Below are positions 1 to 64,000 of a DNA stretch of 64,000 bases, piece after piece. Made by a program: the position numbers and the translations under genes. Within the stretch, counting starts at the first letter, position 1. Every line of letters begins with the position of its first letter. The notes below the pieces were generated by a model that was given only the letters and a program-made list of their open reading frames with translations, was not told the DNA's origin and did not search any database. Origin of the DNA: Janibacter limosus (GTDB lineage: Bacteria > Actinomycetota > Actinomycetes > Actinomycetales > Dermatophilaceae); contig NZ_CP036164.1 of NCBI RefSeq assembly GCF_004295485.1, forward strand, positions 744,001 through 808,000, in the 5' to 3' direction.

Positions 1-1
1 C

Positions 2-205
2 GTGGGCACGGCCTTCATGCGCACCCTGCTGCCGCTGGCGATCGGGGTCTTCTCGGTCATCCCGCTCGTGAGCTACCTGACGTCCTTCGTCGCGATCGCC
101 GATCTCGTGTGGCCGATCAAGGACCAGCGGCGTCAGGCACTGCACGACAAGATCGCGGGCACCCAGGTGGTCAGGGGCAAGCAGCCCCCCGCTACCTCGA
201 GCTGA
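2..205 (+). CDS. RDD family membrane protein, C-terminal fragment
   Basis: The window opens inside this gene, so only its last 67 codons are visible. The fragment has a hydrophobic pair (about residues 9-36 of the fragment) and then a cytosolic-looking tail with DQRRQALHDKIAGTQVV. The R-x-LHDK-x-AGT-x-VV pattern is typical of the end of RDD domains, small multi-pass membrane proteins of mostly unknown function. The stop lies 14 bp inside the convergent gene that ends at 192. Family assignment rests on this tail only; the start and the rest of the domain lie outside the window. Confidence 0.7.
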   Translation: MGTAFMRTLLPLAIGVFSVIPLVSYLTSFVAIADLVWPIKDQRRQALHDKIAGTQVVRGKQPPATSS

Positions 206-1058
206 GCAGATCCAGCTCGGCCAGCTCGCCGATCGGGTCGGTGACGTCGCAGCAGCCGTAGCCGGCGAAGGCCGCTCGCACCGCGGCGACGTCGGACGCG
301 GACCAGCCGCGGACGATCTCGGCGAGGGGCTGGACCTCACGCACCTCGAGCAGGTCGCGCACCGTCTGAGCGTCGCCGCCGCCAGCACTCGCGTGCACCG
401 CGACGAGCACGTTGAGCAGGCCGTGCTGGGGATCAGCCGTGCCGTCGACCGCGTGGTCGGCCCGCACGACGTGGTGCAGCCCTCCCGTGAGGACGAAGGG
501 GACGTAGTGCCGTCCCGCAGCGAGGACGAAGGCCGCCAGCTCTGCAGCGTCCGGCCAGGCCCAGTCGGCTGTGACGCCCGTGCGGAACTTCGCGCGGACG
601 TCGGCGAAGTCGCTCGCCGACGCGATGTCGGCCAGGGCCGCGTCGGGGGCCCCGCGACCCACCTCGAGGTGGATGGGCAGGTCGCCCGGGTCGATGCTGC
701 GCCAGCCCGTCTGCCACGCCATGTCGATCGACACGAGGCGGGTGCGCCCCTCACCGCGCAGCGTCGCGAAGGCCGCGGCGATGTCCTCGAGCGCGGTCCC
801 GGGTCGCGCGACCAGGCCGACGGCAGGGGGAGCCGGCGAGCCCGCATCGAGTGCGGCGACGAGGTCGGTCACCGCGGGCACGCCCACGAGGAAGGGCCCG
901 ACGACATCGGCATGGGGCCCGGACCGGTGCCTGGCGTGGGCGGACAGCGCGTCGGCCATCGGGAGGGCGGCCGGCGGGAAGAGCGCGGCGTCGCTGACGA
1001 GGGCGATGGACAGGGCCGGGTGCGCGGGCCGGGGAGCGGGGCTAGGGCTGCTCGACAT
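192..1058 (-). CDS. Conserved hypothetical protein (288 aa), function unknown
   Basis: I do not recognise the family. The protein has no signal peptide and no membrane segment, an Ala/Pro-rich start, and an alternating alpha/beta look with motifs such as VSIDMAWQTGW near residue 105 and FVLTGGLHHVVR near 195. A central cluster of Trp and acidic residues (TADWAWPDAAEL) precedes the C-terminal half. The ATG at 1058 is preceded by TAGCGT and exactly 7 nt, the leaderless promoter pattern of this window; the TAG of that -10 is the stop codon of the upstream HemD-like gene (ends 1069). Gene and promoter overlap suggest it can be transcribed alone as well as with its upstream neighbours. The 3' end overlaps the convergent RDD gene by 14 bp. 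Confidence 0.7.
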   Translation of the reverse strand: MSSSPSPAPRPAHPALSIALVSDAALFPPAALPMADALSAHARHRSGPHADVVGPFLVGVPAVTDLVAALDAGSPAPPAVGLVARPGTALEDIAAAFATLRGEGRTRLVSIDMAWQTGWRSIDPGDLPIHLEVGRGAPDAALADIASASDFADVRAKFRTGVTADWAWPDAAELAAFVLAAGRHYVPFVLTGGLHHVVRADHAVDGTADPQHGLLNVLVAVHASAGGGDAQTVRDLLEVREVQPLAEIVRGWSASDVAAVRAAFAGYGCCDVTDPIGELAELDLLSSR

Positions 1059-1068
1059 GGCAGGAACG

Positions 1069-1911
1069 CTACCCGGCGGAGTCGGGTGCGCCGTCGCCGT
1101 GGTGGACGAGCACGGCGCGCACGAGCGCGCCCATCCGGCTGCGCTCGGGGACGAGCGGGTCGACCCCCTTCGCCAGCAGCGGTGCGGCGGTGACCGGCCC
1201 GACGGCCGCGAAGAGGACGTCCTCGTGGGACCGGCGGACGATCTCGTCGGCGACCCCCACGGCCTCTGCCACGGCCCACCACGCCTCGACGGCCGGTGCC
1301 GAGGTGAAGACGACGTCGTCGATCTCGCCCGCAGCCACGGCGCGGACGGAGGCGGTGACCGCCGCGGGGTCCGGTGCGGGGCCCCAGCGGTAGACGACGA
1401 AGGGAGCGACCCTCGCCCCTGCCGCGGTGAGGGCCTCGTCCAGCCCGTCGGAACCGCTGCCGTGGTGCTGCACGGCGACCGTGCTCCCGACGACGCCTGC
1501 GGCGAGCAGGTGGTCGGTGATCTCCGCCGTCGTCTCGGAGGTCGCGACCCACTCCACCGGGAGCCCGGCAGCGATGAGCGCACCCTTGGCCTTGGGGCCG
1601 CGGGCGAAGATGCGGGCCGCGCCCAGCACACGGCGCAGCTCCTCGCCGACCCCGGCGACGTCGGCCGCCTCGAGCCATCCCCTCATCCCCGTCCCGGTGG
1701 TCACCACGAGCAGGTCCGGTGGGTCGGCGAGCAGGGCGCGGGTGTCCTCCACGAGGCGCTCGTCGTCGCTGTGGTGGACGATCGACATCGCCGCCGCGTG
1801 GCGGATCATGGCGCCCCGACGGGCGAAGGCCTCGGCCAGGTCGTCGCTGCGGCGATCGGCCGTGATGAGCACGGTGCGCCCGGCCATCACCGCGGGCAGC
1901 GGGGTGCTCAT
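1069..1911 (-). CDS. HemD-like protein without DNA-binding tail (uroporphyrinogen-III synthase family)
   Basis: A 280-aa HemD-fold protein: two alternating alpha/beta halves with RTVLITADRRSDDLAEAF at the start, LLVVTTGTGMRGWLEA near residue 72 and VVFTSAPAVEAWW near 190. It is clearly paralogous to the gene at 4091-5200 (shared ITADRRS/VTSDRRS, ARGPKAKGA/ARGPKARGA, SETTAEI/SETSAEI and VQHHGxGxD), but stops where that one continues into a winged helix. Its start overlaps the nicotinamidase stop (ATGA). Uroporphyrinogen-III synthase catalyses ring closure in tetrapyrrole synthesis, but divergence and lack of heme-gene neighbours leave it open whether this copy is an enzyme or a regulatory or decoy protein. 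Family call is firm, role is inference. Confidence 0.75.
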   Translation of the reverse strand: MSTPLPAVMAGRTVLITADRRSDDLAEAFARRGAMIRHAAAMSIVHHSDDERLVEDTRALLADPPDLLVVTTGTGMRGWLEAADVAGVGEELRRVLGAARIFARGPKAKGALIAAGLPVEWVATSETTAEITDHLLAAGVVGSTVAVQHHGSGSDGLDEALTAAGARVAPFVVYRWGPAPDPAAVTASVRAVAAGEIDDVVFTSAPAVEAWWAVAEAVGVADEIVRRSHEDVLFAAVGPVTAAPLLAKGVDPLVPERSRMGALVRAVLVHHGDGAPDSAG

Positions 1912-2504
1912 GCGCCCGAGCCCGCCGTGGTGGCGCCCGCGTCGACCATCTCGGCCAGGGCGGCCTCGGTGGTCTGCGGGGCCACGCCCGCGATGGTGTC
2001 GGTGAGCAGCCGCACGGTGAAACCCGCACGCAGGGCGTCGAGGACGGTCGCGCGCACGCAGTGGTCGGTGGCGATGCCGCCCACGTCGAGGTCGGTGACC
2101 CCACGACCGCGCAGCCAGTCGGCGAGCCCGGTGACACCGTCGGAGGCCATCCCCTCGAAGCCGCTGTACGCGGCCTCGTGGGCGCCCTTGCGGAAGACCG
2201 CGTCGACGTGGGGGAGCGCCGGTGCGAGCGAAGGGTGGAACTCGGCTCCCGGGGTGCCCGCGGCGCAGTGCACGGGCCAGGTCGTCGTGAAGTTGGGCTC
2301 GTCGTCGCGCGCCCAGTGCTCGCCCGGGTCGTGGTGCCAGTCGGCCGTGGCGACGACGGCCGCGTACTCGGCTGATGCGCCGTCGCGGTCGGCGAGGACC
2401 CGCTCGGCGGCCCGGGCGGCGACGGCGGCGCCGCCCTCGACCGCGAGGGAGCCCCCTTCGCAAAAATCGTTCTGGATGTCGACCAGGACCAGTGCGCGGC
2501 TCAT
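1908..2504 (-). CDS. pncA: Nicotinamidase (isochorismatase fold)
   Basis: Hydrolyses nicotinamide to nicotinate and ammonia in the NAD salvage pathway. All parts of the catalytic set are visible: Asp in LVLVDIQNDF at the N-terminus, Lys in FRKGAHEAAYSGFEG, and the nucleophile Cys in GGIATDHCVRATVLDA; the metal-binding ATADWHHDP stretch is also there. Length (198 aa) is normal for PncA. I place the start at the ATG at 2504 (MSRALVLVD), not the upstream ATG at 2516, because CATGCT lies 7 nt before it, matching the leaderless spacing seen elsewhere. It heads a run in which the HemD-like gene follows with an ATGA overlap. The next salvage enzyme, PncB, lies at 13466-14779. Confidence 0.9.
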   Translation of the reverse strand: MSRALVLVDIQNDFCEGGSLAVEGGAAVAARAAERVLADRDGASAEYAAVVATADWHHDPGEHWARDDEPNFTTTWPVHCAAGTPGAEFHPSLAPALPHVDAVFRKGAHEAAYSGFEGMASDGVTGLADWLRGRGVTDLDVGGIATDHCVRATVLDALRAGFTVRLLTDTIAGVAPQTTEAALAEMVDAGATTAGSGA

Positions 2505-2547
2505 GCCATCGAGCATGGCACGGCGGGCGCGACGCAGGTCGTGGCGG

Positions 2548-3645
2548 TCAGTCGAAGAGCGACCAGAAGTGGTCGAAGGCGGTCGTCGTGCCGGGTGCGC
2601 CGACGGTCACCTGGGTGGCGAGGAAGGCGGCTCGCCCGGTCCGCGGGTCGGCGTAGCCGATGGTGCCCATGCCTCCTGCCCAGCCGATCAGGCAGTCGGG
2701 CCGGACCTCGACGTGCAGACCCCAACCGCAGTCGGGTCCGATGAACCCCGTTGCGGTGGAGCGCTGCTCGTCGGTGAGGGCGTCGCTGCGCATCGCGGCG
2801 ACCGACCCCGGCGTGAGGACCCCTGGTCCGCCGACCAGGGACCGCAGGAAGGTCAGCTGGTCGCCCACCGTCGAGACGAGGCCGGTGGCGAGGGAGGGGA
2901 ACTCGGGCTCGGCGACGTAGGTCCCCACCGGGAGCTCGAAGGGGGCGAGCCCTCCGGTCGCAGAGGGAGCGAGAGGGGTCGCCATGCGGTCCGGGTCGCC
3001 GGTGAAGGTCGTGCCGGTCAGGCCGAGCGGTCGCAGCAGGTGCTCGTCGAGGAGCTCCGGCACGGTGCGGCCGCTCGCCCTGGCGAGCAAGACGGCGAGG
3101 GCCTCGCTGCTCGTGTGGTAGCGCCAGGCCGTGCCCGGGTGGTTGGCCAGCGGCAGGCTGCCGAGCCGTCCCATGAACTCGTCGGGCGACATCTGCGGCC
3201 CCCACGGGCCGGGCTGCAGGCCCCGCTCGCCCATCACCTCGGCGAGCGGTCCGGGCTCGCTGACCCAGCCGAAGCCCGGCGTCATCGTCAGCAGGTGACG
3301 CAGGGTGATCGGCCGGTCGGCCGGGACGGTCGCGGTGAGGTCGGCCTCGGGGGAGACGAGCACGCGGGGCTGCGCGAGCTCGGGCAGCCACGGGTCGACG
3401 GGCTCGTCGAGGTCGATGACGTCCAGCTCGACGAGCCTCATCGCCAGCGCACCGGCCATCGGCTTGGTGCTGGAGCTGAGGACGAGCTGGGTGTCCTCGC
3501 TCATCCCTTGGCCTTCCAGGGTCCGGAGGCCGCCGGTGCGCACCACCTGTCCGGCATCGTCGGCCACGCCAGCGGCCCAGCCCGCGATGGACCCGTCGTC
3601 GATCAGCTCGTCGAGGGTGCGGGCGAGGGCGTCGAGGGCCGGCAC
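2548..3645 (-). CDS. Serine hydrolase, beta-lactamase class C / esterase family
   Basis: A 365-aa penicillin-binding-protein-like hydrolase. The nucleophile motif SxxK is SSTK near residue 59, preceded by a Leu/Val stretch; the second motif is YHTSSE near 176 (Tyr general base); the C-terminal GWAGGMGTIGYAD stretch takes the place of the usual KTG-like strand. No signal peptide is visible, so it is probably cytoplasmic, which argues for an esterase or peptidase rather than a secreted beta-lactamase. It starts with GTG 3 bp after the upstream VOC gene ends, so the two are likely co-transcribed. Substrate unknown. Confidence 0.8.
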   Translation of the reverse strand: MPALDALARTLDELIDDGSIAGWAAGVADDAGQVVRTGGLRTLEGQGMSEDTQLVLSSSTKPMAGALAMRLVELDVIDLDEPVDPWLPELAQPRVLVSPEADLTATVPADRPITLRHLLTMTPGFGWVSEPGPLAEVMGERGLQPGPWGPQMSPDEFMGRLGSLPLANHPGTAWRYHTSSEALAVLLARASGRTVPELLDEHLLRPLGLTGTTFTGDPDRMATPLAPSATGGLAPFELPVGTYVAEPEFPSLATGLVSTVGDQLTFLRSLVGGPGVLTPGSVAAMRSDALTDEQRSTATGFIGPDCGWGLHVEVRPDCLIGWAGGMGTIGYADPRTGRAAFLATQVTVGAPGTTTAFDHFWSLFD

Positions 3646-3648
3646 GAC

Positions 3649-4044
3649 TCAGTCCTGCGCCAGCTCGGCGTCGGACCGCAGCACGCAGAAGAGGTTGCCC
3701 TCCGGGTCGGCGAGCGTCACCCAGCCCGTGCCCGGCCCGTACTTCCCCCGCAGGTCGTCGTGAAGGGTCGCCCCGTGGGCGAGCAGCCGGTCGACCTCCT
3801 CGGCCTGCGTCCCGTCGGTCGGCCGCAGGTCGAAGTGCATCGAGTTCTTGCCGGGCGTCGGGTCCGGGACCTCGATGAAGAGCACCCGGTGGCCGCTCGT
3901 GGGGTCGACGAGCATGCACTCCTCGTGGCCCGGCAGGTTGGGGTCGCCCGGCACGTCGGTGTAGCCGATGACCCCCTTCCACCACTCGGAGAGGGCGTAG
4001 GCGCCGGTGCAGTCGAGGGTGGTGTGCGAGATGCGGGAGGTCAT
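3649..4044 (-). CDS. VOC (glyoxalase/bleomycin-resistance fold) family protein
   Basis: A 131-aa single-unit VOC protein. Typical features are ISHTTLDCTGAYALSEWWKGVIGY at the start (opening beta-alpha-beta), PGKNSMHFDLRPTD in the middle and WVTLADPEGNLFCVL near the end, where the family often has a metal-ligand Glu. It resembles the second VOC protein in this window (56125-56469; shared PDPTPGKN, WVTLADPxGNxFC), and both sit beside hydrolases. The ATG at 4044 follows a GAGGG ribosome-binding-like stretch. Substrate cannot be inferred. Confidence 0.8.
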   Translation of the reverse strand: MTSRISHTTLDCTGAYALSEWWKGVIGYTDVPGDPNLPGHEECMLVDPTSGHRVLFIEVPDPTPGKNSMHFDLRPTDGTQAEEVDRLLAHGATLHDDLRGKYGPGTGWVTLADPEGNLFCVLRSDAELAQD

Positions 4045-4090
4045 CCCAGCACCCTCGGGCAGGCAGCGGCGCAGCGCAAGGGGGATGTCG

Positions 4091-5200
4091 TCAGGCCAGC
4101 GCCAGCCGGTACCCCCGCTTGACGACGGTCTCGACGACCCGGCGATCGCCCATGGCCTCGCGCAGGCGGCCCACCGCCACCTCCACGGCGTGCCCGTCGG
4201 TCGACTCTCCCGGGAGCACCCCAAGCACGTCGGCCCGGCTCACGACGTCCCCCTTCGCGCTGGCGAGCAGGTAGAGCACGGACAGGCCGCTGGGGGACAG
4301 GGCGAGCACCTCGTCACCGAGGACCGCGGTCGTGCTGCGCAGCTGCAGGGGGCCGCCGACGGTCTCGATGGCGGTGGCCACCATCCCTTCGTAGTGGCCG
4401 ACGACCGCGCGCACGAGCGACCCGAGACGGCTGCGGTCGGGCAGGAGCGGAGCGATCCCCGCAGCCCGAAGGGGGCGTGCCGTCACCTCGCCGATCGCCG
4501 CCACGACGAGCGTCCCGCGCCGCGCCCGCCCGATGACCGAAGGGAGCACCCCGGCCGCATCGGCCGCGTCCAGCCACGCAGCCGCCGCCGGCGCCGACGT
4601 GAAGACGACGACGTCGATGTCGCCGACGGCCACCTGCTCGATCCCGAGGACCACCGCGTCGGGGTCCACCGGCGGCCCCCACCGGTAGACGACCAGGGAG
4701 GCCACGTCGGCCCCCGCGGCGGCGAGGTCGACGTCGAGCCGGTCGGCGCCGGCGCCGTGGTGCTGGACCGCGATGCGTTGTCCCGCAACACCTTCGGTGA
4801 GGAGCGCATCACGGATCTCGGCCGACGTCTCGGACTGGGCCACCCAGTCGGTGTCGATCCCGACGGCCTGGATCGCGCCACGGGCCTTGGGCCCACGGGC
4901 GATGACCCGGGCCGAGGTGAGCACCTCGTGCAGCTCGTCGCCGATGCCCGCCGCATCCGCCGCCTCGACCCACCCGCGGAACCCGATGGCCGTCGTCACG
5001 ACGACGACGTCCGGCGGTGAGGCGACGAGCGCGCGGGTCTCGCGCACGAGGTCAGCGTCGGCCGTGTGCGGCACGATCGTCAGCGCGGGGGTGTGCACGA
5101 CCCTCGCCCCCCGACGCTCGAGCGCCGCGCGCAGGTCACCGGAGCGCCGGTCGCTCGTGACGAGCACGACGCACCCGGCGAGCAGCTGCGGCAGGCTCAT
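4091..5200 (-). CDS. nnaR: NnaR-like regulator: HemD domain fused to winged helix-turn-helix
   Basis: A 369-aa protein: residues 1 to about 265 form a uroporphyrinogen-III synthase (HemD) fold (VVLVTSDRRSGDL, VVVVTTAIGFRGWVEA, VVVFTSAPAAAAWL), and about 280-369 an OmpR-type winged helix (LQLRSTTAVLGDEVLALSPSGLSVLY, ending in VETVVKRGYRLAL). In Streptomyces and mycobacteria this architecture is NnaR, which acts with GlnR on nitrate and nitrite assimilation genes. Here it is the third gene of nirB-nirD-nnaR, overlapping nirD by ATGA, which supports the same role. It may still bind a tetrapyrrole or keep HemD activity; the sequence does not decide. The paralogue at 1069-1911 lacks the winged helix. 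Confidence 0.85.
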   Translation of the reverse strand: MSLPQLLAGCVVLVTSDRRSGDLRAALERRGARVVHTPALTIVPHTADADLVRETRALVASPPDVVVVTTAIGFRGWVEAADAAGIGDELHEVLTSARVIARGPKARGAIQAVGIDTDWVAQSETSAEIRDALLTEGVAGQRIAVQHHGAGADRLDVDLAAAGADVASLVVYRWGPPVDPDAVVLGIEQVAVGDIDVVVFTSAPAAAAWLDAADAAGVLPSVIGRARRGTLVVAAIGEVTARPLRAAGIAPLLPDRSRLGSLVRAVVGHYEGMVATAIETVGGPLQLRSTTAVLGDEVLALSPSGLSVLYLLASAKGDVVSRADVLGVLPGESTDGHAVEVAVGRLREAMGDRRVVETVVKRGYRLALA

Positions 5201-5577
5201 CCGCGATCGGCGGCGCCCTGGACGCCACCCACGAGGACGGCACCGTCGACGACCCACACGGCCCACGTGCGCAGGTCGATCGGGTCGCTGCCGGCACCGT
5301 CGAGGCACTCGCCCGTGCGCAGGTCCCAGACCTGCTTGTACATGGGCGAGATGACCGTCGGCGCATCGCCCCGGGTGCCGACGAGACCGCGCGCGATGAT
5401 CTGGGCGCCGCTGTAGGGATCGCGGTTGTCGATGGCGTGGACCTGCCCGTCGTGCGTGCGCAGGATCGCCACCTGGACGCCACCGACGAGGGCGACGGAG
5501 CCCCGCTCGGGGACCAGGTCGGTCAGGGAGCACACGCGGACGGCGGTCGCGGGGCGGGTGGCGGGTGCAGCGGTCAT
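5197..5577 (-). CDS. nirD: Nitrite reductase (NADH) small subunit
   Basis: A 126-aa Rieske-like NirD subunit. NirD proteins keep the Rieske beta fold but lack the iron ligands; here too the expected CxH and CxxH pairs are missing (VHAIDNRDPYSGAQIIARG and SPMYKQVWDLRTGEC). It partners NirB in the six-electron reduction of nitrite to ammonium in the cytoplasm. The start at 5577 overlaps the nirB stop (ATGA), and its stop overlaps the nnaR start in the same way, so translation of the three genes is likely coupled. Confidence 0.93.
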   Translation of the reverse strand: MTAAPATRPATAVRVCSLTDLVPERGSVALVGGVQVAILRTHDGQVHAIDNRDPYSGAQIIARGLVGTRGDAPTVISPMYKQVWDLRTGECLDGAGSDPIDLRTWAVWVVDGAVLVGGVQGAADRG

Positions 5578-8162
5578 GCTCGGACCTCCAGGGTCGTGCC
5601 GGCGATGAGGACGGACCCCGAGGAGCGTTCCTCGGCGGTCGCGGGGCGGGCCTGCCCGCGCTCGCCCACGTACGCGAGCGAGTCGTCGACCGCGTCCGGC
5701 GCATTGACGAAGGGGGCGAAGCGCGCCAGCTTGTCGGGGTCGGCGAGCGTCGCGGCCCACTCGTCGCGGTAGCCCTCGACGTGGGCGGCCATCGCGGCGT
5801 CGAGGTCGGCGGCGATGCCCAGGCCGTCGTCGAGGACGACGGCGCGGATCGCGTCGATCCCCCCTTCGTGCTCCTCGATCCACGGTGCGGTGCGCTGCAG
5901 ACGGTCTGCGGTGCGGACGTAGTACATGAGGAAGCGGTCGATGGTGCGGACGAGCTCGTCGGTGCCGAGGTCCTCGACGAAGAGCTGGGCGTGCCGCGGG
6001 GTGAAGCCGCCGTTGCCGCCGACGTAGAGGTTCCACCCCTTGTCGGTCGCGATGATCCCGACGTCCTTGCCGCGGGCCTCGGCGCACTCGCGGGCGCACC
6101 CGGAGACGCCGAGCTTGATCTTGTGCGGGGAGCGCAGTCCGCGGTAGCGCAGCTCGAGGTCGATCGCCAGACCCACGGCGTCCTGCACGCCGAAGCGGCA
6201 CCACGTGGAGCCGACGCAGGACTTCACCGTGCGCAGCGACTTGCCGTAGGCGTGACCCGACTCGAAGCCCGCGTCGACGAGGCGCCGCCAGATCTGCGGC
6301 AGCTGGTCGATGCGTGCCCCGAAGAGGTCCACGCGCTGGCCGCCGGTGATCTTGGTGTAGAGACCGAAGTCCCTCGCGACCTCGCCGATCGCGATGAGCC
6401 CCTCGGGGGTCACCTCGCCACCGGGGATGCGCGGCACGACGGAGTAGGAGCCGTCCTTCTGCAGGTTGGCCATGACGAAGTCGTTGGTGTCCTGGATCGT
6501 CGCGCACTCGCCGTCGAGGATGTGCCCGGTGCCGAGCGAGGCGAGGATCGAGCCGATGACCGGCCGGCAGATGTCGCACCCGCGGCCCCTGCCGTGCCGC
6601 GCGATGATCTCGCTGAAGGTGGTCAGCCCCTGCACCCTTACCACGTCGAAGAGCTCGGCGCGGGAGAGGTCGAAGTGCTCGCACAGCGCCCGGCTGACCT
6701 CGACCCCGGCGGCCTCGAGCTCGCTCGTCACGAGCTTCTTGACCAGGGGCAGACAGGAGCCGCAGCTCGTCCCCGCCAGGGTGCAGGCCTTGACCCCGGC
6801 GAGGTCGGTGCAGCCCTCTTCGCAGACGGCAGCACGGATCTCGCCGGCGGTCACGTTGTTGCACGAGCAGACCGCCGCCTCGTCGGGCAGGTCGCCAGCG
6901 GGCGCCGGGGCCAGTCCCTCGGGCAGCAGGTGGGCGGCCGGGTCGCCGCCGAGGGCACGTCCGACCATGGGGCGGAGCGATGCATAGGCACTGGCGTCAC
7001 CGACGAGGATCCCTCCGCGCAGGGTCGTCGCGTCGTCGCTCATGACGAGCTTCTTGTAGACGCCGGCGACCGGGTCGGAGATGACGACCTCGAGCGCTCC
7101 CGGCTCCTGGGCGAAGGCATCGCCGAAGCTCGCGACGTCGACGCCGAGCAGCTTGAGCTTCGTCGACAGGTCGGCGCCGGGGAAGGTGCCCGCGCCGCCG
7201 AGCAGCCGGTCGGCGACGATCTCTGCCATCGTGTACCCGGGGGCGACGAGACCGAGGCAACGCCCACCGATGCAGGCCACCTCACCGATCGCCCAGATCG
7301 CGGGATCCGCTGTGGCGCAGGCGTCGTCGACGACGACCCCGCCGCGCTCGCCGACCTCGAGCCCCGCCTCGCGGGCGAGCTCGTCGCGCGGCCGCACCCC
7401 GACGGCGAAGATCACCACGTCGACGTCGATCGCCGGCCCCTCGCTGAACCTCATCCGCGAGACGGCGCCGCGCTCGCCGACGATCTTCGAGGTGGCCGTG
7501 GAGGTCCGCACGCTCACCCCGAGCCCCTCGATGAGCCGCTTGAGCGCCTCGCCGCCACCGTCGTCCACCTGCAGGGGCATGAGCCGCGGGGCGAACTCGA
7601 CGACCGTCGTGTCGACCTCCAGCGCGCGCAGCGCACCGGCCGCCTCGAGCCCCAGGAGGCCACCGCCGACGACCGCGCCGCGTACCGGTCGGTCGAGGTC
7701 GCCCCGGCGCTGCTCGACGAAGGCCCGCAGGTCGGCGACGTCGTCGATCGTGCGGTAGACGAAGGCTCCTCGCAGGTCCTTGCCCGGCACGGGAGGGACA
7801 GCCGCGTAGGAGCCGGTCGCGAGGACCAGCGCGTCGTAGCCGAGCACCTGGCCGGTGCTCGTCGTGACGGTCCGTGCCTGCCGGTCGATGGCCTCGGCGC
7901 GCACGCCGCGGCGCAGCGTGACGAGGGGGTCGTCCCACAGCTCCTGCCCCCCGAGGGCGAGGTCCTCCGGCTCGCGGCCGGTGAAGTAGGAGGTGAGCGC
8001 GACGCGGTCGTAGGGAGCGCGGGGCTCCTCGGCGAGCAGCGTGATCGCCCAGCGGCCCTCGCCGTCACGGGCGCGCAGTGCGTCGACGAGCCGGCGCGCG
8101 ACCATGCCTCCGCCGACGACGACGAGACGCTGCTGGGCGGTGGGTGCGGTGTCCTCTGGCAT
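5574..8162 (-). CDS. nirB: Nitrite reductase (NADH) large subunit
   Basis: An 862-aa assimilatory nitrite reductase with all parts in order: N-terminal FAD/NAD(P)-binding oxidoreductase (LVVVGGGMVARRL near residue 14, second GxGxxG at VVGGGLLGLEA near 155), BFD-type [2Fe-2S] domain with VCSCNNVTAGEI and TLAGTSCGSC near 420-460, further CDICRP cysteines, and C-terminal siroheme/[4Fe-4S] halves with CVGSTWC and SGCARECAEA. It reduces nitrite to ammonium with NADH together with NirD. ATG 8162 is 7 nt after TAACGT, whose TAA is the stop codon of the upstream gene, and a GlnR-type box lies just upstream, so nirBD-nnaR has its own promoter. Confidence 0.95.
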   Translation of the reverse strand: MPEDTAPTAQQRLVVVGGGMVARRLVDALRARDGEGRWAITLLAEEPRAPYDRVALTSYFTGREPEDLALGGQELWDDPLVTLRRGVRAEAIDRQARTVTTSTGQVLGYDALVLATGSYAAVPPVPGKDLRGAFVYRTIDDVADLRAFVEQRRGDLDRPVRGAVVGGGLLGLEAAGALRALEVDTTVVEFAPRLMPLQVDDGGGEALKRLIEGLGVSVRTSTATSKIVGERGAVSRMRFSEGPAIDVDVVIFAVGVRPRDELAREAGLEVGERGGVVVDDACATADPAIWAIGEVACIGGRCLGLVAPGYTMAEIVADRLLGGAGTFPGADLSTKLKLLGVDVASFGDAFAQEPGALEVVISDPVAGVYKKLVMSDDATTLRGGILVGDASAYASLRPMVGRALGGDPAAHLLPEGLAPAPAGDLPDEAAVCSCNNVTAGEIRAAVCEEGCTDLAGVKACTLAGTSCGSCLPLVKKLVTSELEAAGVEVSRALCEHFDLSRAELFDVVRVQGLTTFSEIIARHGRGRGCDICRPVIGSILASLGTGHILDGECATIQDTNDFVMANLQKDGSYSVVPRIPGGEVTPEGLIAIGEVARDFGLYTKITGGQRVDLFGARIDQLPQIWRRLVDAGFESGHAYGKSLRTVKSCVGSTWCRFGVQDAVGLAIDLELRYRGLRSPHKIKLGVSGCARECAEARGKDVGIIATDKGWNLYVGGNGGFTPRHAQLFVEDLGTDELVRTIDRFLMYYVRTADRLQRTAPWIEEHEGGIDAIRAVVLDDGLGIAADLDAAMAAHVEGYRDEWAATLADPDKLARFAPFVNAPDAVDDSLAYVGERGQARPATAEERSSGSVLIAGTTLEVRA

Positions 8163-8172
8163 GTCGATCACG

Positions 8173-9699
8173 TTATGAAGCCCCCGTTTCTGCTCGATCT
8201 TGCTCGTGTTTCGCCTGTGTGAACCTGTCCTCACGCGAGGCGGTGCCGCTGGGAGAGGAGGCGTCGCCCGCGCGCAGCCAGTCGACGATCCCGCACACCG
8301 CGTCGGTGCAGCCGCCGCACCCCGTCGTGGCCCTGGTCGCCTCGGCGACCTGCTCGACGGTCGTTGCGCCGGAGGCGAACTCGGCGCGGATGTCTCCCTT
8401 TGTCACGCCGTTGCACCGGCAGATGGTCGCCCGGTCGGGGATGAGCGAAGGGGAGTCCCGGCGCGTGCCCGAGGTGGCCGGCGCGATGGCCTGCAGGAGG
8501 AGCTGCGCCGGGTCCGCGGGCAGCGGGGTCTGCCTCGTGTAGGTCGTGACGAGGTCGGTGCCGATCCGGCCGGCCCCGACGGCGGTGGCACCGACGAGCC
8601 GACCGTCCCGCACGACGATCTCGAGGTGGCGGCCGGCGGAGGGGTCGCTGAGCCGGACGACGCGCAGCGCGGGGTCGTCGGCGCGGCCGCTGCCGCAGAC
8701 ACCCATGGTCACGAGGTCGACGCCCGCCGTCTTGGGCCGGACGACATCGCCCACGCCGGTGGTCACCCCGGTGGGGGTGCCGCTGGTGAGCAGCCCGGCC
8801 AGACGGTGCGCCTGCTCCCATCCCTGACCGACCAGCCCGCTTGCGCCGCAGGGTGGTTGGGCACAGTCACCGATCGCGTGGATGCGCGGGTCGGCGGTGG
8901 TGAGGTCCTCGTCGACGAGGATCCCGCGCTCGACGGCGAGCCCGCTCCCCACGGCGAGGTCGGTGCGGGGGACCGTCCCCGTGGTCAGGACGAGCAGGTC
9001 GGCTGCCAGGACCTCCCCGTTGTCGAGACGGACCCGCCGCAGCCGACCCTCCTCGAGCACGACCTCCTCGGCGGCGACCCCGACGCGCTGGTCGACGCCC
9101 GTGCGCCGCAGGGTCGACTCGACCACCCGGCTCGCGGCCTCGTCGAGCTGCCGGTCCATCAGGGCCGGGGCGGGGTGGACGACGGTGACCGCGAGGTCGC
9201 GTCCGGCGAGGCCGCTCGCGGCCTCGAGCCCGAGCACGCCCCCGCCCAGGACGATCGCCCGGCGCGCGTTGAGCGTCGCGGCGATGATCTCCCGGGCGTC
9301 GTCGATCGAGCGCAGGACGTGGACGCCACGGGGCAGGTCGGGCCCGTCGAGACCGGCCGTCGTGGGGACCCGCGCGGCCGCGCCGGTGGCGAGCACGAGG
9401 TGGTCGTAGGGGACCCGTGAGCCGTCGGCCAGCACGACGTCCTGCCGCTCCCGGTCGACCGCACGGACCGCGGTGCCGCGCTGCACGCTGACGCGCGGGT
9501 GGGCGGGGGAGGGCATGGCGATCGACGACAGGCCGCGGGACCCGGCGACGACATCGCTCAGGAGCACACGGTTGTAGGGCTCGCAGGCCTCCTCGCCGAG
9601 GACGGTGACGAGGTGCTCGCCCGCGACATCGGCCGTGGTGAGGTCCTCGACGAAGCGTGATCCGACCATCCCGTGGCCGATGACGACGACGTGGCTCAT
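8173..9699 (-). CDS. FAD-dependent oxidoreductase with BFD [2Fe-2S] domain, nitrate reductase electron-transfer subunit
   Basis: A 508-aa protein like the front of NirB: FAD site at HVVVIGHGMVGSRFVEDL, NAD site at IVLGGGVLGLEAASGL near residue 150, FAD-closing motif IHAIGDCAQPP near 275, and a C-terminal BFD-like [2Fe-2S] domain with TICRCNGVTKGDI and TTGCGGCTDAVCGIV. It lacks siroheme-binding parts. Its gene overlaps the end-to-start junction with nasA by ATGA, so it most likely passes electrons from NAD(P)H to NasA, as NasB/NasC-type subunits do. The tail after the BFD domain (SSPSGTASREDRFTQAKHEQ) is charged, and its coding sequence contains the nirB GlnR-type box (8186-8223). Confidence 0.88.
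   Translation of the reverse strand: MSHVVVIGHGMVGSRFVEDLTTADVAGEHLVTVLGEEACEPYNRVLLSDVVAGSRGLSSIAMPSPAHPRVSVQRGTAVRAVDRERQDVVLADGSRVPYDHLVLATGAAARVPTTAGLDGPDLPRGVHVLRSIDDAREIIAATLNARRAIVLGGGVLGLEAASGLAGRDLAVTVVHPAPALMDRQLDEAASRVVESTLRRTGVDQRVGVAAEEVVLEEGRLRRVRLDNGEVLAADLLVLTTGTVPRTDLAVGSGLAVERGILVDEDLTTADPRIHAIGDCAQPPCGASGLVGQGWEQAHRLAGLLTSGTPTGVTTGVGDVVRPKTAGVDLVTMGVCGSGRADDPALRVVRLSDPSAGRHLEIVVRDGRLVGATAVGAGRIGTDLVTTYTRQTPLPADPAQLLLQAIAPATSGTRRDSPSLIPDRATICRCNGVTKGDIRAEFASGATTVEQVAEATRATTGCGGCTDAVCGIVDWLRAGDASSPSGTASREDRFTQAKHEQDRAETGAS
8186..8223 (-). promoter_or_regulatory. GlnR-type nitrogen control box upstream of nirB
   Basis: On the minus strand the order is TTCAC-N6-GAAAC-N6-AAGAT-N6-GAAAC, matching the actinobacterial GlnR consensus gTnAC-n6-GAAAC repeated twice, with the third subsite weak. 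It lies inside the 3' end of the upstream oxidoreductase gene, 10 nt upstream of the nirB -10 (TAACGT, 8170-8175). Its centre is about 42 bp from the predicted leaderless start, an activator-like position. Confidence 0.7.
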
Positions 9700-11843
9700 G
9701 CGATGGCCTCCTGGGCGCTGGTGGGGGCGGCAGCCCGGGTGGCCCGGACCTCGACCGCGCAGACCTTGAGCTCCGGCATCGACGAGATCGGGTCGACTGC
9801 GTCGTTGGTGACGCGGTTGACGCTCCCCGTGCCGGGGTGGTGGAAGGGCATGAAGACCGTGTCCGCCCTGACCCGGTCGGTCACCCTGGCCGGTGCCGTG
9901 ACGCGGCCGCGGGCGGTGACGAGCTCGACCTCCTCGCCCTCCTCGACGTCCAGCCGGTGGGCGAGCAGCGGGTGGATCTCGACGAAGGGGGTGGGCTGGG
10001 CCGCGAGCAGTGCCGGCACCCGCCGTGTCTGCGCGCCCGACTGGTAGTGCTCGAGCACCCGCCCGGTGATGAGGAAGAGCGGGGCGTCGACTCGCAGCTC
10101 CTCGGCCGGCCCGACGTGGTCGACGGCAATGAACCGCGCCCTGCCGTCCGGGGTCGGGAAGCGGTCGAGGAGGGCGCGCGGGGTGCCCGGGTGAGGCGCC
10201 TGCCCTTCGTCGGTGGCGGGGCAGGGCCAGTGCAGGTCGGGCTCGCGGTCGAGGCGTGCGTGGGACAACCCGGAGTAGTCCGCGCGTCCGCCGGCGCTCG
10301 CCCGGGCCAGCTCGTCGAAGACCTCCGCCGGGTCGGTCGACCACGATCCCGGGGCCCCGAGGCGCCGGGCGAGCTGCGACCAGATCCACAGCTCGGAGAC
10401 GACTCCTGCCGGTGGGTCGATCGCCGCGCGGCGCCTGATGACGCGGCCCTCGAGGTTGGTCATCGTCCCCTCCTCCTCGGCCCACTGGGTGACGGGCAGG
10501 ACGATGTCGGCGAGCAGCGAGGTCTCGCTCGGGAAGATGTCGCAGACGACGAGCAGGTCGAGCGCCTGCAGACGGTCGGCGACGGCGTCCGCGCGCGGTG
10601 CGCTGACCACCGGGTTGGCCCCGTGCACGAGCAGGGCGCGCGGACCGCCGGGCCTGCCGAGTGCCTGCAGCAGCGCGACGGCCGGGAGCCCCGGACCGGG
10701 CAGGTCCTCGGGGTCGACACCCCACACGCCCGCGACGTGCTCGCGTGCCGCGGGGTCGGTGATCGACCGGTAGCCGGGCAGCTGGTCGGCCTTCTGCCCG
10801 TGCTCGCGGCCGCCCTGCCCGTTGCCCTGGCCGGTGAGGGCGCCGTAGCCGCTCCCTTCGCGCCCGACGAGCCCGAGCGCGAGGGCGAGGTTGATCGCGG
10901 CGGTGACCGTCGCGGTGCCCTGGCGGGACTGCTCGACCCCGCGTCCGGTGAGCACGTACGCGCCGGCCCCACCGCGGGCCGGGCTGGCGGCGGCCAGCAG
11001 CCGTGCGGCGCGACGCATCTCGTCGGCGGGGACCCCGCACACCTGCTCGGCGCGCTCGGGCCACCACGCGGCGACCGACCGGGCGAGGTCCTGCCAGCCG
11101 GTCGTGCGCGCGCTGAGATACGGCTCGTCGACGAGCCCCTCGGCGACGAGCACGTGGAGGAGGGCCTGCAGCACGACGAGGTCGGTGCCCGGCACCGGCT
11201 GCAGGTGCATCCCTCGCCCCTCCTCGGTGAGGTCGGCGGTGGCGGAGCGGCGCGGGTCCACGACGACGAGCCCTCCGGCATCGCGGGCGCCGGACAGGTG
11301 CGGGACGAAGGGGGGCATCGTCTCGGCGACATTGCTGCCGAGCAGCAGGACGGCGTGGGCAGCGTCGAGGTCGGCGACGGGGAAGGGCAGGCCCCGGTCG
11401 AGCCCGAGCGAGCGGTTGGCGGCGGCCGCGGCCGATGCCATGCAGAAGCGACCGTTGTAGTCGATGTTCTTGCTGCGCAGGGCGATCCGGGTGAACTTGC
11501 CGAGCTGGTAGGCCTTCTCGTTGGTGAGGCCGCCGCCGCCGAAGACCGCCACGGCGTCGGGTCCGTGCTCGACGGCGATGGTGCGCAGCCGGTCGGCCAG
11601 CAGGTCCAGCGCCACCTCCCAGGTCGCCTCGCGCAGCACGCCGTCCGCGTCACGCACGAGGGGCGCGGTCAGCCGGTCCGGCGCGCGGAGCAGCTCCGCG
11701 GAGGTGCCGCCCTTGCGGCACAGGCCTCCTCGGTTGGTCGGGAACTCGCGTCCGGCCACGACGAGGGGAGGGACGCTCCCTTCGTCACGGGTGAGGGTCA
11801 TCGCGCACTGCAGCGCGCAGTACGGGCAGTGGCTGTCGGTCAT
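9696..11843 (-). CDS. nasA: Assimilatory nitrate reductase, molybdopterin catalytic subunit
   Basis: A 715-aa molybdopterin oxidoreductase. The N-terminal [4Fe-4S] motif is CPYCALQC with the fourth Cys in GGLCRKG about 45 residues on; NGRFCMASAAAA near residue 125 is the region of the Mo-bis-MGD active site Cys; the C-terminal dinucleotide-binding domain begins near 590 (PLFLITGRVLEHYQSGAQT). Reduces nitrate to nitrite in the cytoplasm. It overlaps the transporter stop by one base (TGATG) and the electron-transfer gene by ATGA, so narK-nasA-nasC form one operon. Unlike Klebsiella-type NasA there is no C-terminal [2Fe-2S] domain; the separate BFD protein probably serves instead. Confidence 0.92.
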   Translation of the reverse strand: MTDSHCPYCALQCAMTLTRDEGSVPPLVVAGREFPTNRGGLCRKGGTSAELLRAPDRLTAPLVRDADGVLREATWEVALDLLADRLRTIAVEHGPDAVAVFGGGGLTNEKAYQLGKFTRIALRSKNIDYNGRFCMASAAAAANRSLGLDRGLPFPVADLDAAHAVLLLGSNVAETMPPFVPHLSGARDAGGLVVVDPRRSATADLTEEGRGMHLQPVPGTDLVVLQALLHVLVAEGLVDEPYLSARTTGWQDLARSVAAWWPERAEQVCGVPADEMRRAARLLAAASPARGGAGAYVLTGRGVEQSRQGTATVTAAINLALALGLVGREGSGYGALTGQGNGQGGREHGQKADQLPGYRSITDPAAREHVAGVWGVDPEDLPGPGLPAVALLQALGRPGGPRALLVHGANPVVSAPRADAVADRLQALDLLVVCDIFPSETSLLADIVLPVTQWAEEEGTMTNLEGRVIRRRAAIDPPAGVVSELWIWSQLARRLGAPGSWSTDPAEVFDELARASAGGRADYSGLSHARLDREPDLHWPCPATDEGQAPHPGTPRALLDRFPTPDGRARFIAVDHVGPAEELRVDAPLFLITGRVLEHYQSGAQTRRVPALLAAQPTPFVEIHPLLAHRLDVEEGEEVELVTARGRVTAPARVTDRVRADTVFMPFHHPGTGSVNRVTNDAVDPISSMPELKVCAVEVRATRAAAPTSAQEAIA

Positions 11844-13201
11844 CAGATCCCCTCGCCCGCCAGCCGCGCACCACGACGCAGGTAGACCGCCCAGGTGAGC
11901 GTCGCCATGACGACGTAGGCGGTGATGAAGACACCGATCGCCGGCACGAGGGAGTCGTAGGCGGTCGTCGACATCGCGAAGCCGCGCGGCACGAGGAACC
12001 CGCCGACGGCCCCGACGGCTCCGGCGATGCCGATGCACCCGGCGGCGCTGCGTCGCGCGGTGGCGAGCCCGGCGCCGTCACGGGCGTCGGCGCGGAAGAC
12101 GGCCGGGATCATCCGGTAGGTCGCGCCGTTGCCGATCCCTGCCCCGACGAAGAGGACGAGGAAGGCGGTGAGGAAGAGCGCGAAGGAGTGCACCGACAGG
12201 GCGAGGATCGCTGCCCCGGCCGCGGTGCCCATGACTGCGAAGGCCGTGATCGTCACCCGGGCACCCCCGAGGCGGTCGGCGACCATGCCGCCGACCGGGC
12301 GGCTGGCGGCCCCGAGGACCGCCCCGAGGAAGGCGAGCGAGGTCGGGGTCTCGGGGAACTGCGTCGTGAGCAGCGTGGGGAAGGCGACGGAGTACCCGAT
12401 GAAGGAGCCGAAGGTGCCGATGTAGAGGAAGGAGATGATCCACGTGTGCGGGTGCGTCGCGGCCCGGGCCCAGCTGCGGTGGTCGGAGCGGGCCGTGCCG
12501 AGGTTGTCCATCCCGCGCCATGCGCCGATGGCGGCGAGCAGCACGAGGGGCACGAAGACCAGGCCGGCGCGCTCGAGGTGGATCCCGGCGCCGACGGCGA
12601 TGATCGCGGGGATGGCGAGCTGGACGATGCCGGTGCCGAGGTTGCCGCCGGCAGCGTTCAGGCCCAGCGCCTTCCCCTTCTCCGCCTCGGGGAAGAAGAA
12701 GGAGATGTTGGTCATCGACGAGGCGAAGTTGCCGCCGCCGAACCCGGCGAGGGCGGCGATGGCGAGCAGCCCTGCGAAGGGGGTCTCCGGCCGGCCCACG
12801 ACCCACGCCAGGGACAGGGTGGGCAGCAGCAGGAGCAGCGCCGACACGATCGTCCAGTTGCGGCCGCCCACGATCGGGACCATGAAGGTGTACGGCACCC
12901 GCAGGAAGGCACCGACGAGGCTGGGTACCGCGATGAGCCAGAACTGCTGGTCGAGGGTCAGCGCGAAGCCGGCCGCGGGCAGCTGCGGCACGACGACGCT
13001 CCACAGCGCCCACACGCAGAAGCCGAGGAGCTCGGCGAGCACCGACCAGCGCAAGTTGCGCTGTGCGACGGCGCGGCCACCCGCGGCCCAGAAGCCGGCG
13101 TCCTCCGGGTCCCAGTGGTCGATCCACCGCCCGGCGCGTCGGACGGGTCCCGTGGGGGCCGTGGTGGTGTCGGGCGAGACGACAGTGGTCGGCGAGGTCA
13201 T
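11843..13201 (-). CDS. narK: MFS nitrate/nitrite transporter
   Basis: A 452-aa major facilitator of the NarK/NasA group with about 12 hydrophobic helices. The nitrate signature is visible in helix 5 (AGFGGGNFASSMTNISFFFP) and again in shortened form in the second half (FVGAGIGNGATYRMIPAVF). The conserved substrate-contact Arg is likely in LRVPYTFMVP. The N-terminal 25 residues are Thr/Pro-rich and cytosolic. First gene of the nitrate operon; ATG 13201 lies 6 nt after CAGTCT, and a GlnR-type box (13224-13261) sits 10 nt further upstream. Direction (nitrate import alone or nitrate/nitrite exchange) cannot be read from sequence. Confidence 0.92.
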   Translation of the reverse strand: MTSPTTVVSPDTTTAPTGPVRRAGRWIDHWDPEDAGFWAAGGRAVAQRNLRWSVLAELLGFCVWALWSVVVPQLPAAGFALTLDQQFWLIAVPSLVGAFLRVPYTFMVPIVGGRNWTIVSALLLLLPTLSLAWVVGRPETPFAGLLAIAALAGFGGGNFASSMTNISFFFPEAEKGKALGLNAAGGNLGTGIVQLAIPAIIAVGAGIHLERAGLVFVPLVLLAAIGAWRGMDNLGTARSDHRSWARAATHPHTWIISFLYIGTFGSFIGYSVAFPTLLTTQFPETPTSLAFLGAVLGAASRPVGGMVADRLGGARVTITAFAVMGTAAGAAILALSVHSFALFLTAFLVLFVGAGIGNGATYRMIPAVFRADARDGAGLATARRSAAGCIGIAGAVGAVGGFLVPRGFAMSTTAYDSLVPAIGVFITAYVVMATLTWAVYLRRGARLAGEGI

Positions 13202-13223
13202 GCGGCGAGACTGGCAAGCGCGT

Positions 13224-13261
13224 GTTTCGCGCTCCCACGGTCGCCGTTAATCCCGTGTTAC
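13224..13261 (-). promoter_or_regulatory. GlnR-type nitrogen control box upstream of narK
   Basis: Minus-strand order GTAAC-N6-TTAAC-N6-CGTGG-N6-GAAAC. First and last subsites match the GlnR consensus fully, the second in its AAC, the third poorly. The box lies 10 nt upstream of the presumed -10 (CAGTCT, 13208-13213), the same gap as at nirB, so both operons look co-regulated. Confidence 0.65.
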
Positions 13262-13313
13262 CCGCCCCGCACGTCCCCGACCACGCACCTGTGAGGGGGA
13301 CGAAGGGGTGGGT

Positions 13314-13460
13314 GCGCACGACCTTAAGGAGATGCGGGTTGGGTGCGCACGACCTTAAGGAGATGCAGGGTGGGTGCGCACGACCTTAAGGAAATGTGGG
13401 TTGGGTGCGCACGACCTCAAGGAAATGCGGGTTGGGTGCGCACGACCTTAAGGAGATGCG
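13314..13460. repeat. Five-copy phased array of the CCTTAAGG dyad
   Basis: Five direct units start at 13314, 13345, 13376, 13407 and 13438 with an exact 31-bp period. Each carries the dyad GCAnnnCCTTAAGGnnnTGC or a one- to two-base variant (CCTCAAGG in unit 4, GGAAATG in units 3 and 4). The linker GGGTTGGGTGC is nearly constant within this array. It lies between the pncB stop (13466) and the narK GlnR box. The same core with other linkers recurs at 23227-23405. The even spacing near three helical turns and the symmetric core suggest protein-binding sites. Confidence 0.9.
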
Positions 13461-13465
13461 AAGGG

Positions 13466-14779
13466 TCAGGGGGTCTCGGTGAGGAAGATCGTCTCGACCG
13501 CCGGCTGTCCCTGGCTCAGCTGGTGCGCGGAGCGCGGCAGCTCGGCGACCGAGGCATCGTGTCGGGCCCGCCCGGCCTCGAGCGTCGCGTGCTCACCCCC
13601 CACGACCTGGCCGTCGGCCACGAGTCGCACGAGCAGGTCGCGGTCGTCGGCGTCGCCGACCGGCTGCTCGCCGATGCCCAGGACCTCGGCCTCGACGACA
13701 CCCAGCGGGTTGCGCCGCCGCAGCGCGTACTTGCGCCCACCGATCGAGATCTTGTCCTTGCTCTTCTTGGCGACCCCGATCATCGTGCCGGCGTCGTCCT
13801 CACGGGCGACGAGCTTGTAGACCATCGAGGCCGTCGGGTGGCCGGAGCCGGTGACCACGCGGGTCCCGACGCCATAGGTGTCGACCGGCGCCGCAGCCAG
13901 CGCGGCGATCGCGTACTCGTCGAGGTCGGAGGTGACGACGATCTTGGTCTCGGTCGCGCCCAGCCCGTCGAGCTGCTCGCGGACCTCGCTCGCCTGGACC
14001 ACGAGGTCCCCCGAGTCGAGACGCACCCCACCGAGGGAGGTGCCGCCGACCTCGATGGCGGTGTTCACCCCTTCGGTCACGTCGTAGGTGTCCACGAGCA
14101 GCGTGGTGCCGGTGCCGAGGGAGGCGATCTGCGCCTCGAAGGCCTCGCGCTCGCTCTCGTGGAGCAGGGTGAAGGCATGCGCCGCGGTCCCGCCCGTGGG
14201 CACGCCGTAGCGCCGCCCCGCCTCGAGGTTGGAGGTGGAGGAGAAGCCGGCGATGTACGCCGCCCGGGCCGCCGCCACCGCTGCACCGTCGTGGGTGCGC
14301 CGGCTGCCCATCTCGATGACCGGCCGCGTCCCGGCCGCGCCGGTCATCCGTGAGGCCGCCGAGGCGACCGCGGAGTCGTGGTTGAGGATCGACAGGACGA
14401 CGGTCTCGAGGATCACTCCGTGCGCGAAGTCGGACTCGACGACGAGCACGGGGGAGTAGGGGAAGTAGGTCTCACCCTCGGCATAGCCCCACACGTCCCC
14501 GTCGAAGCGGTAGTCGGCGAGGAAGTCCAGCGTCATGGCGTCGACCACATCGTGCGTGCGCAGGTGCTCCAGCTCCGCGTCGCCGAAGCGGAAGTCCTCG
14601 ATGGCGTCGAGCACCCGCCCGACCCCCGCGAGGACGCCGTAGCGCCGGCCGGACGGCAGTCGCCGGGCAAAGGTCTCGAAGACGCACCGACGCGATGCGG
14701 CGCCGCTGTGGAGGGCGGCCTGGAGCATCGTCAGCTCGTAGTGATCGGTGAGCAGCGCAGTGCTGGGTCGGATCGTCAC
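13466..14779 (-). CDS. pncB: Nicotinate phosphoribosyltransferase
   Basis: Makes nicotinate mononucleotide from nicotinate and PRPP in NAD salvage. The 437-aa protein opens with TALLTDHYELTMLQAAL, the usual PncB start, and holds the type II PRTase barrel with FSSTSNLEAGRRYGVPTGGT near 215, LVDTYDVTEGV near 260, GGVRLDSGDL near 285 and YGVGTRVVTGSG near 345. I choose GTG 14779 because it lies 7 nt after TAGAGT, half of a shared bidirectional promoter with clpS; GTG 14788 is possible but falls on that -10. In mycobacteria pncB1 also diverges from clpS. Confidence 0.93.
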   Translation of the reverse strand: MTIRPSTALLTDHYELTMLQAALHSGAASRRCVFETFARRLPSGRRYGVLAGVGRVLDAIEDFRFGDAELEHLRTHDVVDAMTLDFLADYRFDGDVWGYAEGETYFPYSPVLVVESDFAHGVILETVVLSILNHDSAVASAASRMTGAAGTRPVIEMGSRRTHDGAAVAAARAAYIAGFSSTSNLEAGRRYGVPTGGTAAHAFTLLHESEREAFEAQIASLGTGTTLLVDTYDVTEGVNTAIEVGGTSLGGVRLDSGDLVVQASEVREQLDGLGATETKIVVTSDLDEYAIAALAAAPVDTYGVGTRVVTGSGHPTASMVYKLVAREDDAGTMIGVAKKSKDKISIGGRKYALRRRNPLGVVEAEVLGIGEQPVGDADDRDLLVRLVADGQVVGGEHATLEAGRARHDASVAELPRSAHQLSQGQPAVETIFLTETP

Positions 14780-14786
14780 GCTGGCC

Positions 14787-14796
14787 ACTCTAGGGT
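14787..14796. promoter_or_regulatory. Overlapping divergent -10 elements for pncB and clpS
   Basis: The 10-bp ACTCTAGGGT reads TAGGGT rightward (14791-14796) and TAGAGT leftward (14792-14787). Each is followed by exactly 7 nt and a GTG start (14804 and 14779), so both genes are predicted to make leaderless mRNAs from -10 elements that share their central TA. Confidence 0.7.
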
Positions 14797-14803
14797 GGAG
14801 GGC

Positions 14804-15094
14804 GTGTCCATCGCCCCAGCCGAGCAGCAGACGAGCGAGCCCGACGTCGTCGAGGCCGTCGACACCCCGTGGATCACCTTGGTGTGGAACGACCCGGTCA
14901 ACCTCATGTCCTACGTGACCTGGGTCTTCCAGACGCACTTCGGCTATCCCAAGCAGCACGCCGAAAGACTGATGATGGACGTCCACCTCAAGGGGCGCGC
15001 CGTCGTGGCGCACGGGCCCAAGGAGCAGATGGAAGCCGACACCGAGGCGTTGCAGGGCTACGGCCTGTGGGCGACCTTCCAGAAGGACGTCTGA
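14804..15094 (+). CDS. clpS: ATP-dependent Clp protease adaptor ClpS
   Basis: A 96-aa ClpS, the N-end-rule adaptor that hands substrates to the ClpC/ClpP protease. It has a disordered acidic start and then the compact fold with TPWITLVWNDPVNLMSYV, AERLMMDVHLKGRAVVAHG and a C-terminal WATFQKDV. The residues that form the N-degron pocket (N and D of WNDPVN, the M of LMMDVH) are present. Start GTG 14804 is leaderless by the -10 spacing. The next gene overlaps its stop (TGATG). Confidence 0.92.
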   Translation: MSIAPAEQQTSEPDVVEAVDTPWITLVWNDPVNLMSYVTWVFQTHFGYPKQHAERLMMDVHLKGRAVVAHGPKEQMEADTEALQGYGLWATFQKDV

Positions 15095-15732
15095 TGGCGC
15101 ACGCCTTCACCGCCGACGGCGAGGAGCTCGTCGCGACCATGGACGAGGACGAGCGAGCCGTCGTGGTCGGGCTGTGCCTGCAGGTCATGGACTTGGTCGC
15201 TCCCGCCAGCACCACGACGAAGGGGGAGCACGCCGACCCCTTCGAGGCGATCGTGGCCGGGCTGGGTGACCTCGCGACGGACACCGAGGAGGGCGCGGCG
15301 GGCCTCGAGGTGCCCGACCGGGCCTTCGGCCTCGACCACGACCGCGACCCGGCGCTTGACCGGCTCTTCCCGACCGGCAACCGCGAGGACGAGCAGGAGG
15401 CGGCGGAGTTCCGCCGCTTCACCGAGCAGGGACTGCGCCAGCGCAAGCACCAGGGGCTGGCGACGACCGTGCGCACCCTCGAAGCGGCCAGCGACGACCG
15501 GTGGGTCGTCACGCGGACGCAGGCCCCGGCCGTGCTCGTCGCGCTCACCGACATCCGGCTCGTCATGGGTGAGCGGCTCGGGCTGCGCACAGACGAGGAC
15601 GCGACCCGGCTCGAGGAGCTCATCGAGACCCTCGACGCGGACGACCCCGCGGTCTTCGCGCTGAGCATCTACGACTTCCTCACCCGGCTGCAGGAGTCGC
15701 TGACCCAGGCACTCGTCGGGGACGACGAGTGA
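15094..15732 (+). CDS. DUF2017 family protein
   Basis: A 212-aa, mainly helical, acidic protein of the actinobacterial DUF2017 family, which nearly always follows clpS. No catalytic motif is visible; recognisable stretches are [19 protein letters not shown] in the middle and [19 protein letters not shown] near 150. It overlaps both neighbours (TGATG with clpS, GTGA with murI), so it belongs to the clpS-murI operon. Function unknown; the tight link to clpS suggests a role around proteolysis or the cell wall. Confidence 0.85.
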
Positions 15733-16547
15733 GCGCGCCGGCAGCGGACCAGCCGATCGGCATCTTCGACTCAGGGCTCGGCGGCCTGACCGTCGCCCGC
15801 GCCGTGCTCGACCAGCTGCCCCACGAGTCCGTCGCCTATCTCGGCGACACGGCGCGAGCGCCCTACGGCCCCAGACCGATCGCGCAGACTCGTGCGTACG
15901 CGCTCGAGTGCCTGGACCGCCTTGTCGACCACGGTGTCAAGCTCCTCGTCATCGCCTGCAACACGGCCAGTGCGGCGGTGCTCCACGACGCGCGCGAGCG
16001 CTACGACGTGCCGGTCGTCGAGGTCATCCGGCCGGCCGTGCGCCGGGCCGTCCTGGCCACCCGCAACCACCGCGTCGGCGTGATCTCGACGACGGGTACG
16101 CACCGCTCACGGGCCTACCTGGACGCCTTCGCGGCCGCCCCGCAGACCCAGGTCATCTCCCAGCCCTGCCCGCGGTTCGTGGAGCTCGTCGAGGCCGGGA
16201 CGACGTCCGGCCCGGAGGTGCTCGAGGTCGCGCGGGGCTACCTCGCCCCCCTTCGGCAGGCGGAGGTGGACACTCTCGTGCTCGGGTGCACCCACTACCC
16301 GCTGCTCACCGGCGCGCTCTCCTACGTCATGGGCGAAGGTGTCACGCTCGTCTCATCGGCCGAGGAGACCGCCAAGGACGTCTACCGTGTCCTTGCGGAC
16401 CTCGACCTGCTGCGCCCCGAGACCCTCCCGGACCCCACCCACGGGTTCACGACCACGGGAGACCCGGAGCTCTTCCGGTCGCTGGCCCGCCGCTTCCTCG
16501 GACCCGAGGTCGCGGATGTCTTCGCCACCTTGGGAGAAGAGCGTTGA
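15729..16547 (+). CDS. murI: Glutamate racemase
   Basis: Converts L-glutamate to D-glutamate for peptidoglycan. The 272-aa protein has the two catalytic cysteines in their usual settings: [12 protein letters not shown] near residue 77 and [14 protein letters not shown] near 188, plus the substrate loops [15 protein letters not shown] and [14 protein letters not shown] start overlapping the DUF2017 stop; its own stop overlaps a TTG start of the MBL gene. Confidence 0.95.
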
Positions 16548-17311
16548 GGCTCACCGTCGTCGGTTGTTCCGGCTCCTTCGCAGGACCGGACTCACCCGCC
16601 TCGTGCTACCTCGTGACCGCCGAGCACGAGGGCCGTACCTGGCGCCTCGTCGTCGACCTGGGCAACGGCGCGCTCGGCGCGCTGCAGCGACACATCGACC
16701 TCGCCGACATCGACGCGGTCCTGATCAGCCACCTGCACCCCGACCACTGCATCGACCTGACCGGTCTGTACGTCACCCGCACCTACCGACCTCAGGGCGC
16801 ACTCACCGAGCGGCTCCCGGTCTACGCCCCGGCCGGGGCCGGGGAGCGCCTCGCGGCGGCCTACGAGGGGATCGACGAAGGGGGGATGACCGGCGTCCTC
16901 GACTTCCGCCGGATCTCCACGAGCGTGCCGACGCACATCGGCCCCTTCGTCGTGCGCACCTTCCTCGTCGACCACCCTGTGGAGGCCTACGGGTTCCGGG
17001 TCGAGGCCGACGGCTCGGTCCTCGCCTACAGCGGCGACACCGATGCCTGCGACGCCCTCGGTCCGCTCTTCGCCGGCGCCGACCTCGTGCTCGCCGACTC
17101 GGCCTTCGTCGAGGGGCGTGACGAGGTGCGCGGTGTCCACCTCACGGGGCGACGTGCTGCAGAGGCCGCGCTGGCTGCCGGCGGGGTCGGGCGCCTGATG
17201 CTCACGCACATCCCGGCATGGAACGACCCGGAGGTTTGCCGGGCGCAGGCGGCCGAGGTCTGGCCCGGTGAGGTCGAGCTGGCCCGTCCGGACACGACCT
17301 ACGAGGTGTGA
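16544..17311 (+). CDS. MBL-fold phosphodiesterase, Rv1339-like (predicted cyclic nucleotide hydrolase)
   Basis: A 255-aa metallo-beta-lactamase-fold hydrolase. Metal motif [10 protein letters not shown] near residue 63, later ligands in [11 protein letters not shown] near 165 and THIPAWND near 225. The murI-MBL-rph-rdgB order matches the mycobacterial Rv1338-Rv1341 block, where Rv1339 has been reported to lower cyclic AMP, so a cAMP phosphodiesterase role is plausible. The TTG start at 16544 overlaps the murI stop (TTGA); no other start fits the fold start [12 protein letters not shown]. In this genome four extra genes separate it from rph. Confidence 0.82.
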
Positions 17312-17376
17312 GCCTCCCGCCGCTGGCGGAATCTGTCGTGCTCGGAGTGGTGACGGCGTCGAGCCGGTCGTGGGGC

Positions 17377-17460
17377 GCGTGTCGTACTGCAGTTCGCCTG
17401 CCCGCCGACGAGGAATCAACGATCTGGAGGGGCCGGACCCTGAACTGCAGTCCGACACGC
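17377..17460. repeat. Inverted repeat with 46-nt centre, MITE- or terminator-like
   Basis: Arms 17377-17395 (GCGTGTCGTACTGCAGTTC) and 17442-17460 are inverted copies with 18 of 19 bases matching. They flank a 46-nt centre without a gene. It lies in the 161-bp gap between the convergent MBL and HAD genes, at the left edge of a four-gene insert. It could be a large hairpin terminator or a short non-autonomous element; no target duplication is obvious. Confidence 0.6.
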
Positions 17461-17472
17461 CCTGAGGAGAGG

Positions 17473-18105
17473 TCAGACGAGGTCGAGCAGCGGGAGCAGG
17501 CTCTCCTCCAGGTGGTGGGGGGAGGCCGTCACGAGCCGCTCGCGGTCGTGGGTGGCACCCGGCCGACAGACGGCGTAGGTCGACAGGTCGGCTGCCCTCC
17601 CGGCCTTGATGTCATGGGTCGTGTCGCCGACCATCCAGGTCCCTTGGGCGCCGAGCTCCGCGAGGGCCCGGTGGATGACCTCCGGCGACGGCTTGGCGGG
17701 GAAGTCATCAGTGCCCTGGACGAGGTCGAGGTGGTCAGTCAGCCCGAGGGCTGCCACGAGGTCGCGGGCTATCGGGGTGCGCTTCGTCGTCGTCACCGCC
17801 AGCAGGTACCCCTTGGCCCGCAGCGACTCGAGCACCTCGACCGTGTCGCCGAAGACATGTGAGCTCTGGGTGAACCGCGTGGGGTAGATGCGTCGGTAGG
17901 ACCCGCTGAGGGCTGAGACGTCGCTGCCCGGCGCCAGCTCGGTGAACATGTCTTCGAGAGGCAGACCGACCAGGCTCCGGATCGGGGCGTCGCCCGGGTC
18001 GGCCAGGCCGTGCTCCACCAGGGAGGCGGCGATGCTGCCGATGATGTCGGGGAGGGAGTCGACGAGCGTACCGTCGAGGTCGAAGCAGATGGCGGGTCGA
18101 GTCAC
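17473..18105 (-). CDS. HAD-superfamily phosphatase, phosphoglycolate phosphatase-like
   Basis: A 210-aa HAD hydrolase. Motif I is CFDLDGTLVDS at the N-terminus, motif II VTTTKR near 108, Lys in FPAKPSPEVIHRAL near 147 and motif IV WMVGDTTHDIKAGRAA near 170. A helical cap domain sits between motifs I and II, as in the Gph/PhnX subgroup. GTG 18105 is 7 nt after TAACCT on the minus strand, the leaderless pattern. The natural substrate (phosphoglycolate, a sugar phosphate or a nucleotide) cannot be told. Confidence 0.85.
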   Translation of the reverse strand: MTRPAICFDLDGTLVDSLPDIIGSIAASLVEHGLADPGDAPIRSLVGLPLEDMFTELAPGSDVSALSGSYRRIYPTRFTQSSHVFGDTVEVLESLRAKGYLLAVTTTKRTPIARDLVAALGLTDHLDLVQGTDDFPAKPSPEVIHRALAELGAQGTWMVGDTTHDIKAGRAADLSTYAVCRPGATHDRERLVTASPHHLEESLLPLLDLV

Positions 18106-18160
18106 GATGCCGAGGTTAACCGGGTCGACGCGGGCACCCCCCGGCTGGTTGGCTGGCCCC

Positions 18161-19192
18161 ATGGACGCGCGACTGCCCGCCCCCCTTCGTCCCGGTGACA
18201 CGATCGCCATCACCGCACCGAGCAGCGTTGTCGCCCAAGCACTCTGGCCCCGCCTCGACGCCGCGATCGCGTACCTGCGGCGTCGCGGCTTCGAGGTGCT
18301 CGAGGGGGTCTGCCTGCGTGACGACGCCGACCACCATGTCAGTGCCTCGCGGGAGGCCCGCGCCGACGAGCTGATGGCCCTGCTCGTCGACCCGGACATC
18401 GCCGCAGTCGTGCCGCCGTGGGGTGGCGAGACCGGCATCGACGTGCTGCCGTACCTCGACTTCGACCTGCTCGCCGAGTGCGAGCCCTGCTGGTACGTGG
18501 GCTTCTCCGACATCACGACCACGATGCTGCCGCTGACCCTGCGCTCCGGGTGGGCGACGCTCCACGGGCAGAACCTCATGGACACGCCCTATGCGCCCGC
18601 GTCCGGCCTGCTCCACTGGCTCGACGTCGCCATGAGCGAAGGGGGTGAGCTCACCCAGACCGCTGCGACGCACCGGCGTGCGGAGGGCTGGGACGACTAC
18701 GTCGCCGACCCGCAGGTCGACGAGCTCACGCTCACGGACCCGACCCGCTGGTCGCTCCTCGGGGGCGGGACGGCTTCCTTCGCCGGCCCGCTCGTCGGTG
18801 GGTGCATCGAGGTGCTCTCGCCGCTGGTCGGCACCCCCTTCGCCGCCGTGCCCGCGTGGGCCGCCGAGCAGTCGCAGCCGCCGATCGTCCTGCTCGAGGC
18901 CGCGGAGGGCAATGCCTTCGAGATCGCGCGGGACCTGCACGGGATGCGGCTCGCGGGGTGGTTCGACCGGTGCTCAGGAGTGCTCGTCGGCCGTACGCCC
19001 GCACCGGACGCCCCCACCCTCACCCAGCACGACGCGGTGCGCGACGCCCTCGGAGACCTCGACGTGCCGGTCGTGCTCGACGTCGACTTCGGCCACCAGC
19101 AGCCGATGATGCCGCTCGTGCTGGGCGCTCCGGCCCGGGTCGACGTCGGACCGGACGGTCAGCGGATCACGCAGGACCTGGGGCGATCCTGA
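18161..19192 (+). CDS. S66 family LD-carboxypeptidase / MccF-like serine peptidase
   Basis: A 343-aa S66 peptidase. The start (LPAPLRPGDTIAITAPSS) and the nucleophile elbow YVGFSDITTT near residue 118 are typical; catalytic Glu is likely in LLEAAEGNAFEIARDL near 248 and His in DVDFGHQQPMMPL near 310. LdcA members trim the D-Ala from murein tetrapeptides, while MccF members inactivate microcin-type peptides; sequence alone does not separate them. Its 3' end overlaps the convergent alpha/beta hydrolase by 26 bp. Confidence 0.83.
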   Translation: MDARLPAPLRPGDTIAITAPSSVVAQALWPRLDAAIAYLRRRGFEVLEGVCLRDDADHHVSASREARADELMALLVDPDIAAVVPPWGGETGIDVLPYLDFDLLAECEPCWYVGFSDITTTMLPLTLRSGWATLHGQNLMDTPYAPASGLLHWLDVAMSEGGELTQTAATHRRAEGWDDYVADPQVDELTLTDPTRWSLLGGGTASFAGPLVGGCIEVLSPLVGTPFAAVPAWAAEQSQPPIVLLEAAEGNAFEIARDLHGMRLAGWFDRCSGVLVGRTPAPDAPTLTQHDAVRDALGDLDVPVVLDVDFGHQQPMMPLVLGAPARVDVGPDGQRITQDLGRS

Positions 19193-20021
19193 CCCGATCG
19201 AGCACCCAACGTGCGATGCGCTCGCCGATGATCTCGGGGGACCGGGCGAAGGAGTAGTGGTTGACCGGCTTGCCGGGGTCGCCCGCGGCCTTGGTGAAGG
19301 TGAACCTCTCCACGTCGGCGCTGGCGAAGAGCGCGACGAGCGCGTCGACGGCGGCCGGGGGAGCAAGGGTGTCGTTGTCGAGGTCGACGACGAGCATCGG
19401 GAGCCGTCGAGCACGCAGGCCGGTCGCCACGTCCTGGCCACGAGGAGCCAGCCGACCGGTGCGGGCGAAGGCCGCCCACTCCCGCATGAGCGTCATCGGC
19501 TGGGTGCCGCCGAAGCCGAACCGCGCGCCCGGCCAGTACCCCAGGACGCGCGAGAGCGTCCCGATGAGCTGGGTCTGGGTCAGCGTCTTGAGCCCGTGCT
19601 GGGACCGCCAGTGGGTGCTCCCCGACCCGATGAGCACGACGGCGTCGACGGCCGGCTGGTCGCCCGCCAGGTGAGCGGCGAGGACGTGGCCACCGAGGGA
19701 GTGGCCGAGCGCGACGACCGGGCCGTCGTGCCCTTCGCGCACGGACCCCACGACGGCCGGCAGCCACTCGTGGGCCAGCTCCGTGTAGCCGAGGTCCCGA
19801 CCGCGACCGGCGAGCGGATGTGCCCCACCCTGGCCCGGGTAGTCGGCGACGCCCGCCGTCACCCCGTGGCGCGCGAGCTCGTCGACGAAGGGCCCGTAGT
19901 AGCCCGCCGGCACGCCCATGGCGGGCAGCACGAGGACGAAGGGGGTCGGCCCGTCGGCCCGGGCGACGTGCAGGGCGGTGGTGCCGCCGTCGGGCAGGGT
20001 GATCTCGCTGTGCTGGTCCAC
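19167..20021 (-). CDS. Alpha/beta hydrolase
   Basis: A 284-aa serine hydrolase of the alpha/beta fold. Nucleophile elbow is ALGHSLGGHVLAAHL near 105, oxyanion strand FVLVLPAMGVPAGYYG near 31, acid residue in VVDLDNDTLAPP near 212 and His in KPVNHYSFARSPE near 255. No signal peptide. GTG 20021 is 7 nt after TACCCT, so it is predicted leaderless. Substrate unknown; such proteins include lipases and thioesterases. Confidence 0.8.
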   Translation of the reverse strand: MDQHSEITLPDGGTTALHVARADGPTPFVLVLPAMGVPAGYYGPFVDELARHGVTAGVADYPGQGGAHPLAGRGRDLGYTELAHEWLPAVVGSVREGHDGPVVALGHSLGGHVLAAHLAGDQPAVDAVVLIGSGSTHWRSQHGLKTLTQTQLIGTLSRVLGYWPGARFGFGGTQPMTLMREWAAFARTGRLAPRGQDVATGLRARRLPMLVVDLDNDTLAPPAAVDALVALFASADVERFTFTKAAGDPGKPVNHYSFARSPEIIGERIARWVLDRVRIAPGPA

Positions 20022-20047
20022 GTCGGTGAGGGTAGACGGTGGTGCCG

Positions 20048-21793
20048 TCAGCCGGAGCGCCGGCCGGCGTCCGCGCTGGCCTCCATGACGGCCTGTTCGA
20101 CGGCGGGCCGCTGCTGGGCGAACTGGCGCCCGGTCGTCAGGACCCGCTTGACGAAGGGGAAGCCTGCCTCGAGCAGCTCGTGCCACCCGTGGAGCGTCAG
20201 GTCGACCGTGTCCGGGACGCCAAGCTCGGCGTGGCTCCACCCGGCCTCGCGGGACAGGCCGCCGCGGTCGACGGCCTCGGTCAGCCCCACCTCGTAGGTG
20301 CGCACGACGGCGCTCTTGGACTCCAGAGCCGTCACGTCGTCCCAGAAGGTGGCCAATGGGTCTCGCGACAGCACGCCTCCGCGGAAGCCCAGCAGGTAGC
20401 TCTGCAGGTGGTCGGCCGGCCACCGGTTGGCCGTCGCCCCCCAGACGTCCGTGGTGCCGGCGCTCAGTCGACCGAGCAGCTCGTCCAGCGGTGCGAGCGG
20501 CCCGATGAGGGAGTCGTTGGTGAGGACGACGAGGTCCTTGTGCGCGAGTCGTGGCCACGAGCGCAGTGCGTGCGCCCAGGAGCCGAAGTCGTAGGCCGTG
20601 TTGCCCCGGCGGACCACGGCCACGCCGGCCGGGACGTCGGTCGACCGGAGCCGGACCCACGGGTCCCTCGCGGCCACCACGAGGACGCCGAAGCCCGCGT
20701 CGGCCCACGCGCGGGCTGCTCGCAGCGCGTCGGGCCGGACCGCTGCGCCGGCGGACCACTCGGCCAGCACCACGACCCGGTCCCGGCCGAGGACGTCGTC
20801 GAGGTCGCCGACGAGGAGTCCCTCGCGGACGGGCAGGCGCTCGTTGGCCCACCGCTGCATCGACCACCGCGTGTCGCGCAGGCGTCGGCGGGTCTCCTGC
20901 TCCCAGTCCTGCACCCGGTCGGTGAGCGTCGGCGCCCCGCTCTCCTGCGGACGCTCGTGCGTGCCCCGCAGGGTCCACCACCTGGCCTCTGCGGCCTTGC
21001 TCAGCTCACCGGGGTGGGCGGCCCACAGCGAGGCCAGCCGTCCGAGCTGCCGGGCCCGGCCGCGAGCGAGGGCGGCGCGCGACGGGGACGCGTCGTACCC
21101 CAGGTCGATCTCGAACCGCTCGCCGACCACCCTGGGATGGACGCGCACGCCGTTGACGATGTTGGACACGTTGCTCCCGTGGAGGACCTGGGCCCACATC
21201 GGCGGGGCAGCGACCTCGCGCAGCCGGGCGTGCCCGCGTGCGCGGGCGTGCTTGGTGACGTAGACCGTCGCCGGCGGCTCGCCGTCCCGGCGGGCCTCGA
21301 CGAGCGAGAGGAAGGGGCTGGAGAGCACATCGACGCGGTGGACGGCGCCGCTGCGCTCGATCTGGACCCCCCGTGGGAAGTCGACGAAGAGCCGGGACTG
21401 CTCGGCGAACTGCTCCTGGACGGAGGCCATGAAGTCCACCGCGATCGCGTCGTCGCTGTCCATCCGTGTCGTGATGACGAAGGGGGTGTGGCTGCGGGCA
21501 GCGACGTGCTCGGCGAAGCTGTCGCGACGGAAGGTCTCGTGGGTCCAGATCGGGGTGAAGGCGCCTGCGGCGAGCTCCTCGATCTCCTCCCGGAAGCCCG
21601 TGGAGCAGCGGTCGTCGAGCAGGACGAGCCACTCGAAGCCCTGACCGCCGCGCTGGGAGAGCACCGACGGGAGGGCTGCGTCGACGAAGAAGCCGAGGCG
21701 GTAGTAGAGCCAGTCCTCGCTGGCGGGGGCGGCATCGGGTGCCATCACCGCGCTGAAGCGCGTCAGCAGGAAGTGATCGAAGGGAGCGCCCAC
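20048..21793 (-). CDS. Two-domain glycosyltransferase: rhamnosyltransferase-like plus RgpF-like
   Basis: A 581-aa protein with two parts. Residues 1 to about 270 look like the putative rhamnosyltransferase family (FLLTRFSAV at the start, WLVLLDDRCSTGFREEIEEL, TTRMDSDDAIAVDFM with a DxDD-like metal site). Residues about 360-560 look like the RgpF/rhamnan synthesis family (TAYDFGSWAHALRSWPRL, VVLTNDSLIGPLAPLDELL). Likely adds rhamnose or a related sugar to a wall polysaccharide at the inner face of the membrane; no transmembrane helix is seen. GTG 21793 is the only in-frame start near the divergent rph. It stands without other polysaccharide genes. Confidence 0.72.
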   Translation of the reverse strand: MGAPFDHFLLTRFSAVMAPDAAPASEDWLYYRLGFFVDAALPSVLSQRGGQGFEWLVLLDDRCSTGFREEIEELAAGAFTPIWTHETFRRDSFAEHVAARSHTPFVITTRMDSDDAIAVDFMASVQEQFAEQSRLFVDFPRGVQIERSGAVHRVDVLSSPFLSLVEARRDGEPPATVYVTKHARARGHARLREVAAPPMWAQVLHGSNVSNIVNGVRVHPRVVGERFEIDLGYDASPSRAALARGRARQLGRLASLWAAHPGELSKAAEARWWTLRGTHERPQESGAPTLTDRVQDWEQETRRRLRDTRWSMQRWANERLPVREGLLVGDLDDVLGRDRVVVLAEWSAGAAVRPDALRAARAWADAGFGVLVVAARDPWVRLRSTDVPAGVAVVRRGNTAYDFGSWAHALRSWPRLAHKDLVVLTNDSLIGPLAPLDELLGRLSAGTTDVWGATANRWPADHLQSYLLGFRGGVLSRDPLATFWDDVTALESKSAVVRTYEVGLTEAVDRGGLSREAGWSHAELGVPDTVDLTLHGWHELLEAGFPFVKRVLTTGRQFAQQRPAVEQAVMEASADAGRRSG

Positions 21794-21826
21794 GTCGCCA
21801 TCATCGCCGATCGTTAGCCTGAGCCC

Positions 21827-22585
21827 ATGACTGACACCACCCCCCGCCACGACGGACGCACCCCCGAGCAGCTGCGCGAGGTGCGGATCACCCGCAACTG
21901 GCTCGACCACGCGGAGGGCTCGGTGCTCGTCGAGTTCGGTCGCACCCGCGTGCTCGTCGCCGCGTCCTTCGAGTCCGGCGTGCCGCGGTGGCTCAAGGGG
22001 CAGGGGACCGGCTGGGTCACGGCCGAGTACGAGATGCTGCCGCGCAGCACCAACACCCGCAGCGGTCGCGACTCCCGCAAGGGCAAGGTCGGTGGCCGCA
22101 CCCACGAGATCTCCCGGCTGATCGGCCGCAGCCTGCGCGCGGTCATCGACACCAAGGCCCTCGGGGAGAACACGATCGTCCTCGACTGCGACGTCCTCCA
22201 GGCCGACGGTGGTACCCGCACCGCAGCGATCACGGGTGCCTATGTCGCGCTCGTCGACGCCGTCGAGGACGCCCGCAAGCGGGGGCTGATCGCCCCGGGC
22301 GCCAAGCCCCTCACCGGTTCGCTGGCCGCGGTCTCGGTCGGCGTCGTCGGTGGACGTGCGGTCTGCGACCTCGACTACCCCGAGGACTCCACGGCGGAGA
22401 CCGACATGAATGTCGTCATGACCGGCACCGGCGAGTTCATCGAGGTGCAGGGCACGGCCGAGGGCGCTCCCTTCGACCGCGACCTGCTGGGTCAGCTGCT
22501 CGACCTCGCGACCACCGGCTGCGCCGACCTCACGGTCAGGCAGCAGGAGGCGCTCGCGGAGACCCCGCGGGAGCGCGTGCTGTGA
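21827..22585 (+). CDS. rph: Ribonuclease PH
   Basis: A 252-aa phosphorolytic 3' exonuclease that trims tRNA precursors. Conserved elements: [18 protein letters not shown] early, [13 protein letters not shown] near 65, [17 protein letters not shown] near 90 (Arg residues for phosphate and RNA), [20 protein letters not shown] near 125 and the [18 protein letters not shown] catalytic Asp stretch near 180. ATG 21827 is 6 nt after TAGCCT (21815-21820), so it is predicted leaderless. Overlaps rdgB by GTGA. Confidence 0.96.
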
Positions 22586-23238
22586 CCCGGCGGGTCGTCC
22601 TCGCGACGCACAACGAGCACAAGGTGAAGGAACTCCAGCAGATCCTCGCGGAAGCCCTTGGTGCCGAGGCCGAGCTGGGCCTCGAGATCGTCTCGATGGC
22701 GGCCTTCCCGGAGGTCGGTGAGATCCCTGAGACTTCAGTGACCTTCGCTGGCAACGCCCGGCTCAAGGCCGAGCACGTCGCGATGCACACCTCGCTCCCG
22801 GCGCTCGCGGACGACTCGGGCCTGGCCGTCGAGGTCCTCGGCGGCAGCCCGGGGATCTTCTCCGCCCGGTGGTCCGGGCTGCACGCGGGGGAGGACCTGC
22901 CACGCGCCGAGAAGGACCGCCGCAACCTCCAGCTGCTCCTCGACCAGCTCGCGGACGTCCGCGACGAGCACCGCCGCGCGGTCTTCCGTTGCGCGGCCGT
23001 CCTGGCGATCCCGGGCGGCACGACCGTCACGAGCGAAGGGGAGGTCCCCGGCGTGATCGTGCGGGAGCCCTTGGGGGACAACGGCTTTGGATACGACCCG
23101 ATCTTCGTCCCGGACGGTGGCACCCGCACCCTCGCGCAGTACAGCGACGTGGAGAAGAACGCGATCAGTCACCGCGGCCGCGCCTTCCGCGCGATGGTCC
23201 CGCTCCTGCGCGAGCACCTGAGCACCGCACGACCTTAA
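22582..23238 (+). CDS. rdgB: XTP/dITP diphosphatase (Ham1/RdgB)
   Basis: Hydrolyses non-canonical purine triphosphates (ITP, XTP) to keep them out of nucleic acids. The 218-aa protein has [18 protein letters not shown] at the start, [12 protein letters not shown] near 58, [18 protein letters not shown] near 75, [13 protein letters not shown] near 175 and [11 protein letters not shown] near 200, all family hallmarks. GTG start inside the rph stop. The last residues TARP and the TAA stop are provided by the first unit of the repeat array that begins at 23227. Confidence 0.95.
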
Positions 23239-23405
23239 GGAGATGCGCCCAGGCGGTCGCACGACCTCAAGGAGATGCGGCCCCGCAGTCGCACGACCTT
23301 AAGGAGATGCGCCCAGTCAGCCGCACGACCTCAAGGAGATGCGCCCCCGCAGTCGCACGACCTCAAGGAGATGCGCCGTCAGCCGCACGACCTTAAGGAG
23401 ATGCG
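23227..23405. repeat. Six-copy phased array of the CCTTAAGG dyad
   Basis: Core units begin at 23227, 23259, 23291, 23323, 23355 and 23385 (periods 32, 32, 32, 32, 30 bp). The core is the same as in the 13314 array (GCAnnnCCTTAAGGnnnTGC, with CCTCAAGG in units 2, 4 and 5), but the linkers are different and alternate between a type ending in GCAGTC and one ending in CAGCC, hinting at a 64-bp dimeric unit. The first core overlaps the end of rdgB and supplies its TAA stop; the last ends 11 bp from the tRNA-Leu 3' end. Confidence 0.9.
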
Positions 23406-23415
23406 ACTCAGGGGT

Positions 23416-23502
23416 TGGTGCCGAAGGCGGGACTTGAACCCGCACACCCTTACGGGCACGTGGACCTAAACCACGCGCGTCTGCCAATTCCGCCACTTCG
23501 GC
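23416..23502 (-). tRNA. tRNA-Leu (anticodon UAG)
   Basis: Acceptor stem GCCGAAG/CTTCGGC, long variable arm typical of leucine tRNA, anticodon TAG within GGTTTAGGTCC, T-loop GGTTCAAGTCC and an encoded CCA end. Reads leftward, convergent with rdgB and the repeat array. Confidence 0.97.
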
Positions 23503-23523
23503 TCGGTCAGGCAGTCTAGGCGG

Positions 23524-23982
23524 ATGAGCGCGCACACCTTCACGACGTCCGTCGCGTGGGCCGGGTCGACCGCCACCGGTTACGACGACTACTCCCGCGA
23601 GCACGAGCTGACGATGGCCTCCGCGTCAGTGCTCGCGAGCAGCGATGCGGCCTTCCTCGGCGACGCTCGGTTGCCCAACCCGGAGCAGCTCCTGGTGGCC
23701 GCGGCCAGCAGCTGCCAGATGCTCTCCTTCCTCGCGGTTGCCGCTCGCGCCCGACTCGACATCGTCGACTACCGCGACGAGGCGGTGGGGGAGATGCCCG
23801 AGGGTGAGCGACCGATGTGGGTCACCCGGATCGTCCTGCGCCCGCAGATCACCCTCGGCAACCCGGCGCCGCGAGCCAAGGTCGAGCGACTCGTCGAGAT
23901 TGCCCACCGGGAGTGCTTCATCGCGCAGAGCGTGCGGAGCGAGATCGTGCTGGAGCCCGTGCTGGTCGGTGTCACCGACTGA
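23524..23982 (+). CDS. OsmC family peroxide-reducing protein
   Basis: A 152-aa OsmC-fold protein. The first Cys of the pair lies in LLVAAASSCQMLSFLAVA near residue 62, and the second in IAHRECFIAQSV near 127, both in the family's usual places; these Cys reduce organic hydroperoxides. The start (HTFTTSVAWAGS) matches the first beta strands. ATG 23524 begins 22 bp beyond the divergent tRNA-Leu. Reductant and exact substrate unknown. Confidence 0.88.
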   Translation: MSAHTFTTSVAWAGSTATGYDDYSREHELTMASASVLASSDAAFLGDARLPNPEQLLVAAASSCQMLSFLAVAARARLDIVDYRDEAVGEMPEGERPMWVTRIVLRPQITLGNPAPRAKVERLVEIAHRECFIAQSVRSEIVLEPVLVGVTD

Positions 23983-23988
23983 CGCAGC

Positions 23989-24747
23989 TCAGCGGCGCGT
24001 GCGCCCCGGCACCGACCGCGGGTCGAACCCGTAGGGCAGCTCGAGCCGGTGCTGACGCATCAGCGCCTCGTCGGCCAGCACGTCCGCGGTCGCGGCGTCG
24101 GTCACCACCTGGCCGTCCGAGAGGACGACCGACCGCTCGCACAGCTGCAGCGCATAGGGCAGGTCGTGCGTCACCATCAGCACGGTGATGTCCAGGCCGT
24201 CGACGATCTCCGCGAGCTCACGACGAGACGCCGGGTCGAGGTTGCTGCTCGGCTCGTCGAGCACGAGGATCTCGGGCCGCATCGCCAGGACGGTGGCGAC
24301 GGCGACCCGCCGCTTCTGCCCGAAGCTCAGGTGGTGCGGAGCCCGGTCGGCCACGTCGCCCATCCCGACGGCATCGAGGGCATCGGCCACCCGCTGGTCC
24401 ACCTCGGCCGGCGACAGGCCGAGGTTGCGCGGGCCGAAGGCCACGTCCTGCGCCACGGTCGTCATGAAGAGCTGGTCGTCGGGGTCCTGGAAGACGATGC
24501 CCACCCGCCGGCGGACGTCGAGCAGGTGCTCGCGCACGACCGGCAGCCCCGAGACCGCCACCGATCCCGATGTCGGCACGAGGATCCCGTTGAGGTGCAG
24601 CACGAGGGTCGTCTTGCCCGCCCCGTTGGGCCCGAGCAGGGCCACCCTCTCGCCGGGGTGGATGTGCAGGTCGACTCCGGCGAGCGCGAGGTGCCCGTCG
24701 GGGTAGGTGTGCTGCAGGCCGCGCAGCTCGATGACTGGGGTGCTCAC
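23989..24747 (-). CDS. cbiO: ECF-type metal importer ATPase (CbiO-like)
   Basis: A 252-aa ABC ATPase that drives the CbiMNQ importer. Walker A is LLGPNGAGKTTLVLH near residue 38, Q-loop VFQDPDDQLF near 82 (a hallmark of CbiO/EcfA), signature HLSFGQKRRVAVATVLA near 140 (SFGQ for SGGQ), Walker B ILVLDEPSSNLDP near 160 and H-loop VTHDLPYA near 194. GTG 24747 overlaps the cbiQ stop (GTGA). Last gene of the four-gene operon. Confidence 0.93.
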   Translation of the reverse strand: MSTPVIELRGLQHTYPDGHLALAGVDLHIHPGERVALLGPNGAGKTTLVLHLNGILVPTSGSVAVSGLPVVREHLLDVRRRVGIVFQDPDDQLFMTTVAQDVAFGPRNLGLSPAEVDQRVADALDAVGMGDVADRAPHHLSFGQKRRVAVATVLAMRPEILVLDEPSSNLDPASRRELAEIVDGLDITVLMVTHDLPYALQLCERSVVLSDGQVVTDAATADVLADEALMRQHRLELPYGFDPRSVPGRTRR

Positions 24748-25505
24748 CGGGACACCATCGCAGCCACGAGGACGAGGGCCGCAGCCAGTGGCAGGGTCAT
24801 CGCGGTGAGCCAGGTGCGCGGGGCGACGGCGATCGGCTCGACGTGCGTGCGCCCGTCGTGTCCCCGCGAGAGCATCGCCAGGTGCACCCGCTCGCCGCGC
24901 TCGTAGGAGCGGATGAAGAGCGCCCCGGCCGTGCTCGCGAGCACCGGCCACGACCTGAGCCCACCGCCGCGGAAGCCCCTCGACTCGCGAGCTACGCGCA
25001 TTGCCTGCAGCTGCCCGCTGATGACGTCGGCGTAGCGGACCATGAAGCCGAGGATGAGCACGAGCTGACCGGGCAGCCTCAGCCGGGCCAGCCCGGTGAC
25101 GATCTCGGCAGGCTGCGTGGTGGCAGCCAGCAGCAGTGACGCCCCGACGCCGAGCGTGCCCTTGGCCAGCAGGTTCCACGCGCCCCACAACCCCGCCTCG
25201 GAGAGTGTCAGCGGCCCCACGTCCACCCGTGGTCCCGTCGCGACGAAGGGCATGAGCACCGCGAAGACGACGAAGGGCACCTCGATGAGCAGGCGAGGCG
25301 CGAGGTGCCGCAGCGGGACCCGGCTGGTGAGCACCACACCGAGCAGCAGCAGGGCGTGCACCCCGAAGGCCCAGATCGCCTCGCGTGGGGTCGCGACGAC
25401 GGCGATGACGAAGAGCAACGTGGCAAGGATCTTCAGGTGCGCGGGCATGGCCTGCAGCCATGAGCTGCCGTGATGGGCCAGCGCGTGGCGGTGGGAGCCG
25501 GCCAC
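24744..25505 (-). CDS. cbiQ: ECF-type metal importer transmembrane component (CbiQ-like)
   Basis: A 253-aa membrane protein with about five hydrophobic helices (LKILATLLFVIAVVATP, IWAFGVHALLLLGVVLTS and so on). The coupling motifs that contact the ATPase are visible: AMRVARESRGFR near 150 and AMLSRGHDGRTH near 200, the two A-R-G boxes of EcfT/CbiQ. GTG 25505 begins 1 bp after the CbiN-like stop; overlaps cbiO. Starts in the His-rich cytosolic piece AGSHRHALAHHG. Confidence 0.9.
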   Translation of the reverse strand: MAGSHRHALAHHGSSWLQAMPAHLKILATLLFVIAVVATPREAIWAFGVHALLLLGVVLTSRVPLRHLAPRLLIEVPFVVFAVLMPFVATGPRVDVGPLTLSEAGLWGAWNLLAKGTLGVGASLLLAATTQPAEIVTGLARLRLPGQLVLILGFMVRYADVISGQLQAMRVARESRGFRGGGLRSWPVLASTAGALFIRSYERGERVHLAMLSRGHDGRTHVEPIAVAPRTWLTAMTLPLAAALVLVAAMVSR

Positions 25506-25506
25506 C

Positions 25507-25812
25507 TCAGTCGCGGCGGCGGACGACGAGGCGCAGCACGAGCCACATGAGGGCGCCGGTGAGCAGGACGCCGACGATGCCGGCCACCCCGCCGGAGACG
25601 AAGCCGCTGTCGACCCCCAACGTCTCGTAGTCGGCGAAGGGGGACCCGTCACTGCCGTGCTCCCCGGCCGAGTCGGCGAAGCCGAGGGTCTCGGCGACGT
25701 GCTCGAGCCCGTCGGGGTGGCCGGACGCCCAGAAGCTCACGACGGCAGCGAGCAGCAGGCAGATGGCCAGGCCGACGAGGACGAGGGTGCGGGTGGACAC
25801 GCGCTGCTTCAC
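25507..25812 (-). CDS. cbiN: PDGLE domain (CbiN-like) small subunit
   Basis: A 101-aa membrane protein with two helices (LVLVGLAICLLLAAVVSFWA and GVAGIVGVLLTGALMWLVLR) and between them an outside loop that opens with the PDGLE motif (SGHPDGLEHVAETLGF). PDGLE proteins are the CbiN/NikN subunits of cobalt or nickel importers, needed for metal loading. Overlaps the CbiM stop region and is followed 1 bp later by cbiQ. Confidence 0.88.
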   Translation of the reverse strand: MKQRVSTRTLVLVGLAICLLLAAVVSFWASGHPDGLEHVAETLGFADSAGEHGSDGSPFADYETLGVDSGFVSGGVAGIVGVLLTGALMWLVLRLVVRRRD

Positions 25813-26501
25813 GGTGCCACCACCTCACGGTCGGCGGAGGTCGACCTGCCGGTGGCCAGGTGCCGTGCACCGTGGACGAGGTCCGGGCGCACCGACATCA
25901 CTGCGGAGACGACGAGGTAGGTGATGACTGCCTCGCCGATCCCGATGAGGGCGTGCCAGGTGATCATGGCGCCGAAGAGGGTTCCGGCCGGTACGGGGGC
26001 GCTCCCGCCGACGAGGAAGAGCCCCGCGAAGGCCGCAGCGGTGACCGGGACCGACAGCACTGCCGCCGTGGCCGCCGCCGCCGGGACCGAGGCAGGGCGC
26101 GAAGGGAGGACCCGCCGGGCGAGGGCGAAGACCAGCCAGCCGACCCAGACGCCGATCAGGGCCATGAGGGTGACATTGGTGCCTAGGGCCGTCAGGCCCC
26201 CGTCGGCGAAGACCAGCGCCTGCACGAGCAGGACCACGGTCATGCACAAGGTGGCGGTCCACGGGCCGACGAGGACCGCGGCCAGGGCGCCCCCGAGGAG
26301 GTGGCCGGAGGTCCCGGTGGCCACGGGGAAGTTGAGCATCTGCGCGGCGAAGACGAAGGTCGCGACGAGGCCTGCCAGGGGAGCGACGCGGTCGTCGAGG
26401 TCGCTGCGGCTGCGACGCAACGCCAGCGCGACCCCCGCGACGGCCACGACCGCCGTGGCCATCGAGGTCGGGGCGTCGAGGAATCCATCGGGGACGTGCA
26501 T
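25809..26501 (-). CDS. cbiM: ECF-type cobalt/nickel importer substrate-binding component (CbiM/NikM)
   Basis: A 230-aa membrane protein beginning MHVPDGFLD, where Met1-His2 amines and His side chain bind the metal in CbiM/NikM. Further metal-site His is in GTSGHLLGGALAAVLVGPW near 85; ITWHALIGIGEAVITYLV closes the protein. About six hydrophobic helices. Preceded by AAGGAG 5 nt before the ATG. First gene of cbiMNQO. Cobalt versus nickel cannot be decided; no cobalamin riboswitch or cobalamin genes are nearby. Confidence 0.9.
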   Translation of the reverse strand: MHVPDGFLDAPTSMATAVVAVAGVALALRRSRSDLDDRVAPLAGLVATFVFAAQMLNFPVATGTSGHLLGGALAAVLVGPWTATLCMTVVLLVQALVFADGGLTALGTNVTLMALIGVWVGWLVFALARRVLPSRPASVPAAAATAAVLSVPVTAAAFAGLFLVGGSAPVPAGTLFGAMITWHALIGIGEAVITYLVVSAVMSVRPDLVHGARHLATGRSTSADREVVAP

Positions 26502-26559
26502 GTGTCTCCTTCACGGCCGTACGCGCTGGGATAGTTTGGGGCGCGTCCACCGACCATAT

Positions 26560-26573
26560 TGCACGTGTGTGCA
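26560..26573. promoter_or_regulatory. Operator-like dyad TGCAC-N4-GTGCA between cbiM and bcp
   Basis: The 14-bp TGCACGTGTGTGCA sits in the 92-bp divergent promoter region, directly after CATATT (26555-26560), a likely -10 for bcp. A repressor bound here would cover the bcp start point and lie near the cbiM promoter. Regulator unknown; a metal or redox sensor would suit the two genes. Confidence 0.4.
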
Positions 26574-26593
26574 GGCACAGAGAGCGAGGCGAC

Positions 26594-27064
26594 ATGGGCG
26601 AGCGACTCACCCCGGGCGACCCGGCCCCGGACTTCACCCTTCCCGACGACACCGGTGAGCAGGTCTCGCTGAGCGACTTCCGCGGCAAGCGGGTGATCGT
26701 CTACTTCTACCCGGCGGCCATGACGCCGGGGTGCACCAAGCAGGCCTGCGACTTCAGCGAGTCGCTCGAGGCGCTGCGTGCGGCCGACACCGAGGTCGTC
26801 GGCATCTCACCGGACGCGCCGGCGAAGCTCGCCACCTTCCGCGAGCGCGACGGGCTGACCATCACGTTGCTCTCCGATGCGGACAAGTCGGTGATGACCG
26901 CCTGGGGCGCATATGGTGAAAAGAAGTTGTACGGCAAGGTCGTGCAGGGCGTCATCCGCTCTACGATCGTCGTCGGACAAGATGGTGTGGTCACCCACGC
27001 CCAGTACAACGTCAAGGCGACGGGCCACGTGGCCCGTGTCCGCCGTGACCTCGGCATCGAGTAA
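26594..27064 (+). CDS. bcp: Thioredoxin-dependent peroxiredoxin (Bcp/PrxQ)
   Basis: A 156-aa PrxQ-type peroxiredoxin. Peroxidatic Cys and resolving Cys are in TPGCTKQACDF near residue 45, five residues apart as in the Bcp alpha-helix type; the typical opening GDPAPDFTLPDDTG and the Arg of VIRSTIVVGQDG near 127 are present. Reduces H2O2 and organic peroxides in the cytoplasm using thioredoxin. ATG 26594 has a GAGG at -10; the upstream in-frame ATG at 26567 falls inside the promoter dyad. Confidence 0.93.
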   Translation: MGERLTPGDPAPDFTLPDDTGEQVSLSDFRGKRVIVYFYPAAMTPGCTKQACDFSESLEALRAADTEVVGISPDAPAKLATFRERDGLTITLLSDADKSVMTAWGAYGEKKLYGKVVQGVIRSTIVVGQDGVVTHAQYNVKATGHVARVRRDLGIE

Positions 27065-27079
27065 GGACGGAACCACCAC

Positions 27080-27382
27080 GTGAGCAATGACAACCCGAGC
27101 ATGACCAAGCTCGAGAACGACATCGTCACGACCCGTGACCGGCTCGCCCAGACGATCGACGAGCTGAGCGTCCGCGCGGCGCCCAAGAACGTCATCGCCC
27201 GGAAGAAGGAGCAGGCCAAGGTCTCCTTCACCCAAGCGACCCGGACCGAGTCGGGCGAGCTGCGCATGGACCGGGTGGCGATCGCCGCGGCGGCCGTCGT
27301 CGGGCTCGTCGTGCTGAAGATCGTCTCGGCCAACCGTAAGCAGAAGAAGTGGGAGCGCCAGCGCGCCAAGCGTTCCTGGTGA
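27080..27382 (+). CDS. DUF3618 family small membrane protein
   Basis: A 100-aa protein with an N-terminal amphipathic half (KLENDIVTTRDRLAQTIDELSVRAAPK, the DUF3618 signature) and one membrane helix near residues 67-84 (VAIAAAAVVGLVVLKIV), then a basic tail. Such proteins are common in actinobacteria and often lie near membrane-shaping or holin-like genes; function is unknown. GTG start with AAGGACGG upstream. 15 bp after bcp, so probably the same transcript, ended by the hairpin at 27399. Confidence 0.82.
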   Translation: MSNDNPSMTKLENDIVTTRDRLAQTIDELSVRAAPKNVIARKKEQAKVSFTQATRTESGELRMDRVAIAAAAVVGLVVLKIVSANRKQKKWERQRAKRSW

Positions 27383-27398
27383 CGCACCACGACAGCAG

Positions 27399-27436
27399 CG
27401 AAGGGGGGTCCCGCCGGTCGGCGGGACCCCCCTTCG
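27399..27436 (+). terminator. Strong hairpin terminator after bcp-DUF3618
   Basis: Arms 27399-27415 and 27420-27436 form a perfect 17-bp stem around a GGTC loop. The stem contains CGAAGGGG on both strands. No U-run follows, as usual in high-GC actinobacteria. Confidence 0.8.
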
Positions 27437-27517
27437 TCACGTGGTGGAGGCCGGCAGAACCGCCATCTGGCACCGATTTCGTTCTGCGCGCTGGCTGCTG
27501 CTAATGTTTCTCCTCGC

Positions 27518-27590
<73 letters not shown>

Positions 27591-27596
27591 CAGCTC

Positions 27597-27633
27597 ACGA
27601 AGGGCCCCACCGCATCGCGGTGGGGCCCTTCGT
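27597..27633. terminator. Bidirectional hairpin terminator between tRNA-Lys and copC
   Basis: Perfect 17-bp arms (27597-27613 and 27617-27633) with an ATC loop, between a plus-strand tRNA and a minus-strand gene, so it can serve both. Confidence 0.8.
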
Positions 27634-27652
27634 CGTGAGGGGCAGGCGCCTG

Positions 27653-28462
27653 TCAGCCGCGCCACTCGTCGAGGTCGATGTCCTCGTCATTGCTGCCGCG
27701 GCCGCGGCCGCGGGCGATCAGCCCGGCGGCGGCCAGGAGGACGAGCAGCACGCCCAGCCCGGCGATCCAGACCCACGTCGGCAGGCCCTCGTCGTTGCTG
27801 GAGCCCTCATCGCCGTCCGTCGGGGCTGCGGCGCTGGAGGAGGAGCTGCTGGTGCTGGCGGGCGCGGTCGGCTGGGTCTCGCCGTCGGTCGCACTGGTCG
27901 CGGAGGAGGCCGGCGCCGACGAGGAGCTGCTCGGCGGTGCGGTCGTCGAGCCCGGGGCCGACGACGTGGCGCTGCCCGGGCTGCTCGCGGACGGCGCGGT
28001 GCTCGAGCCGCTCGTGCCCGGGGCCGACGAGGTCGGCGTGTCGACGGCGCCCTCGTCACCGGTGGGCGGTGTGTAGGTGAAGCTCAACGTCCCGCTGATC
28101 GGGTGCCCGTCGGCGCTGACCACCTTGTAGCTCACGGTGTAGTCGCCGGCGGCGAGCGAGGACTTCAGGGGCTGGTAGACCGTGTTGCCGTCCACCTCGG
28201 GCTTGCCCTCTGTCGCGTCGGTCGAGCCGCTCTTGACCGAGATCTGGTTGAGGCCCTCCTTGATCTGCTCGTTGAACTGCAGCATCACCTCGGGCGGCGT
28301 CGCCGTGAGCGTCGACCCGTCCTTGGGGCTCGACGCCTCGAGTCGGGCGTGGGCCGACGCGGGGGAGGCCGTCACGACCATGGCGACGAGCAGCGCTGCG
28401 AGAGCAAGGATCGCGCTCGCCAGACGGACGAAGGGGGCAGGAGTCCGGTGTGTGGTGGTCAC
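27653..28462 (-). CDS. CopC-domain secreted protein with C-terminal membrane anchor
   Basis: A 269-aa exported protein: signal peptide to about residue 32 (LAALLVAMVVTASPASA then HARLEA), a CopC domain to about 125 (GSTLTATPPEVMLQFNEQI, YTVSYKVVSADGHPISGTLSF), a long Ser/Thr/Ala linker (about 130-225), one membrane helix (WVWIAGLGVLLVLLAAAGLI) and an acidic tail. The His right after the cleavage site and the later GHP are usual copper ligands in CopC. Probably displayed outside the membrane to bind copper. No copD is adjacent. GTG 28462 chosen from the signal peptide. Confidence 0.83.
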   Translation of the reverse strand: MTTTHRTPAPFVRLASAILALAALLVAMVVTASPASAHARLEASSPKDGSTLTATPPEVMLQFNEQIKEGLNQISVKSGSTDATEGKPEVDGNTVYQPLKSSLAAGDYTVSYKVVSADGHPISGTLSFTYTPPTGDEGAVDTPTSSAPGTSGSSTAPSASSPGSATSSAPGSTTAPPSSSSSAPASSATSATDGETQPTAPASTSSSSSSAAAPTDGDEGSSNDEGLPTWVWIAGLGVLLVLLAAAGLIARGRGRGSNDEDIDLDEWRG

Positions 28463-28569
28463 CGGACCATCGTGCCTGATGACACGACGGCAGGGTGGGA
28501 GGGGGTGGTCACGAGCAAGCCCGCCGCTCAGGTACGATGGTCCCCGCTGCCCGAAGTTGAGGGCACATG

Positions 28570-28642
28570 GTGGGTATAGCTCAGCTGGTAGAGCATCGCC
28601 TTGTGGTGGCGAGGGCCGCGGGTTCAAGTCCCGTTACTCACC
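28570..28642 (+). tRNA. tRNA-His (anticodon GUG)
   Basis: Acceptor GTGGGTA/TACTCAC with discriminator C at 28642 and a G at 28569 ready to serve as the G-1 of tRNA-His; anticodon loop TTGTGGT. TACGAT near 28531 is a likely -10. Confidence 0.96.
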
Positions 28643-28649
28643 CCGATGT

Positions 28650-28681
28650 CGAAGGCCCCCCGGTTCGCCGGGGGGCCTTCG
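28650..28681. terminator. Bidirectional hairpin terminator between tRNA-His and orn
   Basis: Perfect 14-bp arms (28650-28663 and 28668-28681) around TTCG, a stable tetraloop, between a plus-strand tRNA and the end of the minus-strand orn gene. Confidence 0.8.
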
Positions 28682-28718
28682 TCGTGCTCGGGCTCAGCCT
28701 GCGACGAGCAGGCGTGGA

Positions 28719-29342
28719 TCAGCCGACCTGGTACTTGCTGGCGATCTGCTTCAGCTCGGCGCTCTCCAGCCCCGGCTGGGGACGGAAGACGGCCTCGCGG
28801 TAGTAGCGCAGCTCGGCGATCGACTCGGTGATGTCGGCGAGCGCCCGGTGGCCGCCCTTCTTGTCCGGCGAGGCGAAGTAGGCCCGCGGGTACCACCGAC
28901 GCGAGAGCTCCTTGATCGACGAGACGTCGATCATCCGGTAGTGGAGGTGGCTCTCGAGGGCGACCATGTCCCGGGCGAGGAAGGCGCGGTCCGTGGCGAT
29001 CGTGTTGCCACCGATGGGCGCCTTGCCCGCCTCGGGCACGTACTCCTTGATGTGGGCCAGGGCTGCGTCCTCGGCCTCCTGCAGGGAGGTGCCCTCCGCG
29101 AGGACGTCGAGCAGGCCGGACGTGGTGTGCATGTCGCGCACGAAGTCGTTCATCTGCGCCAGCGCGGCCTCCGGCGGCCGGATGATGATGTCGATGCCCT
29201 CGTCGAGCTGGTTGAGCTCGTAGTCGGTGATGAGGACGGCGACCTCGATGAGCGCGTCGTGCTCGAGGGAGAGCCCGGTCATCTCGCAGTCGATCCAGAC
29301 GATGCGTTCGGACGAAGTCGAAGAAGTCACGCGCGTCACCAT
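28719..29342 (-). CDS. orn: Oligoribonuclease (DEDD exonuclease)
   Basis: Degrades 2-5 nt RNA leftovers to mononucleotides in the cytoplasm. The 207-aa protein carries the DEDD set: VWIDCEMTGLSLEHD near residue 15, TIATDRAFLARDM near 115 and HRALADITESIAELRYYRE near 165 (DEDDh His then Asp). Length fits the family. ATG 29342 is the first start; GTG 29339 and 29330 are alternatives a few codons on. Divergent from prsW. Confidence 0.95.
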   Translation of the reverse strand: MVTRVTSSTSSERIVWIDCEMTGLSLEHDALIEVAVLITDYELNQLDEGIDIIIRPPEAALAQMNDFVRDMHTTSGLLDVLAEGTSLQEAEDAALAHIKEYVPEAGKAPIGGNTIATDRAFLARDMVALESHLHYRMIDVSSIKELSRRWYPRAYFASPDKKGGHRALADITESIAELRYYREAVFRPQPGLESAELKQIASKYQVG

Positions 29343-29422
29343 ACCGACCCGGCCCACGTAGCCCTCGTCACTGGGGAGTCCTACCCACGGACAGCGACGG
29401 TGGGCTCGGTTAGCGTGACGCC

Positions 29423-30991
29423 ATGAGCTCGACTCCGCCACCCCCGCCACCCGGTCAGCCGCCGGTTCCCGTGGGACCGCCGCCGCCCCCGGGGCAGGCT
29501 GGCCCGCCCCCGCCGCCTCCCGGTGCGCGGACGGCAGCGACCACACCCCCGCCTCCCGGCCGGTCCCCGGCCCCTCCGCGCACGGGCGGGGCATCAGAGG
29601 ACACCCTCACGCGTCGGGTGCTGCGACGGGGTGCTCCGGAGGAGCCCGAGTGGTACCGCACGGCCAGCCGCTCGATCGCTCTCGCGGAGCAGGAGGCGCG
29701 GACCGACTCGCGGCGGAAGGTGCTGGCCCAGCAGCGGGCCTACGAGGCCCAGCAGCAGGCGGCGGCCCAGGCCGCAGCCCAGCACAACGCCAACCAGGCC
29801 TTCGCCCAGCAGCAGGCCCAGCATCAAGCCTGGCTGCAGCAGCAGCAGTACACGGCGCACTACGTCACCGAGCGCGCCCACACCAACCCGACTCCGCGCC
29901 CGACCCTGCGCACCTGGCTGCTCGCCGGCATCGTGACCGTGGCGTCCTTGGTCTTGCTCCTGATCTTCACGCTGTACTACGGAGCTGCCTTCGGCATCGT
30001 GCTGACGCTCGTCAGCCTCCTGGCCGCCCTCATCCCGCTGACGCTCGTCGTGCCGATCTTCCTGTGGCTCGACCGCTTCGAGGCCGAACCCTGGCGCTAC
30101 CTGCTCACCGCCTTCCTCTACGGAGCGCTGGGGTCGACCCTCCTGGCCATCGTCGGCAACCTGATCTTCGGGACGCTCCTGGGCGCGCTCTTCGGTGCCG
30201 ACAACCAGGACGTGCTCACCGCTGTCATCTCCGCACCCCTCGTCGAGGAGACGACCAAGGGCGCCTTCCTCCTCGTCATGTGGTTGCTCATGCGACGCGA
30301 GTTCAACGGACTCACCGACGGCATCGTCTACGCAGGCATCGTGGCTGCCGGGTTCGCCTTCACCGAGAACATCCAGTACTTCGCGGGCGCGGCCATGCAG
30401 CAGGGGGTCGCCGGGTTCGGCTGGACCTTCGTCCTGCGAGGGCTGGTCACTCCTTTCCTCCACCCGATGTTCACCAGCATGACCGGCATCGGCGTCGGGA
30501 TGGCTGCGGTCTCGCGGTCCATGCCCGTCAAGTTCGTCGCGCCCGTGCTCGGCTGGTGCGCCGCCGTGCTCGTGCACGGCCTGTGGAACCTCAGCGCCTC
30601 CAACGGACTGCCCGGCCTGATCACCGGGCTCGGGGTGGGCTTCATCGCCTTCGTCAGCTTCCTGTGCTTCGTCGTCTGGACCCGCAGGCGCGAGGCCCGC
30701 GTGATCGGCCAGCACCTCGTGGCCTACGTCGACACCGGCTGGCTCTCCGCCGACGAGGTCGGGATGCTCGCGTCGATGAAGGCGCGCCGTGCCGCGCGTC
30801 GGTGGGCGAAGTACCACCGGGGTCCGCAGGGGGTGCGGTCCATGCGCAGCTTCCAGGACTGCGCGTCAGAGCTGGCGCTGCTGCGCTACCGGCAGCTGAG
30901 CCACGTGGCCGAGCCCGTGTCCCTGGAGCGCGAGCGGGTGCTGCTGGACTCGATGACGGCCCGCCGCCGCGAGTTCGCCGGAGCCGTCTAG
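29423..30991 (+). CDS. prsW: PrsW family intramembrane metalloprotease with long Pro- and Gln-rich N-terminus
   Basis: A 522-aa membrane protein. Residues 1-50 are proline runs (PPPPPPGQPP), about 90-140 an Ala/Gln helix (AYEAQQQAAAQAAAQ), and about 163-420 hold 8 or so helices. Protease motifs: APLVEETTKGAFL near 275 (EExxK), FAFTENIQYFAG near 315, FLHPMFTSMTG near 350 and VLVHGLWNLSAS near 387. PrsW proteins cut membrane proteins such as anti-sigma factors; the target here is unknown. ATG 29423 is 6 nt after TAGCGT (29411-29416), predicted leaderless. Confidence 0.88.
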   Translation: MSSTPPPPPPGQPPVPVGPPPPPGQAGPPPPPPGARTAATTPPPPGRSPAPPRTGGASEDTLTRRVLRRGAPEEPEWYRTASRSIALAEQEARTDSRRKVLAQQRAYEAQQQAAAQAAAQHNANQAFAQQQAQHQAWLQQQQYTAHYVTERAHTNPTPRPTLRTWLLAGIVTVASLVLLLIFTLYYGAAFGIVLTLVSLLAALIPLTLVVPIFLWLDRFEAEPWRYLLTAFLYGALGSTLLAIVGNLIFGTLLGALFGADNQDVLTAVISAPLVEETTKGAFLLVMWLLMRREFNGLTDGIVYAGIVAAGFAFTENIQYFAGAAMQQGVAGFGWTFVLRGLVTPFLHPMFTSMTGIGVGMAAVSRSMPVKFVAPVLGWCAAVLVHGLWNLSASNGLPGLITGLGVGFIAFVSFLCFVVWTRRREARVIGQHLVAYVDTGWLSADEVGMLASMKARRAARRWAKYHRGPQGVRSMRSFQDCASELALLRYRQLSHVAEPVSLERERVLLDSMTARRREFAGAV

Positions 30992-31677
30992 CGCACGGAG
31001 GGGCCGACGACGACCTCGAGCGGCTCCGCGGTCAGTGCCGCCACGGCGGCGCGGTGGTCCCCGGCAGGCAGCGCCACGTCGGCGATCGAGATCGCCGACG
31101 GCCGGGGCTCGTCGGCTCGCCAGTCGACGAGCGCGGGGGGCTCGAGCGGTCCGGAGACGAGGACCTCCGACGGGTCGACGACGAGGCCGTGGCCGGTCGC
31201 CTTGAGGACCGCCTCCTTGCGCGCCCACACCCGGGCGCGCGCGACCAGCAGGTCGTGGCCGGTGAGGTCGGCGAACCCGGGAGCCTCGTCGCGGGCCAGG
31301 GTCGCCCCGGCGAAGCCCTCGAAGTCGGCGTCGGTGAGGTCCTCGACGTCGACGCCGACCTCCACACCCTGCGCCACGGCGACGACCGCGACATCAGGGG
31401 TGTACGAGAGGGAGAAGTGCCACCCGGGCGTGTCGACGAGGTGCGGCTTGCCGTGCTTGACGCTGTCGCACGTGGTGCACCGCCGCTCGAAGACCAGCGT
31501 GGCGGGGTCGCGATCGAGCAGCTCCCCGAGGACGCGCCGCACGAGGGCGTGGCCGGTGACGAAGGGGGTGGCCTGCCTCTTGCGCTCGGCCCGGGCCCGC
31601 TCGCCGTCGTCGAGAAGAGCGAGGTCGGTGGGGGAGTCGCTCACCCCGGCCTCGCGCACGATCACACGGACGGACAT
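30988..31677 (-). CDS. 4'-phosphopantetheinyl transferase (Sfp type)
   Basis: A 229-aa Sfp-type enzyme that moves phosphopantetheine from CoA to a carrier protein. Motifs: HFSLSYTPDVAVVAVA near 87, VGVDVEDLTDADFEGFA near 110 (Mg-binding GVDVE), and WARKEAVLKATGHGL near 155 (the WxxKEA box). A CxxC pair (RRCTTCDSVKHGKPHL) precedes the first. No polyketide or NRPS genes are in view, so its carrier partner is elsewhere. An in-frame ATG 12 bp upstream (31689) is the alternative start. Its stop overlaps the end of prsW. Confidence 0.9.
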   Translation of the reverse strand: MSVRVIVREAGVSDSPTDLALLDDGERARAERKRQATPFVTGHALVRRVLGELLDRDPATLVFERRCTTCDSVKHGKPHLVDTPGWHFSLSYTPDVAVVAVAQGVEVGVDVEDLTDADFEGFAGATLARDEAPGFADLTGHDLLVARARVWARKEAVLKATGHGLVVDPSEVLVSGPLEPPALVDWRADEPRPSAISIADVALPAGDHRAAVAALTAEPLEVVVGPSVR

Positions 31678-31753
31678 GGTCTCGATCATGGCAGGTCAGG
31701 ACGGTCACTACACTGAACCCGCCCCGCTTGGTCACCAGTGCCGCGCGGGGCGA

Positions 31754-31827
31754 GCCTCCGTAGCTCAGGTGGACAGAGCAAGGGCCTTCTAATCCCTAGG
31801 TCGTTGGTTCGAATCCAACCGGGGGCG
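31754..31827 (+). tRNA. tRNA-Arg (anticodon UCU)
   Basis: 74 nt: acceptor GCCTCCG/CGGGGGC, anticodon loop CTTCTAA, T-loop GTTCGAATC. No encoded CCA. The stem pair at 31-39 is a mismatch (C-T), slightly unusual. TACACT at 31709-31714 may be the -10. Confidence 0.93.
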
Positions 31828-31876
31828 CTCCCGTTTTGCACGCTGCCGCAGGCCTGTTGCTGGTTAAGGTGTGCGC

Positions 31877-33601
31877 ATGGGTGAGATCGCGCGGGACAGT
31901 GGTGTGGACGCCGACCTCCTGGCGAGGATCTCGGCGTTGCGTGACGAGGTCGACCGGAGCCGGTTGACGCTGGACCTGCCGAGCACCCAGCAGGCGTGGG
32001 TCGAGCGCCAAGCGCTGCTCGACCAGCTCGACGACTACGTCATCCCGCGGTTGTCCTCGATCGACGCCCCGCTGCTCGCGGTCGTCGGGGGGTCGACCGG
32101 CTCGGGCAAGTCGACGCTCGTCAACTCGATCCTGCGCCGCGAGGTGAGCCGGTCCGGCGTCCTGCGACCGACGACCACCAGCCCAGTGCTCATCCACCAC
32201 CCCGACGACGAGCGCTGGTTCCGCGACGCGAGGATCCTCCCTTCGCTCGGCCGGGTCACCGGTGACGACCGCGGCGAGCCGCAGCCCGGCACCGTGCGCC
32301 TGGCCCCGTCGCCGACCCTGCCGCCCGGCATGGCGATCCTCGACGCCCCCGACATCGACTCCGTCGTCTCGGCCAACCGCGAGCTGGCGGCCCAGCTCCT
32401 CTCGGCCGCCGACCTGTGGCTCTTCGTCACCACTGCGGCGCGGTACGCCGACGCGATCCCGTGGAGCCTGCTGCGTCAGGCCGCCGACCGGGGGACCGCC
32501 GTCGCGCTCGTGCTCGACCGCGTCGACCGCCCGGCCATGGCCGAGGTCCGCACCCACCTGATCGAGATGCTGCGTGAGCAGCACCTCGAGACCGCCCCCG
32601 TCTTCACCGTCCCCGAGACGCAGCTCGACGCCGAGGGGCTCATCCCCGAGGCCGACATCGAGCGCCTGCGGGGCTGGCTGACGGCGCTCGCCGGCGACCA
32701 GCGCGCCAGGACCAGCATCATCCGCCAGACCCTCCAGGGGGCCCTGCGCTCGCTCGACGGGCGCGCCCAGCGGCTCGTCGAGGCCGCGCAGTCGCACCGC
32801 GAGCAGACGAGCAGCCTCTCCCAGGCCGCCTACGACGCCTACGACAAGGCCGAGGAGGGCGTCACCGCCGGCATGCAGGACGGCCAGCTGCTGCGGGGCG
32901 AGGTCCTCGCCCGCTGGCAGGAGTTCGTCGGCACCGGCGAGTTCTTCCGCAAGGTGGAGAAGGGGGTCTCCCGGATCCGCGACCGCGTCACCTCCGCGGT
33001 GTCCGGAGGTCCCGCGCCCTCCGCCGAGCTCGACGAGGCCCTGCACACGGGCGTCAGCGCGCTGCTGATCTCCGAGGCCGACACGGCCGCGGCGACGGTC
33101 GCCCGCACCTGGCGGGGCACCGAGGCCGGGCCCGTCGTCCTCGAGGCGCACCCTGGCCTCGGGCGCTCGTCGAGCCAGCTCGAGCCGGCCGTCGAGCGAC
33201 TGGTGCGTGACTGGCAGGACGACGTCCTCGACATCGTGCGCGCCGAGGGCGCCAACCGCCGGACCAACGCGCGCGTGGCCGCCTACGGCATCAACGGCAT
33301 CGGCCTCTTCCTCATGCTCGTCTCCTTCGCCCACACCGGGGGAGTCCTCGTCGCCCCGGAGGTGGCCATCGCCGGTGGCACCACGGCTCTGGCGCAGAAG
33401 GTGCTCGAGGCGATCTTCGGCGACCAGGCGGTACGCGACATGGCCAAGAAGGCCCGCTCGCTCCTCCTCGACCGGGTCGAGGCGCTCTATGCGTCCGAGC
33501 GTGACCGGTACACCGAGGTGACCGGGGACCTCGCCGTCAGCGAGGCCCAGATCCGCCGCCTCCAGCAGGCGACCGCAGCGATCGGTGAGGTAGTGCGATG
33601 A
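31877..33601 (+). CDS. Dynamin-like / Era-type membrane GTPase, first of a pair
   Basis: A 574-aa GTPase. G1 is VVGGSTGSGKSTLVNSIL near residue 68, G2 region PTTTSPVLIHH, G3 DAPDIDSV near 158, and a G4-like VLDRVDRP near 215. The second half is helical with a hydrophobic hairpin near 475-520 (YGINGIGLFLMLVSFA, GVLVAPEVAIAGGTTALA). Probably a membrane-associated partner of the GTPase at 35142-36803. ATG 31877 is 6 nt after TAAGGT (31865-31870), predicted leaderless. It ends in CGATGA, formerly overlapping the second gene and now bordering an IS110 element. Confidence 0.82.
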   Translation: MGEIARDSGVDADLLARISALRDEVDRSRLTLDLPSTQQAWVERQALLDQLDDYVIPRLSSIDAPLLAVVGGSTGSGKSTLVNSILRREVSRSGVLRPTTTSPVLIHHPDDERWFRDARILPSLGRVTGDDRGEPQPGTVRLAPSPTLPPGMAILDAPDIDSVVSANRELAAQLLSAADLWLFVTTAARYADAIPWSLLRQAADRGTAVALVLDRVDRPAMAEVRTHLIEMLREQHLETAPVFTVPETQLDAEGLIPEADIERLRGWLTALAGDQRARTSIIRQTLQGALRSLDGRAQRLVEAAQSHREQTSSLSQAAYDAYDKAEEGVTAGMQDGQLLRGEVLARWQEFVGTGEFFRKVEKGVSRIRDRVTSAVSGGPAPSAELDEALHTGVSALLISEADTAAATVARTWRGTEAGPVVLEAHPGLGRSSSQLEPAVERLVRDWQDDVLDIVRAEGANRRTNARVAAYGINGIGLFLMLVSFAHTGGVLVAPEVAIAGGTTALAQKVLEAIFGDQAVRDMAKKARSLLLDRVEALYASERDRYTEVTGDLAVSEAQIRRLQQATAAIGEVVR

Positions 33602-33612
33602 GAAGCCCTGTG

Positions 33613-34878
33613 TCAAGCCGCCTGGTTTTGGGTGGCTCGTCGGATGGTCAGGACGCGTTGGAGCGCGTGGTGCTTGTCGGGGTCGTAGGCAGCGTTGTCT
33701 TGCCAGCAGTGCCAGATGACGTAGAGCCAGGCGCGGGCGAGGATGCGCACGGCGTGGGCGTGATCGTGTCCGCGGGCTCGGGACCGGTCGTAGAGGTCGG
33801 CGGCCCAGAGGTTGGCGTGTCGGCTGCCGCCGGCGAAGTCGGTGACGGCGTCGCGCAGTTGCTTGTCGCAGGCCCAGCGGAAGCCGACGACGCGCATCTT
33901 GCCGGATTGTCGGGTCGAGGGCGCGACGCCGGCCAGGCAGGCCAGGGATTCGGGGGTGGGGTACTTGGCGCGGCAGTCGCCGATCTCGGCCAGCAGCCGG
34001 GCGGCGCGTACGCGTCCGGAGCGGGGCAGGCTGGTGAAGATGTGCCCGTCGGCGTGGGCGTCGAGCTGGTCGCCGATCTGGCGGCCCAGGATCTTGATCT
34101 GCTCGACCAGGGTCGTCAGCAGCGCGATCATCGCGTGGGTGCTGCCGGCCTCGGCGGTGGCCGCCGGGCCGGTCAGGCCCCTGGGTGCCTGGGTCAGGTG
34201 GGCGTGGAGCATGGCAGGGTCGGTGCGGCCGCTGTAGCCGACCGAGGCCAGCCACTTGCCCAGCCGGGCGGGAGAGAGCCAGTCGGCGCGCTCTTGGGTA
34301 TCGAAGCGGGCGATGAAGGCCAGGCTGATCTCGGAGTCGAGGTCGGCGAACAGGCCCACCGCGCCGGGGAAGACGATGCTCAGGTGGGCGCGCAGCTGGT
34401 TGGCGGCGGCGACCCGGTGGGCCACGAGGTCCTTGCGGGTGCGGCAGGCGCGGCGCAGCGCCGTGGTGGCCTGGGTGTCCGGCTCCAGTCGGCGCAGCCG
34501 GGCCCGGTCGGTGCGCAGGGTGTCGGCGAGCACGAACGCGTCGAAGCGGTCGTCCTTGTTGCCGGCCGAGCCGTACCGGCCGCGCAGGTTCTTGACCTGG
34601 TTGGGGCTGATCACCACCACCGTCAGTTCGGCCTCGAGGAGGACGTCGATGATCGGCCCGTCGGGTCGTTCGATGGCGACCTCATCGACGCCGTGCTTGG
34701 CCAGGAAGATGACCAGGTCGCGCAGGCCGGTCGTGGTGTGTTCGACCATGACGCGCGCTATTTCGCGGCCGCGGCCGTCGACGATGCACGCGGCGTGGTC
34801 ATCCACGGCCCAATCGATGCCGGCCGTGACGTCGTTGAGTGGGGTTTCGGGCAGGGTGGTGCTGGTGGCAGACTGCAT
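33613..34878 (-). CDS. IS110-family DEDD transposase
   Basis: A 421-aa transposase with a RuvC-like N-terminal domain (GIDWAVDDHAACIV with the first Asp, EVAIERPDGP with Glu, GNKDDRFDAFVLADTLR with the last two acidic residues) and the C-terminal Transposase_20 domain with the conserved Ser (ASLPRSGR-like FTSLPRSGRVRAARLL near 287, LAGVAPSTRQSGKMRVVG near 320). Complete and apparently intact. IS110 proteins are now known to be guided by a bridge RNA made from the element's own non-coding end; the 34879-35141 segment is where to look. Confidence 0.93.
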   Translation of the reverse strand: MQSATSTTLPETPLNDVTAGIDWAVDDHAACIVDGRGREIARVMVEHTTTGLRDLVIFLAKHGVDEVAIERPDGPIIDVLLEAELTVVVISPNQVKNLRGRYGSAGNKDDRFDAFVLADTLRTDRARLRRLEPDTQATTALRRACRTRKDLVAHRVAAANQLRAHLSIVFPGAVGLFADLDSEISLAFIARFDTQERADWLSPARLGKWLASVGYSGRTDPAMLHAHLTQAPRGLTGPAATAEAGSTHAMIALLTTLVEQIKILGRQIGDQLDAHADGHIFTSLPRSGRVRAARLLAEIGDCRAKYPTPESLACLAGVAPSTRQSGKMRVVGFRWACDKQLRDAVTDFAGGSRHANLWAADLYDRSRARGHDHAHAVRILARAWLYVIWHCWQDNAAYDPDKHHALQRVLTIRRATQNQAA

Positions 34879-35141
34879 GTCAGCCTCCTCGCTGCTAGTC
34901 CCAGTGGGGAGGCACCCTCATGTGGTGCCGCTGGTGCCGGGACGCAGCTGCCGGTTCGCTCACTGATCGGCGCTCGGAGGCGCTCAGCCCTGTCGACGGT
35001 CTGCACGTCCCGGGTAACCACCAGACCTCGCAGATCTCATCGTGGACATCCAACGCATCGAGCGAGCTGGGCGATGGCCTGGTGGCACCTCGGGTGCATC
35101 AACGCCCTATCGGAGAACGCTGATACAAGGAAGGTAGACCA
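34879..35141. other. Non-coding end of the IS110 element
   Basis: About 263 bp before the transposase start without any convincing gene. In IS110 elements such a stretch can encode the bridge RNA. Its last bases (AAGGAAGG at 35127-35134) act as a ribosome binding site for the GTPase gene that now starts at 35142. I did not fold it, so no RNA structure is claimed. Confidence 0.5.
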
Positions 35142-36803
35142 GTGAGCCGGCTGAACCCCCTTCGTCGATCTGGCGGTGCCACCCAGGCCCTGTCCGTCGA
35201 GGAGCTCGGTGCGCGAGCCGATGCGTTGTCCGGCGCACTCGGGACCGGTGGCGCCCGGCTGGAGCCGGCGCCGGCCGCGCGTGCCGGTGAGGTCGTCGAC
35301 AAGGTCCGCGAGCGCACCTCCCTGGTCGGTGGGCACACGGTCGTCGCCCTCGCGGGGGCCACGGGCTCGGGCAAGTCCTCCCTCTTCAACGCCCTCGTCG
35401 GGGCCGAGGTGGCCCGGTCGGGGATGCGCCGTCCGACGACCTCGACGCCCACCGCTGCCGTCTGGGGCTCGGAGCCCGCAGGTGAGCTGCTCGACTGGCT
35501 CTCCGTGGGTACCCGGCACCAGGTCGAGGGGCCCGACACCGATCAGCTCGACGGACTCGTGCTCGTCGACCTGCCCGACTTCGACTCGCGGGAGTCGGCG
35601 CACCGCGAGGAGGCCACGCGGGTCCTGGAGCTCGTCGACGTCTTCGTCTGGGTCACCGACCCGCAGAAGTACGCCGACGCCGTCCTCCACGACGACTACG
35701 TCGCCGTCCTGCGGGAGTACGGCGCGGTGACCATCGTCGTGCTCAACCAGGTCGACCGTCTCCCCGCCGGTGGCCAGGAGCAGGTCGAGGGCGACCTCGC
35801 GCGACTCCTCGAGCGCGACGGCCTCGACCGCCACGAGGTCATCGGGACCTCCGCCCTCACCGGTGCGGGTCTCGGCGAGCTGCGCGCGCGCCTGCACGAC
35901 GCGGTCGAGCACTCCGATGCCTCCCGTCACCGGCTGGGAGCCGACCTGCGGACCGCCGCCGAGGGCCTGTCCTCGTCGGTCGCCGACGTCGAGGCCGGGA
36001 TCCCCGACCGCACCCGGGCCGAGCTCGTCGACGCCCTGGCCCGTAGCGCTGGCGTGCCGACCGTCGTCGATGCCGTGGCCAGGGACTTCCGCATGGAGTC
36101 GTGGGCCCGCACCGGATGGCCCTTCACCCGGTGGGTGCGAGCCTTCCGTCCGGCCCCGCTGAAGCGGCTTCGTCTGGACCGCCAAGCCGACGGTGCTCCC
36201 GACATCACCGAGCACGACGTGCGTGCCGTCCTGGGGCGCTCGTCGATCCCGCCGCCGGCGCCGGCTGCCCGCGCCGCGGTGGACCTCGCCTCCCGTCGCA
36301 TCGGTACCGCCGCCGGTGAGGGACTGCCGATCCGCTGGGCCGACGCGGTCGCCGACGCTGCGCGACCCCCGAGCAACGACCTCGCCGACGACCTCGACCA
36401 GGCCGTCATGCGCACCTCCCTGCGGGGCCGCAAGCCGATGTGGTGGGCCCTCTTCGGGCTGCTGCAGATCCTGCTCGCCGTCGCTGCCCTGGTCGGGCTC
36501 GTCTGGCTGGTCGTCATCGCCCTCGCCGGGTGGTTGCAGCTGCCCGCCATCCCGACCTTCGACGTGGGTCCCTTCGCCACCCCCTTCCTCCTCCTCGTCG
36601 GGGGCCTCCTCGCCGGCCTGCTCCTCGCCGCGGTCGCCCGATGGCTGGCGGGGATCGGAGCGCGCAAGCGCGGCAAGATGGTCGACAAGCGCTTGCGACT
36701 GGCCATCGGCGCCGTGGCGGACGAGCGGGTCGTCGAGCCTGTCGAGCAGGTGCTGACCGACCACGCCGGTGCGCGAGCCGGCATCCGGCGCGCGCTCGGC
36801 TGA
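35142..36803 (+). CDS. Era/YfjP-type membrane GTPase, second of a pair
   Basis: A 553-aa GTPase with full signature: G1 ALAGATGSGKSSLFNALV near residue 70, G3 VLVDLPDFDSRES near 145, G4 VVLNQVDRLP near 200, G5-like GTSALTGAGL near 240. Two membrane helices near 435-500 (LFGLLQILLAVAALVGLVWLVVIAL, FLLLVGGLLAGLLLAAVA) and a basic tail. The start GTG 35142 takes its first G from the IS110 end; the original start was very probably ATG overlapping the stop of the first GTPase. Expression now depends on IS-provided AAGGAAGG and any readthrough or IS promoter. Confidence 0.83.
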   Translation: MSRLNPLRRSGGATQALSVEELGARADALSGALGTGGARLEPAPAARAGEVVDKVRERTSLVGGHTVVALAGATGSGKSSLFNALVGAEVARSGMRRPTTSTPTAAVWGSEPAGELLDWLSVGTRHQVEGPDTDQLDGLVLVDLPDFDSRESAHREEATRVLELVDVFVWVTDPQKYADAVLHDDYVAVLREYGAVTIVVLNQVDRLPAGGQEQVEGDLARLLERDGLDRHEVIGTSALTGAGLGELRARLHDAVEHSDASRHRLGADLRTAAEGLSSSVADVEAGIPDRTRAELVDALARSAGVPTVVDAVARDFRMESWARTGWPFTRWVRAFRPAPLKRLRLDRQADGAPDITEHDVRAVLGRSSIPPPAPAARAAVDLASRRIGTAAGEGLPIRWADAVADAARPPSNDLADDLDQAVMRTSLRGRKPMWWALFGLLQILLAVAALVGLVWLVVIALAGWLQLPAIPTFDVGPFATPFLLLVGGLLAGLLLAAVARWLAGIGARKRGKMVDKRLRLAIGAVADERVVEPVEQVLTDHAGARAGIRRALG

Positions 36804-36986
36804 GTGCTCGTCCACCCCTGCCGATCACTCGTCCATCCCTGCTGAGCGTCCGTCCACACCCTCGGCGAGCCACTCGTGGCTCTCCACATCCTGCGGCCGC
36901 CCGTGCTCGGCGCTCTATTGACGCTCGAAGGTGGATCCCACGAGCCCACCCGGTCCACGGGGGGCGGGAGAGCTGGGAGAGCAGTC

Positions 36987-37538
36987 ATGAACGAGACCGT
37001 CATCACCGTCTGCGGCCGGGTGGTCGCCGACCCCGAGCACCGCAGCACCAGGGCCGGGACGCAGTTCACGACCTTCAGGGTCGCGAGCACGGTGCGCCGT
37101 CGCAACCGCGAGGGGGTCTTCGTCGACGGGCCGACGAGCTTCTACAACGTCGCGGCCTACCGGTCGGTGGGGATGAACTCGCACACCTCCCTGCGCAAGG
37201 GTGACCCCGTCGTCGTCTACGGGCGGCTGACGATCAACACCTGGCAGCGGGCCGACGAGTCCTGGGGCAGCTCGCCCGAGGTCGAGGCGATCACCGTGGG
37301 CCACGACCTGACCTTCGGGACCACCGAGTACGCCAAGGCGGGTCGGGGCGCGGCGGACGCTGCCGCCCAGGAGGCCTCGCAGCACGGCTACGCGATGATG
37401 ACCGACCGGCTCGAGTCGGGCGAGGGACAGCGCTGGGGAGCGCCGGTGGACGCGCCGTCCGGTGAGGCCACCGGGGACGACCTGGGGGAGGACGTCGACG
37501 CCACGGAGCAGCCGGCGGCGGTCACCGTGCCCGCCTGA
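36987..37538 (+). CDS. ssb: Single-stranded DNA-binding protein (second SSB-type)
   Basis: A 183-aa SSB: OB fold in residues 1-110 (TVCGRVVADPEHRST, FTTFRVASTVRRRN, FYNVAAYRSVGMNSH, GDPVVVYGRLTINTW) and an acidic, flexible tail. The tail ends ...TEQPAAVTVPA and lacks the DDDIPF-like tip that main SSBs use to bind partners, so this is probably a paralogue like mycobacterial Rv2478c, which also precedes ettA. ATG 36987 has GGGAGAG upstream. The 183-bp gap before it holds only two short GTCCACCCCTGC-like copies. Confidence 0.85.
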   Translation: MNETVITVCGRVVADPEHRSTRAGTQFTTFRVASTVRRRNREGVFVDGPTSFYNVAAYRSVGMNSHTSLRKGDPVVVYGRLTINTWQRADESWGSSPEVEAITVGHDLTFGTTEYAKAGRGAADAAAQEASQHGYAMMTDRLESGEGQRWGAPVDAPSGEATGDDLGEDVDATEQPAAVTVPA

Positions 37539-37608
37539 GGAGGCGCCGTGGGTCGAGGCGGGCGGGAGACGATTCGGGCGCGGGGGCAGGAGTGGATAGC
37601 CTGCCCCC

Positions 37609-39291
<1,683 letters not shown>

Positions 39292-39311
39292 GTCGGCTCA
39301 CCTACGGCGCC

Positions 39312-39347
39312 GGGCGTCCGCCCCCTTCACGAAGGGGGTGGACGCCC
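39312..39347. terminator. Bidirectional terminator between ettA and thpR
   Basis: Arms 39312-39328 and 39331-39347 pair over 17 bp with one G-T-type mismatch and an AC loop. Lies 20 bp after ettA and 4 bp from the thpR stop, so it serves both directions. Confidence 0.8.
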
Positions 39348-39351
39348 TTCG

Positions 39352-39921
39352 TCATCTCCGGCCGAGGGGGAGGCGGGCCTCGGCCTCGTAGTGCGGCCGT
39401 CCCGAGCGGTTGGCCCGCGAGACGAAGACGGTGACCTCCTGCGCGAGCCAGGCCGGTCCCGAGTAGGCCTCCATGGCGTCGAGCCACGATGTCGCGTCGA
39501 CGGCCCGACGCGACCGCGCGAGCGTGAGGTGCGGTCGGTAGTCACCTCCTGCGGTCGGCACCCCGATCCGGGAGCACGCCGATCGCGTCCTCAGGGCCAG
39601 CCGCTCCAGGTCGCCCAGACCTCGTGGGTCGGTGGGACGGACGTCGGTCCACATGACGCGGGCGTCGCCGGCGTGGGGAAACATGCCGGCGCCCTTGAGC
39701 CGCAAGGGGATCGGATCGCACGAGTCGGCCACGACCGCGACCTCCTCGACCATCTCGTCGATCCCGGACTCAGGCACCTCGGCCATGAAGGCGAGCGTCA
39801 CGTGCCACAGGTGGGCGGGCGTCCAGCGCCATGGTGAGTCGAGCGCGCGCCGCGGCGCGACGAAGGCGTCGAGGTCGGCGTGGGCCGGCTCGGGCGGGAC
39901 GATCGCGACGAAGGCACGCAC
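39352..39921 (-). CDS. thpR: RNA 2',3'-cyclic phosphodiesterase (2H family)
   Basis: A 189-aa 2H phosphoesterase with the two HxTx boxes: LWHVTLAFMAEV near residue 40 and YRPHLTLARSRR near 130. Opens RAFVAIVPP, the usual start of ThpR. Opens 2',3'-cyclic phosphates on RNA ends in vitro; cell role unclear. GTG 39921 lies 6 nt after GACAAT on the minus strand, near-consensus for the window's leaderless pattern. Confidence 0.9.
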   Translation of the reverse strand: MRAFVAIVPPEPAHADLDAFVAPRRALDSPWRWTPAHLWHVTLAFMAEVPESGIDEMVEEVAVVADSCDPIPLRLKGAGMFPHAGDARVMWTDVRPTDPRGLGDLERLALRTRSACSRIGVPTAGGDYRPHLTLARSRRAVDATSWLDAMEAYSGPAWLAQEVTVFVSRANRSGRPHYEAEARLPLGRR

Positions 39922-39984
39922 CGGTCCATTGTCCGGTCGGAGCCAGGCGGAGGGGGAGTCGGCGCGCGCCGGTAGCGTGCGGGC

Positions 39985-40590
39985 ATGCCTTCATTGCTGG
40001 AGCAGGTCGACGGACGTACGAGCATCGTCGACGAGACGCTCACGGGAGACCTCGACGACGGCGAGCGCCTCGTCGGTGTCGAGCTCATCGGCTGCACGAT
40101 CACCGACGCGACCTGGCCCGGTGCCGTCCTCGCGGGAGTGCGCCTGGAGGGCTGCACGCTGGAGCGCCTCGACCTGTCCAGGGTGCGACTGCCCGACTCG
40201 GTGCTGGACGGGTGCACGCTCACCGGCTGCAAGGCCCTCGCGACGTCGTGGTCGATGCTGCGGGAGCCGATGCTCTCGCCCGACCCGTGCACCTGGGTCG
40301 ACTGCCAGCTGTCGATGGGCAGCTTCAGTGGGCTCGACCTCACCGGGGCCCGCTTCGAGCGGTGTGTCCTCACCGAGGCCGACTTCGACGGTGCGACCCT
40401 CAAGGACGTCGTGATCGAAGACAGCTCCCTCGCGGGGGCCAGGTTCGTCCGCGCAGATCTGCGGGGTGCCGACCTCCGGGGCGCCCGCGACTACGTCATC
40501 GACGTCCGCGATGCCCGAGTCGACGACCTGCGCGTCGACTCGGTGGGCGCGCTCGGGCTGCTCGTCCCCTTCGGCATCGTCATCGAGTGA
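39985..40590 (+). CDS. Pentapeptide repeat protein
   Basis: A 201-aa protein with about 20 pentapeptide turns of the A(D/N)LXX kind from residue 30 on (LAGVRLEGCTLERLDLSRVRL..., LTGARFERCVLTEADFDGATL, ARFVRADLRGADLRGA). These build a right-handed beta helix that mimics DNA in Qnr/MfpA, but nothing here shows gyrase binding. Gap near residues 75-110 interrupts the helix with a PDPCTWVDC loop, as in QnrD-like or McbG-like loops. ATG 39985 is 6 nt after TAGCGT. A gyrase-protection role is only one possibility. Confidence 0.85.
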   Translation: MPSLLEQVDGRTSIVDETLTGDLDDGERLVGVELIGCTITDATWPGAVLAGVRLEGCTLERLDLSRVRLPDSVLDGCTLTGCKALATSWSMLREPMLSPDPCTWVDCQLSMGSFSGLDLTGARFERCVLTEADFDGATLKDVVIEDSSLAGARFVRADLRGADLRGARDYVIDVRDARVDDLRVDSVGALGLLVPFGIVIE

Positions 40591-40603
40591 CGCGACGAGC
40601 CGG

Positions 40604-41989
40604 TCAGCCGTAGATCTCGGTCAGCGCGGAGTCGAGGTCCGGGTGGACGAAGTCGAAGCCCGCGTCGCGCAGCACCGTGGACGTGCAGTGCCGTCCCGTC
40701 AGGCCGAGGGCCGGGTCGCTGCGCAGGGCGACGGCGCCCACGTGGAGCATCGCCGCAGGTGTCGGCGGAGCGGCCGGGCGGTGGAGGTGTCGACGCAGCG
40801 CAGCCATGAGATCGGCATTGCGAAGGGGGTGTGGCGCCGCTGCGATGAGCGGTCCGTCGGGGATGCGCACCTGCGGGTCGAGACCGAGAGCGGCCACGGC
40901 CACGCGCAACCAGTCCTCGTGGTGGATCCAGCTGAACCACTGGTAGCCCGAGCCCACGCGTCCGCCGAGACCGGCCCGGGTCAGGCGGGCGAGCATCTGC
41001 AGCGCTGGCGCCTGTCGGTCGAGGACGATCGAGGTGCGCAGCAGGACGAGATGCTCGCTGTTGGCGCCCTCGGTCGCGTCCTCCCACGGGCGCGCGACGC
41101 CGGTCATCTGGGGCAGGCCCGGCTCGGGCACAGGCGTCGTCTCGGTGACCCGCAACTCGTGGGCGTCTGACCAGATGGCGGTGGTGGAGGCCTGCACCCA
41201 GGAGACGAGTGGGCGCCCCAGGCCTTGGCTGGCGGCCACGAGCGCCCGGGTCGAGTCCACCCGGGAGCTGCGCAGCTCGGCGATGTTGGCGTCGGTCGGT
41301 CGCACGTCGACGAGCTTGCCGGCGAGGTTGACGAGGGCGACTCCGGCCTCGTCGTCGGACTGCAGGACATCGGCCCAGTCACCGACGGAGCGGCCGTCCC
41401 AGATGACCTGGTCGAAGGGCAGCCGAGGATCGCGGTGGCGGGTGAGGACGCGGACATCGTGGCCGCGGGCAAACAGCCGTGCGCCGAGCAGCCTTCCGAG
41501 AGAACCGGATCCACCGGCGATGACGACACGGGGGAGGGTCGGGTCAGGTGTGGCGCCGGCGAGGCGAGCCAAGCGGACCCCGGCGTCGAGGAAGCCGCGG
41601 TCAAGGTCGGCGCCCACGCCGAGGACCACTGCGGGAGTCAACCCGCCGGTGATCTCCACCGTCTGGGTGAGCTGTGCACCCTGGCCCTCCGGCACCAGGG
41701 TCCACTCCACCCGCATCCCGCCCACCGGGTTGGGTTGCGTGATCTCCAGCCGTCGCCCTTCGTCATGGCCCGTGACCCGAAGGGGTGGTGCCGTCCGCTC
41801 GTGCAGAGCGCGGGACCAGCCTCGGCTCGGCGCATAGGAGCCGGTGGCTTCCCTCGCCAGCGGGCCGTCCAGCTGCGCGGTGGCGATGGCCGGCTCCCAC
41901 TCGGGCCAGCGGGACAGGTCCGACAGGACCGACCACACGGCCTCCGGGGTGACGGGCAGGTGGGCGGTGGTGGTGCGTGACCAGATCAT
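40604..41989 (-). CDS. SRPBCC domain fused to TIGR01777-type NAD-dependent epimerase
   Basis: A 461-aa fusion. Residues 1-145 are a START/SRPBCC lipid-binding-like cup (TPEAVWSVLSDLSRWPEWEPA). Residues about 150-461 are an SDR epimerase of the YfcH/SDR39U1 group: VVIAGGSGSLGRLLGARLF near 155, LVNLAGKLVD near 217, STTAIWSDAHEL near 270 and a C-terminal DUF1731-like end (PAAMLHVGAVALRSDPALGLTGRHCTSTVLRDAGFDF, shown in parts). TGATG overlap with the tetR gene upstream, so the regulator probably controls it. Substrate unknown. Confidence 0.82.
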   Translation of the reverse strand: MIWSRTTTAHLPVTPEAVWSVLSDLSRWPEWEPAIATAQLDGPLAREATGSYAPSRGWSRALHERTAPPLRVTGHDEGRRLEITQPNPVGGMRVEWTLVPEGQGAQLTQTVEITGGLTPAVVLGVGADLDRGFLDAGVRLARLAGATPDPTLPRVVIAGGSGSLGRLLGARLFARGHDVRVLTRHRDPRLPFDQVIWDGRSVGDWADVLQSDDEAGVALVNLAGKLVDVRPTDANIAELRSSRVDSTRALVAASQGLGRPLVSWVQASTTAIWSDAHELRVTETTPVPEPGLPQMTGVARPWEDATEGANSEHLVLLRTSIVLDRQAPALQMLARLTRAGLGGRVGSGYQWFSWIHHEDWLRVAVAALGLDPQVRIPDGPLIAAAPHPLRNADLMAALRRHLHRPAAPPTPAAMLHVGAVALRSDPALGLTGRHCTSTVLRDAGFDFVHPDLDSALTEIYG

Positions 41990-42612
41990 CAGTCTCTCCG
42001 TGCTCCGACGAGGCGCAGCGCGAGCGCTCCGTACGAGTTGGCGATGGACTCGGGGGTGGTGCGCTTGATGCCCGGGTGGTACCAGCGGGCGACGTCGACC
42101 ACCAGCGACAGGGCCGCGAGGGCGGTGGAGCGGGTGTCGTCGACGTCGAACTCACCGGAGGCGACTCCCTCGGCGATGATCCGCTCGACGACGGCGTCGA
42201 TCTCGCGGCGCAGGGTGAGCACCTCGCGCTGGTGCTCGGGGGAGAGGTGGCGGAACTCGTACTGCACGATGCGGGCGACCTGGTGCTGCTCCGCGTGCCA
42301 CCGGGCGAACTCGGAGATGACCTCCTGCAGCGCGTCCGTCGGGGATGCGGCCTCGTCAGCGGCCGCGGCGAGCGCGTCGCGGGCGGCGACGTGCCCGACG
42401 CGGCTGAGCTGGAAGAGCAGGTCCTCCTTGCTCGCGAAGTGCACGTACACGCCGGCCGGGGACAGCCCGGCGCGCGAGGCGATGTCCCGGGTGGTCGTGC
42501 CGTGGAACCCCTTGTCCGCGAAGGCGTCAGCCGCCGCCTCGAAGAGCCGGACGACGGTGGGGTTGTCGTGGGCCGGCAGCGAGGGAGTCTGGGAGGTCAC
42601 GGTTGACAGCAT
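41989..42612 (-). CDS. TetR family transcriptional regulator
   Basis: A 207-aa TetR protein. HTH in residues about 22-62: EAAADAFADKGFHGTTTRDIASRAGLSPAGVYVHFASKEDLL in family form (TTTRDIA, GVYVHFASK). The ligand domain is helical and resembles KstR2/FadR-like regulators of acyl-CoA genes (ARWHAEQHQVARIVQYEFRHL). ATG 42612 used; the frame extends upstream only to a TTG. A clear dyad operator (42629-42646) lies between it and the acyl-CoA dehydrogenase, so autoregulation and control of that gene are likely. Confidence 0.88.
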   Translation of the reverse strand: MLSTVTSQTPSLPAHDNPTVVRLFEAAADAFADKGFHGTTTRDIASRAGLSPAGVYVHFASKEDLLFQLSRVGHVAARDALAAAADEAASPTDALQEVISEFARWHAEQHQVARIVQYEFRHLSPEHQREVLTLRREIDAVVERIIAEGVASGEFDVDDTRSTALAALSLVVDVARWYHPGIKRTTPESIANSYGALALRLVGARRD

Positions 42613-42628
42613 GCCCCCGGGAGGCAAA

Positions 42629-42646
42629 ACTAAGCAAGCGCTTAGT
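42629..42646. promoter_or_regulatory. TetR operator dyad ACTAAGC-AAGC-GCTTAGT
   Basis: Perfect 7-bp arms around AAGC in the divergent region of the tetR gene and the acyl-CoA dehydrogenase gene. TAGTTT directly to the right (42649-42654) may be the -10 of the latter. Size and symmetry suit a TetR dimer pair. Confidence 0.65.
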
Positions 42647-42712
42647 CATAGTTTTCGCGCACAGACTTCCCAGCCAACATGTCGGTACGTCAGTGCCAGA
42701 GAGGGTGTGGAC

Positions 42713-43867
42713 ATGCCCCGCAACATCTACGAGGAGGACCACGAGTCCTTCCGTGCCTCCGTCCGCGAGTTCGTCGAGCGGATGCTCGTGCCTCGTGCGG
42801 AGTCGATGATCGCCGAGCACTCGATCCCGCGCGAAGTCTGGCTGGAGGCCGGCAAGCAGGGCTTCTTCGGTCTGGAGATCCCCGAGGAGTTCGGCGGAGC
42901 CGGCATCGAGGACTACCGCTTCAACGCCGTCCTCGCCGAGGAGCTGTCGAAGTTCAACGCCGCGACCAGCTCGTGCTTCGGGATCCACTCCGACATCACC
43001 GCGCCGTACATCGTGGCGCTGGGCACCCAGGAGCAGAAGCAGCGGTGGCTCCCGGGCGTCGCCGCGGGCGAGAAGATCCTCGCGATCGGCATGACCGAGC
43101 CCTCCGGCGGCTCGGACCTGGCCAACCTCAAGAGCACCGCGGTCAAGGCCGATGACGGCTCTGGCGACTGGATCATCAACGGCTCCAAGACCTTCATCAC
43201 CAACGGCCACCAGTGCGACCTCGCCGTCGTGGCGGTCCGCACCGACCCGGCCAAGGGCGCCAAGGGCATCTCCCTCTTCGTCCTCGAGAAGGAGGACGAG
43301 GGCTTCACCAAGGGCCAGCCGCTGGACAAGGTCGGTCAGCCCGAGTCCGACACGTCCGAGCTCTTCTTCGACAACGTGCGCGTCTCCGGGGACCGGCTCC
43401 TTGGCCCCGAGGGCATGGGCTTCATCTCGATGATGCAGAAGCTGCCGCAGGAGCGTCTCGGCAATGCCATTGCCAACATCGCGGGGGCCAAGCAGATCCT
43501 CGAGGAGACGATCCAGTACACCAAGGAGCGCAAGGCCTTCGGCCAGCCGATCGGCGCCTTCCAGCACAACAAGTTCAAGATGGCCGAGCTCGTGACCAAG
43601 ATCGAGGTCAGCGAGGCCTACATCGACTCCTGCATCGTCGCGCACGCCGCGGGCAAGCTCACCGCGGTCGACGCGGCCAAGGCGAAGTGGTGGGCCGCCG
43701 AGGTCCAGTGCGGCGTCCTCGACGAGTGCGTGCAGCTCCACGGTGGCTACGGCTTCATGAACGAGTACCGCGTCGCCCGTGCGTGGAAGGACGCCCGCGT
43801 CCACAAGATCTGGGCCGGCACCAACGAGATCATGAAGGAGCTCATCGGTCGCGACCTCGGTCTCTGA
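42713..43867 (+). CDS. Acyl-CoA dehydrogenase
   Basis: A 384-aa flavoprotein that oxidises acyl-CoA to trans-2-enoyl-CoA. Motifs: AIGMTEPSGGSDLANLKSTA near residue 125 (FAD and substrate), SKTFITNGHQCDLAVVA near 160, LPQERLGNAIANIAGAKQILEETIQY near 245, and the C-terminal QLHGGYGFMNEYRVARAWKDARVHKIWAGTNEIMKELI in parts with the Glu-Tyr of GFMNEYRV near 348 as the catalytic area. SD GAGAGGGTG before ATG 42713. Likely controlled by the divergent TetR protein. Confidence 0.93.
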   Translation: MPRNIYEEDHESFRASVREFVERMLVPRAESMIAEHSIPREVWLEAGKQGFFGLEIPEEFGGAGIEDYRFNAVLAEELSKFNAATSSCFGIHSDITAPYIVALGTQEQKQRWLPGVAAGEKILAIGMTEPSGGSDLANLKSTAVKADDGSGDWIINGSKTFITNGHQCDLAVVAVRTDPAKGAKGISLFVLEKEDEGFTKGQPLDKVGQPESDTSELFFDNVRVSGDRLLGPEGMGFISMMQKLPQERLGNAIANIAGAKQILEETIQYTKERKAFGQPIGAFQHNKFKMAELVTKIEVSEAYIDSCIVAHAAGKLTAVDAAKAKWWAAEVQCGVLDECVQLHGGYGFMNEYRVARAWKDARVHKIWAGTNEIMKELIGRDLGL

Positions 43868-43895
43868 CCGCGACTCGAGGCTCCAGCACGGCCCT

Positions 43896-43932
43896 GGGCC
43901 GGTCACACCGTGAGATGCGGTGTGACCGGCCC
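43896..43932 (+). terminator. Hairpin terminator after acyl-CoA dehydrogenase
   Basis: Perfect 15-bp arms (43896-43910 and 43918-43932) around TGAGATG, 28 bp after the stop and before moaB. Confidence 0.8.
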
Positions 43933-43986
43933 TAGCGCTTGTCCACGAGTTTGAGACACTGGACAGATCCGACCGAAGGGAGCCGC

Positions 43987-44478
43987 GTGAGCACCACAGC
44001 ACATGTCGTCACCGTCTCCGATCGAGTGAGCCGCGGAGTGCGTGAGGACCGCTCCGGCCAGGCAGCCCGTGAGGCCCTCGAGGCGGCTGGCCACGAGGTC
44101 ACCTCCAGCGTCGTCCCCGACGGCGCCGACGAGGTCGAGTCCGTCCTGCGCGCCGCGCTCGCGGCCGGTCACCGGCTGCTCGTCACCACGGGTGGCACCG
44201 GGCTGACCCCGCGCGACCGCACGCCCGAGGGCACCGCCCCCGTCCTGGACCGCGAGGTCCCCGGCCTCGCGGAGCTGCTCCGTGCGGAGGGCGCACGGCA
44301 CACCCCCTTCGCCGCGATCTCGCGTGGGCTCGTCGGGATCGTCGATGCCGGACCCGACCGGCCCGGCGCCCTCGTCGTCAACCTCCCCGGCAGCACTGCC
44401 GGGGTCCGTGAGGGGCTGGACGTCCTCCTGCCCCTCGTCGAGCACGTCCTTGACCAGATCTCCGGAGGCGACCACTGA
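43987..44478 (+). CDS. moaB: Molybdopterin adenylyltransferase (MogA/MoaB family)
   Basis: A 163-aa MogA-fold protein that adenylylates molybdopterin before Mo insertion. Motifs: HVVTVSDRVSRGVREDRSG at the start, LLVTTGGTGLTPRDRTPEG near 72 (GGTG-x-TPRD), and VNLPGSTAGVREGLDVLLP near 128. GTG 43987 has GAAGGGAG upstream. Overlaps moaE by TGATG; first gene of moaB-moaE-moaA. Confidence 0.93.
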   Translation: MSTTAHVVTVSDRVSRGVREDRSGQAAREALEAAGHEVTSSVVPDGADEVESVLRAALAAGHRLLVTTGGTGLTPRDRTPEGTAPVLDREVPGLAELLRAEGARHTPFAAISRGLVGIVDAGPDRPGALVVNLPGSTAGVREGLDVLLPLVEHVLDQISGGDH

Positions 44479-44912
44479 TGTCGAGCACCGCATGGATCGC
44501 CACCGAGGCGATCGACCTCGCCGCGATGCTCAGCAGCGTCAGCGGTCCCTCCCACGGGGCGGTGGCCAGCTTCGTCGGACAGGTCCGTGACCACGACCCC
44601 GAGGCCTCGGGCCAGGTCGTCGCCCTGCGCTACTCCTGCCACCCTGACGCGCAGCGGTTCATCGAGGAGATCGTCGCGCGGACCACCACCGCGCACGACC
44701 CCCGGGGTGACGCCGACGTGCGCGCGACCCACCGCATCGGTGACCTCGACGTCGGCGACCTCGCCCTCGTCGTGGTCGTCGGTAGCGCCCACCGTGATCT
44801 CGCCTTCACTCTCTGCCGCGCCGTCGTCGAGGCGGTCAAGCACGAACTGCCTGTCTGGAAGCAGCAGTTCGAGGTCGACGGTTCCCACACCTGGTCAGGA
44901 TTGAGCTGCTGA
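44478..44912 (+). CDS. moaE: Molybdopterin synthase catalytic subunit
   Basis: A 144-aa MoaE, which with thiocarboxylated MoaD turns precursor Z (cPMP) into molybdopterin. Motifs: GAVASFVGQVRDHDPEASG near 32, LRYSCHPDAQRFIEE near 52, HRIGDLDVGDLALVVVVGSAHRDLAF in parts, and KHELPVWKQQF near 122 (catalytic Lys pair). Overlaps its neighbours on both sides. Confidence 0.95.
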   Translation: MSSTAWIATEAIDLAAMLSSVSGPSHGAVASFVGQVRDHDPEASGQVVALRYSCHPDAQRFIEEIVARTTTAHDPRGDADVRATHRIGDLDVGDLALVVVVGSAHRDLAFTLCRAVVEAVKHELPVWKQQFEVDGSHTWSGLSC

Positions 44913-45910
44913 TGACTCGCCCACTGATGGACACCCACGGTCGACTGCACCGAGACCTACGCGTCTCGCTGACCGACAAGTGCAACCTGCGCTGCACCTA
45001 CTGCATGCCGGCCGAAGGTCTGGCCTGGCTGCCCAAGGACGAGCTGCTCACCACGCCAGAGCTGCTCACGCTCGTCGAGGCCGCGGTCACCGCGGGCATC
45101 ACCGAGGTGCGCCTCACTGGCGGAGAGCCACTCGTGCGGCCCGATGTCGTCGAGATCGTCACGGCCATCGCCGCGATGGAGGGGCCGGACGGCTCGCCCG
45201 AGGTCTCGATGACGACCAACGGTCTCGGCCTGGCCAAGACCGCGTCGGCGCTGGCCGAGGCCGGCCTCGCGCGGGTCAACGTCAGCCTGGACACGTTGCG
45301 TCCCGAGCGCTTCCACGAGATCACCCGGCGCGATCGGTTCCACGAGGTCATCGAGGGGATGGCGGCGGCGCACGACGCCGGGCTGCGACCGGTCAAGATC
45401 AACTCCGTGCTGCAGCGGGGGATCAACGACGACGAGGTCGTCGACCTGACCCGTTGGGCGGTCGAGCACGGCTACGAGCTGCGCTTCATCGAGCAGATGC
45501 CACTGGACGCCCAGCACTCCTGGCAGCGCACCGAGATGATCTCGGGCGAGGAGATCCTCACCGCCCTGCGGGGGGCCTTCGAGCTCACCGAGGTGCCCGG
45601 ACGCGGAGCAGCACCGGCAGAGCGCTTCTACGTCGACGGTGGTCCCGCGTCGGTCGGTGTCATCGCCTCGGTGACGATGCCCTTCTGCGGGTCGTGCGAC
45701 CGGCTGCGGCTGACGGCCGACGGCCAGCTGCGCAACTGCCTCTTCGCCAACGGCGAGACGGACCTGCGTGCGCCCCTGCGTGCCGGAGCCACCGAGGCGC
45801 AGATCCACGAGCTCGTGCACGAGTGCCTCGCCCTCAAGCGACCCGGCCACGGGATCAACGAGCCGGGCTTCCTGCAGCCGCCGCGCCCGATGAGCGCGAT
45901 CGGCGGCTGA
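44912..45910 (+). CDS. moaA: GTP 3',8-cyclase
   Basis: A 332-aa radical SAM enzyme, first step of Moco synthesis. N-terminal cluster CNLRCTYCMPAEG near 25, SAM-binding LTGGEPLVRPDV near 75, C-terminal cluster with PFCGSCDRLRLTADGQLRNCLF (CxxC then 13-residue gap to Cys), and the C-terminal Gly-Gly (SAIGG) that MoaA needs for activity. Convergent with moaD, only 15 bp apart. Confidence 0.96.
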   Translation: MTRPLMDTHGRLHRDLRVSLTDKCNLRCTYCMPAEGLAWLPKDELLTTPELLTLVEAAVTAGITEVRLTGGEPLVRPDVVEIVTAIAAMEGPDGSPEVSMTTNGLGLAKTASALAEAGLARVNVSLDTLRPERFHEITRRDRFHEVIEGMAAAHDAGLRPVKINSVLQRGINDDEVVDLTRWAVEHGYELRFIEQMPLDAQHSWQRTEMISGEEILTALRGAFELTEVPGRGAAPAERFYVDGGPASVGVIASVTMPFCGSCDRLRLTADGQLRNCLFANGETDLRAPLRAGATEAQIHELVHECLALKRPGHGINEPGFLQPPRPMSAIGG

Positions 45911-45925
45911 GGCGGAGGGACCCGA

Positions 45926-46165
45926 TCAGCCCCCGGCGAAGGGGGGCAGCACGTCGATCGTCGCCCCGGCCGTGACCGGGGTGGAGCTGTCGTCGACATA
46001 GCGCCCGGCGTGCAGCACGGAGCACCGCTGCAGCACCTCGGTCAGGCGCGCGCCGTGGGCGGCCTCGGCTGCTGCGAGCACCTCACCCACGGTGCCCCCG
46101 GACAGCTCTTCCTCGTCGGTGCCGGCCGCCTCGGCGGCCCCCGCGAAGTACCTGATGGTCGTCAT
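45926..46165 (-). CDS. moaD: Molybdopterin synthase sulfur carrier subunit
   Basis: A 79-aa ubiquitin-like carrier ending in the needed Gly-Gly (DVLPPFAGG). Starts TIRYFAGAAEAAGTDEEEL. The tail Gly is adenylylated by MoeZ (48769-49935) and gets its sulfur from the rhodanese part. Last gene of the minus-strand operon, overlapped by DUF6457 (ATGA). Confidence 0.93.
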   Translation of the reverse strand: MTTIRYFAGAAEAAGTDEEELSGGTVGEVLAAAEAAHGARLTEVLQRCSVLHAGRYVDDSSTPVTAGATIDVLPPFAGG

Positions 46166-46437
46166 GACTGCTCCTCCCGCTCGGTGATGGTCGCCTCGAT
46201 GGCCTGCTGCAGGGACTCGATGTCGACGGGCCGTCCCTGCGCCTGCAGGTGCCCGACGGCGACACCGAGGATGTAGGAACCCACGGGTGCCATCGGCCGC
46301 TCGAAGCCGTGGGCGATCTTCTTGGTCATCGCGTGGATCGTCACGACGTCGACCGACTCCGCGTCGATGCCCACGGCGGCGCAGGCGTCCTCGATCCAGT
46401 CGGCCCACAGCTCCCGGGTCGTCTCGTGGTCGGTCAT
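46162..46437 (-). CDS. DUF6457 small protein in Moco operon
   Basis: A 91-aa helical protein (ELWADWIEDACAAVGIDAE..., IHAMTKKIAHGFERPMAPVGSYILGVAVG in parts). It resembles the DUF6457 domain that in many actinobacteria sits beside or fused to MobA. No catalytic motif is visible. Overlaps mobA and moaD starts (ATGA both sides), so it is translated with them. Likely helps Moco maturation or binding, an inference from context. Confidence 0.75.
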   Translation of the reverse strand: MTDHETTRELWADWIEDACAAVGIDAESVDVVTIHAMTKKIAHGFERPMAPVGSYILGVAVGHLQAQGRPVDIESLQQAIEATITEREEQS

Positions 46438-47060
46438 GACGGCTCCTGCTCGCGCAGCCGCTCCACCCAGTGGGCGTGGTCGGTCCAGGTGTCGATGTCG
46501 GCGACGGCGTCGTCACCGGCGGGCACGGTGACGAGCACCGAGTCGGCCAGGAGTGACTTCATCGACTGGTCCCGGGGGGAGCCGAGCTGGTCGAGGGCCC
46601 GTCGCAGGGATGCGGTGCGGTGGATCCCCAGCAACCACTGGGGGTACCCCGTCGAGTCGGCGAGGCACCAGCCGTCGTACTCGGCGGTGTCGACGTCGTC
46701 GCTGCGCTGGGCGTAGGACCAGGCGGCGAGCAGCCGACCGAGGGCGGGCAGGGGGTCGGCCAGGTCGCACGCGAGCACCACGGTCCACTCGGCCGGGTCG
46801 GTGGCGGTCAGGGCGTCGAGTCCGGCTGCCACACCGGCCACGGGCCCACCCAGGGGAGGGTCCTCGAGGGTGCTGTGGACGCCCTCGGGGACCTCGACGT
46901 CACCGACGACGGCGATCTCGCGGGCGTCCGCGACCGAGACGAGCACGCGGTCGACCAGTCGCCGACCGTCGAGCTCGACGTCGGCCTTGCTGGCGCCGCC
47001 CAGGCGCTCGGCGGCGCCTCCGGCCAGCACGACTGCGTCGAAGGGGGTCTGATCGGTCAC
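46434..47060 (-). CDS. mobA: Molybdenum cofactor guanylyltransferase / NTP transferase
   Basis: A 208-aa nucleotidyltransferase: [24 protein letters not shown] at the start (LAGGxxxRxGxxK), [18 protein letters not shown] near 72, [17 protein letters not shown] near 95 (Asp for Mg). It turns Mo-molybdopterin into MGD, the form NasA needs. Overlaps moaC stop. A CTP-type specificity (MocA) cannot be excluded. Confidence 0.88.
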
Positions 47061-47536
47061 GAGTCCTCCCGGGTCCAGGTGCCACTGCGGCCGCCGGTCT
47101 TCTCCAGCAGCCGGATGTCGGTCATGTGGGCACTGCGGTCGCGCCCCTTGACCATGTCGATGACGGTGAGTGCGGCGACCGAGACGCTGGTCAGCGCCTC
47201 CATCTCGACGCCGGTGCGGTCCGCCGTGCGCACGGTCGCGGTGATGTCGACGCCCGCGTCGGTGACGACCAGGTCGACGACGGCTCCGTGGACGCCGATG
47301 ACGTGGGCGAGGGGGAGCAGGTCAGGGGTCTTCTTCGCCGCCTGGATCCCGGCGATGCGCGCGACGGCGAGCACGTCCCCCTTCGGCACGGTGCCGTCGC
47401 GCAGCAGGGCGACGGTCTCCGGGGAGGTGAGCACCCGCCCGGCGGCGGTGGCCGAGCGGGTCGTCGGGGTCTTGTCGGTGACGTCGACCATCCGGGCGTG
47501 GCCGGAGGAGTCGAGGTGGGTCAGCGGGTGGTCCAT
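47057..47536 (-). CDS. moaC: Cyclic pyranopterin monophosphate synthase
   Basis: A 159-aa MoaC, second step after MoaA. Motifs: [26 protein letters not shown] in parts at the start, [29 protein letters not shown] in parts near 50 (the KKTxxLIPLCH box), [22 protein letters not shown] near 108 (EMEALT). The ATG follows the moeA stop without gap. Confidence 0.95.
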
Positions 47537-48772
47537 CTACAGGCTCCTGATCTGCACGATGTCGCCGGGCTCGACGGAGTCGATCTCCTCGGCGACGACC
47601 GCCAGCGCGTGCGCGCCGGCGAGGGAGGTGACCATGTGGGAGGCCGAGCCCCGGCGGTGGGTGGGGGTCGCGACGAGGCGTCCCGTCTCGTCGCTGGACA
47701 GCCGGACCGGGACCAGCTGTCGACGCCCCGCGGGCGAGCGCCACCCGGTGCCGGCGACGGCGACGGTCGGGCCGGTCACCGGCGCGCGGCCGAGGAGCCG
47801 GTCGATCACCGGGCGGCCGAAGACCTCGAAGGAGATCGCCGTGCTCACCGGGTTGCCGGGGAAGGCGATGACGGGGACCCCGTGCCAGCGGGCCCAGCCC
47901 TGCGGCTTGCCCGGCTGCATGCGCACGTGGCGGAAGACGCCGTCGGCCGACTCCTCGAGGACGATCCGCGAGACGTCGAAGTCGCCCACGCTCACGCCGC
48001 CGGTGAGCAGGACGAGGTCGGCGCCGTCGGCGAGCTCGTCGAGGCCGGAGGTGAACCCGGTGGTGTCGTCGGGCAGGACCACGGGGCCACGGACCTGCAC
48101 GCCGAGCTCGGTCAGCGTGGCCGCCAGGTGCGTGCCGTTGGACTCGAAGATCTGCCCGCGCACGAGCGAGCCTCCCGGCGAGACGAGCTCGTCACCCGTG
48201 GCTGCGACGGCGACGACCGGGCGGCGCCGCACGGTGACGGTCGCGGCGCCCGCGGCGGCCAGCGACCCCAGGACCCGACCGGTGACCGTCACGCCCGCGT
48301 CGGCGACGACCGCGCCCGCGCGCACGTCCTCACCCGCGCCGCGCACGTGCTGCCCCAGGGTGCGGGCCTCGGTGATCGTGACGGTGCTCGTGCCCCCGTC
48401 GGTGACCTCGACGGGCACGACCGTGTCGGCCCCGGACGGCAGGGGCGCGCCGGTCATGATCCGCACGCACTCGCCGAGTCCCATGGCCGGGTCCTCGCTC
48501 GACCCCGCGGGTACCGCGCCGACGACCCGGAGCGTGGCGGGCAGGCTCGCGAGGTCGTCGTGGAGCACGGCGTAGCCGTCCATGGCGGAGTTGGCGAAGG
48601 CGGGCACGTCGCCCGCGGCGTGCACGGGCAGCGCCAGCACGCGGCCGAGGGCCTGCGCCAGCGGGACGTCCTCGACGTCGTCGAGGGCCGCGGCGCCGGC
48701 GAGCAGTGTGGTGAGCAGCTCGTCGAGGTACTCCTCGACGGTCAGCAGGACGCGCTGGGTCGGGTCACTCAT
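47537..48772 (-). CDS. moeA: Molybdopterin molybdotransferase
   Basis: A 411-aa MoeA that inserts molybdate into adenylylated molybdopterin. Motifs: DVPAFANSAMDGYAV near 60 (PxFxxSxMDGYAV), RIMTGAPLPSGADTVVPVE near 105, VAVAATGDELVSPG near 180, LLTGGVSVGDFDV near 255 (TGGxSxG), and PGNPVSTAISFEVFGRPVI near 305. Overlaps moeZ by ATGA and is directly followed by moaC. Confidence 0.95.
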   Translation of the reverse strand: MSDPTQRVLLTVEEYLDELLTTLLAGAAALDDVEDVPLAQALGRVLALPVHAAGDVPAFANSAMDGYAVLHDDLASLPATLRVVGAVPAGSSEDPAMGLGECVRIMTGAPLPSGADTVVPVEVTDGGTSTVTITEARTLGQHVRGAGEDVRAGAVVADAGVTVTGRVLGSLAAAGAATVTVRRRPVVAVAATGDELVSPGGSLVRGQIFESNGTHLAATLTELGVQVRGPVVLPDDTTGFTSGLDELADGADLVLLTGGVSVGDFDVSRIVLEESADGVFRHVRMQPGKPQGWARWHGVPVIAFPGNPVSTAISFEVFGRPVIDRLLGRAPVTGPTVAVAGTGWRSPAGRRQLVPVRLSSDETGRLVATPTHRRGSASHMVTSLAGAHALAVVAEEIDSVEPGDIVQIRSL

Positions 48773-49935
48773 CGGGTCTCCACGGTGTGCGGGGCGGGGT
48801 CGGGCCAGGCGAGCATGCCGCCCTCGAGGACGAAGAGGCGCTCGAGCCCGCGCGCCCGCAGGGCCGTGGCCGCGAGGTGGGCGCGGGGTCCGGCCCGACA
48901 CACGAGGACGACGTCGCGGTCGGCGGGGATGCCGGCGCTGGCAGTCGGGTCGCTGGTGAGGGCCGCGATCGGGATGTGCACCGCACCGGGCACGGTGCCG
49001 TCGGCCAGCTCGTGCTCCTCACGCACGTCGATGACGAAGGGGGTGTCCCCACCGGTGAGTCGGGTGGCGAGGTCGGCGGCGGAGAGCAGCGGCACCGCAG
49101 GCTCGTCGGCCGGAGGCCGGGTGGTCGCGGGCGTGTGGTCGGGGACCGGCCGGGCGCGGCGCGGTCCACGCGCCACGAGCGGGATCTCCCGCTGGGTCGA
49201 GGCGAGCACGTCGATGAAGAGCAGCCGGCCGAGCAGGGGCTCACCCACGCCGGTGATCAGCTTGATCGCCTCGGTCGCCATCATCGAGCCGACCTGGCCG
49301 ACGAGCGGACCGACGACCCCGGCGTCACCGCAGGCGGGCACGGACCCGGGGGCGGGGGGCGTGGGGAAGAGGTCGCGCAGCCCCGGCGCCGGGTGCCCGT
49401 CGGGTGCGGTGGTCCAGAAGATCGTCAGGTGGGCCTCGGTGCGGTAGACCGCGGCCCACACGAGCGGGATGCCGAGCTCGTCGCACGCGTCGCCGACCGC
49501 GTACCGCGTCTCGAAGTTGTCGCTGCCGTCGAGCACCAGGTCGTGACCGGCGAGGATCGCGCTGGCGTTGTCCGCATCCAGGTGCTCGCTGACCCCGGTG
49601 ATGGTCACGTCGGGGTTGAGCGCACGCACGCGCTCGAGGGCACTGTCGACCTTGGGGCGCCCGACGTCGGCGGTGGAGTGGATGACCTGGCGCTGCAGGT
49701 TGGTCTCGTCGACGACGTCGTCGTCGACGACCGTGATCCGGCCGACCCCGGCGCCGGCCAGGTACAGCAGGGCGGGCGACCCGAGCCCGCCGGCACCGAT
49801 GACCGCGACGCTCGCCGCGAGGAGGCGACGCTGACCCCCTTCGCCGATGGTGGGCATGAGGAGGTGGCGCGAGTAGCGGCTCACCTGGGTCCCGGTGAGC
49901 GCCGGCCCGGGGGCGACGAGCGGGAGGAGTGTCAT
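48769..49935 (-). CDS. moeZ: MoeB/ThiF-type adenylyltransferase with C-terminal rhodanese
   Basis: A 388-aa MoeZR. Residues 1-250 are the E1-like adenylyltransferase (VAVIGAGGLGSPALLYLAGAGVGRI in parts, DDDVVDETNLQRQVIH, DGSDNFETRYAVGDAC); residues 285-388 a rhodanese with Cys in DVVLVCRAGPRAHLAA. It activates and sulfurates MoaD and possibly other carriers. The zinc CxxC pairs of E. coli MoeB are missing, as in other actinobacterial MoeZ. ATG 49935 is 7 nt after TACCGT (49943-49948): leaderless head of the moeZ-moeA-moaC-mobA-DUF6457-moaD operon. Confidence 0.92.
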   Translation of the reverse strand: MTLLPLVAPGPALTGTQVSRYSRHLLMPTIGEGGQRRLLAASVAVIGAGGLGSPALLYLAGAGVGRITVVDDDVVDETNLQRQVIHSTADVGRPKVDSALERVRALNPDVTITGVSEHLDADNASAILAGHDLVLDGSDNFETRYAVGDACDELGIPLVWAAVYRTEAHLTIFWTTAPDGHPAPGLRDLFPTPPAPGSVPACGDAGVVGPLVGQVGSMMATEAIKLITGVGEPLLGRLLFIDVLASTQREIPLVARGPRRARPVPDHTPATTRPPADEPAVPLLSAADLATRLTGGDTPFVIDVREEHELADGTVPGAVHIPIAALTSDPTASAGIPADRDVVLVCRAGPRAHLAATALRARGLERLFVLEGGMLAWPDPAPHTVETR

Positions 49936-50032
49936 GGTGCTGACGGTAGTCCGCTCACCGTCGGTTGGTCAGGTCGGGCCCGTCCCAGCCCGCCAGTGGG
50001 GCCTGCGTACCGGTGCCGCAACCGCCGCGGGG

Positions 50033-51025
50033 TCAGGCCTTGGACTCTCCGCTGGAGGAGCCCGTGGCGGAGTCGTCGGCGTCTCGCTGCTTGATGCGGA
50101 TCATCGCCTCCTGGGCGATGGTCGCGACGAGGGCGCCGTCCTCGTCGAAGATCTTGCCGATCATGAGCCCGCGCCCGGAGCGCGTCGAGGGGGACTCCTG
50201 GTCGTAGAGCAGCCAGGCGCCGGGGTCGACGGGGCGGTGGAACCAGATCGTGTGGTCGATGGTGGCCGCGGTCAGGCCGCGCTGGGCCCACGTCAGGCCG
50301 TGTGCGCGCAGCATCGTGTCGATGGGGGTGTAGTCGGAGGCGAAGGCCAGGACGGCACAGCGGGTCAGCTGGTCATGGGGAAGCTGCGCCACGGTGCGGA
50401 ACCAGACGCGCTGGTGCCCGTCACGCTCGGGTGCGGGGACGAGCATGATGTCGCCGTCGACATAGCGGTGGTCGACCGGTCGGCTGGCGATGTACTGGGC
50501 CCGTGGGTGGTCGATGCCGGCGTACTTGTCGGCCACGGACTCGAGGTCCTCGGGGTAGGGCACCTCGGGCATCGCGAGGTGGTGGTCGAGACCGTCGGAC
50601 GGGTCCTGGAAGGACGCCGTCATCGACAGGATGGGACGCCCGTGCTGCAGGGCGTGGACGCGCCGCGTCGAGAACGAACGCCCGTCGCGCATCCGCTCGA
50701 CGGCGAAGCGGATCGGCAGGCTCGAGTCGCCGGGGCGCATGAAGTAGGCGTGCAGGGAGTGCGGCATGCGGTGCGGCATCTCGGGCAGGACCGTGCGTCC
50801 GGCGGCGACGAGGGCCTGCGCCAGGACCTGACCGCCGAAGACCCGGCCGTGCGGCATGGCGATGCTCTCGCCCTCGAAGACGTCGGCCGCGCTCGCCCCG
50901 AGCTCGCCCACGCCCTCGGGGCCCTCGACGCGGATGGTCGCGTGCCCGACGTCCTCGAGGTCCAGCGCTGCCAATGCGGTGCTGAGCGCGATGCGCTGTG
51001 CCTGCTCGATGGACTCGGCGGTCAT
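50033..51025 (-). CDS. tesB: Acyl-CoA thioesterase II
   Basis: A 330-aa double hot-dog thioesterase. First half has RVFGGQVLAQALVAAGRTV near 65 and LHAYFMRPGDSSLPI near 92; second half ASDYTPIDTMLRAHGL near 230 (active-site Asp), TIDHTIWFHRPVDPGAWLLYD near 260. Cleaves medium- and long-chain acyl-CoA. ATG 51025 has GAGGAG upstream; TAGAGT at about 51055 fits a -10 with a normal leader. C-terminal tail is Asp/Ser-rich. Confidence 0.93.
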   Translation of the reverse strand: MTAESIEQAQRIALSTALAALDLEDVGHATIRVEGPEGVGELGASAADVFEGESIAMPHGRVFGGQVLAQALVAAGRTVLPEMPHRMPHSLHAYFMRPGDSSLPIRFAVERMRDGRSFSTRRVHALQHGRPILSMTASFQDPSDGLDHHLAMPEVPYPEDLESVADKYAGIDHPRAQYIASRPVDHRYVDGDIMLVPAPERDGHQRVWFRTVAQLPHDQLTRCAVLAFASDYTPIDTMLRAHGLTWAQRGLTAATIDHTIWFHRPVDPGAWLLYDQESPSTRSGRGLMIGKIFDEDGALVATIAQEAMIRIKQRDADDSATGSSSGESKA

Positions 51026-51117
51026 GGGGCTCCTCGTCGTGTGGTCAACGACGTGACTCTAAAGGAGAGATGGGTGTCGCTGTGAGACGTGTCCCACAGG
51101 CTGACCCCGTGGACGCC

Positions 51118-53235
51118 TCAGCCGTCGAGGCCCAGGACGAAGGGGAGGACCTCGTCGACCCCGGCCCGCCGCAGCGCACGGGCAGCGACGGTGAGTGTCC
51201 ACCGGGAGTGGGCGATGTCGTCGACGAGCAGGACCGGTCCGCGCAGTCCGGCCAGGGTCTCGGCCAGCTCGGGGCCGACGACGAGGCGCTCCCAGACGCC
51301 CGACAGGCGATAGGCGGAGTTGCCGCCCGGCTCGCCGACCGGGCCGCCGTCGGCCAGGTCGAGCGCACCGAGGACCGGTAGGCGTCCGATCTGGCCCAGC
51401 TGCTCCGCGAGCGAGGTGATCAGCGTGGGGTGGGAGCGTGACGGGATGGTGACGATGCCGACAGGCCGGGTCTGCCAGCCCCACTCGGCGAGCACCCGCA
51501 CGCAGGCGCGGATCGTCGACTCCGGGACCGGCTGGTCCGCGGCGAGCAGCTCGCGGACGCGCGGGCCCCACCCCAGGTCGGTCAGGCGGGCGAGCCCGCG
51601 TCCCTGCGACATCGCCTCTCCGGCAGGGATCTTGCCCTTGACGTCGACGCCCAGCCGGCCCATGCCCGTGGGGTACTGGGCCCGGGGGTCGAGGTCCACG
51701 CCAGCGCGATCGAGGGTCGACCGGGCCGAACCCAGTGCGCCCTCGGTGATGTCCGCGTCGATCCACGGACCCGCACACCGGTCGCAGCGGCCACAGTCGT
51801 GCGCGGTGGGATCGTCGAGGGTGCGCTGGAGGAAGGCCATGCGGCACCCGTCGGTGGTGATGTAGTCGAGCATGTGCTGCTGCTCGGCCTCGCGCGCCGC
51901 GGCCACGCGCTCGTAGCGCTCGGCGTCGTAGACCCACGGCTGGCCGGTGCTGAGCCAGCCGCCGCTGACGCGCTGGACCGCGCCGTCGACGTCGAGCACC
52001 TTGAGCAGCAGCTCCAGGCGCGTACGTCGGATGTCGACGATCGTCTCCAGCGCTGCGGTCGACAGTGCCCTGCCCGCCTCGGCGAGGGCGGTGAGCACCG
52101 CAGCGGCCTGGTCCTCGCGGGGCATCGACGCCGAGGCGAAGTGCTTCCAGATCGAGACGTCGTCGTGCCCGGGCAGGAGAACGACATCGGCGCGCTCGGT
52201 GGCGCGGCCGGCTCGACCGACTTGCTGGTAGTAGGCGACCGGTGAGGACGGCGCCCCCAGGTGCACGACGAAGCCGAGGTCCGGCTTGTCGAAGCCCATC
52301 CCGAGCGCGCTCGTCGCGATGAGGGCCTTGACCTTGTTGTGGCGCAGGGCCTCCTCCATCGCGGCGCGCTCCTCGGTGTCGGAGCGCCCGGTGTAGGCGG
52401 CCACCTCGTAGCCGGCCGATTGCAGGGCAGCGGCCACGTCCTCGGCGCCGCTGACGGTGAGGGTGTAGACGATGCCGCTGCCCTCGAGCTGCCCGAGGTG
52501 CGTGGCCAGCCAGGCCAGGTGGCGGTCCATCCCGGCGCGGGGGAGCACCCCGAGCCGCAGGCTGTCGCGGGCCAGCTGCCCGCGGACGGTGAGGACCTCG
52601 TCCTGCGTGCCGGCGGCCAGCTGCTCCTCGACATCGCGCACCACGCGCTCGTTGGCCGTCGCCGTGGTCGCCAGCACGGGTGTGCCCTGCGGCAGCTCCC
52701 CGAGCAGGTCCTTGATCCGGCGGTAGTCGGGCCGGAAGTCGTGCCCCCAGTCGCTGACGCAGTGCGCCTCGTCGACGACCAGCAGGCCACACCGGCGGGT
52801 GAGGTCGGGCAGCTGCTCCGCGCGGAACCGCGGGTTGTTGAGGCGCTCGGGGCTGACCAGCAGCACGTCGACCTCGTCGCGCGCGAGGCGACCGCGGACG
52901 TCGTCCCACTCCTGGGCGTTGGCGGAGTTCATCGACACGGCCCGCACACCTGCCCGCTCGGCCGCCGCAATCTGGTCGCGCATCAGCGCGAGCAGCGGGG
53001 AGACGATGAGGGAGGGGCCGGCTCCCTTCGCCCGCTGGAGCTGGGAGGCGACGAAGTAGACCGCCGACTTGCCCCACCCGGTGCGCTGGACGACGAGGAC
53101 GCGACGGCCGCCGCCGACGAGCGCCTCGATGGCCTCGAGCTGCCCGTCGCGGAAGGTGACGTCGTCGCGCCCGACGAGGCGCCGCAGGACCGCGGTGGCA
53201 TCGTCGGTCAGGGCCGTGGTGGGGGAGGAGGTCAT
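51118..53235 (-). CDS. recQ: RecQ-family DNA helicase with PRTase-like C-terminal domain
   Basis: A 705-aa helicase. Motor: VLVVQRTGWGKSAVYFVAS near 50 (Walker A; Q-K-T-G of RecQ altered to R-T-G-W-G-K-S), VVDEAHCVSDWGHDFRPDYRRI near 150 (DEAH), TTATAN near 185, YYQQVGRAGR near 320; then zinc-like CGRCDRCAGPW near 490. Residues about 560-705 look like a phosphoribosyltransferase fold (GIVTIPSRSHPTLI, VLLVDDIAHSRWTLTVAARAL with the PRPP-loop pattern). ATG 53235 is 7 nt after TACGGT. Unwinds DNA in repair; role of the tail unknown. Confidence 0.88.
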   Translation of the reverse strand: MTSSPTTALTDDATAVLRRLVGRDDVTFRDGQLEAIEALVGGGRRVLVVQRTGWGKSAVYFVASQLQRAKGAGPSLIVSPLLALMRDQIAAAERAGVRAVSMNSANAQEWDDVRGRLARDEVDVLLVSPERLNNPRFRAEQLPDLTRRCGLLVVDEAHCVSDWGHDFRPDYRRIKDLLGELPQGTPVLATTATANERVVRDVEEQLAAGTQDEVLTVRGQLARDSLRLGVLPRAGMDRHLAWLATHLGQLEGSGIVYTLTVSGAEDVAAALQSAGYEVAAYTGRSDTEERAAMEEALRHNKVKALIATSALGMGFDKPDLGFVVHLGAPSSPVAYYQQVGRAGRATERADVVLLPGHDDVSIWKHFASASMPREDQAAAVLTALAEAGRALSTAALETIVDIRRTRLELLLKVLDVDGAVQRVSGGWLSTGQPWVYDAERYERVAAAREAEQQHMLDYITTDGCRMAFLQRTLDDPTAHDCGRCDRCAGPWIDADITEGALGSARSTLDRAGVDLDPRAQYPTGMGRLGVDVKGKIPAGEAMSQGRGLARLTDLGWGPRVRELLAADQPVPESTIRACVRVLAEWGWQTRPVGIVTIPSRSHPTLITSLAEQLGQIGRLPVLGALDLADGGPVGEPGGNSAYRLSGVWERLVVGPELAETLAGLRGPVLLVDDIAHSRWTLTVAARALRRAGVDEVLPFVLGLDG

Positions 53236-53322
53236 GTGCTCCACCGTAGGCGAGGGGTGTGACGGCCCACAGTCGTCGCGAGGATTGGGGATGGAGACGA
53301 TCCGCGGTGGGAGGATGTGGAC

Positions 53323-53778
53323 ATGACGAGCGAGCCCCCTCCCCAGACCAGGTTCACGGCGGAGGTGGTCCTGCGCTGGGGCGACATGGACGCCTACGGC
53401 CACGTCAACAACGTGCAGTTCCACCGGCTGCTCGAGGAGGCGCGCATCCGCGCCTTCAGCGAGTGGTTCCACGCCAGTGGCGGCGACTCCATGCTCCGCT
53501 CCGGTGTGCTGCTGGCCCGTCAGGAGATCGAGTTCCTCGAGCAGCTCACCTACCGACCCGAGCCGGTCGCGATCGAGATGTGGGTGACCCATCTCGGGGG
53601 CGCCAGCTGGGACATGGGCTACGAGATCCGCGACGGGGACGCGCTCTACGCGCGCGCCGAGTCGACACTCGTCGCCTTCGACCTGGCGGCGCAGCGTCCG
53701 CGGTCCCTGAGCCGGGACGAGCGCTCCGCCCTCGAGGCGCTCCTCGGCGAGCCCGTCGCGATGCGGCGGCGGCGATGA
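53323..53778 (+). CDS. 4HBT (hot-dog) acyl-CoA thioesterase
   Basis: A 151-aa single hot-dog protein of the YbgC/FadM type. Active-site motif RWGDMDAYGHVNNVQFHRLLEEARI near residue 18 (D-x-x-x-HxNN). GGGAGG 6-10 nt before ATG 53323. Its partner gene follows with ATGA overlap. The pair recalls mycobacterial Rv2475c-Rv2474c, near ettA. Cleaves acyl-CoA; chain length unknown. Confidence 0.88.
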   Translation: MTSEPPPQTRFTAEVVLRWGDMDAYGHVNNVQFHRLLEEARIRAFSEWFHASGGDSMLRSGVLLARQEIEFLEQLTYRPEPVAIEMWVTHLGGASWDMGYEIRDGDALYARAESTLVAFDLAAQRPRSLSRDERSALEALLGEPVAMRRRR

Positions 53779-54404
53779 CCTCCCTTCGTCTCGCCGACGG
53801 GGAGAGCGCCGCGGACCTGACCACCTATCTCACCCGCGCCAAGCGGCTCGACGAGGACGGCGACGTCCGCCTCCAGGCCGTCGGTACCGTCCTGGCCGTC
53901 TGGACGTGCGTGCTCCCCGGCCGCGGGCTCGGCAGCAACGGGCTCGTCCTGGCGCTGAGGACCTTCGCCCTGGCCGAGACCGCCCACCTCGACACGACCA
54001 CGCCGATCGCGTCGATCACCGACCGGCTCGCTCGCGGTGGCACCGACATCGAGCAGCCCCCGGTGACCTCGCAGCCCACCTGGCGCGCACTCAGCCCGCC
54101 ACGCTCCGGCTGGGAGCCCGTCGGTCGGGTGGCCGAGACCGACCTCACGGAGGTCGCCCGTGCGGGCATCGCGGAGATCACCCAGGGCGCTCCCGACGGG
54201 TCCGGGTCAGCGGCCGTCGCCGACCTGCGATCGCGGGTGTGGGGGCGCATGACGCAGACCGTCCCGCCGGTCCCTGCGGGGACGGCCTTCGGTCTGCACG
54301 CACTCGGCTTCCTGCGGCCGGCGCCCTCGGCGCAGGCCACGGTCCACACGATCGGGCCGTGGACCCGGGTGGCGACCGAGGGCGGCTTCGTCCTGGCGCG
54401 CTGA
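53775..54404 (+). CDS. Conserved actinobacterial hypothetical protein, Rv2474c-like
   Basis: A 209-aa protein with no motif that I can tie to a function. It has no membrane helix or signal peptide. Features: GESAADLTTYLTRAKRLDEDGDVRLQAVG near the start, in parts, then WTCVLPGRGLGSNGLVLALRTFAL, and near 145 a Gly/Ala-rich piece. It overlaps the thioesterase stop by ATGA, a pairing seen in other actinobacteria, so it likely serves the same process. Confidence 0.7.
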   Translation: MTSLRLADGESAADLTTYLTRAKRLDEDGDVRLQAVGTVLAVWTCVLPGRGLGSNGLVLALRTFALAETAHLDTTTPIASITDRLARGGTDIEQPPVTSQPTWRALSPPRSGWEPVGRVAETDLTEVARAGIAEITQGAPDGSGSAAVADLRSRVWGRMTQTVPPVPAGTAFGLHALGFLRPAPSAQATVHTIGPWTRVATEGGFVLAR

Positions 54405-54446
54405 CCCCCCTTCGTCGCGGTCGGCGGCAGCCATAGTGTGGTGACC

Positions 54447-55235
54447 GTGGACGATCACCTCACCGACCTGCCCACCGACATCGACGACGCGACCCTGGCT
54501 CTGGAGCTGACCCGACGGGCGGCCGAGCTGGCCTCCCGCATGCGAGGTGAGGGGCTCTCGGGGGAGTCCAAGACCTCCATCTCCGACCTGGTCACCGCCG
54601 CCGACCACGCCGCCGAGGACCTCGTCGCAGGCACCCTGGCGCGGTTGCGCCCGGATGACGGCATCGTCGGCGAGGAGGGCGCCGAGGCCGTGTCCCGCTC
54701 CGGACGCACCTGGGTGATCGACCCGGTCGACGGGACCTACAACTTCCTCTCCGGGCTCGGCACCTGGTGCAGCGCGCTGGCCCTGCGCGACGCCTCGGGC
54801 ATCCTGCTCGGCGCGGTCCACCAGCCGTCCGTCGGCGAGGCGTGGGTGGGCGGCCGCGACCTGCCGACCAGCCTCAACGGACGACCGCTCGACGAGCTCG
54901 CCGACCTCCCGCTGGCCGAGGTGGCCATGGCCACCTACCTCCACCCCGGGGTCCTGCACGTGGACACCCTGCGCGAGCCCTGGCTCGCGGCGATCTCCGG
55001 TGCGGCGACGGTGCGGATGTTCGGCTCCGGGTCCTGCGACCTCGCGGCCGTCGCCGGCGGGCGCATCGGGGTGTGGGCCCAGCAGTCGGTGCCCGAGTGG
55101 GACTGGCTGCCGGGCGCCGCGCTGGTCACCGCCGCCGGCGGGCGGGCCGAGCAGGTCGAGGCGCACGGTCACACCTGGAGCGTCGCGGGCCGCCCCACCG
55201 CCGTCGAGCAGGTCATCGCCGCGCTGCGAGGTTGA
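54447..55235 (+). CDS. Inositol monophosphatase family phosphatase (HisN/SuhB-like)
   Basis: A 262-aa metal-dependent phosphatase. Metal motifs: GIVGEEGAEA near 70 (Glu), WVIDPVDGTYNFLSGLGTWCSALAL near 88 (DPVDGTxNF), EWDWLPGAALVTAAGG near 210 (WDWLPG). Substrates in the family are inositol-1-P, histidinol-P or PAP; the sequence does not decide. GTG 54447 is 7 nt after TAGTGT (54434-54439), which makes it better than GTG 54438. Confidence 0.88.
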   Translation: MDDHLTDLPTDIDDATLALELTRRAAELASRMRGEGLSGESKTSISDLVTAADHAAEDLVAGTLARLRPDDGIVGEEGAEAVSRSGRTWVIDPVDGTYNFLSGLGTWCSALALRDASGILLGAVHQPSVGEAWVGGRDLPTSLNGRPLDELADLPLAEVAMATYLHPGVLHVDTLREPWLAAISGAATVRMFGSGSCDLAAVAGGRIGVWAQQSVPEWDWLPGAALVTAAGGRAEQVEAHGHTWSVAGRPTAVEQVIAALRG

Positions 55236-55303
55236 GCGACGGTTGGTCAGGGGCGGGGTAGGACGCAGGCGGGCACTGCTCGGCCGATCCCGGCCATCCC
55301 GCT

Positions 55304-56101
55304 TCAGGGACGAAGGGGGCGACCCCGCTCCGCGAGCACGTCCCGCAGGGTGTCGATCCGGTCGGTGACGATCCCATCGACCCCGAGGTCGAGCAGCCGG
55401 TGCATCTCGTCGGCTTCGTCGATGGTCCACACGTGCACGTGCTTGCCGATGCGGTGGGCGGCGTCGACGAGGCGGCGGGTCACGAGGGTGACGGGCACGG
55501 GCCCGACCTGCTGGCGGATCGGTATCTGCAGTGCCTGCGAGGGGGAGCGCAGCAGCCGGTGCAGGACGCTCGGCAGCAGCCGGGTCGCCGCCACGTCCCG
55601 AGGACCCGCCGAGGTCGCGAGCCTCGGTCCGAGGGCCTGCCGGACAGCGCGCAGCCGGGTGTCGCTGAAGGAGCCGATGCAGACGCGGTCGATGGCGTCG
55701 TGACGACGGATGGCATCGACCAGGGGAGCGATGGCGCCGGGTGACTTGATGTCGATGTTGAAGCGCGCGTCGGGGAAGGTCTCGAAGAGCTCGTCCATGA
55801 GCGGCACGGGGTCCAGACCGTGGATGCGGGCCGCGGAGACCTCGCCCCACGGCAGGTCGGCGATCGCTCCCTTCGTATCGGTGACGCGGTCGAGCACGTC
55901 GTCGTGGAAGGCGACGAGCCGGCCGTCCGCCGTCGAGTGCACGTCCGTCTCCAGGTAGCGATACCCCATGTCGACGGCCTGCTGGAAGGCGGCGACGGTG
56001 TTCTCCCGCCCGACATTGGGCTCGAAGGTCGACCCGCCCCGGTGGGCGAGCCCGATGGGGGTGTCGTCGGCGAAGTAGGCGAAGTCCGCGGCTGCTCTCA
56101 C
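55304..56101 (-). CDS. Glycerophosphodiester phosphodiesterase
   Basis: A 265-aa GDPD barrel. Motifs: GLAHRGGSTFEPNVGRENTVAAF in parts near 18 (HRG, ENT), YLETDVHSTADGRLVAFHDDVLDR in parts near 50 (E-x-D, HD), FNIDIKSPGAI near 112, HVHVWTIDEADEMHRLLDLGVDGIVTD in parts near 222. Releases glycerol-3-phosphate from lipid-derived diesters. No signal peptide, so cytoplasmic. GTG 56101 is 7 nt after TAGGTT (56109-56114), predicted leaderless. Confidence 0.92.
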   Translation of the reverse strand: MRAAADFAYFADDTPIGLAHRGGSTFEPNVGRENTVAAFQQAVDMGYRYLETDVHSTADGRLVAFHDDVLDRVTDTKGAIADLPWGEVSAARIHGLDPVPLMDELFETFPDARFNIDIKSPGAIAPLVDAIRRHDAIDRVCIGSFSDTRLRAVRQALGPRLATSAGPRDVAATRLLPSVLHRLLRSPSQALQIPIRQQVGPVPVTLVTRRLVDAAHRIGKHVHVWTIDEADEMHRLLDLGVDGIVTDRIDTLRDVLAERGRPLRP

Positions 56102-56124
56102 GGGCACCAACCTAGGCGACGACC

Positions 56125-56469
56125 TCAGTGCTGCGCGATGCAGAACTCGTTGCCGTCGGGGTCGGCGAGCGTCACCCAGCGGAAGCCGTCGCTCTCGTGG
56201 TCGGCGACATGACTGGCGCCGCCCTCCAGCAGCAGCCGGGTCGCGCCGTCGAGGTCGGGGGTCCCCAGGTCGAGGTGCATCCGGTTCTTGCCCGGGGTGG
56301 GGTCCGCAACCTTCTGGAAGGCGAGCATCGGCCCCTGGGGCAGCTGGACGACCACGAACCAACCGTCGTTGTCCTGGGTGATGGTGCCGTCGGTCTGCCG
56401 CGCCCACCACGTCGCGAGGGCGGTGGCGTCGGTCGTGTCGGTCGTGATCATGCCGAGTGTCAGGCTCAT
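56125..56469 (-). CDS. VOC (glyoxalase-like) family protein
   Basis: A 114-aa VOC protein similar to the one at 3649-4044 (shared PTPGKN, WVTLADPxGNxFC). GFRWVTLADPDGNEFCIAQH forms the end with a likely ligand Glu. ATG 56469 is 6 nt after TACTGT (56476-56481), so it starts its own leaderless transcript. Substrate unknown. Confidence 0.83.
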   Translation of the reverse strand: MSLTLGMITTDTTDATALATWWARQTDGTITQDNDGWFVVVQLPQGPMLAFQKVADPTPGKNRMHLDLGTPDLDGATRLLLEGGASHVADHESDGFRWVTLADPDGNEFCIAQH

Positions 56470-56508
56470 GCATCGACAGTAGGGCGAAGCCCCGACAACG
56501 GTCGTCGA

Positions 56509-57060
56509 TCAGCGCAGGAAGGTGTCGATCCGCTCGATCGTCGCCGCCGTGACGTCAGCGTCGTAGCCCGGCAGGTCCGGGTCGGTGAAGAGGTGGCCGC
56601 GGCCGGGTGTGACGTGGTCCTCGAAGGGAGCGCCGCTCGCAGCTACTGCCGCGCCCAGGGCCGTCACATCGGGCGGTGCGATCCACGGGTCGTCCTCGTG
56701 GCGGTGCACCTGGACGGGCACGCCGGACCACTCGTGCCGGGGCGCTGCGACCGAGTGCAGCAGGATCGCAGCGCTCGCTCGGGGCCGTCGTGCGGCCAGC
56801 CGCTGGGCGAAGAATGCCCCGAGGGAGAAGCCCGCGAGCACCGTCTCCGGCGGCATCGTGGCCGCCAGCTCTCGGACGGTCTCGAAGTACTCGGGGTGCG
56901 CGTCGCGGTGCGCGATGCCCTCGCGCTCGCCGTCGAAGACATGCCCCTCGTAGAAGTCGGGGACCTCCACCTCGTGGCCACGCCCGCGCAGCAGCTCGGC
57001 GAAGGAGTGCACCCCGGGCCGTAGACCGAGTGCCGAGTGGAGCAGCAGGATCGTCGCCAT
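56509..57060 (-). CDS. Dienelactone hydrolase family protein
   Basis: A 183-aa small alpha/beta hydrolase. Opens ATILLLHSALGLRPGVHSF; nucleophile in VLAGFSLGAFFAQRLAA near 77 is Ser (GFSLG) rather than the Cys of true dienelactone hydrolases; Asp near HEDDPWIAPP (125) and His in TPGRGHLFTDPDLPGYD near 155. Starts 1 bp after the alpha-glucosidase stop, so it ends that operon. Substrate unknown. Confidence 0.85.
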   Translation of the reverse strand: MATILLLHSALGLRPGVHSFAELLRGRGHEVEVPDFYEGHVFDGEREGIAHRDAHPEYFETVRELAATMPPETVLAGFSLGAFFAQRLAARRPRASAAILLHSVAAPRHEWSGVPVQVHRHEDDPWIAPPDVTALGAAVAASGAPFEDHVTPGRGHLFTDPDLPGYDADVTAATIERIDTFLR

Positions 57061-57061
57061 G

Positions 57062-58777
57062 TCAGTCGACCTGCGCCCACACGCAGGTGTCGGCCGGGAC
57101 CTGCCCGTCGACGAGCTCACCCGACGCCACGAGCACCTGTGCGCCCTCGGGAAGGGCGATCGGCGTCGAGGACAGGTTGGCGACCACGAGGGTCTGCCTG
57201 CCGTCGGGACCCGTCGCGAGGTACCCGAGCACGTCGTCTCCCAGGCCCTCGACCTCGGCCAGCGCGGCGAGCCCGAGACGGCGCTCCCGACGGATGGTCA
57301 GGAGCGCGCGGTAGAGCTCGAGGGTCGAGCCCTCGACCCCGGTCTGCTCGTCGACCGCGAGGTCGGCGTAGGACGTCGGCTGGGGCAACCACGCGGCGCC
57401 CGTGTCGTTGAAGCCGAGGGAGGCACCCCCCTTCGTCCAGGGGATGGGGACGCGGCAGCCGTCACGACCGAGCTCGAGACCGCCTGTGCGGGCGAAGGTC
57501 GGGTCCTGGCGGGCCTCGGCCGGCAGGCTGGTGTGCTCGGGCAGCCCGAGCTCCTCGCCCTGGTAGACGTAGGCGCCACCGGGCAGCGCGAGCATGAGCG
57601 TCGTCGCGGCGCGGGCCCGGCGCAGGCCGAGCTCGGCGTCGGGCTGCGGGTCGTCCGCCCCGATCCCGTTGGGTCGGGGCGCCCCGACGGGCAGACCGAA
57701 GCGGCTCGCGTGACGCAGCACGTCATGGTTGCTCAGCACCCAGGTCGCGGGCGCGCCGACCGAGTCGTTGGACGCCAGGGAGCGCTCGATGACCGCACGC
57801 AGCGGCTGCGCCTGCCACGGCGTCTCGAGGAAGTCGAAGTTGAAGGCCTGGTGGTACTCGTCCTCGCGCACGTAGCGCGCCAGCCGGTCCGCCGGTGCCA
57901 CCCACGCCTCGGCGCACATGATCCGCTCGGGGACGCCGTAGGAGTCGAGCAGGGTGCGCCAGCTGCGATAGATCTCGTGGACACCGTCCTGGTCCCAGTA
58001 GGGCGCCTCGTGGGTGACCTCCATGAGGCCGCCGGGGTGCTTGCCGAAGTTGGGGAAGGTCGGGTCCTTGACCAGCCCGTGCGCCACGTCGACGCGGAAG
58101 CCGTCGACCCCGCGGTCGAGCCAGAAGCGCAGCGTCGTCTCGAAGTCGGCGCGCACCTCGCTGTTGTCCCAGTTGAAGTCCGGCTGCGAGGGGTCGAAGA
58201 GGTGCAGGTACCACTGGCCCGGTGTGCCGTCCGGCTCGGTGACGCGGGTCCACGCACCGCCGCCGAAGTTGGCCAGCCAGTCGGTGGGCGGCAGCGACCC
58301 GTCCTCGCCGAGCCCGTCGCGGAACATGTACCGGTCGCGCTCGGGGCTGCCGGGGGCTGCGGCCAGCGCCTCCTGGAACCACGGGTGGTCCGACGAACTG
58401 TGGTTGGGGACGATGTCGACGATGATCCTCAAGGCCAGCTCGTGGGCCCGCGCGATGAGCGCGTCGGCATCGGCGAGCGTGCCGAAGAGCGGGTCGACGT
58501 CGCGGTGGTCCGAGACGTCGTAGCCGGCGTCGCGCTGCGGCGAGCGGTAGAAGGGGGAGAGCCACACGGCGTCGACGCCGAGGTCGCGCAGGTGCTCCAG
58601 CCGCGAGGTGATGCCGGGCAGGTCACCGATCCCGTCACCGTCGGCGTCGGCCCAGGACCGGGGGTAGATCTGGTAGATCACCGCATCGCGCCACCACGGG
58701 ACGTCCGCGGAGCCCGCCGGGTGGAGCTGGCGCGTGGCGAAGGGGGTGGGCTGGCTGGTCGTGGCGCGCTCCGTCAC
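57062..58777 (-). CDS. aglA: Alpha-glucosidase, GH13
   Basis: A 571-aa GH13 enzyme (oligo-1,6-glucosidase / AglA type). Motifs: WWRDAVIYQIYPRSWADADGDGIGDLPGI in parts, DIVPNHSSSDHPWF near 110, DGFRVDVAHGL near 215 (nucleophile Asp), CAEAWVAP near 275 (acid Glu) and VLSNHDVLRHASRF near 335 (Asp). The ADADGDGIGD loop is a calcium-type site. Hydrolyses alpha-glucosidic bonds from sugars such as isomaltose or trehalose-like substrates. GTG 58777 overlaps the globin stop (GTGA), a pairing also known from M. tuberculosis aglA-glbO. Confidence 0.93.
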   Translation of the reverse strand: MTERATTSQPTPFATRQLHPAGSADVPWWRDAVIYQIYPRSWADADGDGIGDLPGITSRLEHLRDLGVDAVWLSPFYRSPQRDAGYDVSDHRDVDPLFGTLADADALIARAHELALRIIVDIVPNHSSSDHPWFQEALAAAPGSPERDRYMFRDGLGEDGSLPPTDWLANFGGGAWTRVTEPDGTPGQWYLHLFDPSQPDFNWDNSEVRADFETTLRFWLDRGVDGFRVDVAHGLVKDPTFPNFGKHPGGLMEVTHEAPYWDQDGVHEIYRSWRTLLDSYGVPERIMCAEAWVAPADRLARYVREDEYHQAFNFDFLETPWQAQPLRAVIERSLASNDSVGAPATWVLSNHDVLRHASRFGLPVGAPRPNGIGADDPQPDAELGLRRARAATTLMLALPGGAYVYQGEELGLPEHTSLPAEARQDPTFARTGGLELGRDGCRVPIPWTKGGASLGFNDTGAAWLPQPTSYADLAVDEQTGVEGSTLELYRALLTIRRERRLGLAALAEVEGLGDDVLGYLATGPDGRQTLVVANLSSTPIALPEGAQVLVASGELVDGQVPADTCVWAQVD

Positions 58778-59178
58778 AGCCGGCTCCCGTCGTCGTCGGC
58801 GTTGACGAGCATGTCCGCGGCGCGGATGAAGTAGTCGCGCATCGCGGCGGCGTGCGACTCGGGCAACTCGAGCGAGTCCATGGCGGCCAGCATGTGCTTC
58901 ATCCACCGGTCGCGCTGGTCCGGGGTCACCGCGTAGTCGACGTGTCGCATGCGCAGCCGCGGGTGACCGCGCTCCTGGCTGTAGGTGCCGGGGCCGCCGA
59001 AGTACTGCTCGAGGAACATCCGCAGGCGGATCTCGGCCGCGCCGAGGTCCTCCTCCGGGTACAGGGCGCGCAGGGTCGGGTCCGTCGCCACTCCCTCGTA
59101 GAAGGCGTGGACGAGGCGCACGAAGGTGTCGTGCCCACCGACCTGCTCGTAGAAGGTCTCACCGGGCTGCGCAAACAT
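58774..59178 (-). CDS. glbO: Truncated hemoglobin, group II
   Basis: A 134-aa trHbO. ETFYEQVGGHDTFVRLVHAFYEGVATD in parts at the start; FLEQYFGGPGTYSQERGHPRLRMRH in parts near 55-80 with the proximal His in the family position (RMRHVDYAV); DRWMKHMLAAMDSL near 95. The group II Trp is seen in RWMKHM. Binds O2, NO or peroxides at heme. Upstream gene of aglA; the ATG at 59178 has CAGACT 7 nt before it. Confidence 0.93.
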   Translation of the reverse strand: MFAQPGETFYEQVGGHDTFVRLVHAFYEGVATDPTLRALYPEEDLGAAEIRLRMFLEQYFGGPGTYSQERGHPRLRMRHVDYAVTPDQRDRWMKHMLAAMDSLELPESHAAAMRDYFIRAADMLVNADDDGSRL

Positions 59179-59351
59179 GTCGGCCAGTCTGTCAGGCGTC
59201 GTCGCCGAGCTGCCGGCGGCCTGACGGTGGTCGAGGTGGGAGACCGCGGCGGAGGCGAGCGTCGGGACTCGGTTGTCGGGGGTGCGTGCCACGGTGGTGA
59301 CGAGGGCGGAGCGAGGTTGGTGGGGTCGGGGAGAAGTTGTCCCCAACCCTC

Positions 59352-59380
59352 TTGAATTCTTCGAACATGTGTTCGATAAT
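59352..59380 (+). promoter_or_regulatory. LexA (SOS) box inside a sigma-70-type promoter
   Basis: TTGAAT (59352-59357), 17-bp spacer, GATAAT (59375-59380). TCGAAC-ATGT-GTTCGA (59361-59376) fills the spacer and matches the actinobacterial/Bacillus LexA box CGAAC-N4-GTTCG with perfect arms. Binding there would block the promoter of the DUF222/HNH gene. Confidence 0.8.
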
Positions 59381-59402
59381 GGTGGGAGCGAAGGGGGGCG
59401 CG

Positions 59403-60992
59403 ATGACCGATCAGGGGACTGACACCACAGTGGGTGGGTCTGTGGTCGGGGACGCGTTGCCTGATCGTCTTGCTGCTGCTCTTGAGGTATTGAGCGGAGC
59501 TCGGGCGGAGGGTTTGTCGGAGGCGGAGCTGCTGCAGGTCGTCTCGTTGATGGAGGCGACGAAGGGGGCGGCTGCTGCTCTGCAGGCTCGCGCGACGGCG
59601 ATGTTTGTCGAGGACCGCGACGCGAGGGTGGCCCAGGACCGCGCGGATGGGGTGGTCTCGGCGCGGGAGGCGTCGTGTCGTCGGCGTGCGGCGCGGGCGG
59701 AGCTGGCTCTTGCGCGGCGGTGCGCGCCGGGTCAGGCGGATCGGCACGTGGGCCTGGCCAAGGCGCTCGTGCGTGACCTGCCGTGCACGTTGGCGGCGTT
59801 GACGGCTGGTGAGTTGAGTGAGTGGCGGGCCACGATTGTGGCCCGTGAGACCGCTTGCCTGTCGCACGAGGACCGGGTCGAGGCGGACCGGCGTCTTGCT
59901 GGGTGCTTGACCACGGTGGGGGACCGGGAGCTCGCGGCGGCGGCGCACCGGGCGAGTGCGGACCTGGACGCGGAGGCTTTGGTGCGGCGGCGCCGCAAGG
60001 CGGTCGCGTCCAGGAATGTGAGTGTGCGGCCAGCGGCGGATGGGATGGCGTGGTTGAGCATCCTGGGTCCGCTCGCGGATGTCGTGGGGGCGTTTGCGGC
60101 GTTGAAGAAGGCCGAGCAGTCCCGGCATGTCGCGACCGGTGACCCTGAAGTTGATGCGGCACGAGCCAGCGATGAGCGGGGTCGGGGTGCGTGGATGGCT
60201 GATACCGCTCTGGAGCTGCTGTCGGGTCGGTGTGAGGGCCAGGTGCAGCCGGTCGAGGTGGGTCTGGTGATGCGTGAGGAAGCGATCGTGCGCACCGGCG
60301 AAGGTACCGGTGCCGATGCTGCTGGCTCGGTCTTCTTCCGCACTAGCGCCGCCAGCGCCTCCGCCGACTCCACCTACGCCAGAGATGTTGGTGGTGCTGG
60401 TGATCGGGATGAGGTGGAGGTCCCGGGGTGGGGTGCGATGCCCGGTGAGATGGCCCGGGAGCATCTGCTGCGTCTGTGCGATACCGGGACCGCGACGTGG
60501 TTGCGCCGGTTGTGGACCGCACCGGGCGGCACCAACCTGGTCGCGATGGACTCCAAGCGGAGACTCTTCAGTGGGGTGCTGCGTCAGCTGATCGAGCTGC
60601 GCGATGCGACCTGCCGGGTCCCGTTCTGCGGGGCGCCGATCCGCGACATCGACCACGTCAGTCCGCATGCCCTTGGTGGTGAGACCTCGGCAGCGAACGC
60701 GATGAGTGACTGCCAGGGCCACAACCTGGTCAAGGAAGCCCCTGGTTGGCGGGCCGAGGTCACCTCCACCGGTCTGGATCCCGGCGGCGGCCCCCACGAA
60801 GTCACCCTCACCACCCCGACGGGCAGCGAGTACATCTGCACGGCGCCGCCCCTGCTCGGCCACGGACGACCCCGACCTCGGTCGCGGCCACCCCTGGCAG
60901 GGGCGACGACCCGGCGCCGCCCCGTCGACACCATCGACGCCACGAGATCAGCGATCGAGGTGCACTTCGAGGGACTGCTCGGGGCCGCCTAG
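59403..60992 (+). CDS. DUF222 / HNH endonuclease-domain protein (13E12-like)
   Basis: A 529-aa protein: a long helical DUF222 region (about 20-330, Ala/Arg/Leu-rich) and a C-terminal HNH domain near 410-450 with Cys residues (ATCRVPFCGAPIRDIDHVSPHALGG, then CQGHNLVKE, in parts). Such 13E12-type proteins are repeated in many actinobacteria. Codon use differs from neighbours: many codons end in T or G (GCT, CTT, TTG, GGT), as if from another source. ATG 59403 with AAGGGGGG before it; the earlier ATG at 59379 is within the -10. Under a LexA box, so probably DNA-damage induced. Confidence 0.85.
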   Translation: MTDQGTDTTVGGSVVGDALPDRLAAALEVLSGARAEGLSEAELLQVVSLMEATKGAAAALQARATAMFVEDRDARVAQDRADGVVSAREASCRRRAARAELALARRCAPGQADRHVGLAKALVRDLPCTLAALTAGELSEWRATIVARETACLSHEDRVEADRRLAGCLTTVGDRELAAAAHRASADLDAEALVRRRRKAVASRNVSVRPAADGMAWLSILGPLADVVGAFAALKKAEQSRHVATGDPEVDAARASDERGRGAWMADTALELLSGRCEGQVQPVEVGLVMREEAIVRTGEGTGADAAGSVFFRTSAASASADSTYARDVGGAGDRDEVEVPGWGAMPGEMAREHLLRLCDTGTATWLRRLWTAPGGTNLVAMDSKRRLFSGVLRQLIELRDATCRVPFCGAPIRDIDHVSPHALGGETSAANAMSDCQGHNLVKEAPGWRAEVTSTGLDPGGGPHEVTLTTPTGSEYICTAPPLLGHGRPRPRSRPPLAGATTRRRPVDTIDATRSAIEVHFEGLLGAA

Positions 60993-61004
60993 GTCCCCAC
61001 GAGG

Positions 61005-61928
61005 TCAGATCTGGTGCTGCCCGGTGCCACCCAGCGGCAGGGGCGGCCCGGCGACGCCCTCGCGGTCGAAGGCCTCCTTGACCCGGCGCCGGATCTCGCG
61101 CTGGATGCCCCAGTTCTCGTTGGGGGCGCACGTGGCGAAGACGCGCACCGTCACGGTGCCTGCGCCGATCGTCTCGACGCCGAGCACCGACGGCGTCTCG
61201 CGCAGCACCTCGCTCCAGTGCCCGTCGTCCTTCATCCGCGAGACCGCATCGGTGATGATCCCGATGACCCGGTCGACGTCCTCCGTGTACGAGAAGGGCA
61301 GGTCCACCATGACCGTCGACCAGCCCTGGCTGCGGTTGCCGATCCGGATGATCTCGCCGTTGCGCACGTACCAGACGACACCATCGAGGTCGCGCAGCCG
61401 GGTGACCCGCAGCGTGACCTCCTCGACGGTGCCGACCGCCTCACCGGTGTCGATGAAGTCACCCACCCCGTACTGGTCCTCGAGGATCATGAAGATGCCC
61501 GAGAGGTAGTCGCGCACGAGCGCCTGCGCACCAAAACCCAGCGCGACGCCGCCGACACCGGCGGACGCGAGCAGCGGCGCCAGCGGGATGCCGAGCAGGG
61601 CCAGCACGGTGAGCGTCGAGACCGTCGCGATGACGATCGTCGCGATACTGCGCAGCAGCGAGCCCATCGTCAGGGTGCGCTGCCGGTACCGCTCGCTGGC
61701 CGTGACGGAGGGCTTGCCCTGGGTGCGCTTGTGGTCCCGCTTCTCCCGGGACGCCTCGCTCCGGGCGATCGAGGCCTCGACGGCCTTGGTGATCGCCCGG
61801 TGCGCGAGCCACCTGGCCACGACGGCCAGGACGATGGTGACGACGATCTTCAGCGGAGCGCCCAGGAGCCAGTCCGAGGCGGACGCCCAGGTGATGTCGA
61901 GGGTGAGCAGCCGAGTCATGTCGATCAT
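61005..61928 (-). CDS. Small-conductance mechanosensitive channel MscS family
   Basis: A 307-aa MscS protein: helix 1 near 23-45, helix 2 near 90-115, and the pore helix PLLASAGVGGVALGFGAQALVRDYLSGIF in parts near 120-145 with the Gly/Ala pattern; the beta domain follows with VGDFIDTGEAVGTVEEVTLR near 155. Opens on membrane tension and releases solutes. A charged cytosolic stretch (ASREKRDHKRTQGK) lies between helices. ATG 61928 overlaps the pepN stop (ATGA). Convergent with the HNH gene, 12 bp apart. Confidence 0.9.
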   Translation of the reverse strand: MIDMTRLLTLDITWASASDWLLGAPLKIVVTIVLAVVARWLAHRAITKAVEASIARSEASREKRDHKRTQGKPSVTASERYRQRTLTMGSLLRSIATIVIATVSTLTVLALLGIPLAPLLASAGVGGVALGFGAQALVRDYLSGIFMILEDQYGVGDFIDTGEAVGTVEEVTLRVTRLRDLDGVVWYVRNGEIIRIGNRSQGWSTVMVDLPFSYTEDVDRVIGIITDAVSRMKDDGHWSEVLRETPSVLGVETIGAGTVTVRVFATCAPNENWGIQREIRRRVKEAFDREGVAGPPLPLGGTGQHQI

Positions 61929-64000
61929 CCGGCCGAGTCTGCGTCACGCTCCTGAGCAGCAACTGCACGCGCGACCGCGTCGCGGCTCTCGGCGACCGTG
62001 CGCCGTAGGCCGGCTGGCGCCGAGTCGTGCTCGTCGAGCCAGGTCTGGGTGGTGGCGAGCAGCTCGGGACCGGCCAGCGCCATCGGGTAGAAGCCGATGA
62101 CGATGCCCTCGGCGATGGCGTGCGTCCGCGAGGACCACACCTCCTCGAGGACGTCGTGGTACCGCTGGACGAAGGGGGTGAGCAGCCCCGGGTCGGTGGT
62201 GCGGCCGAAGCCCAGACCGTGCGCGTCGACCACCGAGTTGGGCGTCTCGGTGGAGACGACGCCGGCCTGCCAGGCAGCCTCCTTGGCCTCCGGCGTGGGG
62301 ATGCTCGCGGCAGCGCGGGCGGCGCGCTCTCGACCAGTGGCGGTGTTGTCCCCCTTCGCCTCTGCGGCAACGGCGTCCGCGTCGGCCTCGCCGGCTGCAG
62401 CCAGGCCGGTGAGCAAGGTCCAGCGCATGTCGGTGTCGACGGCCAGACCCTCGAGGGAGGCGCTGCCGTCGAGCAGACCGGCCACCAGGGAGACGTCGTC
62501 GCCGGGGGCGAGCAGACCGGCGTGGCCGGTGACGAGCTGCAGCTGGGCGTCGCTGCCCGAGGCCGCCGCGCGGGCCAGCTCGGCGAGGTGCGCCACGACC
62601 TGCTGGCGGACCTGCTCACGGTGGGCCGGAGCGCCGTAGGTGAGCACGGCGGTCGAGATCTGGCCGATGAGGGAGCGCAGCAGCACCGAGTCGGAGAGAC
62701 CGTCGAGGACCGGCAGGACCAGCTCGACATAGGCGCGGGCGGCCATCTCGCCGTCGCGGGTCATGTCCCACGCCGACGCCAGCGCGAGCGAGGCCGGCAG
62801 CGACTCGGCGAAGGCCGTGGGGTGGGCCAGCAGCGTTGCGAGGGAACGCTCGTCGAGCCGCAGCTTGGCGTAGCTCAGGTCGTCGTCGTTGAGCAGCAGC
62901 AGGTCGGGCTGACGCTGACCGACGAGCTGCGGCAGGGGAGTGTGCTCGCCGTCCACGTCGACCTCGATGCGCTCACGACGCTGCAGGGTGCCGTCGACGA
63001 GGTCGTATAGACCGACCGCGAGACGGTGCGGGCGCAGCGTCGCGAAGCCCTCGGCGAAGGTCTGCTCGATGACCGCGTCGACGTAGAGGCCGCGATCGTC
63101 GACCTCGACCACGGGACGAAGGGTGTTGACCCCAGCGGTCTCGAGCCACAGCTTCGACCACGCGCGCAGGTCGCGGCCCGACGTCGCCTCGAGCTCGTCG
63201 AGCAGGTCGTCGAGGGTCGTGTTGCCCCAGGCGTGCTTGGCGAAGTAGGCCCGCAGACCGTCGCGGAAGGGCTCACGGCCGACATAGGCCACGAGCTGCT
63301 TGATGACCGAGGCGCCCTTGGCGTAGGTGATGCCGTCGAAGTTGACCTCGACGTCGTCGAGGTCGCGGATCGGCGCGACGATCGGGTGGGTCGAGCTGAG
63401 CTGGTCCTGGCGGTAGGCCCAGGCCTTCTCGTGCGTGCAGAAGGTCGTCCAGGCGTCGGCCCACTCGGTGGCCTCGGACTGGCAGGTCGTGGAGGCCCAC
63501 TCGGCGAAGGACTCGTTGAGCCACAGGTCGTTCCACCACTTCATCGTCACGAGGTTGCCGAACCACATGTGGGCCAGCTCGTGCAGCACGGTGAGGGCGC
63601 GGCGCTCGACGAGCGCGTCGGGCACCTTGGAGCGGAAGACGTACATCTCGTGGAAGGTCACGCACCCCGCGTTTTCCATCGCGCCCATGTTGTACTCCGG
63701 CGTGAAGACCTGGTCGTACTTGGTGAAGGGGTAGGCGCGGTCGAACTCCTCCTCGAAGAAGGCGAAACCCGCCTTGGTGAGGGCGAAGAGGTTGTCGGCG
63801 TCGAGGTACTGCGTCAGCGACTTGCGGCAGAAGATGCCCAGCGGCACCTCCTTGTCCCGTGAGGTGAGCGAGTCGCGCACGACGTCGTAGGGGCCGGCGA
63901 CGAGCGCGGTGATGTAGCTGCTCATCCGCTCGGTGGGGGCGAAGGCCCACGTGGCCACGCCCTCCTGGCCCTGCACTGGGGTCGGCTCGGGGGTGGGGGA
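61925..64000 (-). CDS. pepN: Aminopeptidase N (M1 family), 5' end outside window
   Basis: The reading frame is open to the right end, so at least about 691 codons and the C-terminus are seen. Zinc and substrate motifs: YNMGAMENAGCVTFHEM (GAMEN), TVLHELAHMWFGNLVTMKWWNDLWLNESFAEW in parts (HExxH plus Glu 18 residues on). C-terminal ERAP1-like helical domain follows. Cytosolic peptidase that takes N-terminal residues off peptides. The GTG at 63976 is inside the gene, since VSxPTPEP-like coding continues upstream. The actinobacterial pepN usually reads about 850 residues, so about 160 are missing. Confidence 0.93.
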   Translation of the reverse strand, partial: SPTPEPTPVQGQEGVATWAFAPTERMSSYITALVAGPYDVVRDSLTSRDKEVPLGIFCRKSLTQYLDADNLFALTKAGFAFFEEEFDRAYPFTKYDQVFTPEYNMGAMENAGCVTFHEMYVFRSKVPDALVERRALTVLHELAHMWFGNLVTMKWWNDLWLNESFAEWASTTCQSEATEWADAWTTFCTHEKAWAYRQDQLSSTHPIVAPIRDLDDVEVNFDGITYAKGASVIKQLVAYVGREPFRDGLRAYFAKHAWGNTTLDDLLDELEATSGRDLRAWSKLWLETAGVNTLRPVVEVDDRGLYVDAVIEQTFAEGFATLRPHRLAVGLYDLVDGTLQRRERIEVDVDGEHTPLPQLVGQRQPDLLLLNDDDLSYAKLRLDERSLATLLAHPTAFAESLPASLALASAWDMTRDGEMAARAYVELVLPVLDGLSDSVLLRSLIGQISTAVLTYGAPAHREQVRQQVVAHLAELARAAASGSDAQLQLVTGHAGLLAPGDDVSLVAGLLDGSASLEGLAVDTDMRWTLLTGLAAAGEADADAVAAEAKGDNTATGRERAARAAASIPTPEAKEAAWQAGVVSTETPNSVVDAHGLGFGRTTDPGLLTPFVQRYHDVLEEVWSSRTHAIAEGIVIGFYPMALAGPELLATTQTWLDEHDSAPAGLRRTVAESRDAVARAVAAQERDADSAG

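What the first reader, a model, noticed from the sequence alone, without database searches (positions are those of the whole stretch)
13314..13460. Phased array of a 20-bp dyad (GCAnnnCCTTAAGGnnnTGC) next to narK
Seen: five copies at an exact 31-bp period, about three helical turns, so all dyads face one side of the DNA. The core is symmetric, while the linker is constant only inside this array. The AT-rich TTAA centre is notable in such a GC-rich genome. The array starts about 53 bp upstream of the narK GlnR-type box. Inference: a binding platform for a dimeric DNA-binding protein (chromosome organiser, partition-like or silencer), or a mobile short repeat family. I know of no named system with this layout.
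Basis: partly seen in the sequence, partly recalled or inferred. Interest (0 to 1): 0.75.

Follow-up and report, generated by a model that had tools for sequence, protein, structure and literature searches.

The report
Phased gene-end repeats with species dialects
In the bacterium Janibacter, about 65 arrays of a 20-letter mirrored DNA word, mostly spaced about three helical turns apart, sit mostly where genes end, and a related species carries a different word of the same layout at many of the same places, which suggests an unknown DNA-binding protein that likely reads them.

Summary
The array is real: five dyads at an exact 31-bp period (13316-13459). It is one of about 65 arrays (253 units in the stretches fetched) in this 3.5-Mb Janibacter genome; 258 sites match with at most 2 mismatches. 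Of 62 intergenic arrays 35 lie between convergent genes, and 47 of 57 with a neighbouring stop codon lie within 20 bp of it. Neighbour spacings are 20, 30-32 or 40-44 bp, with one exception (61). Three arrays lie inside genes, in frame. A related species often carries another dyad of the same scaffold, GCA-N3-CC-N4-GG-N3-TGC, at orthologous places: a species 'dialect' (8 of 16 loci). In cydD the swap keeps position and frame. Seven ISL3-family insertions sit exactly at dyad centres, with CCTTAAGG duplicated. This resembles REP/BIME repeats, but the GTAG/CGTC tag, the RAYT transposase and the head-to-head layout are missing. Most likely it is a dimer-binding platform at gene ends; the protein is unknown. 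Selfish repeats and RNA hairpins remain open. The array is not needed next to narK: the related species keeps that promoter region without it.

The parts
13316..13335 (+). dyad unit 1 (GCACGACCTTAAGGAGATGC, consensus)
13347..13366 (+). dyad unit 2 (consensus)
13378..13397 (+). dyad unit 3 (GCACGACCTTAAGGAAATGT)
13409..13428 (+). dyad unit 4 (GCACGACCTCAAGGAAATGC)
13440..13459 (+). dyad unit 5 (consensus), ending 6 bp from the pncB stop codon
13466..15013 (-). pncB, nicotinate phosphoribosyltransferase; its 3' end abuts the array
11843..13201 (-). narK-like nitrate/nitrite MFS transporter downstream; its promoter region is conserved in G101, which lacks the array
23227..23404 (+). second array of the same family, six units (23227, 23259, 23291, 23323, 23355, 23385); one type-B dyad sits at the orthologous place in G101
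21988..23238 (+). open reading frame whose C-terminal part matches RdgB/HAM1-type pyrophosphatase; its stop overlaps the first dyad of array 2 by 12 bp
23416..23502 (-). tRNA-Leu (TAG) on the other side of array 2

Best explanation
This is one array of a REP-like family of 20-bp dyads, found in many Janibacter species, that sit in mostly head-to-tail, helically spaced arrays mostly at gene ends, where they are likely bound by a so far unknown dimeric DNA-binding protein. Shown: the scaffold GCA-N3-CC-N4-GG-N3-TGC, the spacing classes, the gene-end placement, the sharing of loci between species, and a different dyad word (type B TTG/MTAK/CAA instead of type A CGA/TTAA/AGA) at many of the same loci. 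Inferred: each dyad would be a dimer site (two half-sites GCAYNNCC, 4 bp apart); neighbours on one face of the helix would bind cooperatively; between convergent genes the complex would act as a transcription or topology boundary; and the species dialects would arise when the protein's preference drifts and the sites follow, while copy number changes by local tandem duplication.
For: Copy number and specificity: 258 sites, reversed-pattern control 2; CTTAAG occurs 202 times in dyads and 3 times elsewhere in 443 kb of fetched stretches, which were chosen around arrays. Spacing: 188 neighbour spacings in 65 arrays: 4 at 20, 169 at 30-32, 14 at 40-44, 1 at 61; of 27 per-array spacings outside 30-32 that I compiled, 26 lie within 2.1 bp of a multiple of 10.5. 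Placement: convergent 35 of 62 against 33 of 237 other intergenic spaces, divergent 5 of 62 against 73 of 237 (the 237 are obtained by subtraction from 299). No orientation bias to transcription in tandem-gene spaces (9 same, 10 opposite, 3 mixed). The type-A unit is a weak RNA hairpin (-1.5 and -4.5 kcal/mol by strand), type B a strong one (-11.5 and -12.1), so the shared feature is the half-site scaffold, not a stem. Dialects: type B 146 sites in G101, 118 in G152, 92 in G117, 15 in G000; exactly GCATTTCCCTAGGGAAATGC 35 times in G151. At 16 G000 loci bridged in G101 stretches chosen by position alone, G101 has type B at 8, type A at 1, none at 7, at 4 or at 2 allowed mismatches, while 13 of 224 G101 intergenic spaces carry B. 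In CydD the insert reads HDLKEM in G000 and HSPMAMQ in G101, between the same flanking residues and in the same dyad frame.
Against: No protein was identified and no binding was tested. Three arrays lie inside genes, where a bound barrier would be awkward. Linkers between arrays are more alike than letter-shuffled ones (0.50 against 0.31), so part of the constant spacing may be common descent. The 9 distinct spacing values outside 30-32, taken once each, give only p about 0.07. Most type-A units keep the same asymmetric sequence, which looks like copying rather than selection by a symmetric dimer. At the finding's own locus and six other bridged loci G101 has no dyad, so the site is dispensable there. 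The arrays fold into RNA structure far better than shuffles.
Confidence: 0.42

Rival explanations
1. Selfish or neutral repeat family (like REPINs or Rickettsia palindromic elements): units spread by copying and tandem duplication, tolerated only at gene ends and in-frame sites, with no host function.
For: Copy number varies strongly between species and loci; in-frame insertions in genes; fixed asymmetric unit; linkers partly alike between arrays; seven ISL3-family insertions in arrays; the finding's locus is empty in G101.
Against: No Y1/RAYT transposase: 0 of 16 Janibacter genomes, control positive in 5 of 14; no match of the array in the phage or plasmid collections; loci stay occupied between species while the word changes, in cydD in the same frame; helical spacing classes are not expected.
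Confidence: 0.32
2. RNA-level element: the dyads are 3'-end hairpins acting as bidirectional terminators or mRNA protectors between convergent genes.
For: Median distance to the nearest stop codon 5 bp; types B and C are perfect 8-bp stems with 4-nt loops; arrays with at least 3 units fold far better than shuffles (mean z -6.5 over 96 strand folds, 90 of 96 below -2; repeated palindromes are expected to); at G101 loci without dyads other hairpins occur, for example at the pncB end and at the 988455 locus.
Against: The type-A unit, including single units in G101, forms only a weak hairpin, and perfectly palindromic versions of it stay rare (6 of 213 scaffold matches in G000 stretches); arrays inside genes; no orientation bias; spacing classes unexplained.
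Confidence: 0.2
3. DNA uptake signal of a naturally competent genus (like DUS/USS), with species dialects.
For: Dialects by species, gene-end placement, consistent reading frame in genes.
Against: Only about 65 clusters in 3.5 Mb, roughly one per 55 kb, and tandem phased arrays; typical DUS density and layout, and competence of the genus, are recalled or assumed, not tested.
Confidence: 0.04

Closest known systems
REP / BIME repeats (GTAG- and CGTC-tagged families)
   Same: 20-40-bp palindromes in high copy, mostly between convergent or unidirectional genes and, between convergent genes, mostly under 20 bp from both gene ends; some intragenic; many families differing between species (passages of PMC3733652)
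   Different: No GTAG/CGTC tag seen, no RAYT gene in 16 Janibacter genomes (CGTC types also lack an associated transposase), head-to-tail arrays with a 3-turn period rather than head-to-head dimers; a word search of that paper's main text found no 'Actinobacteria'
REP-targeted insertion sequences (IS1397, ISPsy8, ISPpu9/10 and others)
   Same: All copies of some IS elements sit in the repeat, ISPsy8 always at the same point (passages of PMC1525189)
   Different: Here two ISL3-family elements; that paper names IS3, IS110, IS4, IS256 and IS5 families, and a word search found no 'ISL3' in it
Rickettsia palindromic elements (RPE)
   Same: Palindromic repeats inserted in frame in genes and also elsewhere (passages of PMC10969869)
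   Different: RPEs are about 150 bp; here 20-bp dyads in phased tandem arrays
DUS/USS uptake-sequence dialects (recalled)
   Same: Lineage-specific words of one motif at gene ends
   Different: Far fewer clusters, phased tandem arrays, different motif

Membership tests
REP (GTAG/CGTC super-families) | short (20-40 bp) palindromic repeat in high copy | tested here: met
   20-bp dyad, 258 sites; palindromic only in part for type A, fully in the stems of types B and C
REP (GTAG/CGTC super-families) | unpaired GTAG or CGTC tag at one foot | tested here: not met
   letter counts of the linkers next to the dyad show G at the start and TGC at the end for type A, no such tag; other dialects not counted
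REP (GTAG/CGTC super-families) | intergenic, close to 3' ends, enriched between convergent genes | tested here: met
   35 of 62 convergent; 47 of 57 within 20 bp of a stop
REP (GTAG/CGTC super-families) | head-to-head dimers predominate | tested here: not met
   51 of 62 multi-unit arrays have all units in one orientation, 11 mixed
REP with RAYT (GTAG type) | Y1/RAYT tyrosine transposase in the genome | tested here: not met
   PF01797: 0 of 16 Janibacter genomes; control positive in 5 of 14
BIME | binding of gyrase, IHF or Pol I | not testable with these tools
   needs binding experiments
Rickettsia palindromic elements | in-frame insertion into protein genes | tested here: met
   three clear cases: CydD, IucA/IucC-type synthetase, GT87
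Rickettsia palindromic elements | unit of about 150 bp | tested here: not met
   20-bp units
CRISPR | repeats separated by unique spacers | tested here: not met
   linkers on average 0.85 identical within arrays
ISL3 insertion sequences (for the seven IS in arrays) | DDE_Tnp_ISL3 transposase and 8-bp target duplication | tested here: met
   PF01610 E 1.1e-55 and 4.4e-50; CCTTAAGG on both sides; that 8 bp is typical of the family is recalled

The most novel reading that the evidence does not exclude
A fast-evolving reader-and-word system: a rapidly changing DNA-binding protein in each Janibacter species reads phased dyad arrays at fixed gene-end loci, and when its preference shifts the genome's whole set of sites is rewritten in register, giving species-specific dialects of one scaffold.
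Probability: 0.25. Interest if true: 0.87.

Novelty: new variant of a known kind. Interest (0 to 1): 0.62.

Why it matters
In the passages read, REP-like repeats carry tags, one super-family goes with RAYT transposases, and they lie predominantly in Proteobacteria. Here an actinobacterial genus has an untagged family, without a RAYT, with a helical period and with species dialects found at the same loci, even in frame inside a gene. That makes it possible to ask directly whether such repeats are maintained by a binding protein or by copying, and it gives a natural set of sites for finding that protein.

Tried and rejected
narK regulation: rejected, since G101 keeps the promoter region but has no array. 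RAYT mobilisation: no PF01797 in 16 genomes. Known RNA family: in 11500-26000 Rfam finds only the tRNA above its gathering score. Plasmid or phage origin: no match for the array. Wider spread: the exact dyad is in 5 of 149 family genomes, own included, 4 of them Janibacter; the generic scaffold pair at 31 bp is in 1 of 396 order genomes, the own one (only two other Janibacter were in that sample and other spacings were not searched). ISL3 junctions in other Janibacter: no exact one in 15; the 1-mismatch matches there are about as frequent as in the reversed-pattern control. Literature: 'Janibacter' + 'tandem repeat' + 'genome' (8 papers listed); a five-term palindrome and convergent-gene search (none); REP + Actinobacteria + RAYT (none); Janibacter + palindrom + repeat + intergenic (10 of 4,476 listed): nothing about this repeat in the titles and abstract starts listed. 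That the peptide HDLKEM is selected: unlikely, as G101 has another peptide at the same CydD site. The distribution relative to the replication origin was not tested. Dropped before counting: clusters whose best unit has more than 2 mismatches, and clusters with a single weak unit.

Full report
OBSERVATION. The array is present as described: five dyads at 13316, 13347, 13378, 13409 and 13440. The window has 11 matches at up to 2 mismatches against 0.05 expected; the other six form a second array at 23227-23404. The window lies at 744001-808000 of a 3,545,254-bp single-contig genome. Exact matches of a 24-mer in named genomes all come from one Janibacter metagenome assembly (5 contigs; records near the window's own genome may be left out there), and stretches of that assembly align to this genome at about 90 percent, so I call the host Janibacter.

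GENOME-WIDE FAMILY. GCACGACCTYAAGGARATGC with at most 2 mismatches has 153 + 105 sites in the own genome, reversed-pattern control 1 + 1. Place lists were cut short, so I combined several and fetched stretches around the arrays. In these I count 65 arrays with 253 units, sizes 1 to 9. Arrays without an exact site may be missed. Insertions split some arrays in two, so a few loci count twice. Of 62 multi-unit arrays, 51 have all units in one orientation and 11 are mixed.

SPACING. The 188 neighbour spacings are 20 (4), 30 (19), 31 (84), 32 (66), 40 (1), 41 (5), 42 (7), 44 (1), 61 (1). In G101 stretches: 30 (6), 31 (5), 32 (2), 37 (1), 41 (2), 42 (1), 43 (1), 44 (2). Of 27 per-array spacings outside 30-32 that I compiled (not the further rows), 26 lie within 2.1 bp of a multiple of 10.5 and the Rayleigh p is about 3e-7; these values are not independent, and the nine distinct values alone give p about 0.07. 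Linkers are 0.85 identical within arrays, 0.50 between arrays, 0.31 if letters are shuffled, so some spacing conservation may be descent.

PLACEMENT. With a simple codon-usage gene caller of my own, 66 clusters were placed: 62 intergenic, 4 overlapping predicted genes. Contexts: convergent 35, tandem 22, divergent 5. The stretches hold 299 intergenic spaces in all, 68 convergent and 78 divergent; subtracting the arrays leaves 237 with 33 and 73 (Fisher p 4e-11 and 1e-4; the subtraction assumes that each array space was among the 299). Of 57 arrays with a flanking stop codon, 47 lie within 20 bp of it, median 5 bp. In tandem spaces orientation shows no bias (9 same, 10 opposite, 3 mixed).

INSIDE GENES. 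Three arrays clearly lie in frame inside genes: CydD (NCBIfam TIGR02857 above cut-off), an IucA/IucC-type synthetase near its C-terminus, and a GT87-type protein. A fourth overlaps the predicted start of CydC and is ambiguous. All four read HDLKEM, and spacings there are 30 or 42, multiples of three. The commonest variants, at unit positions 10 and 16, are synonymous in this frame, yet occur also in intergenic arrays.

RELATIVES AND DIALECTS. Type A sites (at most 2 mismatches, both strands summed): G000 258, G155 69, G101 37, G144 22, G152 11, G153 9, G075 6, G150 4, four genomes 1 and four 0, 16 in all. Some single hits look like coincidences in one shared, apparently coding stretch (L088-L090, L098; judged by sequence only). 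Ten G101 stretches were fetched because they hold type A. Nine of them align across a G000 array locus; the tenth (L129) aligns only beside it, and its dyad falls outside the G000 stretches fetched. At these loci G101 mostly has core CTCAAG where G000 mostly has CTTAAG, with linkers sometimes kept. Stretches of G101 chosen only by G000 position showed a different dyad: type B, GCATTGCC-MTAK-GGCAATGC, with spacings 30-31, 37 and 41-44. Type B counts (one strand): G101 146, G152 118, G117 92, G132 35, G151 35, G144 24, G000 15, G153 6, G075 2, G155 1, six genomes 0. The 35 in G151 are all GCATTTCCCTAGGGAAATGC (type C), which is two steps from the pattern, so the search could not reach its variants. 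Of 65 G000 arrays, 25 could be bridged in G101: among the 16 in stretches chosen by position, 8 B, 1 A, 7 none; among the 9 in stretches chosen for type A, 8 A, 1 B (with 4 mismatches, with 2, same result). One of the 8 (166965) spans 651 bp in G101. As a background, 13 of 224 G101 intergenic spaces of at least 25 bp carry B (computed before the last nine stretches were fetched). CydD has HDLKEM repeats in G000 and HSPMAMQ repeats in G101 between the same flanking residues and in the same frame of the dyad. At the finding's own locus G101 has narK and pncB with the promoter region conserved and no dyad; a CCCTGC-GGAT-GCAGGG hairpin lies there instead. Two G000 loci hold A and B side by side at 32 and 36 bp.

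INSERTION SEQUENCES. Six 1433-bp copies, 100 percent identical, and one different element, both with ISL3-family transposases (PF01610), sit exactly at dyad centres with CCTTAAGG on both sides. One further isolated end at 3165694 is not in a dyad but next to CTTAAG. In the fetched stretches CTTAAG occurs 202 times in dyads and 3 times elsewhere, so preference for that word may explain the targeting. No exact junction exists in 15 other Janibacter.

RNA OR DNA. The type-A unit folds at -1.5 or -4.5 kcal/mol depending on strand, type B at -11.5 and -12.1, type C at -10.4. Arrays fold better than shuffles (mean z -6.5 over 96 strand folds), as repeated palindromes should. The pairing stem is therefore not shared by all dialects, while GCA, CC, GG and TGC are (scaffold counts). 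With the spacing and the lack of orientation bias this favours a DNA-level dimer site, but does not prove it.

KNOWN RELATIVES. PMC3733652 (passages) describes REPs with GTAG or CGTC tags, 8-9-bp stems with 4-5-nt loops in the CGTC type, placement mostly under 20 bp from gene ends between convergent genes, intragenic units, mainly head-to-head dimers and no associated transposase for CGTC types. PMC1525189 (passages) shows IS elements of five families targeting REPs. PMC10969869 (passages) reviews in-frame Rickettsia palindromic elements. The present family shares placement and IS targeting, but not the tag, the RAYT gene (0 of 16) or the dimer layout. I file it as a new variant of the REP-like kind, not as a member of the tagged super-families.

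VERDICT. Shown: spaced dyad arrays at gene ends, a scaffold shared by many species of the genus, dialects at shared loci, ISL3 landing at dyad centres. Inferred: a dimeric protein reading the dyads and a boundary role. The selfish-repeat reading is close behind.

Noticed in passing
L050, L041, L055, L060 (two copies), L083: Six 100 percent identical 1433-bp ISL3-family copies, each flanked by CCTTAAGG: a very recent burst of insertions into dyads; a different ISL3 element did the same at L047.
   Followed up: yes
L046, genome position about 330303-331970: A 1.7-kb insertion with inverted ends (CCCGGATCCACCG / CGGTGGATCCGGG) and a CTGAA repeat on both sides lies in the linker of an array that is uninterrupted in G101.
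   Followed up: partly
L151 near 13139, L148 near 11485, L042 near 1610: Another dispersed hairpin-like repeat, CCCTGAGGAGG...CGTCTCGAAGGG, in both G101 and G000.
   Followed up: no
L153 near 7207-7250 (G101): A type-B dyad at the centre of a longer palindrome (about CCGTTCGTCT - dyad - AGACGAACGG), a long hairpin; some other type-B sites show parts of the same flanks.
   Followed up: no
flanks of several arrays, e.g. L073, L081, L084, L123: C-rich (ccccccttc) and/or G-rich (gaagggggg) stretches flank several arrays, as if the array sat in the loop of an older hairpin.
   Followed up: no
window 23416-23502: tRNA-Leu (TAG) directly beside the second array.
   Followed up: no
G151, many contigs: 35 copies of exactly GCATTTCCCTAGGGAAATGC, a third dialect (the search could reach only this variant); spacings such as 32, 41, 43 and 63 bp.
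   Followed up: no
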